From Thelephora terrestris (Eukaryota > Basidiomycota > Agaricomycetes > Thelephorales > Thelephoraceae), in contig WIUZ02000016.1 in assembly GCA_015956445.1 (NCBI GenBank), positions 868,001-932,000 on the forward strand: a stretch of 64,000 bases of DNA, read 5' to 3'. A program made the translations under genes and the position numbers. Below are positions 1-64,000 of this stretch, one piece after another (position 1 is the stretch's first letter; each line of letters begins with the position of its first letter). The notes under the pieces were generated by a model. The model did not search any database, was not told the origin of the DNA, and saw nothing but the letters and a program-made list of their open reading frames with translations.

Positions 1-385
1 GCGGGATCGAGGAGATAGATAGGTGCCAGATGTCGTGCTAGAAGGGCGAAAGACTGAGTGCACAGGATCCCACACAAATTGGAAGTTTTTGCGTATCACT
101 CCACAAGGCAGATGCTGAGGAAATGCGTCAATCTGGGCGGGAACAGTGGTTAACAAAAGGTGCATACACACCTAACATTCCCCCAGATTCACGGAATGTC
201 AAGTGCTCTAGGAGCCACACAATAGATAATTTTGGTGTACCCAACCACCGGGTGAGGTTCTGTACGTGTGGCCAAAGCAAGCCGGGAAGGGCGGTAAATT
301 AGACTTACAACATCCAAATATAATATCCCAGGAGGATATGTGGTCAAGTAAAGCGTACCGTGAGCAACGAGTGTTTCTTTTCAGA
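1..385. other. Left edge, nothing recognised
   Basis: No convincing gene, repeat or RNA is seen here. The only open frames are short and lack any recognisable motif. The stretch ends at the 5-bp flank of the gLTR-A element that starts at 391. Confidence 0.4.
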
Positions 386-854
386 CCAGGTGTGATGATT
401 TCACCGTTTACCCCCTTTTATTTCCTTTTATTTAACGACTCATCACCACTATGTTAGTTGGTGCCTTGCCCTAAACACGGCGGTAAACTGTTTATTATGC
501 AGTATGCCCTATGCTTAACGACTCAAAGTCCAATACGTGGAACGTGCTACTAGTCAAAATACCCCAGAAGACCTGAGGTATAATACATGAACATGTACCG
601 GCGGACCTTCATACGAAGATCCCCCCTACCTGGCCCTCCGTTGCCCCTGGACGACTAGTAGATATTCAGGCTACCGACAACAAGGGATGTATTGATAAGC
701 GTCGCGCGCTGACCTCTCGCAGAAGTCAACCGGCTTATTAATCTGACCCTTGGATTGGACTTACGAAAACCATTATGTTTTACGACTCATGGATCACGCA
801 CAAATAGACAAGATAGAAGATTGATGCCAAAGAGCCACAGTACAAAAGAGTTAT

Positions 855-2054
855 TTAATCAATATCTCTACGAATCCTTTGTACCGTCTCCAAGGCTGAC
901 CTCACCAACTCCTCGTTCGCCCAGTTCTGCTCCCTAATCTCGTTCGGATCTACATCGGACAAATCATCGTAATTAGGAAGATCCTCCGTATCAGAATTCG
1001 GTTCTGAGTCAGGAACAAACTCGGCGTACGGATCAAAGTCCTGGACCGGCCATCGTCCCCTCGGCTGAGTGGTGTCCGTCACGGTGATAAGAGGAGTCAA
1101 CCTCCTAACTGGATGAGGAGTGTCCCTACGGACAACCCCAACATTCCGGTAGAACTCCTCTTCCCGAATCTCCACTACCTCATCGTCAATCGGAATCAAC
1201 CTGTTCTTGTACTGAACCAAGAGACGAGCAGGCGGAGACTCGGCCCGCTCCGGAACTTCCAATTCCTCTTCCTCAACTCGAACCTCCGGTTCGTTACACC
1301 TCCTCTGGAGATCCCGGACCTCCCCGGTTAACTCGGAGACACGACGAGTAAGAAGGACCTAAAGGAACAGGGTTAGAAGAAATCAATTATCTTTGATCCC
1401 TGCCCCCGTACCTTATCGTCCTCCAATTCTCCAGTCTTAGTAATTAGACCCCGGATCAAATCCTTGAGAGTAACGAACTCTCCCTTCAACATGTCGATAT
1501 CGGCACCCTGTCGAACGATCACGTCTTCCTGTCCTTGCATAATATCCTGGGCGGTCCCCTTCCATTCTTCAAGCGCTGCGATGTCCTCCTTCCTACTATC
1601 GACTTGGGCCTGAACATAGGCCAACTCGTCCATCAACATAGTACCAACGTTACTCGTATGAATAACGCTGGCCTCGAGGATAGAGTTATAGGTCTCATTT
1701 GTTTCCGTAACAAACTCGACCCCACGAGTCAGGAGTTCTTCCACATAAGGGTTGGTCTTGATGCGCACCAACTTGCGCCGAGACACCCTGCGAGAAGCTT
1801 GGATAAAATCCCTAAAACCTAAAACGGAACGTCAGTAGACACGCCAAATATGTCAACCGGCATCCCGAACCTAAGTCGGTAAAACCCTCATTAGGGTCGG
1901 CGGTAGCGGAACAATCCATGACATTCCCAAGAGTGGGATAAGGACGGGACCGATCACGACGAGCATGGGAGAAATGGTCGATGTTGAAGTCATTCTCCAT
2001 AACAGGAGAAACGGAAGCACGACGAGAGGTAGAGCGGATGTTGGCACGAGGCAT
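855..2054 (-). CDS. Antisense gene inside gLTR-A copy 1 (coiled-coil protein)
   Basis: Three or more coding blocks run antisense to the LTR. The first is at about 2054-1850, begins at ATG 2054 (MPRAN...) and is basic. The second is at about 1786-1400; it is long, helical and rich in Glu/Leu/Asp. The third, at about 1335-855, has a coiled-coil start, then a Pro/Arg stretch, then an acidic region containing FVPDSEPNSD and DPNEIREQNW. The gaps between blocks look like short introns. The same blocks in the same order occur in the copy at 56085-57345, with length differences that keep frame, which suggests selection at protein level. I do not recognise a known domain. It could be a regulatory or structural protein of the LTR element or a captured host gene. 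Splicing is inferred, not proven. Confidence 0.5.
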
Positions 2055-2484
2055 GTTGGCTGTATGTAACAAAGGTGGGTTTGTTGAGAGACCCAGTCAT
2101 CCAACCCCCTTTGGTTATATACCAAATGCCACGCCCCTTCCACGACTCAGGAGTTGAGTCATCCTTTCTATTGTTTACTGCGCATGACCCACATGACATC
2201 ATATGCCCCTATCTTTAGTCATATGCTCCCCTTTTGCTATTGGCTGTTAGTCAGCCATACCCACATTCCTTCCGAACATTCTCAGGATACGTCATGCTTT
2301 GTAACTGCTTTGTAATGCTCTCAAATTGCTATTGGCCGCCACACTTTCGTTTATCAGCTGATAATTTGTAGCATTAGTCACCACGTAATGCACAGACCAT
2401 GCAGTGCTGTGCACGGACCATGTTTGTCTGTGTTTGTATCTTTAGAGTAGTTACATGTCACTGTCACATCACAAATCTAAGTAG

Positions 2485-2492
2485 TATATATA
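2485..2492 (+). promoter_or_regulatory. TATA box of gLTR-A copy 1
   Basis: TATATATA sits about 260 bp upstream of the element's 3' end, in the position expected for the U3/R boundary of an LTR. The same string and surroundings recur at 57775-57782 in copy 2. Confidence 0.55.
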
Positions 2493-2749
2493 CTCAGAGT
2501 AGTTTAGCCTGTACTCCTTAGATTTGTTATCATCAGACTCTCCGTGACCTCTACTGCTGTGTGCTTAGAGCAAGAGTGTTTGAAGACCCTTGTCTCCTTC
2601 TTTCTCTTTCTCTCCATCTCTAGTCTGTGAAGAGACTTCCGATATCCTTGGGTTTGCAATAAGACGATTACTGTGTGTTTAACCCTTACGTGCGAAAGGT
2701 TTGGATAGCAAGAGTGCTATTGAACTGTAGAGGTCGCGTCGGCCTGACA

Positions 2750-3040
2750 CCAAGGGAGTGGATGGGTTGCTGGATTAGGGTGTAAACCAACCGTGGGAAT
2801 TGACCCTTGGGACTGGTTTTGATCGACATCTGTGATGGGCTGATGGCCCAGATGCTTGGGAACAGCAACAAATGTATTTCTTTGCGCAGCCAAACACCAC
2901 AAATATAATAGTCAAGGTGCAACAGCACAATTATATTTCTTCCCTTGCTTACTGACACAAGAATTATAATTTCTCAGCTGCAGCTGCTGTCAAACAAGAG
3001 GATGACGGGATTGCGATACCTTCCGGCATCCTGGTTTTGT
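2750..3040. other. Spacer, nothing recognised
   Basis: The sequence between gLTR-A and the duplicated host-exon fragment shows no motif. Open frames here are short and uninformative. Confidence 0.4.
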
Positions 3041-3044
3041 CGTG

Positions 3045-3345
3045 TGGTGACCTCAAGGCCTGGACGGTGTTACAGCTGATACTCGGTTGTGTACAACCTG
3101 CAGGTTCGGGGTGGGTGTGGCCACTGGGTGGGGACTGATGGATTCAGCCCGATCGAGGAAGCTTTGAGGCCGGGACGTTCTTGTTCTTCCACTCCTGACA
3201 GTCGTAACCCACTTGCGCCTTTCTGTGTACACAGACTTTGGGAACCAAGTGTACGGTCCTCTCTGCAGCTCGACAGACTGTGCGATATTTGTGCAGCACC
3301 ACGAGGTATGTTACATGGACAGGAGGGAATGTCAGCACGGTGACC
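3045..3345 (-). pseudogene. Duplicated fragment of the 45-kb membrane-protein gene
   Basis: About 300 bp match, in reverse orientation, the segment 45125-45430 at the end of the membrane-protein gene. The match covers the region around KYRTVCRAAER and WKNKNVPASKLPRSG in one frame, and RAESIS in another. Nothing upstream or downstream of that gene is present, so this is a dispersed partial copy. The frame reading VCRAAER...LPRSG is open in both copies, so it may be the true coding frame of that exon. The right edge joins sequence (GGTGACCCGCC...) that also recurs near 34010. Confidence 0.55.
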
Positions 3346-4206
3346 CGCCGTCTATTTGCGCGAGCTTCGACTCAAGCTCCAGTCTCAGCTCCTACCCCGT
3401 CTATCTCAACGAACCCCCCCCCCCCTACACGAGCCGATGACCCCTTGATCGGTCACAGGGGTGTCACACCCACTTGACGTCCCGATCATTGAACCATTCC
3501 CGCGATCCCTTTGGCGTGCGTCATCACACACTGTTTCTCACTGGGGGCAAGGGTTGGTTTACTGAGTCAGTAAACTGTGAGTAAATCACAAGTAAATGGA
3601 AAAGAACCTAGTGAAATACTTGCCTGGCAAGTGCAAAGCAAATTCACAATTTACTGAGCCAATTTACCTGCAATTTACTGGGTTCAGTATGTGCTCAGTA
3701 TGTTTACAGTTTACTGGGTCATGTGACCACAGTTTCCTCATTAGGTAAACCTCGGAAAAATTCACAATTTACTTTACTGGGCCACTTGCCCAATCAGTAT
3801 GTTTTTAATTTGCTGAGTGATTTAATCATGATTTACTGGACTCAGTAAACTGGAAAAAAACCAAACTGGTTTACTGTCAACGTCCCTGATTGGTCAAGTT
3901 TAAAAATAACCGAAAATTTACCTGGACATGTCATTGTCGGTAAACTGCAAGTTTTCTTTCAGTAAATTGGAAATACACGTCAGGTAAACTGGAAAAACAC
4001 GTGACGATTTGATTGGGTTTACTGGACTCAGTAAAGCAGAAAAAAACCTAACCAGTTTACTGACAATGTACCTGATTGGCTAATTTGGAAAAAAACTCGA
4101 AATTTTACCAGGACGTGTCTTTATCAGTAAACTGCAAGTTTTCTTTCAGTAAATCGCAGGTACACGTAAAGTAAACCAGAAAACACGTAAACTTTGAATT
4201 TACTTA
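3346..4206. repeat. TTTACTG-rich repeat block with a roughly 185-bp tandem duplication
   Basis: The block is full of TTTACTG and CAGTAAA strings, many forming small inverted pairs. A unit at about 3830-4010 is repeated at about 4017-4195: both contain TTTACTGGACTCAGTAAA, a run of A, CTGATTGG and a CAAGTTTTCTTTCAGTAAA-like string. At 3540 there is CACTGGGGGCAAGGG, nearly the same terminal motif as the MITE at 40423-40923, so part of the block may be one end of a CACTA-like element. It may instead be U3 of the copia relic whose primer site is at 5199. The other end was not found. Confidence 0.45.
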
Positions 4207-5128
4207 CAGTTGGGTGGTGTACGCGTAAGCTACATATATCAAAGAAGTGAAAGTGACAAAGAGAACTGGATGCAAGGCAAAAGACAGTGAAACATATCAA
4301 AGCGCCACACACAACCTCAAAGAGTTGGGCCGATCCTCACGGCTCATAGCCGGGCCTTTGGCACGGGATCTGCATTTTCCAACATACAGGAATGCAGTGC
4401 AAAGTGCATACCCCTTGGGGGACCTCCACCTGTATTTAGCCATAAGCTGGCTATCACTTGAACACACCTACTAAGCTGGACCTACCAGTTGATAGACCTG
4501 CAAGCTAAAAGGTCCTTGGACTGGTATTCCATAAAAGATCCTGCCACTCAATTACCACCAACCACATTCACAAAACATCTCTTGCCCAGGCCAAAACTCA
4601 GCAACAACTCAAATTTACCTACCTGACCAGACCCAGAATCCAGCTGGGTGTGTTCCTCCACATCACAGGCCCACAGACCTATAGACTTATGAATTAATGA
4701 GTCCACTGGGTCATAGGTTCAGCCAGGTGGATTGGCTTTATTTGTCATCAAGTTACTATCTGGTACAAGAGAGGTGAATATGGTTGGGTGGCAGGCACAG
4801 CTTATGGAATATAGTCCATGGACCTATTGGCTTGCAGGTCTACCAACTGGTAGGTCCAGCTTAGTAGGTGTGTTCAAGTGATAGCCAGCCTATGGCTAAA
4901 TACAGGTGGAGGTCCCCCAAGGGGTATGCACTTTGCACTGCATTCCTGTATGTTGGAAAATGCAGATCCCGTGCCAAAGGCCCGGCTATGAGCCGTGAGG
5001 ATCGGCCCAACTCTTTGAGGTTGTGTGTGGCGCTTTGATATGTTTCACTGTCTTTTGCCTTGCATCCAGTTCTCTTTGTCACTTTCACTTCTTTGATATA
5101 TGTAGCTTACGCGTACACCACCCAACTG
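4207..5128. mobile_element. Foldback/MITE, 922 bp, TA target duplication
   Basis: Two arms of about 335 bp (4207-4545 and 4790-5128) are near-perfect inverted copies, separated by about 245 bp. The ends read CAGTTGGGTGGTGTACGCG and its complement, each flanked by TA, as expected for Tc1/mariner/pogo-type insertion. There is no transposase; the matching open frames on the two arms are simply the inverted repeat read twice. Removing it joins CTTA to TATAAAG, so the target may have been the TATA region of the copia relic's LTR. It is non-autonomous and looks young. Confidence 0.75.
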
Positions 5129-5198
5129 TATATAAAGCTAGCTATTTATCTCGAATTAACTATCTGTTTTTACCCATCTTATCTTGCGCACGCTGTTA

Positions 5199-8100
5199 GG
5201 TTATGAGCCCGGCGTTGTAACTCTCTTGCTCATCGAGTCAAACGACCTAGACGACCTACTTTCGCTGACCCCAACGACCCTCGTTATTGCTAGACGACCC
5301 CTCTGCACCACCTACCTCTTTCCGACACTCGAGGAGTGCACTTACCATGTCAGACTCGAATTCTAACTTTTCTATCCTCTCCACTGTCCCCAAACTTGAC
5401 CCCGACGGCACCAACTGGCATCTGTTCAAGATCCTGTTCGCGAATTTCATGGATGGCCATGTCCTTGAACGACTTTACAAACCCGAGAACTACCCTGCCG
5501 AGACGTATGAAGACGTCGAACCGAAGCTATCCAAGAAGGATGGAGAAGACGAGAGTGACCTCCAGAAGCGTATGGACGTTTGGGAGGAAGGAGAGAGCCG
5601 GTGGAAGGAAGAAATGAAGTCCTGCAGAAAGGACAACACGAAAGCGATAGCTGCTTTAGCAAAGGTACTCCCCACCTCTGTCTACATTGACATATCAAAG
5701 GATAAGCACTTCTGCGGCATGTGGAAAGCCCTTGAAACGAGATTCGAGGCACTCACCGAGCACCAAAAGTCAAACCTGAAGGGTCACCTCTACCAGATGG
5801 TCTGCAACGAGAAGGACACAGTAGTCCTTATTAGATGTAGATGCACATTACCACGGTATCTCGTATTTGTGCAATCTAGCATGCGGTAGTTTGTGCAATG
5901 CTATAGGCATTGCAATTGGGCCTGCAGGTTGTGCAATGCCGACGATATGGTACTACTGGGTGACTGGGTCAGCTTATATAAGCCAGTCATGTGATTTTCC
6001 CAAAAAGGAAATTTTTATGGCTGACATAAGCAGGTCATGTGACTGAAAAAAGTGGATGTTGCTTATATAATCAGATCATGTGACCGACCAAAAAAGGAAA
6101 GTTTTGATGGCTGACATAATCAGGTCATGTGACTGAAAAAAGTGGGTGTTGCTTATGTAATCAGGTCATGTGACCGACCAAAAAAGGAAAGTTTTGATGG
6201 CTTACATAAGCGTCTCAAAAATGCTTTTGGAGGGGTCTTTCCTAAAAAGGAAATTCCTTTTTAGGAAATATTTGATGGATTACCAAAAAAGGAAATTTTG
6301 ATGGCTTACATAAGCAACTCAGAAATGCATTTGGCAAAAATTACCAAAAAAAGAAATTTCCTTTTTAGGAAATACTTTCCAAAAAAGGAAATTTTGATGG
6401 CTTACATAAGCAACTCAGAAATGCTTTTGAAAAAAATTCCAAAAAAGGAAATTTCCTAAAAAGGAAATTATATGCTAGAAAACTCGGAAAAATGCCAGAA
6501 AAATCCTAAAAAATACCGAAAAAATTCCCACGGGTCTGGAAAGTGCTCAAAATTGCAAATAAATACCAGAAATTCCAGAATATGTATAAATATTTTATAA
6601 AAATTATTCTGATTTTTTTTGTTCATTAAATAGCTTGTAATTTTGATATTAATGTATTTTCTGCTCCAAAAAATTAATAAAAGTTGATAATTACAAATAT
6701 ATTCATAGTCTTCATTATATCATAAAATACAGACCTGTTTGTGGTCATAAACTACCCCTATAACTGGTCCTAGACCTAACCTAACCTAACCCTAACTCTA
6801 ACCCTAAACCTAAACTTCAACCTGCCCTAAACCTAAACCTAAACCTAACCTAACCTAAACCTAACCTAACCTAAACCTAACCTAACCTAAACCTAACCTA
6901 GTACAAAACCTAAACCTAAACCTAACCTGCCCTACACCTAACCTGGCCTAGTTTGGCCTTATCTTATCTTATCTTATCTTATCTTATCTTATCATGTCTT
7001 ACCTAGCCTAAACCTAACCTAACCCAGCCTAGCCTAACCTGACATAGTCCACTTAACCTAGTCCACCACAGATCACCCAACCTAACCTGACCTAAAGTGG
7101 TCCACCTGACCCAGCCTGATGCAACTTGACTTGATCTTATCTAATCAGCTGTCATCTTATCTGCCCCTGATCTAAATACCTTAGCTGACCAACGTTTAAC
7201 CCAACCTCACCCAGCTCACCAGCACATGACTGGGCCACAGGAACACACTATGAGCTGTACCATCCCATACCCTGTATCCAACTGTCACTCAAGCACAACA
7301 ACTGTGGTGGACCTACAAGCCCACAGACCCACAACTTTAGACTGCTCACTCAGTGGAGACATCTGTTATCCAACCTCACCCATGTACTGCTCTCATCCTG
7401 TGTTCTGTGCCGGACCCCAACTTCACCACAACTCAAGATCAGCCACCTGGCTGGACCATGTGCTCTCAGGCCTACCAATCCAGGGATGCACAACTGGTGG
7501 TCTATATCAATCTGGCTTGTAGGTTCAGCCACCCGGCTGATCTTGAGTTGTGGTGAAGTTGGGGTCCGGCACAGAACACAGGATGAGAGCAGTACATGGG
7601 TGAGGTTGGATAACAGATGTCTCCACTGAGTGAGCAGTCTAAAGTTGTGGGTCTGTGGGCTTGTAGGTCCACCACAGTTGTTGTGCTTGAGTGACAGTTG
7701 GATACAGGGTATGGGATGGTACAGCTCATAGTGTGTTCCTGTGGCCCAGTCATGTGCTGGTGAGCTGGGTGAGGTTGGGTTAAACGTTGGTCAGCTAAGG
7801 TATTTAGATCAGGGGCAGATAAGATGACAGCTGATTAGATAAGATCAAGTCAAGTTGCATCAGGCTGGGTCAGGTGGACCACTTTAGGTCAGGTTAGGTT
7901 GGGTGATCTGTGGTGGACTAGGTTAAGTGGACTATGTCAGGTTAGGCTAGGCTGGGTTAGGTTAGGTTTAGGCTAGGTAAGACATGATAAGATAAGATAA
8001 GATAAGATAAGATAAGATAAGGCCAAACTAGGCCAGGTTAGGTGTAGGGCAGGTTAGGTTTAGGTTTAGGTTTTGTACTAGGTTAGGTTTAGGTTAGGTT

Positions 8101-9448
8101 AGGTTTAGGTTAGGTTAGGTTTAGGTTAGGTTAGGTTTAGGTTAGGTTAGGTTTAGGTTTAGGTTTAGGGCAGGTTGAAGTTTAGGTTTAGGGTTAGAGT
8201 TAGGGTTAGGTTAGGTTAGGTCTAGGACCAGTTATAGGGGTAGTTTATGACCACAAACAGGTCTGTATTTTATGATATAATGAAGACTATGAATATATTT
8301 GTAATTATCAACTTTTATTAATTTTTTGGAGCAGAAAATACATTAATATCAAAATTACAAGCTATTTAATGAACAAAAAAAATCAGAATAATTTTTATAA
8401 AATATTTATACATATTCTGGAATTTCTGGTATTTATTTGCAATTTTGAGCACTTTCCAGACCCGTGGGAATTTTTTCGGTATTTTTTAGGATTTTTCTGG
8501 CATTTTTCCGAGTTTTCTAGCATATAATTTCCTTTTTAGGAAATTTCCTTTTTTGGAATTTTTTTCAAAAGCATTTCTGAGTTGCTTATGTAAGCCATCA
8601 AAATTTCCTTTTTTGGAAAGTATTTCCTAAAAAGGAAATTTCTTTTTTTGGTAATTTTTGCCAAATGCATTTCTGAGTTGCTTATGTAAGCCATCAAAAT
8701 TTCCTTTTTTGGTAATCCATCAAATATTTCCTAAAAAGGAATTTCCTTTTTAGGAAAGACCCCTCCAAAAGCATTTTTGAGACGCTTATGTAAGCCATCA
8801 AAACTTTCCTTTTTTGGTCGGTCACATGACCTGATTACATAAGCAACACCCACTTTTTTCAGTCACATGACCTGATTATGTCAGCCATCAAAACTTTCCT
8901 TTTTTGGTCGGTCACATGATCTGATTATATAAGCAACATCCACTTTTTTCAGTCACATGACCTGCTTATGTCAGCCATAAAAATTTCCTTTTTGGGAAAA
9001 TCACATGACTGGCTTATATAAGCTGACCCAGTCACCCAGTAGTACCATATCGTCGGCATTGCACAACCTGCAGGCCCAATTGCAATGCCTATAGCATTGC
9101 ACAAACTACCGCATGCTAGATTGCACAAATACGAGATACCGTGGTAATGTGCATCTACATCTAATAAGGACTACTGAAGGACAATGTCATTGCCCACCTC
9201 GAAGATATGGAATCCATCTACCAGCAACTCGCCAGCCGCAGCATCCTCATTCCCGACGAGGATTACGTCGATGCGATCATCCGCTCCCTACCTCAGCCGT
9301 ACTCCAACATAATATCGTCAACGGTCAACATAAATCGAAAAATGAAGCTACCTACCTTGCCAGCCGAGATTAAGGACATCGCTCGCAAAGAATACGAGGC
9401 TCAACAAAGCATGCAGCCCCGAGGAGGAAGAGCTCGATCGAACAAGAT
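5199..9448 (+). mobile_element. Ty1/copia relic: primer site and partial gag
   Basis: GGTTATGAGCCCGG at 5199-5212 is the same primer-binding site as in the full copia element at 50-56 kb (complementary to the initiator tRNA-Met anticodon arm). It is followed by a gag frame from the ATG at 5347 (MSDSNSNFSI...). Gag is of the UBN2 type, with features such as GTNWHLFKI and a second part reading IYQQLASRSI. The foldback element 5819-9176 splits it, and it ends at 9448 where gLTR-B copy 1 begins; no pol region follows. It is broken, with one large insertion and a truncation. Its LTR is not clearly bounded. It is a different, older lineage than the 50-kb element. Confidence 0.7.
5819..9176. mobile_element. 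Giant palindromic foldback element (3,358 bp) with telomere-like arms
   Basis: The left arm 5819-7444 and right arm 7535-9176 are near-identical inverted copies around a spacer of about 90 bp. The outer ends read CAGTAGTCCTTATTAG and its complement. The flanks are a 7-bp duplication, AAGGACA (5812-5818 and 9177-9183), inside the copia gag frame. From the outside in, each arm holds short repeats of TCATGTGAC, GGCTTACATAAGC and CCAAAAAAGGAAA, an AT-rich part, a tract of CCTAACCTAAACC telomere-like repeats, a TTATC microsatellite (6957-6992; GATAA at about 7984-8022), then unique sequence. No transposase is present. The arms differ by about 16 bp in total length. The family is unknown; a CAG start with a 7-8 bp duplication is only loosely hAT- or P-like. 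Confidence 0.8.
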
Positions 9449-10821
9449 TGTCAGGGCCACTCTACCCCAACAACTACCAGTGCACTGAGCCGACTCCGCA
9501 GAGTACTCACTAGTCCAACTAGCTTGTGAGAGAACGATCACGTCTCTATTCTTCCGGTAGGTTGTCCGAGGTCACTACAAGTCAGGTCGAAATCCTAAAG
9601 AGAAACCCAACCTAAACCGTACTTCGTTCGGTTTAACACGCAAAGGTTTATCCCTACGACAGGATTGATGACTCCACCAGTTGATCGACTGGAAACTCGA
9701 GGTGTTCTATAAGGTGAACGCTGAGGTTCTATAGTTATGAGGCGCAGCCGACGCGCAGAGCGGGAGGGAGAGCAGATGGGGGATGTCTTGGATCAAACAA
9801 GAAACTCTGACTTGTCCTTAACTGCAACTGGGCTGAGAAGGGCAGAGGATTTCCTGAGGTAACAAAACTAAGGTACTATGATACAGCCACAGTTGCTACT
9901 TATACTAAAGGAGTGGCCATGATGTCAATACCCTAATACACCCTTATCAAGTCCGAACAAAGGGAGATAAGGAGTGTGAGAACGCTAAGTAAGGGAAGCG
10001 AACAAATATGACGCATGGGAGAATAAAGGACAAAGGGCCTTACTAGCGTGTGAAGGATTGCATAAAAGATAACAAATGTCCGCATGAAACATAGGGGTAA
10101 AGATAACACTAGTCCTAAAAGAAAAAGGGGCATGGGGTCATGAAAGTTTGTACCTGGGGATCACACCCAAGGGTCAGGTGAGAATCTTCTTGGATGCTTC
10201 CTTTGGAGAGGCCAAAGATAGAGACCATACAACATCCCTTGTTGTCTGTAGACGGTAACAGCATCACGGACTAGTGGCAACCTCAACGTACGTCCGAACA
10301 TGAGGAGCACGGGCCTAGACTCATGGGACATGAGGGATTACAGCTTCACCGGTGTTTCACGCTAACGGTTACTTCCACATTCGCTGAGTTAATCAAAAGG
10401 AGTCTAAGGCACTCCTTCCAAATAACGGCGATTCCTTCCTCCGGTTAGGAGACTGTGATGTGACTGTCCATGTGTGTGATCAGGGTCCAGGGTTGATCGT
10501 AATCGTAAAGTCATGAGGGGTCGTAAAAAGGGGTTCGTGATGTCATAAAGGGGTCATCAGGGTCTTGAGACCTATTTTTAGTGCGCGCGCGTTCTAGGCG
10601 TTCCGGAACGAAGTTCTTCCAAGGCCGTCCCGCGGGCCAAGGTGTCAGCTTGATGTAGTAAGCCAACGATAATGGTACAGGGGCGGAAGTTGATGTGACC
10701 CGGACCAATGAGGTTCGTCGAGGTAGGTCACGTGAAGGATCACCGATCTAGGCTATAAGAAGGACGTCTTCTTGGAGCCATCCTTGATCAGCAACACCAG
10801 CAACTTCCCCATCATCAAAAC

Positions 10822-13800
10822 ATGTCCTTCCCAAACAACTACACCTACAAAGTCGCCAACAGTATCTCCACCATCTCCCGTATCGACCGTCGTGCCGCCA
10901 ACCGCAAGACCTATGCCAGTGAGGCAGGGACTCCCTATACCACGGATGACCAGGTATGGGGGAGGTCTAGAGCTTTTTGTGTAGCACTAACTTTCCCTCT
11001 AGGTACAGGTCGTACAGCATCGGCTTTAAGCGTTGAGCTAATGACTTTTAGATCTTGGAGGTCGTCAAGAAGGTGGACGCAGAACGTCTCAGGGAGACGA
11101 TCCCACATTTGATGGGGTTGACCTGGGACGATGAGCTCTGGGTCCGGTCTATGATTGCCGAGAAGGTGATCTTCCAGATGCGGAGTAGGTTCGGGGAGTT
11201 GGAGCACCCGATCAAGAAGGAGCTCTGGTACACCCTGCAGAGGGGGATCTACGATCAGGACTGTCAGGAACATGGTATTTTTAAACTTTTTATAACACGC
11301 TCTTTCTTCGAACTCTTCTTACCACTTCTTATGTTTTGAATGCTTCACATTCCTTATCCTTCACACCCATCATTCAAAACACACAAACGCGCATACATTC
11401 ACGGCAATACGGAACAACTGGCTATACAAGTGCTATCAACGTCCCATCAAAAGTCGACTCTATCTACGGCAGGCCTCATGGTCATCAAGCGTCCATCCCG
11501 GAGATCGTAGTGCTGGCCCCTCCTCGCGAGGACCTCCCCGAACATGGCGTCACCATCTTCGGCACTCAGCTGAACGACTAGTTCAAGCCGATAGGAAGAG
11601 ACTCCTTCGAGCGGACCGATCAGCCTCCCAGATGTCACCGAACTCTGGAACACCTGGTCCCACATCTCCATCACCGGGTGACTGCTCTGCAGCACTATCG
11701 ACGTAGTCGAAGAGCGACCCTCCGTCTCCCTCGTCACACCCCTGGGTGGGATCCTCTCTTGCGAGTCGAAGCTCGTGGCGAAGCTGGATCTCCGACTCGA
11801 CCTGTCGGTAGGGACGGTTGACCCGATAGCGGAACTCTCGTCCCCTATCTCGACCAGACTGGTCACCATCCGACTCAACTGGACACGGATATGGGTTAGC
11901 CGACGGAGCCATGCGATGAGCAACACGGCGTCGAGAGCGTTTACAACGCTGCCCTGTTGTCACCGGACGTACCTCGATGGCCCTCGGAACATCTTCGGCC
12001 CGGTCGACTTCCATGACCTCATCCTCGATCTTGACCAGCTGACTGAGCTGCAAAGGGCAACGCCGACAGTTCTCCTTGTCGGACTCGGCCAACGTAGAAG
12101 CCGGAGCCGGAGTCGGAACGGGAACCGCGTTCTCTACCGGAGGTGTCGCGTAGGACGACGGATTAGGCGATGGGAGTACCACCTCGTCGGCGTACTCCAA
12201 CTCAAACGGCACGTCGGCAGTCCCCTCACCAACCAACTTGGGACCCTCCTTGCAGTTGCAGGTCTTATCCTGCAAGGACGCGACCTGCGCCGTCAACACC
12301 GCCACCACGTCCTCGAGCTGTTCGGTCTAGGAAATGTCAGCTTCCATCATTCTAAAACAAATGATGAAAGCGGCATTACCTTTTCATCCCTCCTGGCCAA
12401 CGCCCCCTTGATGTTGTTGTCCCTGACCTTCAGCCCGGCGACCAACTCTTGATGGTTGGCGACCATTGCCTCCAACGCCTCGTTCGTCCCTTGCTGGAAG
12501 GCAGCCAAGGTCTCCTTCATTTGAAGACCCTCCGCTGATAGACGAAGGACGTCTGCCTTCGCCTCCTTCACCTCGCGCTCCAAACGTTCAACCTAGGCAG
12601 TTTGATTAGTCGAGAGTCATACTCGAATATTCAAACAGAGAACCTACTTTGCTCTCCCCCTCCCGAGCGAGCGACCACAACAACGACGTGGCGGCAGTAG
12701 CCTGACGGACAGCTCGAGGAACGGTTGCCCCATGCTCCAACAGGTCCTGATCATAGATCCCCCTTTGCAGGGTGTACCAGAGCTCCTTTTTGATCGGATG
12801 CTCCAACTCTCCGAACCTACCCCTCATCCGAAAGGCCACCTTCTCGGCGATCATCGTACGGACCCAGAGCTCGTCATCCCAGGTCAATCCCATCAAATGA
12901 GGGATCGTCTCCCTGAGACGTTCGGCGTCCACCTTGTTGACGACCTCCAAGATCTAGAAGCCGTTAGTTTGACATCAACGCCGAAAGAACGGACCTCTAC
13001 CTAGAGGAAGGCGTTAGTGCGAACACACGAAGCTCTAAATCTCCCCCATACCTGGTCATCCGTGGTATAGGGAGTTCCTGCTGCACAGGCGTAGGACTTG
13101 CGGGCGGCGACACGACGGTCGATACGGGAGATGGTGGAGATGCCGTTGGCGACTTTGTAGGTATGGTTGTTGGGGAAAGACATGTTTTGGTATGATGATG
13201 GGGAAGTTGCTGGTGTTGCTGATCAAGGATGGCTCCAAGAAGACGTCCTTCTTATAGCCTAGATCGGTGATCCTTCACGTGACCTACCTCGACGAACCTC
13301 ATTGGTCCGGGTCACATCAACTTCCGCCCCTGTACCATCATCGTTGGCTTACTACATCAAGCTGACACCTTGGCCCGCGGGACGGCCTTGGAAGAACTTC
13401 GTTCCGGAACGCCTAGAACGCGCGTGCACTAAAAATAGGTCTCAAGACCCTGATGACCCCTTTATGACATCACGAACCCCTTTTACGACCCCTCATGACT
13501 TTACGATTACGATCAACCCTGGACCCTGATCACACACATGGACAGTCACATCACAGTCTCCTAACCGGAGGAAGGACTCGCCGCTATTCGGAAGCATCGC
13601 CCTAGGATTCTTCTGGTTAGCCCAGCGCATGTGGAGTAGCCGTTAGCGTGAAACGCCGGCGAATCTGTAATCCCTTATGTCCCATGAGTCTAGGCCCTCG
13701 CTCCTCATGTTCGGACGCACGATAAGGTTGCCACTAGTCCGTGATGCTGTTACCGCCTACAGACAACAAGGGATGCTGCATGGTCTCTATCTTTGGCCTC

Positions 13801-15721
13801 TCCAAAGGAAGCATCCAAGAAGATTCTCACCTAGCCCTTGGGTGTGATCCCCAGGTACAAACTTTCATGACCCCATGCCCCTCTTTCTTTTAGGACTAGT
13901 GTTATCTTTACCCCTATGTTTCATGCGGACATTTGTTATCTTTTATGCAATCCTTCACACGCTAGTAAGGCCCTTTGTCCTTTATTCTCCCACGCATCAT
14001 TCGTGTTCGCTTCCCTTACTTAGCGTTCTCACACTCCTTATCTCCCTTTGTTCGGACTTGATAAGGGTATATTAGGGTATTGACATCATGGCCACTCCTT
14101 TAGTATAAGTAGCAACTGTGGCTGTATCGTAGTACCTTAGTTTTGTTACCTCAGGAAATCCTCTGCCCTTCTCAGCCCAGTTGCAGTTAAGGACAAGTCA
14201 GAGTTTCTTGTTTGATCCAAGACACCCCATCTGCTCTCCCTCCCGCTCTGCGCATCGGCTGCGCCTCGTAACTATAGAACCCCAGCGTTCACATTAGAAC
14301 ACCTCGAGCGTCCAGTCGATCACCTGGTGGAGTCATCAATCCTGTTGTGAAGATAAACCCTTGCGTGTTAAACCGAATGAAGTACGGTTTAGGTTGGGTT
14401 TCTTCTTAGGATTTCGACCTGACTTGTAGTGACCTCGGACAACCTACCGGAAGAATAGAGACGTGATCGTTCTCTCACAAGCTAGTTGGACTAGTGAGTA
14501 CTCTGCGGAGTCGGCTCAGTGCACTGGTAGTTGTTGGGGTAGAGTGGCCCTGACAAGGACCTGTTGGAGCACGGGGCAACCGTTCCTCGGGCCGTCCGCC
14601 ATGCCACTGCTTCCACCACGCTGTTGTGGTCGCTCGTTCGGGAGGGGGAGAGCCGGGTAGGTTCTCTGTTTGAATATTCGAGTATGACTCTCGACTAATC
14701 AAACTGCCTAGGTTGAACGTTTGGAGCGCGAGGTGAAGGAGGCGAAGGCAGACGTCCTTCGTCTGTCGGCGGAGGGTCTTCTGATGAAGGAGACTCTGGC
14801 CGCCTTCCAGCAAGGGACAAACGAGGCGTTGGAGGCGATGGTTGCTAACCATCAAGAGTTGATCGCCGGGCTGAAAGTCAGGGACAACAACATCAAGGGG
14901 GCGCTGGCCAGGAGGGATGAAAAGGTGCTTTCAGCCTTTGCAGGTTTATGCAATGACTGAAAGACTTCTTCTAGACTGAACAGCTCGAGGACGTAGTGGC
15001 CGTGTTGACAGCGCAGGTTGCGTCCTTACAGGACAAGACTTGCAACTGTAAGGAAGGTCCTGTGTTGGTTGGTCAGGGAACTCCCAACGTCCCGTTCGAG
15101 CTGGAGTATGCCGACGAGGTGGTACTCCCATCGCCTAATCCGTCTTCTTATGCTACGCCTCCGGTAGAGAATGCGGTTCCCGTTCCGACTCCGGCTCCGG
15201 CTTCTACGTTGGCCGAGTCCGACAAGGAGAACTGTCGGCGTTGCCCATTGCAACTGATCAGTCAGCTGGTCAAGATTGAAGATGAGGTCATGGAGGTTGA
15301 CCGGGCCGAGGATGTTCCGAGGGCCATTGAGGTACGTCCGGTGACGACAGGGCAGCGTTGCAAACACTCTCGACGCCGTGTTGCTCATCGCATGGCTCCT
15401 TCGGCTAACCCATACCCGCGTCCAGTTGAGTCGGATGGTGACCAGTCTGGTCGAAATGAGGGACGAGAATTCCGCTACCGGGTCCACCGTCCCTACCGAC
15501 AGGTCGAGTCGGAGATCCAGCTTTGCCACCAGCTTCGACTCGCAAGACAGGATCCCACCCAGGGGTCTGACGAGGGAGATGGAGGGTCGCTCGTCGACTA
15601 CATCGATAGTGCTGCCGAGCAGTCACCCGGTGATGGAGATGTGGGACCAGGTGTTCCGCAGTTCGGTGACATCTGGAAGGCTGATCGGTCCGCTCGAAGG
15701 CATCTCTTCCTATCGGCTTGA
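10822..15721 (+). CDS. Antisense gene of gLTR-B copy 1, split by copy 2
   Basis: The blocks are, in order: a short first exon from ATG 10822 (MSFPNN...), about 44 codons, ending at a CAG|GTATGG donor; a helical block around 11050-11261 containing HLMGLTWDDELW; continuation after the nested LTR at 14561; a coiled-coil block at about 14710-14925 (EREVKEAKADVLRLSAEG); and a long block from about 14980 to 15721. The long block has TCNCKEG, a Pro/Ala stretch, basic Arg clusters and an acidic end. The same layout occurs in copies 2 and 3. No known domain was recognised. The insertion of copy 2 separates the parts. The function is unknown. Confidence 0.45.
11583..13183 (-). CDS. Antisense gene of gLTR-B copy 2
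   Basis: It has the same block order as copies 1 and 3. The first exon starts at ATG 13183 (MSFPNNHTYK...). The second block is at about 12955-12655 (LRETIPHLMGLTWDDELW), the coiled-coil block at about 12590-12380, and the long charged block at about 12330-11583 ends in FLSA. Short intron-like gaps separate the blocks at matching places in all three copies. The coding blocks align between copies, with changes mainly of single residues. It would be a predominantly helical protein of about 450 residues if the blocks are spliced. There is no similarity I can name. Confidence 0.5.
14104..14109 (+). promoter_or_regulatory. TATA box of gLTR-B copy 2
   Basis: TATAAG is followed by TAGCAACTGTGGCTG, about 450 bp from the 3' end of the LTR. 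It is conserved at 37570-37575 (copy 3) and 9899-9904 on the minus strand (copy 1). Confidence 0.5.
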
Positions 15722-15754
15722 ACTAATCGTTCAGCTGAGTGCCGAGGATGGTGA

Positions 15755-16108
15755 TGTTGAACCGGAGGTCTATGCCCGGCAACGGGTCAACCGGCTCCAC
15801 CGCTTCGAGCGAGAGCCAATGCCGGAGAGCGCTCAATAAGCGACCCGAAGGGACGGTATCACATCAGTGATCCGATTGATCGGTATGACGCGCGCGTGCC
15901 TTAAGCCGCCGCACGGACCCTGCATCAGTCACACTATACAGATGTGACGCTAATAGAGTAGATAGATATATATACCCCACATGTGTAGATAGATCAATCA
16001 ATCGCTTCTCTCTCTCTCTCCCCCACTAGCAACTATAAACCTCTCCCCTTCAGGTAAGGATTAGAGTATCCATGTAGTAGTATAGTATTATACTCTACCT
16101 GCTCAACA
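15755..16108 (-). mobile_element. Copia solo LTR
   Basis: A 354-bp LTR running TGTTGAAC...CTCAACA, with a 5-bp duplication GGTGA (15750-15754 and 16109-16113). It is the same family as the LTRs at 49959-50315 and 55691-56049, but with more differences, so it is older. It sits in the antisense gene region of gLTR-B copy 1 and is the product of recombination between two LTRs. Confidence 0.9.
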
Positions 16109-16402
16109 GGTGACGCCATGTTCGGAGAGGTCCTTGCAAGGAGGGGCCAGCACTACGATCTCTGGGATGGACAGTTGATGACCTTTAGGCCTGCCGTCGA
16201 TAGAGTTGACTTTTGATGGACTTGGATAGCACCGTATATAGCCATGTTGTTACGATTCGCTGGGAATGGTACGCGCGTTTGTGTGTTTTGAATGATGGAG
16301 TGAAGGATAAGGAAGGTGAAGCATTCAAAACATAAGAAGTGATAAGAAGAGTTCGAAGAAAGAGCGTGTTATAAAAAGTTTAAAAATACCATGTTCCTGA
16401 CA

Positions 16403-17045
16403 AAAGCCTAACCATAACTCTAGCTCACCCACCCATATTAATCCTTGTGTGGAATATGTTATAAGTCTATAAACCATATGTTTGTAGGCCACTTGCTTGT
16501 GGCCCCAAGGAGGTGGATGAACTTGAGTTGTGGTTTGTCTGTGAGATGGCACAGAACAAAGGTTGAGAGTGGTTTGTGGTTGAACATGGGTGATAAGCAT
16601 GATGCTGGGTTGCTGATGATATATGTGCGTCTGTGGGCTTATGGGATGGTTGGGCACAGAGTGAGGGGACTGCAGTTTGCTTTATGGTCCTGTGACCCAA
16701 GTCATATGTTTGCAACTGGGTGAAGTTAGTCTTGGCTGGCATACATGACATTAGGCTGAAACAGGTCATGATAGGTAGGTTTGGTTTGCCCATACCAAGT
16801 TAGGTTAGGTATAGGTTAGTATAGGTATAGGTTAGTTTAGGTGGAGGTTCAGGTCAGATAAGGTTAGGTTAGGTTAGGTCAGGTCAGGTTAGGGTTAGAT
16901 TTGGGATTAGACCAGGTTTAGGATTAGGTTAGGCTTAGGTTCATGGGTCAAGTTTACATTGGCTCAGGTTAGATTGAGGATTAGATTGTGGCTATTATCA
17001 GGTTAAGTTTAGTTTCCATTAGGTTAGAGCCACAAACTGATATAT
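16403..17045. repeat. Single arm related to the giant foldback family
   Basis: The stretch shows TGAGATGGCACAGAACA, ACCCAGTCATGT-like strings, then TTAGGTTAGG-type tracts and GGTCTATCATGCATAC. This matches the order found in the inner-to-outer part of the giant foldback arms at 7.5-8.2 kb and 63 kb, but is much more diverged. No opposite arm is present. Confidence 0.45.
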
Positions 17046-17203
17046 GGTCTATCATGCATACAAACAGAGTCTAATTTTTTCAAATTCACACAGCTAATGG
17101 TTGATTCATAAAGTATCTCCTTTCCTGGAATAGTGATATAATCCATGGGACATGGAGAAAGGACACCATTCTGCAACTGATGCCCCATGGGCACAAGATG
17201 CTG

Positions 17204-17665
17204 TTGTACAACCCATGGGGCATGGGAATTGGATAGCATTGTACAACCCATGGGGCATGGGAAATAGATAGTGTTGTACAACCCATGCCCCATGGAGAAT
17301 GGATAGCATTGTACAACCCATGACCCATGGGGAAAGGATAGTGTTGTACAACCCATGGGGCATGGGAAATGGATAGTGTTGTACAACCCATGCCCCATGG
17401 GGAAAGGATAGCATTGTACAGCCCATGAGGCATGGGGAAGGGATAGTGTTGTACAACCCATGGGGCATGGGCAACAGATACCATTGTACAACCCATGGGG
17501 CATGGGCAATGGATACTATTCCATTACCCATGGGTCATGGGTTGTACAATGGTATCTTTTCTCCATGGGCCATGAGTTGTAGAACGTGTTGTACAACGTT
17601 GCATGGCCCATGACCCATGGAGAATTTTCACGATGTATGGTCCATGACCCATGGAGAAAAGATAG
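17204..17665. repeat. 35-bp minisatellite with palindromic CCCATGGGG cores
   Basis: TTGTACAACCCATGGGG-type units start at 17204, 17239, 17274, 17309, 17344, 17379, 17414, 17449 and 17484, exactly 35 bp apart. The array then degenerates, and units in the opposite orientation follow to about 17665. Because 35 is not a multiple of three, each frame cycles through the same 35-residue peptide. All three minus-strand frames are open across the array (about 17024-17531), with repeats such as PCPMGCTTLSFPHG. The open frames are therefore a property of the repeat and not evidence of a gene. Confidence 0.8.
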
Positions 17666-17670
17666 CTGAA

Positions 17671-17842
17671 CCCTGTGGGTCTGTGCGGCAGCTTAAGGCA
17701 TGCGTGCATCATACCGATCGATCGGATCACTGATGTGACACCGTCCCTTTGGGTCACTTATTCAGCGCTCTCTGGCATCGGCTCTCGCTCGAAGTGGTGG
17801 AGCCAGTTGACCCATTGCCAGGCACAGACCTCTGGTTCAACA
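17671..17842 (+). mobile_element. 3' part of an old copia LTR
   Basis: The sequence matches the last roughly 170 bp of the copia LTR family (ATACCGATCGATCGGATCAC, then ...GGTTCAACA), with about one difference per ten bases. The 5' half is missing and replaced by the minisatellite. It is a fragment. Confidence 0.75.
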
Positions 17843-18114
17843 ATCCTTCTTAGTTCAAAAAATTGTGAACCCTCAAGCTGGAATCAGGACTCGGGAGTGA
17901 TTTCGGAAAGTTCCGAATCACGCGAGTCGAGTCAAGACTTAGAGGTAAACACACAAGTGCAAACTGGTCAAAGTGTCCTTGTTTTCAATTTACCCTAGAC
18001 ACCTTATATACTGTCTGCTAGGCTATGTAATATGAGACCTTTTGGGTATTTAGTATATGACCTGCTGTTTCGAACGAAATATAAATATTGTGGCTAAACT
18101 ACTACGGACCGGTG
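17843..18114. other. 3' flank of the zinc-finger gene, nothing recognised
   Basis: AT-leaning sequence lies between the copia LTR stub and the stop codon of the minus-strand gene. It presumably holds that gene's 3' end. No other feature was seen. Confidence 0.35.
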
Positions 18115-20544
18115 TCACCGCTTAGGGTGGCGCATGAGGCTTCGCTTACAGGCTATGATCTGGTTGTAGGCCAAGGTTGACACAAATTGCTGCAACTGCT
18201 GCACATCATCAAAGACAGACACTGTTTCGTCTTCAAGGTGATCAGGGCAATGTGATTTGAGCCAGCTGTCATGAATTTTGAGAAGAATCCACAATTGAGT
18301 TAGTCAAACTGGCATACCTTAACATTGTACAGGTCTCTTGCCTGGAGACAAGGCAAGCCTGGTACATGGCTGTGGCTCGAAGCAAGAATTGCCAATTTGC
18401 TAGGAGAGAAGTCATGGAGGAAGGAGGTTTGAAAGTATCATCAGGGTTGTAGCTGTATGCGGCAATGAAGCACTGCACAGGACATTGGAACTGTTTGTCC
18501 TCAGCGTCGGGGGATCGTCTGGTGACACAAGCGAAGAAGAGAGACTGGAGTCCTTCCACAAGATCGTCTGTAACATCCTGGGGCCTCTGTGCTCTGTTGA
18601 TTCTCTGGCAGAGCTCCTGTGTCAAATTTTGCTGTTCGGTGGTGAGGGGAAGCTGGCAGCTTGCCCCAGGGTGCTGGTGGGTTCGAATGCATCCGGCAAC
18701 AAATCGCGTGAGGGTTCGCGTGTAGTTATTCTCGGCACCGTCAGACTCTACCCACTGCCAATATGCGTCATCCCTGATAGAAGTTTAGAAAGGTTGTTTC
18801 AATGAAAAGACAAACAGGAACACTCACGCTGTTGCAAGCAGCCGGCGCATGGATGGTGAGGAAGATGCCCAGATTTTTTTGATTTTGCTGGCCCATGCCA
18901 CAGAGATCGGATGTATTGCATGTAACAGTTGGTCCCCAGTGGCGCCATATGAGGGAAAGGCTATCAGATCGATGACCTCTGCTGGGTTGTTCCGGAAAGG
19001 GCCAACAAAGGCATCCCAGTGGGTAACCTTTAGGAGGCTAGACATCTCCCTTGATTCAAGATCGTCAGCCTGTTCAGGATGCAAAATGGGTTGCTTGGAG
19101 TGGTGAATGAGTGCCTTGTATGCCTCGGAAGCAGATCCCGGTGAAAGCCCTGCAAAAACCCTGAAGTACCTCCTGTGAACCCCTTGGAAGATGGTCTGGT
19201 AGTCACAGGTGTAGGTCCTCCTTTCCTCTACTGAAGGCTTCCAGTTGGCGTCCTTGTGTGCTCTGCTGAGGTGAGTCGCAAAGGAATTCAAGGTTCCCAC
19301 CACTTCATGGCATGGGGATCCACCGGCCTCTATTGGACAGTAGAACCCACGCTCGATCTTGATTCCCCTGACAGGAGCCTGCCCTGCCTGTCGTCCACGT
19401 ACCACATCAGGGTCTCCAAGACCCAGGGAAGAGATGAGTTCCGGAAGCTGGTGTATGTCATTCTTGAATTTCTTTCGGAGGAGATCAAACACCTCATTGT
19501 GCTTGGTTTCCAGGTGACCTCTCCACTCCATTGGGGGAAGCCCAACTTGGCACAGGGTGCAGATGAGGACTCCTATGTCTGAATTGAAAGCCAAACCGAA
19601 CAGATCTAGTGGGTGAGGTTGAATCAGTTCTGCCTCAGGATGGCTTGTGCTTTCTTGGGAGTAAGGATGTGTATCCCCTAGGTCGATTACTACTGGACCA
19701 AGCCCTTGAGCACAGATGCATGCCACTGTAAATGGAGCTGTAATGCTTACTATTGCTGCCAAAATCATTGTCGCAGATGTCCTCAACATGTTCAATGGAT
19801 TCCCTCTCCGGGTCAACTGCCATATCTGAATAGAGCTCTGGAGGACTGGGTCCCTGGCAAGCACTTGTGTGATCTGATAGCTTGCTGTAGTCAGAGTGAC
19901 ACAAAATTACCCTTGGGAGGGTTACTCACTTGCTGGATGTGGTTGGCTGGCAATGTGCAGCGTTGTGCTGGCTGCAACAGGTTCTTCAGCAACCTGTGAC
20001 ACCTGATTGGGCGTGGTTGGCTCCATGTTGATTTCTGGGATCTCGAAAGACAAAGATGGTTCTATGAGAACCTGCTGGATTTGACGTGATGGAGTTGGGG
20101 TTGGGGTTGAGCCTGTTGAAAGGGTGTCTGTCTCTTCTTTGGTACCAAACTCCGTAGCTCCAGGCTTCTCTGGATAAGCAAATATAAGTTTCCACTATGA
20201 CAGAAACCATGGTCAATTTCAGAAACCCAGATTGCTGTTCACCCACTCACCTTGCCATCAAACGCCTTCATTAGTGAGTACTTTGTCAGGAGTTTACCCC
20301 CTGACCGGTAGCCACTCGATCCACCAGGCTTTTGAGCACGGACGTATTCAAATATTTCAAGGCCTGCATTTGGCTCAGCAATCAAATACCATTTGTTGAA
20401 GTGTACACTCTTACCCTGCTCTGACTCAAAACCAACTGCCTCCTTGGCCTCCAGGTGGTCTCCCAGTGTGCCATGCACCTTTGAGCGACACAGTGGGCAG
20501 AATCCAGGGGTGTCAAGAAGGTTTATGTACCTCATCGTTGTCAT
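18115..20544 (-). CDS. Zinc-finger protein with OrsD/DUF3505-like region, 740 aa
   Basis: Five exons fit without any frame break: 20251-20544, 19930-20194, 18828-19884, 18318-18773 and 18115-18265. The introns are 45-56 bp with GTGAGT or GTATGC donors, and the total is 741 codons including the stop. Cys/His pairs occur at FCPLCRSKVHGTLGDHLEAK (N-terminus), ICTLCQVGLPPMEWRGHLETKH (centre, residues on both sides of the loop) and FYCPIEAGG...FATHLSRAH. The C-terminal part (DDAYWQWVESDGAENNYTR..., then a PLTTEQQ segment) resembles the region that in many basidiomycetes precedes a RecQ-like helicase. Here the protein stops before any helicase. ATG 20544 is the first ATG in frame with the first Cys pair. 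The function is unknown; nucleic-acid binding is an inference from the fingers. Confidence 0.7.
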
Positions 20545-20723
20545 GAGGATCAGTGAAGGGTCAGTGTTTGAAAAAGTGTGACAAGGAGGGATGTGACTTC
20601 CTATCAAGCGCTGAAACACCTTATCTCCTTGCAAAGAATGAATTATCTTTTGTTGTAACAAGAAACCGACTTGTGAAATAATGACAAAGAATACCAGAGA
20701 AGAAGACGTCACTTCAGATGGGA

Positions 20724-20772
20724 ATTTGCAAAAAAAACAAAGATCCTCGCGTATTTCGTTTTTTTTTGAAAT
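20724..20772. repeat. Short hairpin repeat, copy 1
   Basis: ATTTGC plus an A8 run, a loop containing CCTCGCGTATTTC, then a T9 run and GAAAT form an imperfect hairpin just upstream of the zinc-finger gene. The loop is the reverse complement of the loop in the perfect hairpin at 25681-25730. Confidence 0.5.
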
Positions 20773-20814
20773 ACGTGACAGAGAAGCCGTAGCTCCTCGG
20801 CTCAAAACGCAGTC

Positions 20815-21250
20815 GTGGTTACCGGGCAAACGACAAACATCGACGAAACATTAAATACTCGTATGGCCCTGTCCCTCCGCGCAGAGACAATAAAGCGGTT
20901 GCCCGGCACAAGGCGCGCAGACGACACGGTGTGGTCACGTCCCGCCATCTTCTTGGCCTCCCTCCGGTCGTTTTGTGTGTCCCATACTTTGATGAGTAAA
21001 TCTGAGGAACATGTGACTTTATCATGTCGTAAGTCAGAGGCAAGAAAAAATCCAAGACATTGCCCCTGCTATCAAAGTCGACGTGGTTCACAGACCGTGC
21101 GTGGCCTTGGAGCGTTCCCTCAAACTGTTTCCCAGTCCCAGATCTTCACGATGGAATCGTCGCTCGCGGAAGCAATGGTGTTGTAGGAGGGGTAGAAAGC
21201 AACGCATAAAACTTCGATCCAGTCAGAGTCGGGAAAGACGAATGAGATAA
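20815..21250 (-). pseudogene. PAC1: PAC1/LIS1 WD40 fragment
   Basis: On the minus strand, sequence reading [18 protein letters not shown], then GTLQGHARSVNHVDFDS, SDLLIKVWDTQND and DHTVSSARLVPGNRFIVSA RRDRAIRVF matches consecutive WD40 repeats of the dynein regulator PAC1 (LIS1). Only about two and a half repeats are present. The reading changes frame after the first repeat, and the LisH and remaining repeats are absent. Typical PAC1 is about 430 residues. It is a gene fragment, lying next to pieces of unrelated genes in mixed orientation. Confidence 0.75.
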
Positions 21251-21289
21251 GAATTTCTTACAGGATGGTGGGGAGTAATCAAAACTGGA

Positions 21290-21500
21290 GGGTGTTCCCC
21301 AGACTTAACCACGCCGAGAGGACCTGATACTGGGCGGCGCCCATTAACTTATCCTTTTTGACCTTGTCGAAGAAGGCCTCCTCGCTCTTCGTCAGGGACT
21401 TCTCGCTATACAGTTCGTGCCTCAAGTCAGTAGAGTTGAGCGCTCGGAGTTAAGAGACCAAATCGGAAGCGACACCGCTGTCCGCATCCATGAACTGTAA
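21290..21500 (-). pseudogene. Unrecognised gene fragment
   Basis: The minus strand reads FMDADSGVASDLVS, then LRALNSTDLRHELYSEKSL and EEAFFDKVKKDKLMGAAQY, with one in-frame stop in between. It has the look of a conserved alpha-helical protein, but I cannot name it. It lies between the PAC1 and RAI1 fragments. Confidence 0.35.
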
Positions 21501-21550
21501 AAGGAAACTTTTGAGTAAGAGATAATTGAGTAATGTGGAAAAACCCACGG

Positions 21551-21973
21551 ACGCGGAGAGTTCTGCTTCTCGTCAACGACGGAAGAGATCGACTCAAAAG
21601 ACGAGGAGGAGCGCCAAGGATGGCATCTGAACGTGATGTGCGTAAACGCGACCCTCTATCTGGAGGAGCACATCTCTGACGCGAAACTTTTGGAAAAGTG
21701 AGTGGAACATTGACTTTTTGGAACGTGCTTGCTTGTGATGGCGGATTGACACGACTGTGGCTGGTTATTTATCGCGGAGAGGATCTGACGCCACATCATC
21801 GAATGAAAAGCTACTATGGGTATTCATTCGAATCATTCTGCACGGCCCGAACGCCACATGCGAAACCGGGGTGGGGTGGTGATGTGGACACGAACGTCCA
21901 GTGGTGGAGCGTCGTGAAGACAAAGTTGGGTGACACAAGGCTCATGATCGGTGGCAAAGGAATGCAGGCTTGA
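21551..21973 (+). pseudogene. RAI1: RAI1/DXO decapping nuclease fragment
   Basis: The first part (about 21551-21711) reads GEFCFSSTTEEID and GWHLNVMCVNATLYLEEHIS. After an intron-like gap, the second part (about 21785-21973) reads YYGYSFESFCTA and WGGDVDTNVQWWSVVKTKLG. This is the middle of RAI1, the nuclear decapping and pyrophosphohydrolase partner of Rat1. The conserved EVD after IGG is replaced (GKG...). The splice phases do not join the two parts cleanly, and both ends of the gene are missing. It is a fragment. Confidence 0.75.
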
Positions 21974-21989
21974 CGACACCAGCTGCGCC

Positions 21990-22950
21990 AGCTTGGTACG
22001 TCAATCCGGGGTCCTGAAACGTGTTGAAAAAGGCTGGTAGGACTCTGCGCTAGAGTGTAACGACGCACCTGCTCCGTGGAGTAAACGACGCTTCCATATC
22101 TCAACCTGCTGTTTACCTCGCCAAATTGGGTCTGGTTCTGGGGCGAAAACTGATGGGTGACAACGTCTCCCACCGTGGTACTCCATTGGACAAGTTTGTC
22201 AGGTGTGACTGGGCGAGCCATTCTCCGTCGATATCTGTGAAGAGCTCGACTTGACGTGGGTTCCCGTCGTTGGAGGCAACCTTGACGCCAAGGTAAGAGA
22301 TCGACTAGATCCGTCGGCTGGGCTCTCGTCAGAACATAACCTGGCACGGATTCGGGTGGTTGATAGGGCACAAACCTCGATCGGGCTCAGGCTCAGACAG
22401 GTGGCGGTCAAGTCTAACCTCCCGCAAGTCATAGCAATAACTGTCTTCGTCGAAGTGGACTTGAAGTGATGAACGTTTCGTCCCAGACAAGACCTAAGAG
22501 TGGAGAGGTACATACAACTGTTTTTTTTTGGACCGCCGGGGTGTAATTCTGACGGTCTCCCATCCAATCGAATAGCTGGCCGTCCACTCTGAAAAACCCT
22601 GTCCATGTAAGTTTCTGACCGGATGCGCCCACTAGTCAGCGTCCAGGGTCTACCGAAAGAGTTCAAGTGAACGACTCACCGAGCCATCACGATAGGACTG
22701 CCATCCAGAGTTCAACGAGCCATTTGTCACTCCCTGATCCATCCATGACTGAGGGTATGGTCCCCTGACAGCAAGTGGGTTCACAGGAGGGATGAGGGGC
22801 GTGACCGTCCAGTTTTGTGCGAAGGCAAACGAAGCCGCGAAGAGGAGTTGAAGGAACGACAAGGGTGGGGTAGCATCCGGGCGAAGTTTCAAATGCCCGC
22901 CCTGTGCCCGACGCCGTGACTGGCAGTAATGACATCCGGTAACTGACACC
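21990..22950 (-). pseudogene. gtaA: Glutaminase A-like fragment (N-terminal third)
   Basis: The minus strand shows a hydrophobic leader (LLFAASFAFA), then NWTVTPLIPPVNPLAVRGPY, TGFFRVDGQLFDWMGDRQNY, KVASNDGNPRQVELFTDIDG and VQWSTTVGDVVTHQFSPQNQ. These are signatures of the secreted fungal glutaminase GtaA (DUF5127/DUF4965, usually about 700 residues). Only the first third is present, with frame changes and an in-frame stop. The 3' end runs straight into the RAI1 fragment of opposite strand. Confidence 0.7.
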
Positions 22951-22959
22951 GTCCATGGT

Positions 22960-25900
22960 CGCTCAGGGAGAGGTTCAGTATTCGGATCAAACCACGGGGG
23001 AATCCGGTGATCCGCGCGCGCCAGAGCCCGAGCCTTGCCCAGCCGACTCTCCTCAAAATTTGTACGACGACTGATATCGTCATACCCGACGCTTCAATCG
23101 ATGACAAATGAGATTCGATTTTTGCTGGACACGCTGCTGTAGTTAAACGCAAAGTAGACGAAGGTACTGAATAGAACGGAGGGTAGCTGGTTCGAGGAAA
23201 GCTTCTCAACCAGGGCTGCGTGATTGAACAAGCCAACGCGCCCAGCCTGCGGCACCCTGATTCCGGTCGCGGGTCATACTGCTCGCCGACATGATTACGA
23301 TTTCTCGTGCGCATATTCCCCGCGGTGACGAGCGACAACTTGGACTTTAACACTTTGATCGAGCCACAAGCCACACCGGAAAATTCCGATGGGCCACATC
23401 GTCATCGAGAAAGTCCATGTTCCACGTTCGCGGGGTTCAAATTGATTCCTGCCAGCACAGCGAGCCTGAGGGTTGATCAAACACTCCTTGCGCAGGCGTT
23501 GTTCGCGGGTAATACCGAAAGAACCCAAGCGCCGATGGATGTGGTACTCAACGACGCAGCGAGGTTGGGTTCCAGTAGGGGTGTCTGTGGCCTGCCTAAG
23601 TACATGTGGGCTGAGGTCAACAAGGTGATGGGCATCAATGCTATGACAGTGGATGAACATCATCTTGAAAAAGGCGGCTAAAATCGCATGTAAATCGAGG
23701 ACGTTGGGGATCCGCGCAATCTGACCCACATCACCGTCCCTGTGCGTTCAATCCTGGCCAAGTGGATTGAAACTTGTTCGCTAGGATGCGCACATTTGTA
23801 GGAACAAAGAGGCTTGTTCTACATGCTTGAGTGTCGCCACATTGGCGTAGCTCCGGCGCACGGCTCTAAGAAGGTGCAGAGATTAGAAGTCGTGTTCGAC
23901 CATGCAATGAATTGAAGAGAACCGCACGACGGGCAAGTGTGAATGTCTGTGTTTGCGTTGTTCGCCGAGACTGGTCAGGGGTATGCGGAACATCCTAGGA
24001 GAGCTGGCGACAGGAGCACGAGGGTCAAGTTCCAGTCGCAGAGGTCGAGGGTTGGATGCAGGTTTTCTTGAAATTGGGTTGAATGCCGGTGTTGTTCGTC
24101 GTAGGAACGGAACGTCCTTCTGGTAACTCGACCGTGCAACTGAGCACGTCCTGTGCGTAAAGCAGCGGACACGTCCAGTTCCCCAATTCGGTTTCAGAAA
24201 TAGACTGGGAGCGCGAAAGGGGAACGCGCAGGAACACCGAACCGATCTTTCCTTTCCTCCTCCTTCGCGCCAAACCAGGGCGCTCAGCAGCGCGGCACAC
24301 GGACTCTCCTCGATTCTTCAAACTTCCGATGTCCTCAACTTCTCTCTCCAATCACGACAAAGGGCACCCGGGCTCACAGAACAACACCCTTCTGGTCGAT
24401 GTGGCGTGGCAGTGCGGGTCGTCCTGAGAGAACCATGGCAAACCACTACGCACAATATTCCGAGTTCGGAGCTGGGTGAGTTGCAGATTCCATGCGGACG
24501 TGTGCTCTTCAAACTCACTCCGCACATGAGGACGAACTACCCTCGCATAGAGGGGGCGTAATGATTTCCTCTGTACGGCTCATCTCGGGTGGTGGATTCG
24601 AACGCAAGCATGGTCTTCTCACCTACCGTACTATTGTGGTTTCGTTACACACTCTGAACCACCGAATCAGGGCGTCTGCGAGCAGCTTCCCGCGGAAGAC
24701 GATGGACCGTTTGCCATGGACCTTTGGTTTAGACTTTCCTGTGAATATCCACGCATACGTCCAGCGAGGAGGAGGATATAAGCCGTTCACTGCGACTGGT
24801 GAGTTTCTGCATATCCACCTTCCCCTCATTCCAGAGCACCCTTCTAACACGCAATCCCCCCCTCCCTCCCACCAATCGCACTCCCATGGATAAGCAGCAA
24901 TTTGTGTTCTACCTCGATGGCAAGGCTGTGAAGAACCACATTCATCGGAAAAGGTGGCAAGGAACTTAATCCATGATTTTCTGTGCTTATTTAGCAAATA
25001 AGCGTGCATAATCAAAAAATCAATCATCAAAAAATTCAAAAACAAAAGGGAAATCTGAATTCTCTCACGCTCTGATTTGCCAGACAACTTCAGCAAACTT
25101 GCGTCCTGATTGGCTCAACAAACTTCACGCGACGACTCAAGACAAAGTCGTGTCCTGATTGGCCGCCACAATTGTCAAATAAACGTGGTTCCACGCGGCT
25201 CTGAATGCTTCAGCCGTGCCTTGTGGCTCCGCTTTCAACCACTGTTGTGCGGCCGCTACCCTCAAACATTTTTCTTCTATGTGGGGCTCCGAGGCGTGTA
25301 CAGGGCCCCGCTTCTTCCTTCGTTCATTCTGTTTGCTGTCCGCTCCAACAACGTCTTCGGGCTGGCACCGGTTGATTTTTCAAGGGACACTATTTGCTCT
25401 GGCAATGGTGGTGGCATATTCACCCACCGATACATCTGTGAGCTTCTAAGTTGAACAAGGGTCGCAAGAACGCCTAATCAGACTTCAATAATGTTTCATA
25501 GTGTGGGCTGGCTTCATCTATGCCGTTGTGAAAATCACAGTACATCGTGTCATCAACTTTGTTCGTGCACCGCGAGCTTCATCCGTACCCTCCATTTCAA
25601 GTTACATACAAGTACGACGGTCCACGCTTCTCGACGCTGTACCGCACCGCGCCACAGCGCGCCACCCCCCGCTGTCAACAATTTGAAAAAAAAACCGAAA
25701 TACGCGAGGGATTTGGTTTTTTTTTCAAATTCTGTCGAGCTCTTGCCGAGGTCTTCGCATCTCGGCAAAAACATGGACCCGTCACGGGTCGACGTTTTTG
25801 TAAGCGATCCCCTCGGGTGGACGGTCCTTACTCTTACACAACGCCTGACGATCTGACCTGTGTGACAGGGTTGGTTCCAACGGTCATACCGAATGTTCAA

Positions 25901-26349
25901 GAACGCGGCCCGCGCACGACGGAAACACCGAAGCCTCGGAAGCGTGGCCCGCTGTGTCGGTAAACATCTGTTCCTATTGGGATGTCCGACGGTCATTGGC
26001 CCCGGATATTCATGGAATATTCGCATCCGCTTGGCAGCTACAATGCCTGTTCGTATGCCCGTCGAAGCTTCACGCTTCTTACGGTCATAGAGGTAAGTGA
26101 AGATATTTCATTCGAAATATCTAATCAAGGAAGTGCTGTTCACCCGTTCCGTCGAACCAGAAGCATTCTTCGCTTCGCCTCAAGCGTGCCTCGTACTTGG
26201 CAACAATCGACACTGAATATCCTCGTGGATACCTACCTGGGATTATGTCAAGAGCGGTAGAGCCCTTGACATTCTTGGAACCATAGAGGTAGCTATCCAC
26301 GGAACTACCACATCTACAGCAACTTCATTGTCGGCTCTGCTGCAGGTTG
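22960..26349. other. Unassigned mosaic upstream of the Helitron gene
   Basis: Several open stretches of 100-160 codons exist on both strands: plus 23307-23681 with LGSSRGVCGLPKYMWAEVNK; plus 24492-24893 with TMDRLPWTFGLDFPVNIHAY; and plus around 24890 with QQFVFYLDGKAVKNHIH. None is recognisable and none shows a full gene structure. The look is of more gene fragments. This stretch may be 5' Helitron cargo, but no 5' Helitron end (TC with an A/T target) could be fixed. Confidence 0.35.
25681..25730. repeat. Perfect short hairpin repeat, copy 2
   Basis: ATTTG plus A9 plus CC pairs perfectly with GG plus T9 plus CAAAT (16-bp stem), around an 18-nt loop GAAATACGCGAGGGATTT. A degenerate inverted copy is at 20724-20772. 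It may be a tiny foldback element. Confidence 0.6.
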
Positions 26350-29300
26350 ATGCCCAACGGGGTGCCATTAACGCCTCGGAGTTCCCGCAGACATGCATCA
26401 CGACACGCACGAGAGCTCGAAGACACCGTGAGACGACGCCGCATACCAGTAGGTGCCCCCAACGGTTTCAGGCGTGAACGCACTAACCATATCATCACTC
26501 CCGCCAGAATAACGAGACCGGGACGACTGAAGACAACTTATTCACGGAACCCAGTCGACAAGACACAACCGGTGTGCGTCTTTCTTGCCATGTACTGGTC
26601 TGTGATAAACACAACATCACTTTCAGAATTTCGGTCTGTTTGTGACAAGTGTTCGCCCTCAAAGTCAACACGCCCCACCGACACCAGCACCACCAGAAAC
26701 TTCAACCAGAACTCATGCAATTTCCACGAACCGTTCTGCAGGTCAACGCCGACGACGTGAGAGAGAACGACTCGAACGTGAGCACCTACAGAGGCCAGTG
26801 AGTGTGATCCATGTAATACTCCCAACTTGATGCTGACTAATAACCGCACAGGAAAATCCTCAAACATCCACCCCGCTTCCATCGACTTCTGAGCAGACAG
26901 GAACTCCAGCTAGCCCTCTGCGGGCCACTGCAAATCACTCCACAGGCCAATGCCAACAACACGATAGGGAACAGCTCGAACGCGAGGGCCCACAGATACC
27001 GGTGAGTATGATAGATGTGCTTCCATTGCTCCTAACTTGATGTTGATGAACAAGTGAACAGGGGGATCCGCAAACACTCCGCCTGCCACTGTCAACGCCG
27101 AGGCGGACAGAAACTACAACTAGAACCCAGTTGATTGCTGCAAACCGTGCTGCAGGCCAACGCCAACGACGCGAGAGGGAGCGGCTCGAACGCGAGCACT
27201 CACAGGGACTGGTGAGTGTAAGACACATGACTCTTAACTTCACCTTGACGATCAACACACAGGGACCTTCACAAACACTCCTCCCGCCTCTGCCAACACC
27301 GGGGCAGACAGAAACTCCAACTAGAACTGAGGAGATTGCTGCAAACCGTGCTGCAGGCCAACACCGACGACGCGAGAGGGAACGGCTTGAGCGTGAGCGC
27401 TTACAAGGGCCGGTGAGTGCAATACAAGTATTGCCCCTAACTTAATGTTGACCAGTAAACACGTAGGGAGATTCTCAGGCACTCGACCCACCTCCATCAA
27501 CATCAGGGCAGACGGGAACTCCAGCTAGAGCTCAGGAGATCATTGCAAATCGCTCTGCAGGCCAACGTCAACGACACGAGAGGGAACAACTTGGAAGAGA
27601 GCACCCACAGACCCTGGTGAGTGTTACACATGTCTTGCCATTGCTCCTAATTCGTTGTTGACGATTAAACACACAGGGACATCTTCGAACACTACACCCG
27701 CCTTTGCCAACACCAGGCCAGACAGAAACTCCAACCAGAATTCAGTTGATTGCCACGAACCGCTCTGCAGGCCAACGTCGACGACGTGAGAGGGAACAAC
27801 TTGAGCGCGAACGTTCACAGGCTCCAGTGAGTACCTGTTGCGTAGTAATTGTCATTGAGTATTGACCATTGAATATGCAGGGCAATTTTCGAGCACTCCA
27901 CTTGCTCCCGCCAACGCCCCCACCAACCCAGGCTGCCAACTCCGCTCTCCTACAGGGCTCGACGAATTTGCCAATTGCAAGGCAACCATACCGAGAACCT
28001 TCCAAAAGACATGACCTTGGACGGATGGATAAGGCCTGTACGGAGTGCGGTGCCTTGCACTGGCTCATGGAGCGTTCAACAGCTTCGGGAAGCAGTGACT
28101 CTCACCCCCTGTTTTCAATGTGTTGCGGCAACGCAAATATCCGACTTCCAGCCATTGCCCCCCCACCTCCGCAACTTCTATACTTCTTCATCGAGTCGAC
28201 GCCAGAAGCCCAACGGTTCCTTGACAACATTCGTCAGTACAATGCCGCCCTCGCGTTTACCTCTCTAGGAGTCAAGGTTGATAACACTGTAAACGCTGGA
28301 GGAGGTGGACCACCCACATTCCGCATTCATGGAGAACTCCACCATCAACTTGGCTCTCTGTTACCACGAGATGGAGAAAGTCCTGTATATGCTCAACTAT
28401 ATATTTATGACTCCCACATCGCCCTTGAACACCGGATGAACCGAAACTCCGGTCTTGATTCGCACACTATGCAACGCCTACAGGACCTTATCCTCGAACA
28501 CCATCGCTGGGCCACAACATTTAAAAATGCAGCAAAAGTCTTCGAACAAACGCACTGTCGAGACGTTTCCATAAATCTCACTACCAACCGAAACCGCGAT
28601 CCACGTCGATACAATCTCCCAGCATCTGATGAGGTTGCTATCATTGTACCAGGGGACGGAACTCAGTCGTATGGCCGCCGCGATATTGTCCTTCACCTTC
28701 AAGACGGCCCTCTGTGGCGCATCAGTGATGGGTCTGCCATGTATGAATGTCTGCAGTATCCCTTCCTCTTTATTTACGGAGAGGATGGGTATCACTATGA
28801 TCTCCAAATGTCCCCCACGAACGGAGGCCGTCTCTCGCAAACCGATTATGTTGCATACCGTATTCAACACCGACCAGAAGAATTCTCACTCTTACTCCTT
28901 GCCAGCCGTCTCTTCCAACAGTACCTGGTTGACATGTGGGCTGCAGCTGATCAAAACCGCCTCAACTACATTCGCTACCACCAACAAGACATACGAGCAA
29001 CACTATATTCTGGCCTTACAGATGCCCTTGCAAACGACACAGATCTCAACAACGTCGGTCAACGATTTATCCTCCCATCCTCATATACCGGTGGCCCTCG
29101 ATACATGAGACAGTGTTTTCAAGATTCACTCGCATTGGCTCGTTACTACCGAAGCATTGACCTCTTCATCACCATGACTTGTAACCCGACTTGGCCAGAA
29201 ATTACTCGAGAGCTGCTTCCTGGGCAAACGGCTGCGGACCGGCCGGATCTGTGCGCAAGGGTTTTCACTATGAAGAAGAAAGCCATAATTGAGGACCTCT

Positions 29301-32298
29301 TCAAGAAGGGTATCTTTGGACGGGCTGTTGCCTACGTATATACAATCGAGTTCCAGAAGCGTGGTTTGCCTCATATGCACATCTTGATTTTTCTCGAAGA
29401 CGGACAGAAGATCCTCACACCTGATGACATCGACACTGCGATTTGGGCGCGTTGGCCAAACCCCGACACCGAGCCAAAACTTTTCGATACAGTGAAGAGG
29501 TGTATGGTTCATACCTGTAACAGCCGATGTCTTGAAGATGGAAAGTGCAAGAAGTACTTCCCGAAACCTTTTCAATCCCACACATGTATCGACAATGAAG
29601 GTTACCCCCAGTACTACCGTCCTGACGACGGCCATGCTTATGATGTTGGTGGGCGCTTGGTGGACAACCGGTGGATTGTCCCATATAACCCATACCTCTC
29701 TGCCAAATTTGACTGCCACATCAATGTCGAGTGTTTAATTTCCTTCGCCACACTCAAGTATGTGAACAAATATATTCACAAGGGGTCTGATCGGGCAACA
29801 CTTCAAGTAGGTTGTTTCAAACTTTCACTTGCATCCGCAAACTAATAAATTCTCAGCTCTCTGAAAATGACGAAATTCAACACCACATTGACTCACGTTT
29901 TATTGGCGCCTCAGAAGCAGTCTGGCGAATTTTCCACTTTCATATCCACAAGCAGGTTCCCAACATTGTTCGCCTGCAAATCCACCTCCCCGGCAACCAC
30001 TTTGTGACGTTTGACCCAGAGGAGCCTCGGGAAAGTCTTCTTGCCCGTGCTCCAGAGGAGAAAACCACCCTGACAGCATTCTTCAACGCCAACTCAAATC
30101 CAGCCCTAGCGGCCATCGCAAAACATCTGACCTATCAGGAGTTTCCCCAACGCTTTGTCTACAACGAAAAGGAGAAGAAGTGGACCATCCGAAAAAAAGG
30201 CTTTGCCCTTGGGCGAATGTACTTTGTCCCTCCCAACACCAACGACGAACGATTCTATCTTCGGACACTTCTGGCAGTTGCAAAAGGTCCAAAATCATAT
30301 GAAGACTTGCGCACATTCAACAACACCTGTTATCCAATGTTTCGCGATGCCTGTATTGCTAGGGGGCTACTCGAAGATGATGGAGAGTGGCGACAGTGTC
30401 TTTTGGAGGCATCAGCTATGCAAACTGGAGCACAACTTCGAAATCTCTTCGCAACCCTCCTTGGCTTTTGTTGCCCCACCAAACCTGAACTACTGTGGAA
30501 CGACTTTCGCCGCCACATCTGCGATGACCTGCGCTATCGACTACAGTGCACTGGACGCCACGATCCTCAAGAAGCCGAGATTTTCGACTACGGTCTTTGG
30601 CTCATTGAGCAGATCCTACTCAAGACGCTTCGAAAACGCCTCCAAGACTTTCCAGACATGCCACTTCCAAACCATGCCTGGGACAATGAAGCAGAGAACC
30701 CTCTTATTGGTGAACAACTCAATTACAATTGCCACCACGAACGCACCATGGCTGAGGAACGAATCGCACAGCTCAATGCCAAGCAACGCCACGCATACGA
30801 CCAAATCATTTCGTCTGTTGAATCACAAGCTGGCCGCACTTTTTTCCTGAACGGTCCAGGTGGAACAGGGAAGACTTTCATCTACAATACTGTCTGCAAT
30901 ACAGTACGTGGCAACGCATGGATCGCGTTGTGTGTGGCATCCTCTGGCATTGCCGCCCTTCTCCTTTGTGGTGGCCGCACAGCCCACTCAATGTTCAAGA
31001 TTCCAATATCACTTAACCCGGAGTCAACCTGCCCAATTCCTAAGGAGGGAAGACTTGCATCACTGATTCGAGCAACAAGACTCATCATCTGGGACAAGAT
31101 CACTATGCAGCATCGATACGCTGCCGAGGCGGTGGACCGTGCGTGTAGGGACATCCTTGGCAAACCCGATCAGAAGTTTGGCGGAATCACTGTGGTCTTT
31201 GGCGGTGACTTCCAACAAATTCTCCCCGTCGTCTACAAGGGAACCCGAGAAGACATTGTGTCTGCATCGCTGCTGCGGTCGGCACTCTGGACAGACATCG
31301 AAGTCCTAAAACTGACACAGAACATGCGCGTGGCAAGTGATCCCAATGCACAAGCCTTCTCTTCTTGGCTCCTTGACATCGGACATGGACGAGGGCGGGC
31401 CGTTGACGAAACAATTCACCTTCCACGGGAAATGGTTGCTCCGGACCTTGAAGCATTCATGAGTCAAGTCTACCCTGGCATCAGATCAGACCCACATCCC
31501 CCTGGAGATTACTTTTTGGAACGGATCATCCTTGCACCCCGAAATAGTGATGTCGGGGACCTGAACAGACGCATCCTTGATTTAATGTCTGGCGAGGAGG
31601 TTTTTCTGAGTGCAGATACTGTTGTTGACGAGGCAGGTGTAGACGACGGTTCATCAAGTCATCACACATTTCCACCTGAATTCCTTTGCACACTGCACCC
31701 ACCCGGTTTACCACCAGGCGAGCTTCGGCTGAAGTCCGGCTGCCCGATCATCCTCCTACGGAACTTATGTCCTGCCCAAGGTCTCTGCAACGGAACACGG
31801 ATGGTTGTGGTTCGGACATCGAGAAGGGTGCTAGAGGTCAAATTGATCGGAGGAGAACATCACGGAGAACATGCCTTCATTCCCCGAATTACGCTAATGC
31901 CGACAGAAGGTCAGACTGGCTTCGCATTCGCGTTGAGGCGTTGCCAATTCCCAGTCAACCTCGCATTTGCACTAACTATCAACAAGGCCCAAGGCCAATC
32001 CGTCAAGAGAGTTGGTATCGACCTTCGAATTCCAGTTTTCACCCACGGCCAACTATATGTGGCACTTTCACGTGCCACAAGCAGCCAAAATAGCATATAT
32101 TCCGAGCCGATAGTGTACCACTATCTGGCGCCCGTCGCAGAATCCGCCCCGGGGCCCCGACCGTCGGCCGCCGGGCCTCGGCCCGGCCCGCCGTCCGGAC
32201 CCCGGCGCGACCCGGTCCAGGCCTTTCCCACGCCCGCCGGCCCGGGGGGCCTGCACGCTTTTTCGCCCCCTCGCCGGTCGCGACGTTGCACGTTGTGA
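26350..32298 (+). CDS. Helitron RepHel protein, nine exons, about 1,836 aa
   Basis: The exons are 26350-26571, 26627-26797, 26852-27001, 27062-27211, 27263-27412, 27467-27616, 27677-27826, 27881-29806 and 29857-32298. All introns are phase 0 (50-60 bp) and the total is 1,837 codons including the stop. Exons 2-7 encode a basic repeat (NRSAGQRRRRERERLERE type). Exon 8 holds the Helitron-like N-terminal region and the Rep nuclease: FITMTCNPTWPEI, the HUH motif LPHMHILIF (about 29370) and the two-tyrosine motif KYVNKYIHKG (about 29755). Exon 9 holds a PIF1-type helicase: Walker A GPGGTGKT (about 30860), motif II reading LIIWDKITM, and a C-terminal TINKAQGQSV...YVALSRA. Motif II normally reads WDE; here GAG has become AAG (31096-31098). 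The last roughly 60 residues come from a GC-rich tail. The start at ATG 26350 is chosen because it opens exon 1 in frame. Confidence 0.85.
26627..27880 (+). repeat. Tandem exon-intron array in the Helitron gene
   Basis: There are six tandem units of about 201-210 bp. Each is one coding exon (57 codons in the first, exactly 50 in the next five) plus one intron of 51-60 bp starting GTGAG. Consecutive exons share ...PTPGQTETPTR and NRAAGQRRRRERERL-like cores. The introns also resemble each other (CCTAACTTGATGTTGA near the 3' end). The start of exon 8 (GNFRALHLLPPTPPPT) looks like the beginning of a seventh unit. Confidence 0.85.
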
Positions 32299-32404
32299 CG
32301 TTGCACGTTGTCACATTGTGATGTCACATGTTGCTATGTGACTATCACACAATTCAGTAAGGCAGGAATCATTTATTTTTAACAAATTCCACATGGTGAC
32401 TTCC

Positions 32405-33740
32405 TGTCAGGAACATGGTATTTTTGAACTCTTTCCCTATCTCATCCATCCCACTACACTCGTTTATCCGTTCATCTTGTTGGACCACCAAGAAAATCAA
32501 AAAGCGTAATCAATTCAAGGCACACAGAACACAAGACAAGACATAGTTGTACAATGAAATGGGAATCAAATCCTGGTTGACCTGATGTTTTCCAGGAACC
32601 CTTTCAGACGTCTACAACCTCCTCACCATCTGCCTCCCACTCCGGACTCGACAAACAATCACGTACCACCATCAAGGCAAAGAACATCGGTCTCCTTCTT
32701 CTGCACTCAGCTGAACAGCAAGTTCAAGCCAATATGAAGAGACTCCTTTGTGGGGCCCAATGAGGCAATCCAACGCTCCCAAACTCCTCATCGCCTCATT
32801 GATTGCAGATCTGACACTGTATCAGAACCGTCTTCCCTCGTCTCCACCAGACTCGTCGCCATCCGACCCAACTGGAAGAGGGTAAGGATTTGAGGCTGTC
32901 ATACAACCCACTCAACTAAACCGGGAGTGTTTACAACGCTGCCCAGTTTGAGTCGGACGTACCTCAACAGCCTGCTGAACATCCTCTACCCTGTCGACTG
33001 TCATTTCCTCGATCGGTGTAGTGCCTCCAGTTCTGGGGATGTGGGATTCTGATGTTTGCTGTCCTCAGTCCTCATTCCTCCTCTTCGCTTTTCCTCTCCT
33101 TCACAACCTTCAGAACTTCTTCCTCTTCTTCACGAACTTCCTCTTCGCCAGAGCTTCTCTTTGCTGGAGCTTCCTCTTTGCCGGGCTTCCTCTTTGCTGG
33201 AACTTCCTCCTCTTTACGATCTCCTCTTCGCCGGAACTTCCTCTTCTCCAGAATGCTTTCCTCTTTGCTTAGTTCCCCCCTTTATGACGACTTTCCCCTT
33301 TTCTCCTCTTCCCCTATGACTTCACCATTGCATCGTGGGTCCCTATTTTGCAGTTTTCCTCCTTTCTTCTCTGGATCCTTCTCAGAGCAGACCTTGAGTA
33401 TATATCCTGTATTAGCTACTCTGGAGATCATTGCGCTCCATCCTATTGAAGTCCAGTCAGCGATGTTCCCCTCCTCCTAGTCTGAAGCTTTGCTCTAGTC
33501 CCCTCGTCATCCCCAGTGTCTTCTTGCTTTCCTCAGTGTCTTCCCCTCATGTTCTCTGCTACCCTCATCGAATCTTCCCTTCAGAACTCTCAGAACTCTC
33601 GGAGCTCTTTTGGAACTCTTTTGGAACTCTCGCGATCTCTCTGTTCTTCTTGCTTTGTCTCTAGCTCTCTTCTGGTCTCTCCACCTTCACACTTTCTTCG
33701 CAACTGTTCCCTAGTTGCTGCTGGGAGTTCCTTGACATTG
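32405..33740 (+). mobile_element. Diverged relic of a gLTR-B-like LTR
   Basis: It begins TGTCAGGAACATGGTATTTT, the same 5' end as gLTR-B. At 32690-33020 there are strings matching the antisense-gene region (GCACTCAGCTGAAC..GTTCAAGCC, GTTTACAACGCTGCCC, GGACGTACCTC). The rest has diverged into C/T-rich sequence with TATATAT at 33400. A CTTGACA at 33737 could be its 3' end, but no target duplication supports it. It is broken and old. Confidence 0.5.
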
Positions 33741-34239
33741 TACAACCTAGGACCCGCCTTCTCAGGAACTCTCTGGGCTCTGATCCTCTATCCTCACGGA
33801 GGTCCCCCAGTAGAACCCCTGTTCACCTAGTAGAGGATGAGAAATAGTTCTGTTGGCAACTAAGGACGGTTGGCTTTTAAAGTCCCAAGGAGATGTCACA
33901 ATGTTTAATCCGCTGTTCACCGATTCCTTCCTATTGGCTGTTCGACTCTATTGAGTTCCGGACGCTTCCCGGCCTCGCAACTACCTCGAGGCAGTCTTCA
34001 CTCTAGTCACCGGTGACCCGCCATCTATTCGCACAACTTTCGACTCTAATATCAGTCCTCACACTGGGGACAGGCCCCCACTTACTGACCAGGTACTTTT
34101 TGAATACACTGTAGTTCCATGTCCAATGTACTGACACTTTGCTGGGCAAGAACAAGTTGAGTTCTTTCAGAATGTACTGAACAATGTAACCACTACTTCC
34201 CAGCTCAGGACATCGTGGAAACACTCAAAAGGTGCTGAA
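33741..34239. other. Spacer; one short dispersed repeat
   Basis: No gene is seen. The stretch 34013-34055 (GGTGACCCGCCATCTATTCGC...TTTCGACTC) resembles 3341-3380, so a dispersed repeat is shared by the two loci. The end of a host-like gene on the minus strand follows. Confidence 0.35.
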
Positions 34240-35043
34240 TCATGTGACCACAATGTCTGTGATTAGAGAGACTCCCGCCATGATACGGCAGCGGAAACAC
34301 CATGTATGGGCATCTGGGGGTGAAAAGAAAGACGCGGTTATTGTTGGTTGATTCACAAAAATCGAATCGATGGAGTCCAAATTTTCCTCAATCCCACTCG
34401 ACTGCGAATAGACAGAGCTTGCTTCTGAATGTTGCTTCTTTCGCGCTTCCGTCGAGATCTTCGAGAAGTATCCGGTGAAATGACAACGTTCATACGAGAT
34501 GAGGGTAGCCATGGTCGTCTTAAACGACTCTGTACTAGTCTCAAGAGTAATGATAGTCTTCTTTGGATCGATCGGAAGCGACGGAATGGCAGATAGGAGA
34601 ATCGGGTCAAAGGGCGGAAGTGGGAGTGCAGGAAATGCCGGTTCCATGGGGGGACCACAGAGTCCTCGCTTAATGAGACAGGATATGAAGCTTTGGACCT
34701 TTACGGGGAAGGTACGGGTGGGGTGTCAGGAACATGGTATTTTTAAACTTTTTATAACACACTCTTTCTTCGAACTCTTCTTACCACTTCTTATGTTTCG
34801 AATGCTTCACATTCCTTATCCTTCACACCAATCATTCAAAACACACAAACGCGCATACATTCACGGCAATACGGAACAACTGGCTATACAATGCTTATAC
34901 AACGTCCTCAAAAGTCGACTCTATCTACGGCAGGCCTCATGGTCATCAAGCGTCCATCCCGGAGATCGTAGTGCTGGCCCCTCCTCGCAAGGACCTCCCC
35001 GAACATGGCGTCACCATCTTCGGCACTCAGCTGAACGACTAGT

Positions 35044-36649
35044 TCAAGCCGATAGGAAGAGATGCCTTCGAGCGGACCGATCAGCCTTCCAGATGTCACC
35101 GAACTCTGGAACACCTGATCCCACATCTCCATCACCGGGTGACTGCTCGACAGCACTATCGATGTAGTCGGCGAGCGACCCTCCGTCTCCCTCGTCACAC
35201 CCCTGGGTGGGATCCTCTCTTGCGAGTCGTAGCTGGTGGCGAAGCTGGATCTCCGACTCGACCTGTCGGTAGGGACGGTGGACTCGATAGCGGAACTCTC
35301 GTCCCCTATCTCGACCAGACTGGTCACCATCCGACTCAACTGGACGCGGGTATGGGTTAGCCGAAGGAGCCATGCGATGAGCAAGGCGGCGTGTAGAGCG
35401 TTTACAACGCTGACCCTTGATCACCGGACGTACCTCTATGGCCCTCGGAACATCTTCGGCCCGGTCTACTTCCATGACCTCATCCTCGATCTTGACCAGC
35501 TGACTGATCGGCTGCAACGGGCAGCGCCGACAGTTCTCCTTGTCGGACTCGGCCAACGTGGAAGCCGGAGCCGGAGTTGGAACGGGAACCGCGTTCTCGA
35601 TCGGAGGCGTCGCATAGGATGATGGGTTAGGCGAAGGGAGTACCACCTCGTCGGCGTACTCCAGCTCAAACGGAACGTCGGCAGTCCCCTGACCGACCAA
35701 CTTCGGACCCTCCTTGCAGTTGCAGGTCTTATCCTGCAAGGACGCGACCTGCGCCGTCAACACCGCTACCACGTCTTCGAGTTCTTCCGTCTAGGAAATG
35801 TCAGCTTCCATCATTCTAAAGCAATGATGAAAGCGGCATTACCTTTTCATCCCTCCTGGCCAGCGCCCCCTTGATGTTGTTGTCCCTGACCTTCAGCCCG
35901 GCGATCAACTCTTGATGGTTAGCGACCATCGCCTCCAACGCCTCGTTCGTTCCCTGCTGGAAGGCGGCCAGAGTCTCCTTCATCAGAAGACCCTCCGCTG
36001 ACAGACGAAGGACGTCTGCCTTCGCCTCCTTCACCTCGCGCTCCAATCGTTCAACCTAGGCAGTTTGGTTAGTCGAGAGTCATACTCGAATATCCAAACG
36101 AAACACCTACCTTGCTCTCTCCCTCCCGAACGAGCGACCATAACAACGAGGTGGCGGCAGTGGCATGGCGGACGGCCCGAGGAACGGTTGCCCCGTGCTC
36201 CAACAGGTCCTGATCATAGATCCCCCGTTGCAGGGTGTACCAGAGCTCCTTCTTGATCGGATGCTCCAGTTCCCCGAACCTACCCCTCATTCGGAAGATC
36301 ACCTTCTCGGCAATCATGGTACGGACCCAGAGCTCATCGTCCCAGGTCAATCCCATCAAATGAGGGATCGTCTCCCGGAGACGTTCGGCGTCCACCTCCT
36401 GGACGACCTCCAAGATCTAGAAGCCGTTAGCTGGACATCAACGCCCAAAAGAACGTAACCTCTACCTAGAGGAAGGCGTTAGTGCTAAACACATTAAGCT
36501 CTAAGTCTCCCCCATACCTGGTCATCTGTGGTATAGGGAGTCCCAGCTGCACAGGCGTAGGACTTGCGGGCGGCGACACGACGGTCGATACGGGAGATGG
36601 TGGAGATGCCGTTGGCGACTTTGTAGGTGTGGTTGTTGGGGAAAGACAT
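35044..36649 (-). CDS. Antisense gene of gLTR-B copy 3
   Basis: The first exon, 36518-36649 (44 codons, MSFPNN...DDQ), ends at a CAG|GTATGG donor. The following blocks are about 36416-36110 (AERLRETIPHLMGLTWDDEL), about 36055-35842 (coiled coil) and about 35793-35044 (TCNCKEG, then Pro/Ala/Arg-rich and acidic parts, ending FLSA). All four blocks are open. The block borders coincide with those in copies 1 and 2, so the gene was inherited with the LTR. No known family. A separate frame beyond the stop (LSAEDGDAMFGEVLARRGQ, to 34908) is also conserved and could be an extra exon. Confidence 0.5.
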
Positions 36650-37569
36650 GTTTTGGTAAGATGATGGGGAAGTTGCTGGTGTTGCTGATCAAGGATGGCT
36701 CCAAGAAGACGTCCTTCTTATAGCCTAGATCGGTGATCCTTCACGTGACCTACCTCGACGAACCTCATTGGTCCGGGTCACATCAACTTCCGCCCCTGTA
36801 CCATCATCGTTGGCTTACTACATCAAGCTGACACCTCGGCCCGCGGGACGGCCTTGGAAGAACTTCGTTCCGGAACGCCTAGAACGCGCGCGCACTAAAA
36901 ATAGGTCTCAAGACCCTGATGACCCCTTTATGACATCACGAACCCCTTTTACGACCCTTCATGACTTTACGATTACGATCAACCCTGGACCCTGATCACA
37001 CACATGGACAGTCACATCACAGTCTCCTAACCGGAGGAAGGACTCGCCGCTATTCGGAAGCATCGCCCTAGGATTCTTCTGGTTAGCCCAGCGCATGTGG
37101 AGTAGCCGTTAGCGTGAAACACCGGCGAATCTGTAATCCCTTATGTCCCATGAGTCTAGGCCCTCGCTCCTCATGTTCGGACGCACGATAAGGTTGCCAC
37201 TAGTCCGTGATGCTGTTACCGCCTACAGACAACAAGGGATGCTGCATGGTCTCTATCTTTGGCCTCTCCAAAGGAAGCATCCAAGAAGATTCTCACCTAG
37301 CCCTTGGGTGTGATCCCCAGGTACAAACTTTCATGACCCCATGCCCCTTTTTCTTTTAGGACTAGTGTTATCTTTACCCCTGTGTTTCATGCGGACATTC
37401 GTTATCTTTTATGCAATCCTTCACACGCTAGTAAGGCCCTTTGTCCTTTATCTTCCCACGCGTCATATTTGCTCGCTTCCCTTACTTAGCGTTCTCACAC
37501 TCCTTATCTCCCTTTGTTCGGACTTGATAAGGGTATATTAGGGTATTGACGTCATGGCCACTCCTTTAG

Positions 37570-37575
37570 TATAAG
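37570..37575 (+). promoter_or_regulatory. TATA box of gLTR-B copy 3
   Basis: TATAAG sits in the same context as in copies 1 and 2, about 450 bp from the LTR's 3' end. A GACGTCAT motif at 37549, some 20 bp upstream, resembles a CRE/bZIP site. Confidence 0.5.
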
Positions 37576-38583
37576 TAGCAACTGTGGCTGTATCGTAGTA
37601 CCTTAGTTTTGTTACCTCAGGAAATCCTCTGCCCTTCTCAGCCCAGTTGCAGTTAAGGACAAGTCAGAGTTTCTTGTTTGATCCAAGACATCCCCCATCT
37701 GCTCTCCCTCCCGCTCTGCGCATCGGCTGCGCCTCGTAACTATAGAACCCCAGCGTTCATATTAGAACACCTCGAACGTCCAGTCGATCAACTGGTGGAG
37801 TCATCAATCCTGTTGTAGGGATAAACCCTTGCGTGTTAAACCGAAAAAAGTACGGTTTAGGTTGGGTTTCCCTTTAGGATTTCGACCTGACTTGTAGTGA
37901 CCTCGGACAACCTACCGGAAGAATAGAGACGTGATCGTTCTCTCACAAGCTAGTTGGACTAGTGAGTACTCTGCGGAGTCGGCTCAGTGCACTGGTAGTT
38001 GTTGGGGTAGAGTGGCCCTGACATGGGGGAACGACGCGAATCGCTGTGTTCGGAGCTACCTTCTCTCGACCTTTCTTTTTCCTCGTGCGTGAAGGTGAGA
38101 GCTTCGTGGGGTGTTCGTGCAATGGTCACGGTCGGTGCTTGTTCCACGCGACCGAAGACGTCGTTGAGCTTGGGCTCGGGTTTCCGAAGGGGAGGAGAAG
38201 CAGCGGTATACGGTGCTTTGTTGGACTTATTTCCCAACATCGTACCAGACGAGCGGCCACCTTCGACCGAACGCATCGGAGAGCAGTCCAAAGATTACCT
38301 GTAGACATGGAGGTGAGACAAGGTGCAGCAAAAAAGCGATGAAGACTTACAGCACCAACAGACCAGAACAGCTTGGGCGGATCGGCGGGGGAGAGGCCTG
38401 ATGCGCTCGTGGACAAGTTTGTTTAGCCGAAAGGCAGAACAGTGAAGAAAACCGATGGTGCACCAGCCAGAGGTTAGAAAGAAAAAAGTTGGGGGTGCTG
38501 CTGGCGATTGATCAAGGGAGAGGTTATGAGCGGTGTTTAGAGTGATGTGCGTCCCATGTTCAATTCCGTTGAGTTGCCGACTG

Positions 38584-41500
38584 ATGGACCCCCGTCACGC
38601 GCCGGAAGCAAATTTCGCAGAGGGTGTGTGGCATTTGCCGGTCCCGGAACGATCACCCACGACCCCTCCCCCACCTCTGGAAGGCCAGCTACTGACCTCA
38701 ACTGTAATGCCTACGACACCTCCCTCAAAGGAGACCACAGCCAATGCGCCTGACAGTTTACCGCGCGAAAGGAAACTCGCAAGCAGTGGGTACAGGACGA
38801 GCGACCTTGACGTGGCTCGGAAGATGGTTCGTGAAGATATCAACCACGCCATCTCTCTTCCTCTCGAGTATCTATGGCAAGTTCCCCCGGTGTATGGATT
38901 GGACGGCATAAGACAATACCTCAGTCAACAGGGGTGGCTGTCGAATGGCAAATGGGTCTCCAAGAGGATACCTAAGGCAGGCTTGGATTCGCGGTCGGAT
39001 CTTCTGGAATGGGACGCCTTTCAACCGCTCACAGATCTCTTCAATATAATCCTCGCATATTCCCCAGCCGCGACATCGCGAAAGCATGTTCAGGGTATGG
39101 TCCACGCTGGCTGGACCACTCCCAAGTCCTACAGGATCAGCAAGCATCGACCAGACACCTTTATCCTCGTGGATCCCGATCCCGAGAGCAACCTTTCGGG
39201 TGCGTCTGTGATGAAAAAAAAGGATACATTTCACTGGAGAAACGTGACCTGTCCTTTTGAGTACAAGTTTGGAGACAGAGACAAGGTGGATGTGGGTCTG
39301 ACTGTTCAACTTGGTTTCCCAATGATATCTTACCAGTTTCACAGAACCAAAACAAACTATTCTGGAGTCTTCATCACGAGCTGCGTTCCGATCCTCGAAG
39401 GGCGTTCTCGTTCGGGGTCACTGTGGATGGATCCAAGTTCTGTGTCTGGTTAGCATGTCGTATCGCGTTGTTCAAGTTTGCTTCCTTCAACTGGCTCAAG
39501 GTCCGTCGACTCTCCACACTGATGTCCTCTCAATTTCCCTCCTCTCACAATACCTGCAGGATCCGGATTTACTGATCCGGTTTTTTGTCTTCCTCGCCTT
39601 CGCGAGCGAATCCAACCTCGGGTTCGATACTGAGATTGAAAGGGTCAATATTTCCGATTTCCAGCTCCGCTTCTCTATCCAGGGAGAAAACTACCTGACT
39701 TCGATGGTTCTGTACGACATCGGAGCAGACTCAATGTGTGGCCACGGAACTTGGGTCTTCGAAGCCTATCTGGAGGATCACAAAAACTTGGAACCGTATG
39801 CCATCAAAGACTGCTGGGTGGAGGACCGGCCAGGGAAGCAGATAGAACATGCGATCATCGAGCAAGTCCGGGAGGTGATTGGCCGCCAAGCGTTTTGCGA
39901 GCACTTTGTTGATTTCCGCAGTTACCGCAAGGTGACCAACGAAGCAATTACAAAATACTGCGGGATTACACTCTGTAGCGAAACACCTTCATGGTCCAAG
40001 ATCTACCCTCTTGTATTGGAAGCCAAGGTTGATCACGCCACCACTTACACAAAATCCGGCCAAGCTGTTGTCATAGACCCAGAATTCCGTCTCGAACCAG
40101 GCGCTAGCAGTGCGGCCCACCAACGCCACCCGCATCCTCGCTTCCGCTATCAGATCGTCTACGCGGAGAGGGGCGTTTTGTTGTACGACATTACCTCCCT
40201 TTCGAAACTGTTTGGCCATTTGATCGAAGTGACGAAAGGCATGATATTTGGCGCCATCGTATTACTGCCCAATCTCACGCGCACATTCAGGCCTCCAGTT
40301 GCTTCACGAAGCAGGTTTTGTACACAGGGACTTGAGCCCTGGCAACGTCATCGTTGTGAACGGAAAGGCCAAGATCTCTGATCTGGAATTTGCCAAGGCG
40401 CGCAAGGCATCTGACCTGCAAACACTGGGGGCAGGGGCACCTGGAATCGGTGATTACATCTTGATTACATGGTGAGTTCATGTGCACTGTTCAATGATTG
40501 TAATCGCCAATTCCAGGTTGATTACATTTCAAATGTTACCTTGACATGTAATTCAACTGTTGCCACCAACTCCATTTGAAATTGCCTCAGGATGTTTCCA
40601 AGCAATGTTTCCTGAATGTGCCCTGTGGGTACATTGTGAAAACATCTCATGTTTTTGAGCGCATTTAGATTACATCTCGGACGATTGAAGAACATGCTGA
40701 TTACATTGCAGTATCATTTTTGCCAACAGGTCAAAAGCATCCCAGAAACATTTTTTGAGAACATTTCAAATGGAATTGGTGGACATTGGTTGGATTACAT
40801 GTCAAGGTAACATTTGAAATGTAATAAACCTGGAATTGGCGATTACAATCATTGAAAAGTGCACATGAACTCACCATGTAATCAAGATGTAATCACCGAT
40901 TCCAGGTGCCCTTGCCCCCAGTGAAAGGCTCACCAAGCCACCTGAGGAATCTTCCTCACCAGCTGCCATTGATACCCGAACGGTAAGTCACTTCGTCTCG
41001 TTTTGGGGGTCAATCCTCACCTGTTGACAGGGTACGTTGAAATTTGCCGCTGTCGAAGCGGTCAGTAACTTCTACCTATTTATGCCGCAACTTTCTTCCC
41101 CCACGCAAACCATCGAAAATCGTATGTTTCTCTATACACCTCTTCACGACTACGAGTCCGTCTGGTGGATTGCAACTTGGGTTGTTTTCAACTGCAAGCT
41201 GAATACCGCCATATGCAACACAACCGCCAGAGATGGGTTGTTTTCACAACGTGACAGGGCATTTGTATATCATGGTTTCGAGGGCTTTGGCCGCTCACTC
41301 CCGAAGCAACTCTGGCCCTTGGTAGATGTTCTGGAGAAAATGAGGCGAACCCTCGTCTTCAAGTACACCAACTACGAGAAGAAGTTTGACGGTTCCTGCA
41401 TCTCGGGCATTGTCCCTGACCTCATTACACATCTTCAGGTCCTCTTTGAGGCATCCAAGGAGATAGGAATTGAACCCTTATTTGTGCCTTCAACGGTGGA

Positions 41501-41672
41501 GAGGTCGGAAATGCTGATTAACGTACAGGAGGATAAGGGTAACGTGTCTAGGGGAGGGGAGGTTGAACCCGACAAAGCTCAATCCGAGTGGCGCAAACAC
41601 AAGCGTGGTAACTCCATAAACTTGGAGCACCCAGATGAGAAACGGAGGATGATCGATGAGGTCAATTGCTAG
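38584..41672 (+). CDS. FunK1-type fungal protein kinase, split by a MITE
   Basis: The exons are 38584-39285, 39345-39500, 39560-40238, 40291-40982 (containing the MITE 40423-40923) and 41031-41672. Without the MITE and one AAA duplication they sum to 789 codons including the stop, all in phase. Features: a helical N-terminal region; NQNKLFW/DPRRAFSFGVTVDG; FFVFLAFASESNLGFDTEI; GHGTWVFEAYLED and YAIKDCWVED (Lys of the kinase core); VHRDLSPGNVIV (HRD loop); KISDLEFAK (replacing DFG); and GTLKFAAVEA...HDYESVWWIATW. The family is the fungus-only FunK1 (Pkinase_fungal). The intron at 40239-40290 appears to be of the rare GC-AG type, and the one at 39501 has an unusual GTCCGT donor. With the MITE in place the frame stops shortly after it, so the gene is probably disrupted unless the insert is spliced out. 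Confidence 0.8.
40423..40923. mobile_element. CACTG-type MITE, 501 bp, in the FunK1 gene
   Basis: Terminal inverted repeats begin CACTGGGGGCAGGGGCACC and end with its near complement. The arms of about 165 bp are near-perfect inverses (GGTGATTACATCTTGATTAC and so on). It is flanked by AAA on both sides (40420-40422 and 40924-40926), a 3-bp duplication as in CACTA/EnSpm-type elements. No coding sequence is present. The TIR resembles CACTGGGGGCAAGGG at 3540. Confidence 0.8.
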
Positions 41673-42636
41673 AACGGTAGGATGTTTCATACCTTTTCTG
41701 AGCCCGAGTTCATGATCCCTTAGGTCTAGAATGCAGCATATCATAGTCGAGTTGATGTCACTCAAGCTGAGCCAGAAGCTTTGTTGCGCTCAACTTGCTG
41801 GTTTTCATCTTATCTGACACCGGGCCCCCAGTTGTCTCAAGACTGGCAAGTCAGCTTAACTGTGGTTCTCCTCCCCCGGCTGGCCTTGCGGGGGAGGAGT
41901 GTCATAGCCGTAGCATTACAACAGTACTTACTGCTGTACAGTGGTTCCATATTGTTTTTCCAGCGTACAAAGATTATAGACAGGTGGTAGAGGAGAGCCG
42001 CAAACTTGTCGCTTCTGAATTCAGTACGGATGGATAAAATCTTCGCCATAATTCGTGTGATGTTTCAAGAGTGACTGGCTTCGGGCTTGCTATTTGGCGA
42101 GGATACGGGGAGCGCGTACACGAAGCGGGTGTGCTTCCAGAGCTTGGGTAACAACGTGGAGAAAACCGAATGACAGTAGCCTGATGGCCGTCAAGATTTT
42201 AGCTGGGGGAAAGTCAACTCAAACACGCCCTTGTTTGCGCAGCATGGCAGTTGTGGCTCTGGAGAAACACAAGTACCACAACCCCGCAGAATTATACAAC
42301 TCACGCTGTCGGATGCGTTAGCCAGCCCTGCCATGGCATTGGAGCCAGGCAGAAGTGGGGAGGGGTTGAGTGTGCAACGAGAAAACTGTGCTCTATTCCT
42401 CTCCAAAAATGGTAGCGATGGAAGCAGTGGTAAGGAGGCCCGTGGCCCAAATGAGGGGATATTCGTGGCCAAGATGATGATTGGTGTTATCTATCGAAGT
42501 GGGGCCGATGCACGGGGCTCTAGTCCCTCGGGGAACTGAAAATTGGACGATCAGCAAATACTCGATAGAGTCATGTCCGTCTCAAATCATCCGCAACACC
42601 TTTTTCTCCATCTCTCATCTCTTTTTCTCGGCCCAA
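41673..42636. other. Spacer between FunK1 and FES1, nothing firm
   Basis: Short open frames exist on both strands (for example 42231-42539), but no known motif or gene structure was seen. It presumably contains the FunK1 3' end and the FES1 promoter. Confidence 0.35.
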
Positions 42637-43884
42637 ATGGACAGCCTCCCCTGCTGGTTTGTCGAACACTCCACGCCCCGGAGCACAGATGACCCCCCTC
42701 CTGCCTGAAGAGATATCAACCCCGGAATAATCGATCACATTCTTGGCAAGCCTGACACGGTCTTGATGAAAGAGGCCCTCGAAGTCGCCCTGGACGAGAG
42801 CCGGGATGATGATGCTCGGATACAAGCCCTCGATGACTTTGAAATGCTTGTCGAACACATCGATAATGTCAACGGTACGCCCATACGTCGCCTCGTTTTA
42901 TCTCCAGCGCTGGGAATTTAAACCCATGACCCCAGACCTCCCAAAGCTGGATGTGGGATCCGTTGCAATCCCTCTTGACGTCTCAAGACTTGTCCGATGA
43001 AATCAAGGTACACACACTTTGGATTATTGGCACCACGGTACAAAACAACCCTACCGCTCAAATCTCCGTAGGCATTTCTTCAGAGAATTCGCGGGCTGGA
43101 CTTGATCCACGCTAGTACCTCGCCCTGAAGCCGGTACCGGTAGTGATATCGTTCCTTTCGCCAAGTGTGCGATTCCCAAAACTTAGGTCAAAGGCTGTGT
43201 ATGCGCTATCTGGCCTTTGCAAACACAATTCCAGGGCGGTGAAACAGTTAGATGAATCGGGAGGCTGGGAGGCGCTGTCCGCCGCACTTGAAGGTTGAAG
43301 CACCTGTTTTTCCCCCTACACGTCGTATTGACGCATCGAGGTTGGAAATAGACTCGGATATCACCGTTAGACGAAAGGTCGCATTCCTCTTGAACGCGTT
43401 GCTGATTCAGAGTGACTCTGGGCTGACAGGCGAAACCTCGAATCTGCCAACACCCGGCTCCTCGTCTGCACCTGCCCACCCAAATTTGCACGCATCTATG
43501 GTTAGCGACCCCTCTTCGACGAGGTCGTCGCAATTTGCTGTGAAAGCATTGGAAGATCGTGGGCTGCTGCAAGCGCTTGTCAGCTCATTGACCTCCCCAG
43601 TTCCTCATGGGGAATTGGACGGCGATCCGGACTTCGAAGAACAGGTTTGTTCGGTGAGTGTTCGGGCTGTGTTGCCTCTACCGCTCATCTCTGACAGCCT
43701 CGTGCTTAGGACGCTCTTGGCCTATCTGACAGCCTGCGCTGGCAGATTCCCTCGTGGGGTTATCAGAGACACTGATCTGAGCGCTATAAAAAAAATTGTG
43801 GCTCAGCACCCAGCTCTCAGCGAACGATGTGGGATGACGGAGGATGAGATGGGCTTGCTGACAAGGGCAGTGGGGGGCATTTAG
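42637..43884 (+). pseudogene. FES1: FES1/HspBP1 Hsp70 nucleotide exchange factor, damaged
   Basis: The start MDSLPCWFVEHSTP matches FES1. Then IIDHILGKPDTVLMKEALEV and RIQALDDFEMLVEHIDN match the N-terminal region. MWDPLQSLLTSQDLSDEIKV, TLWIIGTTVQNNPTAQ, SKAVYALSGLCKHNSRAV and SDITVRRKVAFLLNALL match the armadillo repeats, and LLAYLTACAGRF the C-terminus. The known function is release of ADP from cytosolic Hsp70. Damage: an in-frame TGA at 42706-42708 (residue 24), and a shift of reading frame just before MWDPLQ (about 42945). Several short introns are still readable. It is probably a recent pseudogene. Confidence 0.75.
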
Positions 43885-44058
43885 AGCATAACGTGGCTTC
43901 TAGGTACTAACTCGACTGAATGGGAGGGACTGCCCGTCATCCTGGAGAACTGTTGAGCGGTGACCGTTTCCAGTAACTTTTAGATTTGGTGTAATATCTG
44001 TTACTTATCTCCTGAATCGAGCCACACCTCATCTGACCGGACGAACCCAGCCGATTCA

Positions 44059-45927
44059 ATGATGTTCTTAACAATCTTGTACAAAATCGTGTTAGTCGAG
44101 GGGGCTGTTAACAAACCCCTGCCTTTCTTTTCTCCCATTGCTATCGTCCACATCGACGATGGCTGCACTCTACCGTTGCATCACGCTCTTTTTGCACCCG
44201 AGCCTTCCCCCCTACTTCCCCAGAGGAACCCAACCTCGGACACAGAGCTCCCGCCTGGCCTGTCCGCTGTGAATTTGCGAAATTCGTCGTCAGTTTCCAC
44301 CGTGACCCTCCGCGCATCCGGCAGTGATTTCTTCAAGGGTTCCCATCACTCTGAACCTCTACTCGATCCTGGCTCGCAAGAGGCCACCACCGCGTTTCTG
44401 GATATCCCAATCATCTCGGCTAGGAACCTAAACCACCCCCCAGATCCTGGGCCAGGGTGGTTGAATGGTCCACGCTTCGAACGCGATTTCTCGAGGCAAT
44501 CGAACAGAAGGTGGCTGTTGGATGGCATCTGGCGCCGTCTGAGACGTCTCAAGTTGCTCTATGCTCTCGCTTACACCCTCATAGGTGCGGGGAGCCCAAT
44601 TCACCGAGACTTCCCGCTGTTGATCATCACCCATAGTTGTCTGGGCGACCTACAACACCATTCGATACTTTCTATCTTTCTCTGGCTTTTTCTCTCGGCA
44701 GAGGCAAATCAACTCGCTTTGTCTGGACACCTCTATGATTCTCTGTGTTGCTGTTCTCGTTTCCTCCCTTCTGCTAGCCGTCCTGAACCCTTGCGTCCAC
44801 GACACCCCTTCCAGCCTGTTTGAATACACACGAGGCGTTGTCTTGCCGTATTTGGCTTCGTTTCTCCTCCTCGCCCCGGCCATCGCTAACCTCGTCCTCG
44901 TCATCGTTTGGAGGGCTTCTGATGATCCACAGATTACCCTACGCGGTCGATGTCGCTGGGACATTGATGTTGTGTGGTCTGGCGTTGGCCTTATTTGCGA
45001 CCGGTCCCCCTCTTTCGCCAGCTGGGTCGGCAGTGCAGTCTCGCGTCTCTCCATCACAAGTATGGTTCTAGTACGTCTGTCGGACTGTATCCGCCCAGTC
45101 TGTTCCGCTTCCCGTCATGTGTACCGTGCTGACATTCCCTCCTGTCCAGGTAACATAACTCGTGGTGCTGCACAAATATCGCACGGTCTGTCGAGCTGCA
45201 GAGAGGACCATATACTTGTTTCCCAAAGTCTGTGTACGCAGAAAGGCGCAAGTCCATTACGACTGTCGGGAGTGGAAGAACGAGAACGTCCCGGCCTCAA
45301 AGCTTCCTCGATCGGGCTGAATCCATCAGTCCCCCACCCAGCGTCCACACCCACCCCGAACCTGCGGGTCACACACAACCGAGTATCAGCTGTGACACCG
45401 TCCAGACCTTGAGGTCACCGCACGACGAAACTGGGATGCCGGAAGGTATTGCGACTTTGTCATCCTCTTGTTCGATGCCACCTGTCACAAGCGCAGACTT
45501 TTCCCATTATGAAGACGCCGAGCTGCACACCTTTGTCACCCAATTCAGACGTATGGTCGATCAAGTCTCCAGGGACACGGAAGAGGGTTTGGGTCATCTA
45601 TCGCCAGAAAGCTCAGAAGAGAGCCGGGAGTATCTGGGCGATCAGCACAAGTACAACCCCTATACCGAAGGAAACCTCCTGTACGACACGAACGGCCGCC
45701 TTGTCGAGATTTCTGTCGAGCCTTATCAAATCCAAGTGCTCGGAAGGATGGTGCATCGCATGCCGACGATCACCTCGATCGGTTCTGGTGAACGATCATC
45801 TCGAGCAACCAGTAAAGCGTACAGCAGCTACCCTCCACTGGGGGAGAGGTCGCTGCCGAGTTCAAGGTCAAACACGGTTGAGAATGACCTTGCTGGACAA
45901 CCCCACCCCCGCCAAGGCATTCACTGA
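44059..45927 (+). CDS. Predicted multi-pass membrane protein with long cytoplasmic tail
   Basis: A Ser/Pro-rich N-terminal region is followed by RRWLLDGIWRRLRRLKLLYA. Next is a 51-bp intron (about 44586-44636, GTGCGG...CCATAG), then WATYNTIRYFLSFSGFF and hydrophobic segments ILCVAVLVSSLLLAVL and VVLPYLASFLLLAPAIANLV, then RCRWDIDVVWSGVG. The tail contains FVTQFRRMVDQVSRD, YDTNGRLVEISVEPY and RMPTITSIGSGERSS. This fits an uncharacterised family of basidiomycete membrane proteins. The exon between about 45060 and 45240 is uncertain: two different frames are open there, and the segment 45125-45430 also exists as a fragment at 3045-3345. The start codon is not certain. No frame break is needed elsewhere. 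Confidence 0.6.
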
Positions 45928-47984
45928 GGAGGGACAGACCGGACGTTCGTTTAGTTTTACTGACTTCCTGGACTGACTTTGTACACATTATCACTGCAAC
46001 GTGTTTCATTACTGCCTGTACTACTCATACGTTAGGAATTGTACTAGACCGGAAGGCAACGGGATATCACCGGATATGCTCTCAGAACGCGACGAGTTGA
46101 TGGTGGTTCACCTCTTCCTCTTCTTTCGTGAACTGTGCTCTGGGACGCCAGTGACTTGGGTGGGAGTGTCCTTTGTCCGCTTCTTTTGTTCAACTGCATC
46201 GCTCTCGATGATGGTGTCAACAACAGGTTTACTCGGAGGCTGCGAGAGTTGGGGAGGCGCCTCTACGTCCGCGTCCGCGGGCTTGATGAAACCCGTTCCG
46301 TGGCTCTCGTTGATGCAAAGTCAGCACCGACACCCGCGTCCTGGTATATCAAACTGCTTGCGGGAAGAATGGGTTTCTTACCCGGAAGTCTTGAGTTGGA
46401 AGAGGAAGTCGCCGGGACTGATGACTTGAAACCCGAGATGGACACCAGTTTTTTCTCTTTCTTGGGCTTGATCAAACCAACGTCACAATAACTGCGGCCA
46501 GCGCCAGCCTCACCCGACACGGAGTCCGACTCGAGCTTGGCAACAGGTAATTGTGGGGAATCAGAGGATTGTACCGGTTCAGGTTGCTGCGAAGACGTCC
46601 GAACGAAAAGAGCGGGGATTAGTCGCGATGCTCGCGCAAAGCACTGTAGCGTAAAAAGACGAAACAGACCGGTATGACTTCCTTGCCGTGAACAAAGGAT
46701 CGCCTGCCTTTGAATTGGGGCAATGCATTGTCCTCAGCACAGAAGAGGAATGGTAGATAGGATTGCTCGGAAACCGCAGACCTGGTTCAAGCGCTCTGCT
46801 TTTTAATATAACGGTCGGGAATAGAGGGATGGCACCTCACGAGTTGGAGTTGGTCAGAGATGGACCGTCTGAGCTCCATGTATCCCTCACGTTCTGTGGG
46901 AAGTGCCACTCAGCGTCATCGGCTGGACCCCCTTTCTCAGGCTTTGCTTCGGATGGATTCCTACCCCGCCGAGCGTTTTGCATGAAAGGCAACCCGAGCG
47001 CGCCATTGCTGAACATCTTTGACATGGCGGAAGAGAGATGAGATTTTTGGCAGTGGCGCTTGGAATCCGACTCGATAAGGCCCGGTACTTACGTCCTGGG
47101 AATGACATGACTTTACCTGCCACCATCTGCGACCGCACGCTGCCAGATAGAAGACGAGAGATGTCCCCTTCTACGTGATCAACTTCCCATTCTCGTTTCC
47201 CCCGTCCTGCTTGCATAAGCCTGCACCCGGCTCGCTTGAGACCTTCCCATGGACCATGGTTGATTATTACCGACAGTTGTGGATGGACGTTGCTAGGGGT
47301 CTTTGTGGGACTATCTGCCGCGAAAGCCAGGGGAGTTCGTGACGGACTCCGGTGTGCTTTCGCGTCGAGGGCGATCCTGCGTGCGCAACCACAATGGGTA
47401 GATATTGAAGTGCGGATAGTGTCGTTTGTCTAGAGGTCGTAAGATGCGTCAAAATACAGGAAGACTAGAGGAAAATTTGATTGTCAAATCTCTATAACGG
47501 GATACAAAGGGCCGGGAGTGCTCACAACCCATGTTGTAGGCGTTGCAGTCACCCCCGAAAATGAGCACGTACAACTTCAGGAGAAGGAAGGCCGGTAATA
47601 TTGACCCGCGACTTTCGTTTTTACCATGGCTTCTCTTATGGTGGGATATATCGAAGTTCGGGTACACGGCGGGATCTATACAAGACAAAACACGGAACGG
47701 CCGAACAGAATCGTAGTCAGACTTCACTTTTATCAGGTGGGAGGGAAACACTACAGAGATAGACTCACAGATGTCCAATCGGGGATACGCAGCCTCTATT
47801 TCGACCGAGACAGACCGTGTTCAACTTCCCAGAGGCCGCCGGGGGAAATGATAGGGGTGGGAAGAGGGTGTCTTGGAGACGGTTGCTGGATTTTTGGTTG
47901 GTTATGGACCGTTTGGCGGGGAGGATTGGATGGGGAGTACTGTGTGAGATTATGGATTAGACATATTGTGCTGTAGCCGACAAC
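45928..47984. other. Weakly coding stretch, no gene resolved
   Basis: Overlapping open frames on both strands (46135-46491 plus, 46263-46520 minus, 46763-47041 plus, 46887-47216 minus, 47626-47976 plus) have no recognisable motif. A Lys/Ser-rich minus-strand frame (KPKKEKKLVSISGFKSSVPA) is perhaps the best candidate for real coding. I could not build a spliced gene. Confidence 0.3.
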
Positions 47985-47986
47985 GA

Positions 47987-48187
47987 TTACTTCTTCTCGT
48001 TGTCGTTGGTGACAACAACACCAGAGACAATGGCAGCGATGATAGCCAGTAACAGGACGAAAAGGTATCTTCTGATGGATTGGTATGCGGGAGCGCTAGC
48101 CACACACGGCGTAAGTTGTGTCGACCGCGTTTGTGGACTTCGGAGGGATCCATCAGCCAGCCGGAAAGAAAACGGTGAGCATAGCAC
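47987..48187 (-). CDS. Possible terminal exon with one membrane segment
   Basis: The minus strand reads ...YQSIRRYLFVLLLAIIAAIV followed by SGVVVTNDNEKK and a stop: a typical single C-terminal transmembrane helix with a short charged tail. Further upstream on the same strand (about 48200-48310), FSVFFDGRGVPAGTSYTQTD could be an earlier exon. Nothing links it to a named family. Confidence 0.35.
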   Translation of the reverse strand: MLCSPFSFRLADGSLRSPQTRSTQLTPCVASAPAYQSIRRYLFVLLLAIIAAIVSGVVVTNDNEKK

Positions 48188-48327
48188 TCCATCTAGCGAA
48201 GAGTCAACTGGCTATCAAGGAGGTTCTCCCAAGACGAACCACGTACCAATTGAAGGAGGCTTGATATCGGTCTGAGTGTAAGAAGTGCCGGCTGGGACCC
48301 CCCGGCCATCGAAAAACACCGAAAACA

Positions 48328-48651
48328 ATGGCTACAGGGCCCAAACCAAAGAAGGTGAAGGGTTACAACGACCTCACGGTGATTGCCACTACCGGAGAAG
48401 CCACTCATCAGGAGCTTGATCAAAGGCTAAAAGATGAGGCACCGGAACTCCTCTCTGAAGTAGAACCCAAGATAGAGGATCTGCAAAGAGAAGATGGCAA
48501 GGCAGCCCGTGAGCCCCCTCCACTCACCGAGTGGGAGAATGTGTTAGAGCGCATCAGAACATTGATAGATGAAAGGATGGAACTGGCCAAAAGGTTAGCT
48601 GATGTGGACAGACTTCTCAAGGAGGCGATGGAGCACGGGCGCCGGTTTTAA
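48328..48651 (+). CDS. Small helical protein, 107 aa, unknown
   Basis: An open frame from ATG 48328 to TAA with coherent amphipathic composition: a basic start (MATGPKPKKVKGYNDL), then Glu/Leu/Arg-rich helices (VLERIRTLIDERMELAKRLA). No introns or known domain were seen. It overlaps, on the opposite strand, the region that could hold exons of the membrane-anchored gene at 47987. It may be a small gene or the last exon of a longer one. Confidence 0.45.
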   Translation: MATGPKPKKVKGYNDLTVIATTGEATHQELDQRLKDEAPELLSEVEPKIEDLQREDGKAAREPPPLTEWENVLERIRTLIDERMELAKRLADVDRLLKEAMEHGRRF

Positions 48652-49525
48652 CGTCATCAGCAAACCATGGAAACCCTGTTAGCCTTGTGGCGCTGGTGAG
48701 AGAGGCGCTCCCTGGATAAGGGGTCATGGTGCATTGTAACCCGTCGTTGTTTCCTCTGGAGGCGTTGTAACAAATTATAACGCGTCACAAGCTTGCTAGG
48801 TGGCAATTGTATTCCTGTAATGCCTCCGTCCAGGTCTTATAATTCAGTATAGCATCTCGTATCACACATACAGGACAATGACAATATGCCGTACAATGCC
48901 TCACATTACCCTAGATGGCAATGGTAACTAGGATACACAGAACATCTGCATTATCTACGAATACAAGCGGACGCCAGCCCTGTGTAATACGATCTTAGGC
49001 TCTGCGCGGTTCGAGTCCAAGCTCCGCTACTCGCTCACAGGGAGCGCCCGAGTTCTAAGCTTCGAACGGACAAGTCGAGGCCACATCCGAAAACTTCGCG
49101 ATGACCTTGTGTTTATTTTTGAGTACATAGTTCTCCCAATGTATCTACAACTCCGCTGTCTTATTTACATTGCACTGAGGGATCTGTAATTCTGGAGAGG
49201 CGGCACCATCCCCCTGATCAGGAGATCCCAGGATAGTTGTTGTTGGTGACCGAAGCGACAACCATCAGGTTCCCATCGTCGTGGAACGGACGGCCGTTCG
49301 TTGAGACGTATCACAGCGTTCGCAAAGATACCTCTGATGGACAACAGGTGGCGGACGAAAGCGGTGGTTCCCTCGGAAATGAGCCACATGGGACCCGTCC
49401 AATAATGAAGTCGCACAGATGGACGAGTTGATAAATCGGTTTCGGCGTAGGCACGCTGACCGAGTCATAATGGAGGTTTTGGTGCGGGGGATAGGAGACC
49501 TTGAACTGTTTCTTCTGATAATCAG
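48652..49525. other. Non-coding stretch, nothing firm
   Basis: No coding pattern was seen. GGTTCGAGTCC at 49007-49017 looks like a Pol III B box, but no tRNA can be folded around it. The stretch ends at the GGTTG target duplication of gLTR-A copy 2. Confidence 0.35.
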
Positions 49526-49958
49526 GGTTGTGTGATGATTTCGCCGTTTACCCCCTTTATTCCCTTTATTTAACGCCTCATCACCACTAAGTCAGTAGGT
49601 GCCCTGCCCTAAACACGGCGGTAAACTGTTTATTATGCCATATGCCCTATGCCTAACGATTCAAAGTCCAATACGTGGAACGTGCTACTAGTCAAGATAC
49701 CCCAGAAGACCCGAGGTATAATACGTGAACATGTACCGGCGAACCTTCATACAAAGATTCCCCCTACCTGGCCCTCCGTTGCCCCTGGACGACTAGTAGA
49801 TATTCAGGCTACTGACAACAAGGGATGTATTAATAAGTGTCGCGCGTTGACCTCTCGCAGAAGTCAACCGGCTTATTAATCTGACCCTTGGATTGGACTT
49901 ACGAAAACCATTATGCTTAATGACATCATGCGCAATAGACAAGAAAGAAGATTAATTC

Positions 49959-50315
49959 TGTTGAGCAGGTAGAGTACAATACTATACTACTACATGGATA
50001 CTCTAATCCTTACCTGAAGGGGAGAGGCTTATAGTTGCTAGTGGGGGAGAGAGAGAGAGAGAAGCGATTGATTCATCTATCTACACATGAGGGGTATATA
50101 TATCTATCTACTCTATTGTTGTCACATCTATACAGTGTGACTGATGCAGGGTCCGTGCGGCGGCTTAAGGCACGCGTGCGTCATACCGATCGATCGGATC
50201 ACTGATGTGATACCGTCCCTTCGGGTCGCTTTGATCAGCGCTCTCCGGCATCGGCTCTCGCTTGAAGCGGTGGAGCCGGTTGACCCGTTGCCGGGCATAG
50301 ACCTCCAGTTCAACA
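49959..50315 (-). repeat. 3' LTR of the copia element
   Basis: 357 bp, TGTTGAGC...GTTCAACA as seen on the plus strand. It contains a GA microsatellite, a TATATATA string and ATACCGATCGATCGGATCAC. The adjacent polypurine tract is at 50316-50325. Confidence 0.9.
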
Positions 50316-50391
50316 CTCCCCCTTACTAAGTACAGCTCCCTGTATAACTTCATTGGTGGGAACTGGTCTGTAGTAAGTTGGAGGTATGTGC

Positions 50392-53300
50392 TCAGAAGAA
50401 TTCGAGGCCAAGGGCATCTCTGAATTTTCTAAGTTTGACGACTCCAAGGTTTTTTGTCAGGAGATCCGCAGGATTGTCATCCCCAGGAATGAAATACACA
50501 ACCACTCGTCCGTCATTGATGACTTCCCGGATGTAGTGGTAGCGGATGTCGATATGCTTCGACCTTTTTTCAGTAACCGGGTTGGAGGCGATAAAGATCG
50601 AGCCTTGGTTATCTCCACAGATCAGGATGGCTTTTAGGTTATAGCCGAGCTCCCCCAGAAGGGTATGCATCCAGACTACCTGGCGGCTGCAATCAGAGAG
50701 CGCCATGTATTCAGCCTCAGTGGACGATAAGGCAATGGTTTTTTGTGCCCTTGAGGTCCAAGAGATGAGTCCTTTTGCCATCCGGACAAAGTATCCACTT
50801 TGGGATCGTCTCTGAGTGGGATCTGAGGCCCAGTCTGAGTCGGTACAAGCTGAGATACCTTCCCGTGAATCTCCGTCGTAAGTTAACCGGTATCTTGAGG
50901 TCCCGATTAGGTAGCGGCAGATATACAGCGCTTTTTCGACGTGCTCTTTTGACGGGTTTGCAGCATATTGCGCAAGTTTGGTGACCGCGAAGGCGATATC
51001 AGGTCGGGTACCCAGCATTAGGTACAGTAAGGAACCGATTATGGTCTGGAACCTGCTTCGTCTTTCCGGGCATGCTACCTCTGTTGATGGAGTCGGTACA
51101 TACCCGGCTGGAAGAGGAGTTGGAGCAACTTTTGCATTTTGCATCCCACATCGCTCGAGGACTGTCTGGAGGTAGGCGCATTGATCTATAGAAATCTTGC
51201 TGCCATGTCGAGTGATCCTCATGCGGAGGAAATCGGTTAGGTCTCCTAGATCCCTAGTTTCCCATATCTTCATGAACTCCCCCTTGAGCTGCTCCGTAAG
51301 CGCTGTGTGGGGTCCGGTAAAAATGGCATCGTCTACATAGATTAACGCAATTACGAATTTTCCATCTTTATCCTGGTAAATGAAGATCCCGGCATCTGAG
51401 CTCAAGGATTTGAATCCGAGCTTTTCCATGGACCGTTTCAGGGCTCGCCACCACGCGAGCCCGGCTTGTTTCAGTCCGTAGAGGGCACGCTTTAAGCGGA
51501 GAACATGGGTCTCTTTTCCTGGGGCTACGAATCCCTCTGGTTGTTCCATGTAGATCTCCTCGTCGAGTTCGCCGTATAGGTATGCATTTCGAACGTCAAG
51601 TCCTTTAAGGACCCATCCTCCGAGGGCGGCCATTGCGAATATTAGGCACACTGTCTCGAATCGGACAACAGGAGAGAACACAGCATCGTAGTCCATTCCC
51701 TCAACCTGTGAGAAGCCTTTCGCTACTAAGCGGGCTTTCTTGCGACCATCTGGTTTCTGGTCGAATACCCAGCGGTTTTTAATAACCTTGCGGCCTCGGG
51801 GGCGCTCTACCAGGTCGTATACGTTACGCTTGCGAAGAGCTTCCAACTCTTCGTTGCAAGCTGTCCTCCATTCCTCGAGCTCAGCCTGTGGTAGTGTGGC
51901 GATGTCTCGGTATTTCCATTCTTTTGGAGTTTTTCCGTCGGCAGTTGGTGAGACAGCCTTCGAAATTAAGAGGTTTTGGAGTTCTACTCCCCCTTCCCGG
52001 CATAGCCTAGCCAGAAGGGCATCCGTGTCTTCTTCAGGGGTGGTAAATCCGGATGGTTCAACGGATTTCTCGACCTCATCCTCGGACTCTGATGCCTCTT
52101 CAATCCTTCCCTCAGCGGAGGATTCTCTCTCAGGAAGATGCTGCGTGCTAGGTCCGGGAACTGGTACTGCTCCTGAACTTCGCCCACGCCTAGGTGCTAC
52201 GGAGAAATCTCCGACAACCTTCTTCCAATCCTTCATACGCCGGGTAGATTTTAATATTTCTACCGGATGTTTACTTCCGTAAACATTACCAGGCTTGGTC
52301 GGTACTTTCCGCTCACGCTGAGGCCTCCGAGCCTTGTCTGGTGACGGAGGCATAATCGTTGGCGGAGCGGGTGGCGCATCCTCAGGGCCGGAATCAGAGC
52401 TAGAGCTGGGGGTAGGCGATCTCGGCGGCTCCAAACTGGGCGCTCTAGATTGCACCGGCGTTTGCGGCCGTGGTGCGGGCTCATTAGTACGTTCCTTGCC
52501 TTTTGAGGAAGGCCTGGGGGTAGTTTTGGGACGCGCAGAGGGTGTTGTGTCATCCTCCTCTTGTCCTCCTGGAAGGGGACACTGGCAGTCACCGTCTCTA
52601 TGACAGTGATGACTGGGTAAGGGTGGCGCAGCAGATTGCAGCCGTGTGTTGCGCCGTGTACTGGTAGTTGGGCACTTTGGAAAGTGCAACTCATCGAAGG
52701 TGGCTTGTGCGGTGGAGAAGATAATGTTATTTGGTCCGCGCATGAAGATCCATCCTTTTCCTCCCGGGTGGGTACCTAGGTAGGTCATCAACTCCGACCG
52801 GGGTGCGAGTTTATTTACCCGTACTTCTTCCGGGATGAAGACGTATGCTCCGCAACCGAGGACCCGAAGATGATCTATCGATGGCTTACTCCCATTCAAT
52901 AGCTGGAATGGGGTCTGCCAGTTTAGGCGACGGTTCGGCGTTCGATTGTAAACGTGAGTTGCGTGGTCAATGGCGAATTCCCACCAGGATTGAGGGAGGC
53001 AAGCCTGCAATCTCATGGATTCTGCCTTATCCATCAGTGTTCGAATGATCCTTTCCGCGCGGCCATTTTGCTGGTGTGCATGCGGGATAGATTGGAGGAT
53101 CTCAATTCCCTTTTCCTTGAGCATCGTTGTAAATGTTAGGGACGTGTATTCCCCCCCGGCATCGGACATCCATCAGCGTACTCTCTTCTGGTACTTGGTC
53201 TCAACCATAGCCAGGAAGTGCCTGGTAGCCACAAGTGCAGCATCTTTAGTGCGCAAATTCATGGTCCAGGCGTGTGAGGTATAGTCGTCATAGAAGACGA

Positions 53301-55332
53301 TTGAGTACTTGTATTTGCGATAGGACTCAATGGGGAAGGTCTTCAGGTCCGAGTGGATCAGCTCGAAGGGGGCAGTCGCTCTGGTGCTGGAAGGGGGAAA
53401 GGTTTTATTGGTCATCTTTCCTTGCGCGCATCCAGTGCAGAGGTGCTCTCTCGGGATTTCGACATGAGGAAAATCCTTGACATGTTTCCCGGCCTTTTGG
53501 ATCACTTCTTTAGAGGGGTGAGCCAGTCGGCGGTGTATGATCTCAAAATCAGCATCGTATATGGTTTCAATTTTGGCAGCAGTAAGTTGCGCCCCGAGGA
53601 GAGTTCTGATGATGTAAATACTATCATCCTCGGTTCGAGGGTGGAAGGTAAGAAACTCGGTTTCTTCTTCGTAGAGCGAGATTTCGCGAGCACTCCCCCT
53701 CGAGAAGAGTCCGCTTTTGAGGAACTGGCCAAGAGATAATAGCCTATGGGATATTTCAGGAACAAAATAGACGGGGTTTAGCCTAACAGCCTTTTCGTCT
53801 ACGTAGAGGATCACTGTTCCTTTACCGATGATTGTTGTGAAAGTAGTCGCAGTCCTTAGAGGGATGGGCTCGATTGCCTCGTATTCAACGAAATCATTCA
53901 TATCGAAGGTAAAGTGCCGGGATGCACCAGAGTCGAGCATCCACACGGCTTCAGTTTCACTCAGGGCGGACAAGGTCAAACAAGTGTATTCAGAAGCTAT
54001 TACTGAAGAATTATGTTTATCTTCAGCTGCTGTGGAGTCGTCAGTATCGTTACTCAACACTTGAACACTTGTTCCATACCTTCCGCCAGACGGACCGGCA
54101 ACCGACACGGGGGATCCAACAACCATCTCATCACCCGACCATCCCAAGCTCACTTCATCCTCGCTTGGCGGGGTACGCGCCTTTTTGCGAGGTCGAGGAT
54201 CGACCGTCTGCTCGCAGGAGCGCTCCAGTCGTTTGAGGGTCTCAATCGTGGGCGTGACGCCTAGTCGTGCTGAGAGATCTCTTGCCTTCTGAACGGAGGG
54301 GTAGAAGGAAGGGGTCCCTGCACCTTCACGATGGACCGGGAGGGAGCGTATGGGAAAGGCTGCCATAGAGGCGAAGCCGTAGTCGGTGACCGACATACCG
54401 GAGCCAGACGCAACTGGAGGTTGAGGAGGGACGGGAGAGGGTATGGGGGGCTCCTCAGACTGTTGTGCCTGTTGTTGGAACCTTCCTCGGCCTCCTCTGG
54501 TTCCTCGGCGGTTACGTCCGCGTCCGCCTTGGCCCTGGGGTTGATCCCCGCTGTACTGCTGCTGCTGTTGGAAATTGGGGTTTCCAGGAGTGCGCTGTAC
54601 ATTGGACAGCCTATGCGCCTGCTGTCTGCCTTTGCCGTTGGACGTCTGCTCCCATGCGAGGAGGATTGACCGCCGAAGACCATCCACATCAAGCTTGGTC
54701 AGATCCTCCGTCTGGCAAATTGCCTGTGGAATGTTATTGTATGACGGAGGAAGCTTCGACATGAGCATCATCGCTTTGATGAAAGGGGGGATGACGGCGT
54801 CTTCCCCGTTGCTCTCAAGTCGGCCGATATGGGAAGCAAACTTATCTAAGGCGGGCGTGGGGTCTTGTCCCTCGAGGATCTTGACCTCCATCGCATGTTT
54901 GAACTCCAGGTAGATTCCGATGATCCCTGGCTTTCCATACTCCTTCTCGATTGCTTTGAGAAGGGCGGCAGCGTTGGTTTCAGCTCGGTACTTGTACTGG
55001 ATATCCGGGACAAGGCGCAGGAGGATGTTGCCGAGGGCTTTGTCATTTGCCTCAGCCCATGCGTCTACTTCGTCTTGGTTATCAGTGCCTTCCTGTGCCT
55101 GAGTCAATAGGTTGTTCTCGGCATCATAGGTGGCTTCAGTTTTCGGCCATACCTCGAGGGTAGGTTCCTTTTTCTGGATCGTCCTCCATTGTCCTTGCGA
55201 CATCAGGTATGAGCGCATTGGTCCAGCCCACTGTTGGTAGTTTGGGCCGGAGAGGACGGGGACGAGGGAGGTGAGTTGAGAAGACATTTGTTTTTGGGAG
55301 GTAGAAGTCCTGCGACCAATAACAAGTTTCAT
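50392..55332 (-). CDS. Copia Gag-Pol polyprotein region
   Basis: Gag lies at the right (UBN2-type, VPVLSGPNYQQWAGPMRSYL, with an Arg/Gly-rich stretch). Next come the aspartic protease (LDSGASRHFTF, about 53930), the pre-integrase zinc motif (HRRLAHPS...CTGCAQGK, about 53430-53520), the integrase core (about 53380-52850), and reverse transcriptase with the YVDD motif (about 51340). RNase H (SSTEAEYMALSDC, about 50720) is at the left. It makes particles and reverse-transcribes the element RNA in the cytoplasm. It is nearly whole, with about one break. Gag resembles the relic at 5347 only distantly. Confidence 0.92.
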
Positions 55333-55670
55333 CAGTTATCGTACGCTTTTTTGTGCCAGAAGCAAGTGAAAGGGGAAGAAGCAGTCTTTCCTTTCAGGGA
55401 TTAATTTAGTGAGAAGCTTTATCGCATATTGCCTCATTCCACACCGTCGGCAGATGTTAATTGACTACCCTCCCCTGTGGGGTCTACGAATGTGTGTTGT
55501 GCTCAGCTTTGGCTAGTCACTGTTTCATCCCCTCTTGGGGTTTTGACTTTTTTTGTTCTAAGTCCCCTTCCTACGCAGTGGATAGCGCAGTGGCAGCCAT
55601 TAAGGCGCACTAAGGTAAGATTAGAGCCTGTTCACAGCGCAGCCACAGAGGCGCAGCTTGGAACACAGGG

Positions 55671-55690
55671 CATAGCCCGGGCTCATAACC
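55671..55690 (-). other. Primer-binding site: initiator tRNA-Met anticodon arm
   Basis: On the element strand, GGTTATGAGCCCGGG follows the LTR directly. It is complementary to the anticodon stem-loop of initiator tRNA-Met (GGGCUCAUAACC), not to its 3' end. This points to priming by a 5' half-tRNA, as known for Drosophila copia. The adjoining plus-strand sequence (GAGGCGCAGCTTGGAA, and AGCGCAGTGG at 55592) also resembles tRNA 5' halves. Confidence 0.7.
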
Positions 55691-56049
55691 TGTTGAGCAG
55701 GTAGAGTACAATACTATACTACTACATGGATACTCTAATCCTTACCTGAAGGGGAGAGGCTTATAGTTGCTAGTGGGGGAGAGAGAGAGAGAGAGAAGCG
55801 ATTGATTCATCTATCTACACATGAGGGGTATATATATCTATCTACTCTATTGTTGTCACATCTATACAGTGTGACTGATGCAGGGTCCGTGCAGCGGCTT
55901 AAGGCACGCGTGCGTCATACCGATCGATCGGATCACTGATGTGATACCGTCCCTTCGGGTCGCTTTGATCAGCGCTCTCCGGCATCGGCTCTCGCTTGAA
56001 GCGGTGGAGCCGGTTGACCCGTTGCCGGGCATAGACCTCCAGTTCAACA
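55691..56049 (-). repeat. 5' LTR of the copia element
   Basis: 359 bp and almost identical to the other LTR. On the element's strand it ends ...CTCAACA and is followed directly by the primer-binding site. Confidence 0.9.
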
Positions 56050-56084
56050 AATTCCTTGGAAGCCCAATAGTACAAAAGAGTTAT

Positions 56085-57345
56085 TTAATCAATATCTCTG
56101 CAAATCCTTTGTACTACTTCCAAGGCCGATCTCACCAACTCCTCATTCAACCAATTCTGCTCCCTAATCTCGTTCGGGTCCACATCCGACAGGTCATCAT
56201 AATCTGGAAGCTCTGTATCAGAATTCGGTTCGCTATCAGGAACGAACTCGGCATACGGATCATACTCCAGGGCAGGCCATTGACGACGACTACCCCAAGG
56301 AGTAGAAACGAACTCAGGACGAGGAGTGTCCCTACGGACGACTCCTACGTTCTGGTAGAACTCGTCGCTCCCAATCTCAATGACCTCATCATCAACGGGA
56401 ACCAACCTGTTCTCGTAACGGACCAACAGACGAGCGGGCGGCGACTCGGCCCGATTAGGAATTATCGGCAACCCGGCCCGATGCGGAACTTCCAACTCCT
56501 CTTCCTCGACTTGGACCTCCGGCTCGTTACACCTCCTCTGGAGATCCCGGACCTCTCCGGTCAACTCCGAGATACGACGAGTAAGGCGAACCTAAAGGAA
56601 TAGGGTTAGAAGATAACAAAAACCTTCAACCCCTACCCCTTACCTTGTCGTCCTCCAATTCTCCGGTCTTAGTAACCAGAGCCCGGACCAAGTCTTTGAG
56701 AGTAGTCACCTCTCCCTAAAAAGGAGATGTTGGGTTAGAAAAGTCAATTACCTCCCACCCCACATTTACCTTCAACAAATCAATGTTGGCGCCTTGCCGA
56801 ACCACGCTATCTTCTTGTCCATGAATGACCCCTTGCATATCTTCCTTCCAATTCTCCAAGGCTTCTATCTCTTCGCGACGACCATCAATACGTTCGTTGA
56901 CATGAGCCACTTCATCCATTAACATGGACCCAACGTTCCCCGTATGGAGAACGCTGGCCTCCAACATGGAGTTGAAGGTCTCGTTGGACTCTGTCACGAA
57001 CTCGACACCCCTATTGAGGAGTTCGCTCGCATATGGGTTGGTCTCAATGCGCGCCAACTTGCGCCGAGATACCCTTCGAGCAGCCTGGAGAAAGTCCCTG
57101 AAACCTAAAAGGAGTTAGTTCGCTTTCTTAAATCAGAATGCGCAACCAGACCCCCCACCTAGATCAGAGAACCCTTCATTAGGGTCAGCGGTGGCAGTCC
57201 GGTCCATAACAGCTCCCAAAGTGGGATAAGGACGGGAAGGATCCCGACGAGCATGGGAGAAGCGGTCGATATTGTAGTTGTTCTCCTGAACAGGAGAGTA
57301 AGAGGAAGAGCGACGGGTGGGATTGCGAGTAGAGGCACGAGGCAT
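56085..57345 (-). CDS. Antisense gene inside gLTR-A copy 2
   Basis: It has the same blocks as in copy 1: a first exon from ATG 57345 (MPRAST...), a helical block at about 57057-56715 (GVEFVTESNETFNSMLEASV), and a coiled-coil/charged block at about 56595-56085 (LTGEVRDLQRRC, FVPDSEPNSDTELPDYDDLS). Relative to copy 1, substitutions and in-frame length changes are spread through the blocks, while the borders stay put. The copia insertion lies just beyond its 3' end, so the coding blocks are untouched. The function is unknown. Confidence 0.5.
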
Positions 57346-57774
57346 GTTGGCAGTGTGTAACAAAGGTGGGTTTGTTGGAAGACCAGTCATCCAACCCCCT
57401 TTGGTTATATACCAAATGCCACGCCCCTTTCACGACTCAGGAGTTGAGTCATCTTTTCTATTGTTTACTGCGCATGACCCACATGACATCATATGCCCCT
57501 ATCTTTAGTCATATGCTCCCCTTTTGCCATTGGCTGTTAGTCAGCCATATCCACATTCCTTCCGAACATTCCCATGATACGTCATGCTTTGTAACTGCTT
57601 TGTAATGCTCTCAAATTGCTATTGGCCACCACACTTTCGTTTATCAGCTGATAATTTGTAGCATTAGTCACCACGTAACGCACAGACCATGCAGTGCTGT
57701 GCACGGACCATGCTTGTCTGTGTTTGTATCATTAGTGTAGTTACATGTCACTGTCACGTCACAAATCTAAGTAG

Positions 57775-57782
57775 TATATATA
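57775..57782 (+). promoter_or_regulatory. TATA box of gLTR-A copy 2
   Basis: TATATATA occurs in the same context (CTAAGTAG...CTCAGAGTAG) and at the same distance from the 3' end as in copy 1. Confidence 0.55.
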
Positions 57783-58044
57783 CTCAGAGTAGTTTAGCCT
57801 GTACTCCTTAGATTTGTTATCATCAGACTCTCCGTGACCTCTACTGCTGTGTGCTTAGAGCAAGAGTGCCTGAAGACCCTTGTCTCCTTCTTTCTCCTCT
57901 TCTCCATCTAAGTCTGTGAAGAGACTTCTGATATCCCTGGGTTTGCAACAGGGTTATAACTGTGTGTTTGACCCCTGCGTGTGATAGGTTTGGATAACAA
58001 GAGTGTTATTGAACTGTAGAGGTCGCGTCGGCCTGACAGGTTGA

Positions 58045-58998
58045 CGTCCACAAAGATCTTGAAAAAGATTTGTGTTCCACCAGAAGACGGAGGACGGACC
58101 CAGTGGAGGGCGGACTCTTTTTGGATGTTGTAGTCGTTCAGAGTGCGCCCATCCTCCAACTGCTTTCCAGCGAAGACAAGTCGTTGCTGATCGGAGGGGA
58201 TGCCTTCGTTATCCTGGATCTTGGCCCTCACGTCATTGATGGTATCCGAAGACTCCGCCTCCAACGTAGTCGTCTTACCCGTGGCGGTCTTAACAGGGAT
58301 TTGCATGCCGCCTCGGAGGCGAAGGACCAAGTGACGAGTGGCCGCCTTATGGATATTGTAGTCCGAGAGGGCGCGCCCACCCTTGAGTTGCTTTTCGGAA
58401 AATCAAACGTTGCTGGTCGAGGGGAATTCCATCCTTGTCCTGGATCGTCGCCTTCGCATTATCGATGGTATCCAAAGACTTGACCTCAATGGTGATGGTC
58501 TTGCCAGTGAGGGTCTTGACAAAAATCTGCATACCACCACGCAGACGGAGGACTGAGAGGAGCGTCAGGTGGGCTTCAACGAACAAAAATGGAGGCCGAC
58601 TCACCGAGATGAAGGGTGGACCCCTTCTGAACGCTGTAGTCGGAGAGGGGTACGGTCTGCTTCGTGCTGCTTCCCAGCAAAGATCAGGCGCTGCTGGTCA
58701 GGGGGATGCCCTCCTTGTCCTGAATCTTGGTCTTGACGTTGTTGATGGTATTGGAGGACTCGACCTCAAGGGTAATGGTTCTACCCGTTCGGGTCTTGAC
58801 GAAGATCTGCATTCCACCGCAGGGACGAAGGGCCAGGTGGAGGGTTGACTCCTGAATGTTACTGTCGACATGTCAGACACATTTGTGATGCTGATGAGAA
58901 TATAAGTCATCAACGTACCAGCCATTTGAGGTAAGCCTGTCTTTGAGCCGCTTGCCAGCGAAGATGAGACGTTGCTGGCCAGGGAGAAAGATTAGTGA
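58045..58998 (-). pseudogene. UBI4: Decayed polyubiquitin gene (about four units)
   Basis: Tandem ubiquitin units run on the minus strand. The first is partial ([19 protein letters not shown], with an old 50-60 bp intron). The second is [20 protein letters not shown], the third [20 protein letters not shown], and the fourth [20 protein letters not shown] ... [20 protein letters not shown]. Ubiquitin hardly varies in nature, so the many replacements show loss of constraint. Other signs are the frame shifts in units 2-3, the RPPSSGG in place of LRLRGG, and the collapse of the next unit into FFKIFVDVN. gLTR-A copy 2 is inserted at its 3' side. The units still alternate at the expected 228-bp spacing. 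Confidence 0.85.
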
Positions 58999-59736
58999 GT
59001 AAGACGATGGTGGGAAGGGCTGCAGGCGCGGGTCCGCGTTTGAAGCGGAGAAAGGAGGGATAACGGGTTAAGGTGAGGGAAGTGTGGTTTCGATCATCGA
59101 CGCTCAACGTGAAGAGGGATTGGAGGCCACATGCCGATTGCCCTCAGATCTTATTTCCCACCGGTGGAGAAAGAGTGACACTCTCCTCCACCGCGGAAGG
59201 TTTTGGAATCGAGACTTGAAGGGTCATTAATTTTTCACCCATAAATTGACGTTGAATCATCTATTTCGGCCATTGTCTCACGTCATCTGCTTGGAGGCAT
59301 TCCTACTCCCCAAGAACCTGCATAATGGATTAACAAAGGTAACGAGGCTCGGGGGACATCCATACCCCATCCGGTGTGCCCAACAGACTCCCCGACATTC
59401 TCTCATAGTCGTCGACTTGATGGACGTTGGATGTAATCTCATCTTGCAGTTCAGCGTCGGTCATGCCCTCCCTGATGCCCTTCCCATACAAGAAAGCCCG
59501 ATCCATCCCAACCCCACAGCACGTCCACTTCTCTGGCTCCCTCCAACGATCGTGAGTGATGACGTGACACTTAAGGTCGGGAACACTTGTCCCTCTAGAC
59601 GTAGTTGTATGCGGTGACGGGGCGCTCGAAGTCGTACTCCTTGTTTACGAACAAGGCACTATCCTCACATTGAGGGTTGCGAGAAGGGATGTTACGCCTG
59701 TAAGGATGTGGGCGCCTGCTAGCGCGAGAAGATGGA
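58999..59736. other. Spacer; no gene resolved
   Basis: The upstream end of the polyubiquitin remnant and then unassigned sequence. A minus-strand frame ending at 59595 (EDSALFVNKEYDFERPVTAY) could be a further exon of the gene at 59737-60422. Confidence 0.35.
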
Positions 59737-60422
59737 TCAAGCGGGAGAAGAGACCTCGCGGTGGCGGGACTTGTACTGCGAGGTGGTCTTGTGCTTTTTG
59801 TGCTTCTGAGAGTTGGACTGTGCTGGGCGGTACTCCTCATCTTCGTCAGCGGGGGAACGTAGTCGCCATCGACATCCGACCTGGAGCTGTCGTAGTGGTG
59901 GGACGAGACAAATGGGGTGGTAGGAGGCGAAGCGATGCTTGCATTCTCCGGAGAAGACGGTATTTCGTATCTGCTGGTGCGGAAGTGCTGTAGTCGCTGT
60001 GGAACAGCAGGGAGTAGGTGTTCTGATAGGCATGGTCATTGAAGCTACACGAAAGTGCGGTCAGCGATCGTGATCGATACGGACGAGAACAAAGAGAAAA
60101 TCGCATACAACTTACCGGGCTGGACGCTGAAGGGAACATTGCACGCATACAAGGTGGAGTCTGCGAAGTGTGCGGGTTCAGAGCCTCTGGATGAGGCGGA
60201 AGGTGCCAGAGCTTGGTCCGTGTAGTACACCGATTTCAATTGGACTTGAAGGAAACATTGCGAGAAGAAGGCCTGCTCTTGAGCATGAAAGAAACTCGAA
60301 CCGGTGATATGGGGTACCTGAGGTGCGAGAGTGGGGAAGCCAAATTGTCGCTCGGAGTTGAAGTTGAGTTCACGGCTGAGATGGGGACTGGATGGGTGTT
60401 GTGGCGGAGCAACTGTGGCCAT
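59737..60422 (-). CDS. Two-exon gene, about 204 aa, unknown
   Basis: Exon 1 is 60116-60422 (ATG 60422, MATVAPPQHPSSPHL...FSVQP). A 71-bp intron with a GTAAGT donor and GTGTAG acceptor follows, then exon 2, 59737-60044, ending REVSSPA. The total is 205 codons including the stop, in phase. Exon 1 has SERQFGFPTLAPQVPHITG and QCFLQVQLKSVYYTDQALAP. Exon 2 has a Cys-rich middle and a basic C-terminus (SQKHKKHKTTSQYKSRH). An alternative frame in exon 2 (FNDHAYQNTYSLLFHSDYS) looks equally protein-like, so the acceptor or frame may differ. There is no family I can name. Confidence 0.45.
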
Positions 60423-60879
60423 AATTGTATAGTGAATCGGATGGAAAAAGTGGGGGCAGGGGTGGTTTCGTGCAGGAACGAGGGTCTTACGCTTATTTTC
60501 ATTAGTGGTTACTAGGGATTTACATAAAAAGTGTGGCAAGGGTGCCATTTTTTGACAGTTAATCAGTGGGAAGGATTTGACAATAAATGTGTGGGAAGCA
60601 CAAAGGGGTGGTCAAGTAGCGTTTGGGGCCTAATCGGGACATATTTGGGCCTGATGGGATTACATAACAGGAGCATCAGTAGGAACGGAATTGGTCGTGT
60701 GAGGGGGTCATGTGACCAGATGATGTTGGCAGACGGGGTTTTGACGTTAAATCTGTGGGAGGCACAAAGGGGTGGTCAAGTAGCATTGGGGGCCTAATCA
60801 GGATATATTTGGACCTAATGGGGGTATATGACAGGGGCATTGGTGGGTCCGTGATGGATTGTGTGAGAAGGTCATGTGA
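60423..60879. repeat. Direct repeat of about 150 bp next to the foldback
   Basis: The unit 60587-60720 (GTGGGAAGCACAAAGGGGTGG...GGTCATGTGACC) is repeated at 60747-60883 (GTGGGAGGCACAAAGGGGTGG...GGTCATGTGACG). GGTCATGTGAC is also the recurrent motif of the adjoining giant foldback arm, so this may be its outer part. Confidence 0.55.
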
Positions 60880-62144
60880 CGTGGCCAGGAAAGGGAATTC
60901 CAAAAGGGGAAGTTTTTATGGCTTATATAAGCAATGATGGAGAGGTGTTGTGAGGGAATATTCCAAATGGAGATATTTTGATGGCCAACATAAGCTGGTC
61001 ATGTGATGTATGAGTGAGAGAGGATTATGTAAGCAAGTCATGTGACTGACCAAAAAAGGAAATTTTTGATGGCTTACATAAGCAACTCAAAAATGATTTT
61101 GGCATTGAATTTCCTTTTTGGGAAATTTTGATAGCTGACATAAGCAGATCATGTGACCGAAAAAGTGAGTGTTGCTTATGTAATCAGGTCATGCGACTGA
61201 CCAAAAAAGGAAAGTTTTGATGGCTTACATAAGTGTCTCAAAAATGCTTTTGGAGGGTTCTTTCCCAAAAAGGAAATTCCTTTTTAGGAAATATTTGATG
61301 GGTTACCAAAAAAGGAAATTTTGATTGCTTACATAAGCAACTCGAAATGAGATTTCCCAAACAGGAAATTTCTTTTTTAGGAAAGACTTTCCAAAATAGG
61401 CAATTTTGATGGCTTACATAAGCGACTCAAAAATGGTACTGGAAACAATTACCAAAAAAAGAATTTTTCTAAAAAGGAAATTATATGTTAGAAAATTCGG
61501 AAAAATGCCAGAAAAATCCTAAAAAATTCCCACAGATCTAGAAAGTGCCAAAAAATGCAAATAAATCCCACAAATATCCAAATAAATTGTTTTTCTGGCT
61601 GGAAAAATCAGGAAAAATCCGAAATAATTTCAAAAAAATTCAGAATATAGATAAATATTTTATAAAGATTATTTCAATTTTTTTTGTTCATTAAATAGCC
61701 TAAAATTTTGATGTTATTTTTTGCCCAAAAAATTCATAAAATTCCCAGAAAAATAAATAAAAATTGGAAAATACAAATAAATCTATAATATTCATTATAT
61801 CATACAGTACAGAACAGGTTGTAGTCATAAACTAGCCCTAAACCTAGTCCTGGACCTAACCTAACCTAAACCTAAACCTAACCTAGCACCAAACCTAACC
61901 TAGCACCAAACCTAAACCTAAACCTGCCCTAAACCTTAATCCAACACTAAACCTAAACCTGACCCTAAACCTGCCCAAAACCTAAACTTAACACTAAACT
62001 TAACCTAACCTCAACCTAACAACTTGAACTAACCTCAACCTAACCCTAACCTAAACCTAACCCATCCCAAACCTAACCTACCCTAATCCTAGCCTGCCCT
62101 AAACCTAACCTAACCTAACTTAACCTAAACCTAAACCTAACCCA

Positions 62145-62270
62145 CCCTAAACCTAACCTGCCCTAAACCTAACCTGCCCTAAACCTAACCTGCCCTAAAC
62201 CTAACCTGCCCTAAACCTAACCTGCCCTAAACCTAACCTGCCCTAAACCTAACCTGCCCTAAACCTAACC
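62145..62270. repeat. 16-bp tandem repeat in the left arm
   Basis: About eight units of CCCTAAACCTAACCTG in tandem. The inverted counterpart (TTAGGGCAGGTTAGGT) lies at 63553-63680. It is a higher-order version of the telomere-like tract. Confidence 0.8.
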
Positions 62271-63552
62271 TAACCTAACCTGACCTAAACCTAAACCTAA
62301 ACCTAAACCCAACCTGCTCTAAACCTAACCCAATTCTAACCTCACCTAGTCCTACCCTGACCTGGCCTAGTTTGGCCTTATCTTATCTTATCTATCTTAT
62401 CCTATCTCACCCACCCTAAACCTAACCTAATCCAGCCTAGCCTAACCTGACATAGTCCACTTAACCCAGTCCACCACAGATCACTCAACCTAACCTAAAG
62501 TGGTCCACCTGACCTAGCCTGATGCAACTTGACTTGATCTTATCTAATCAGCTGTCATCTTATCTAACCTCAATCTAAATACCCTATCTAATCAACATCT
62601 AACCAACCTCACCTGGCTCACCAGCACATGACTGGGTTACAGGAACACACTGTGAGCTGTACCATCCCATATCCTGTATCCAACCGTCACTCAAGCACAT
62701 CAACTGTGGTGGAGCTACAAGTCAGTGGACCTATAAGCCCACAGACCCACACCCACAGACTGCTCACTCAGTAGAGACATCTGTTATTCAACCTCACCCA
62801 CGTACCACCCTCACCCTGTGTTCTGTGCCAGACTGCAACTTCACCACAACTTAAGTTCAGCCACCTGGCTGAAACCATGTATTCTCAGGTCTACAAATCC
62901 ATGGATGCATAACTTGTAGCCTATATCAGTCTGGCTTGCAGGTTCAGCCAGGTGGTTGGACTTGAGATGTGGTGAAGTTGCAGTCTGGCACAGAACACAC
63001 AGGGTGAGGGTGGTATGTGGGCGAGATTGGATAACAGATGTCACTACTGAGTGAGCAGTCTGTGGGTGTGGGTCTGTGGGCTTATAGGTCCACTGACTTG
63101 TAGCTCCACCACAGTTGATGTGCTTGAGTGACGGTTGGATACAGGATATGGGATGGTACAGCTCACAGTGTGTTCCTGTAACCCAGTCATGTGCTGGTGA
63201 GCCAGGTGAGGTTGGTTAGATGTTGATTAGATAGGGTATTTAGATTGAGGTTAGATAAGATGACAGCTGATTAGATAAGATCAAGTCAAGTTGCATCAGG
63301 CTAGGTCAGGTGGACCACTTTAGGTTAGGTTGAGTGATCTGTGGTGGACTGGGTTAAGTGGACTATGTCAGGTTAGGCTAGGCTGGATTAGGTTAGGTTT
63401 AGGGTGGGTGAGATAGGATAAGATAGATAAGATAAGATAAGGCCAAACTAGGCCAGGTCAGGGTAGGACTAGGTGAGGTTAGAATTGGGTTAGGTTTAGA
63501 GCAGGTTGGGTTTAGGTTTAGGTTTAGGTTTAGGTCAGGTTAGGTTAGGTTA

Positions 63553-63680
63553 GGTTTAGGGCAGGTTAGGTTTAGGGCAGGTTAGGTTTAGGGCAGGTTA
63601 GGTTTAGGGCAGGTTAGGTTTAGGGCAGGTTAGGTTTAGGGCAGGTTAGGTTTAGGGCAGGTTAGGTTTAGGGTGGGTTA
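63553..63680. repeat. 16-bp tandem repeat in the right arm
   Basis: About eight units of TTTAGGGCAGGTTAGG, the inverse of the array at 62145-62270, within the right arm of the second giant foldback. Confidence 0.8.
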
Positions 63681-64000
63681 GGTTTAGGTTTAGGTTAAGT
63701 TAGGTTAGGTTAGGTTTAGGGCAGGCTAGGATTAGGGTAGGTTAGGTTTGGGATGGGTTAGGTTTAGGTTAGGGTTAGGTTGAGGTTAGTTCAAGTTGTT
63801 AGGTTGAGGTTAGGTTAAGTTTAGTGTTAAGTTTAGGTTTTGGGCAGGTTTAGGGTCAGGTTTAGGTTTAGTGTTGGATTAAGGTTTAGGGCAGGTTTAG
63901 GTTTAGGTTTGGTGCTAGGTTAGGTTTGGTGCTAGGTTAGGTTTAGGTTTAGGTTAGGTTAGGTCCAGGACTAGGTTTAGGGCTAGTTTATGACTACAAC

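Follow-up and report, generated by a model that had tools for sequence, protein, structure and literature searches.

A unit with LTR-type ends lies at positions 391 to 2749

The window analysed here is a stretch of 64,000 nucleotides (G000:C8:868001-932000; C-numbers denote contigs and L-numbers loci of the unit) in the 40.6-Mb genome of the ectomycorrhizal basidiomycete Thelephora terrestris. It contains two copies of a unit with LTR-type ends and an antisense gene, with the following features.

386..390: left target-site repeat of copy 1, CCAGG
391..2749, plus strand: copy 1 of the unit (gLTR-A), starting TGTGATGA and ending CCTGACA
391..770, plus strand: left noncoding flank of copy 1, highly alike between copies
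855..1358, minus strand: exon 4 of the antisense gene, ended by the TAA at 857-855
1359..1411, minus strand: intron 3 (predicted; the second of copy 1), 53 nt, GT...AG, with a CTAAC motif before its 3' end
1412..1818, minus strand: exons 2 and 3, fused in copy 1, where the codon-174 intron is absent
1819..1870, minus strand: intron 1 (predicted), 52 nt, GT...AG, with two sequence types among copies
1871..2054, minus strand: exon 1, ATG at 2054
2091..2749, plus strand: right noncoding flank of copy 1, highly alike between copies
2113..2124, minus strand: TATA-like box of the antisense gene, putative promoter
2485..2492, plus strand: sense TATA box TATATATA, putative LTR-like promoter
2750..2754: right target-site repeat of copy 1, CCAAG, one mismatch to the left repeat
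49531..58038, plus strand: copy 2 of the unit, GGTTG repeated on both sides, split by a Copia element
49959..56049, minus strand: Copia element nested in copy 2, LTRs at 49959-50315 and 55691-56049, target-site repeat AATTC
56085..57345, minus strand: antisense gene of copy 2, three predicted introns, 366 codons open

The terminal sequences of copy 1 are TGTGATGATTTC on the left and GGCCTGACA on the right. The unit ends have the TG...CA form and share only about 5 bp as a terminal inverted repeat; no inverted repeats of at least 10 bp, the hallmark of TIR DNA transposons, were found there. The right flank combines a predicted antisense promoter, the sense TATA box and an R/U5-like end. Among 46 aligned copies, the sense TATA box was kept in 44 and was 2 bp shorter in the other two, while the TATA-like box at 2113-2124 was exact in 43; the TATA region has 202 matches in the genome. 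An earlier note on this DNA had described TG...CA ends and a TATA box of LTR type, both of which are indeed present at 391-2749, as well as 5-bp target-site duplications (TSDs). The latter are real, with one mismatch in copy 1 (CCAGG/CCAAG) and none in copy 2 (GGTTG/GGTTG).

Copy 2 spans 49531-58038 because the Copia element sits within it; this element is outside the unit proper, and its family served as a control (see below). Copies 1 and 2 do not form the LTR pair of a single 57-kb element, a possibility ruled out by the separate flanking repeat of each. A region on another contig, G000:C22:129749-138222, resembles copy 2, with a Copia element inside, the TSD GGTTG and identical neighbouring bases, and is either a segmental duplication or an alternative haplotype.

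The window has several other repeats. Two pairs of inverted repeats of about 1 kb are 100% complementary, one at 5819-6900 and 8095-9176 (1194 nt apart), the other at 61818-62821 and 62997-64000 (175 nt apart). Long direct and inverted duplicated segments, 87-99% alike and with ORFs of about 248 aa, occur at 9448-15754 and 34724-38023, and a tandem repeat with a 35-bp period lies at 17102-17611. Two overlapping long ORFs at 27866-32298 presumably encode a Helitron replication-helicase protein.

The antisense gene is open in most copies examined and appears to be under purifying selection

The antisense gene of copy 1 runs on the minus strand from the ATG at 2054 to the TAA at 855 (364 codons) and is predicted to be spliced. 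The gene of copy 2 differs from it by a third intron, at codon 174, and by in-frame length changes, in agreement with the earlier description of a multi-block antisense gene kept open in both copies (364 and 366 codons). In 47 aligned gene copies, picked by nearly exact ends and full length, the introns have GT...AG borders and indels that are not divisible by three, while the reading frame of the exons is preserved. Intron 2, at codon 174, is present in 41 of the 47 and precisely absent from the other 6, which belong to different subfamilies.

A published genome paper includes T. terrestris (PMC7550596). The T. terrestris annotation has the gene of copy 1 as BJ322DRAFT_1023869 (P0030), identical over 96% of the query, and public gene models agree with the start and splicing as read here over most of the length. 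At the C-terminus, two of the eight T. terrestris models compared end as we read them, four (including P0030) have a different predicted splice and two run into other sequence. Model P0031 omits seven residues near codon 165.

One extra stop each interrupts the spliced frame in L003, L040 and L044, and the other 44 of the 47 copies are open; none has a frameshift. A wider protein search brought up further copies whose exon 4 contains stops, such as C10:650993, which has three. Among the 44 open copies, to which the substitution analyses were confined, the median dN was 0.087 and the median dS 0.501, with a ratio of 0.163 (946 pairs). The ratio of replacing to silent changes was 1.84 for private variants, against a neutral expectation of 2.50, and it was 1.04 for variants found in 2-3 copies, 0.53 in 4-10 copies and 0.59 in 11-22 copies. 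Private indels, counted in 46 copies (copy 2 being left out), had a frame-breaking length in 15 of 18 cases in the flanks and 8 of 8 in introns, compared to none of 5 in exons. Given 1363 noncoding and 1134 exon columns, chance alone would place all 23 frame-breaking indels outside exons about once in a million cases. Judging from these sequence comparisons (dN/dS of 0.16 and exons free of frame-breaking private indels), the antisense gene is under purifying selection; the equal rates of silent and replacing change that would have spoken against the earlier proposal were not seen in the 44 open copies.

About 220 copies, most of those read at both ends having their own target-site duplication

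A search with the unit ends retrieved 222 left and 217 right ends genome-wide, corresponding to about 220 copies. The reversed end patterns gave 0 matches, placing the forward counts of 217 and 222 beyond chance. Both ends were read for 87 copies, of which 79 have a perfect 5-bp TSD, 4 have one mismatch and 4 are unmatched; these were examined in batches of 51 (46 perfect, 3 with a mismatch, 2 unmatched), 27 (25, 1 and 1) and 9 (8, 0 and 1). The ends of one of the 25 perfect copies in the second batch, C23:834428-836824, were paired by eye. The TSD count excludes three copies that appeared twice where loci overlap, the duplicate of copy 2 on C22, an end pair on C18 that is 20.5 kb apart and two lone left ends on C23. 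Contigs C24-C60 contribute 6 of the 87 copies to this count and to the pairing count below. The four unmatched copies (C18:134078-136516, C2:1201072-1203776, C1:198509-200898 and C4:1109970-1114817) are likely recombinants; their flanking 5-mers do not complement one another.

At L013, one unit is inserted into another, with host sequence on both sides and the duplication CTTTG, and the unfilled site of this nested insertion is visible in copy 1. L013 is a clean insertion of a single unit.

No paired form of the unit was found in the copies examined

The earlier note had also proposed that the unit would be present twice in each full element and had suggested a genome search for pairs flanking gag-pol, the lack of which would refute the idea. 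No such pairs emerged: none of the 87 copies with both ends read was found paired around an internal region, and on C1-C22 none of 91 rve (integrase) hits lies between exact unit ends on the same strand within 15 kb. As far as it was taken, the search thus goes against this part of the proposal. The LTR reading as a whole is supported with regard to the ends, the promoter-like sequence and the selected antisense gene, and is not supported with regard to paired copies.

The test for bracketed hits used 86 left and 83 right exactly matching ends, complete for C1-C22, and took in 91 of the 144 rve hits and 67 of the 120 RVT_1 hits of the whole genome. Three of the 67 RVT_1 hits, on C3, C4 and C7, do lie between same-strand unit ends, and were rejected as internal regions, since next to each lies at least one copy with a TSD of its own (C3:999769, C4:83678 and both C7 copies). 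Same-strand neighbours about 4-10 kb apart, the spacing of a full element, likewise have their own repeats where both copies were read (C7, C23, C3 and C56); the exceptions are two places, on C1 and C4, where an unmatched copy forms one half of the pair of neighbours. L014 and L024 also have same-strand neighbours with TSDs of their own, one L024 copy with a mismatch. A TRIM or LARD arrangement, with two LTRs around a short or noncoding internal region, was therefore not found among the same-strand neighbours, since they have their own TSDs apart from the unmatched copies on C1 and C4.

The 400-bp flanks of 51 copies contain shared repeats of many kinds. Among these 102 flanks, a same-orientation junction is common to one pair only, which lies on a 98.8% palindrome, and apart from this pair no shared junction flank with gag-pol, a PBS or a PPT adjoins the unit in the 51 copies. 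The pair, L009 and L031, has an identical downstream flank and was considered as two 5' LTRs with an internal region, and rejected: the intervening DNA is the palindrome itself (C1:200800-203700). This palindrome resembles the inverted repeats of the window, which may be real or assembly artefacts. Inverted pairs on C7, C11 and C14 were considered as the arms of giant fold-back elements and were also rejected, as the arms read at both ends (both C7 copies, both C11 copies and one of two on C14) have their own TSD.

These results bear on a close rival to the interpretation that we develop below, namely that the copies are solo LTRs of a retrotransposon with 2.4-kb LTRs and the antisense gene in U3, which inserted many times and lost its internal regions by LTR-LTR recombination in the assembled strain, intact elements being left in other places or in DNA that was not assembled or sampled. 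We regard this as quite possible, if somewhat short of even. The TG...CA ends, the 5-bp TSD, the conserved TATA box and the R/U5-like end are all as it predicts. There is also a precedent in the S. pombe reference strain, in which Tf1 is known only as solo LTRs. Against it stand the absence of pairing in 87 copies, many of which look young (see below), and the lack of a common LTR-internal junction outside the palindrome pair.

A control from the same genome argues in the same direction. The Copia family nested in copy 2 has 100 LTR ends and 45 internal markers, and 22 of its same-strand LTR pairs are 4.5-11 kb apart, 20 with a marker between them that identifies them as full-length elements. 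If the share seen in this family (20 full elements of about 80 insertions) is applied to the unit, finding none in 87 copies is very unlikely. However, long LTRs are expected to recombine to the solo form more readily than the 0.36-kb LTRs of the control, which weighs against a single-unit reading; the longer repeat of the unit may have turned solo faster. Moreover, with 6 of the 87 copies on C24-C60, these contigs may harbour a rare full-length element, as may a gap or other strains. Finally, the terminal 15-mers, with one mismatch allowed, gave 204 and 220 matches (1 and 0 for the reversed controls; positions were taken for the first 100 of each set). This is no more than the unit's own ends account for, so there is no sign of a gag-pol family or any other second family with the same termini, again a point against solo LTRs.

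The protein is a predicted coiled coil with relatives in T. terrestris and in ENA or JGI records

Neither a Pfam family nor a PDB chain related to the 364-aa protein was found at a convincing score. An AlphaFold2 model of exons 2-3 (135 of 364 residues, from six sequences; mean pLDDT 85.9, pTM 0.35) consists of helices at 2-21 and 25-134, the latter a single helix of 110 residues, and has no RNase H-like fold within this part. No domain or known fold thus came to light with Pfam, PDB and the exon 2-3 model. The prediction for the product is a long coiled coil, basic in its N-terminal part and acidic in its C-terminal part.

A search with the full query returned 73 proteins, 72 from T. terrestris and one ENA record; when exon 4 served as the sole query, short JGI records came up as well. 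The best 120 of 454 matches in a profile search are from T. terrestris or from records labelled ena or jgi. The ENA records include a second family, about 34% identical to the unit's protein and with several members of 311-313 aa. It seems to lack introns at the places of introns 1 and 3, although the records may be DNA or cDNA. This apparently intron-poor family comprises P0092-P0112 and P0114-P0137, on contigs of up to 24.6 kb, and one relative, P0097, had no match in viral contigs.

Two further explanations can be weighed with these data. The gene could belong to a host multigene family that hitch-hikes in LTRs and is selected for a host function, in keeping with its purifying selection and its annotation as host genes. 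We consider this very improbable: 46 of the 47 gene copies lie in units whose flanking 5-mers match or are one base off, and the relatives come from T. terrestris in 72 of 73 single-sequence hits and, among the best 120 of 454 profile matches, from that species or from ena/jgi records. Somewhat less remote, but still improbable, is a DNA transposon of an undescribed kind, with the coiled-coil protein as part of its own transposase. Mu- and Tn7-like elements have TG...CA ends and a 5-bp TSD, and such an element would account for single units with one recognised gene, for ends and gene that are alike or constrained and for the failure to find an LTR partner. On the other hand, the inverted repeat at the ends is very short (about 5 bp), Pfam and PDB yielded no transposase match, and the 135 modelled residues are predicted to form long helices with no RNase H-like fold.

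The gene forms an island of diversity between homogeneous flanks

The 44 open copies have a median of 3 private changes per 1.1-kb CDS, five of them having none; copy 1 has 69. Whole-unit identity to the nearest sampled relative is mostly 92-96%, and the closest pair, L019 and L020, is 99.6% identical with different flanks. Most insertions would seem to be young, given that 79 of 87 copies have a perfect TSD, but age figures are rough, since recombination between copies, in which intron haplotypes reassort, blurs the clock.

Pairs of copies (46 compared) differ on average by 0.044 in 391-830 and by 0.031-0.044 in 2055-2749, compared to 0.12-0.18 in exons and 0.16 and 0.32 in introns, with steps in diversity at about 770-810 and 2070. 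We compared classes of variants in 42 copies, excluding the four deepest. Per 100 bp, the flanks (391-770 and 2091-2749) have 10-16 single-copy variants and the exons 16-22; for variants present in at least 4 copies, the figures are 5-9 and 23-39, respectively (about 6 vs. 30 when pooled). The contrast between exons and flanks is thus about 1.4-fold for new mutations and about 5-fold for shared variants. One explanation is that the roughly 1 kb of flank is under tighter constraint than amino-acid sites; the other is an exchange of gene cassettes between copies whose backbone has been homogenised.

Cassette exchange is supported by the introns: all six combinations of intron 1 (types A and B) and intron 2 (types X, Y or absent) were found (AX 19, AY 11, A-absent 3, BX 5, BY 6 and B-absent 3). 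Distances in exons 1-3 correlate with those in exon 4 at only 0.33, and those of flanks and gene at 0.43, indicating that linkage is loose, but not lost. Mosaic copies are known for LTRs from a study of Podospora (PMC10787394), a point in favour of the solo-LTR explanation.

Reverse transcripts of the antisense mRNA could explain both cassette exchange and the loss of intron 2. In its strongest form, the proposal would be an LTR-only transposon, a single unit whose spread is driven by the coiled-coil protein of its sole gene, read antisense, and whose cassettes are swapped via such transcripts. We think this unlikely, though it would explain the diversity island at about 771-2090, which is the stretch expected to be transcribed antisense, as well as the exact intron loss across subfamilies.

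A mobile element that may spread as a single unit

The interpretation that we favour, and give about an even chance, is that the roughly 220 copies form a 2.4-kb family with LTR-type ends that spreads singly, rather than as half of a retrotransposon, with integrase supplied in trans. What favours a single-unit element over solo LTRs is that ends and gene are selected together, that the ends are of retroelement type and that no paired form was found. For the steps involved we infer a DNA intermediate, a helper and a role for the protein. An integrase of retroelement type, acting in trans, would join the DNA of the single unit to its target; this DNA might arise by recombination of the two LTRs in unintegrated cDNA or by a DNA-only route. 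To propagate, the unit would depend on the antisense product, which might, for instance, act as a scaffold that binds DNA or RNA or regulate the sense promoter. On the opposing side, the TATA box, TG...CA and asymmetric ends are exactly the features of solo LTRs; nothing in the unit was recognised as an integrase, reverse transcriptase or transposase, nor was a helper found.

To our knowledge, LTRs are regarded as regulatory ends that need an internal region in order to spread. If this interpretation is true, a young, high-copy family of single LTR-like units with a selected gene would mean that an LTR can turn into an independent element, and that every solo LTR takes a copy of a gene along. 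Cassettes that are apparently exchanged over a uniform backbone would offer a testable case of recombination, or of intron loss, through antisense RNA.

Comparison with known systems

Among the open-licence papers listed by our literature searches, none reports, judging by its title and the start of its abstract, a spliced gene that lies antisense within the LTR of a fungus. The unit is like solo Ty3/Gypsy or Ty1/Copia LTRs in its TG...CA ends, 5-bp TSD, TATA box followed by an R/U5-like stretch and occurrence as single copies; it differs from them in that no full-length partner was found and in its selected antisense gene, predicted to be spliced. The sag gene of MMTV, like that of the unit, is a protein gene within an LTR, but it lies on the sense strand and comes from a full retrovirus. 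The HBZ gene of HTLV-1 is spliced and encodes a bZIP domain. HBZ shares with the unit an LTR-driven antisense gene, and differs in belonging to a full retrovirus (PMC10186651). The plant Gypsy element Retand has antisense TRP28 ORFs, for which a regulatory DNA-binding role is proposed; here the resemblance is the antisense ORF and the difference its position between pol and the 3' LTR, outside the LTR itself (PMC11963269).

A parallel in LTR structure can be drawn with the crapaud LTRs of Podospora (PMC10787394). There, too, variation is concentrated in U3 before the TATA box and the 3' half is conserved, many copies are solo or fragmentary and gene conversion has been proposed. Crapaud differs in having full copies, 150 vs. 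1455 terminal repeats retrieved; its two ORFs are gag and pol, and the word 'antisense' does not occur in the main text. In the unit, by contrast, it is an antisense gene that makes up the variable island, and the sequence to either side is conserved.
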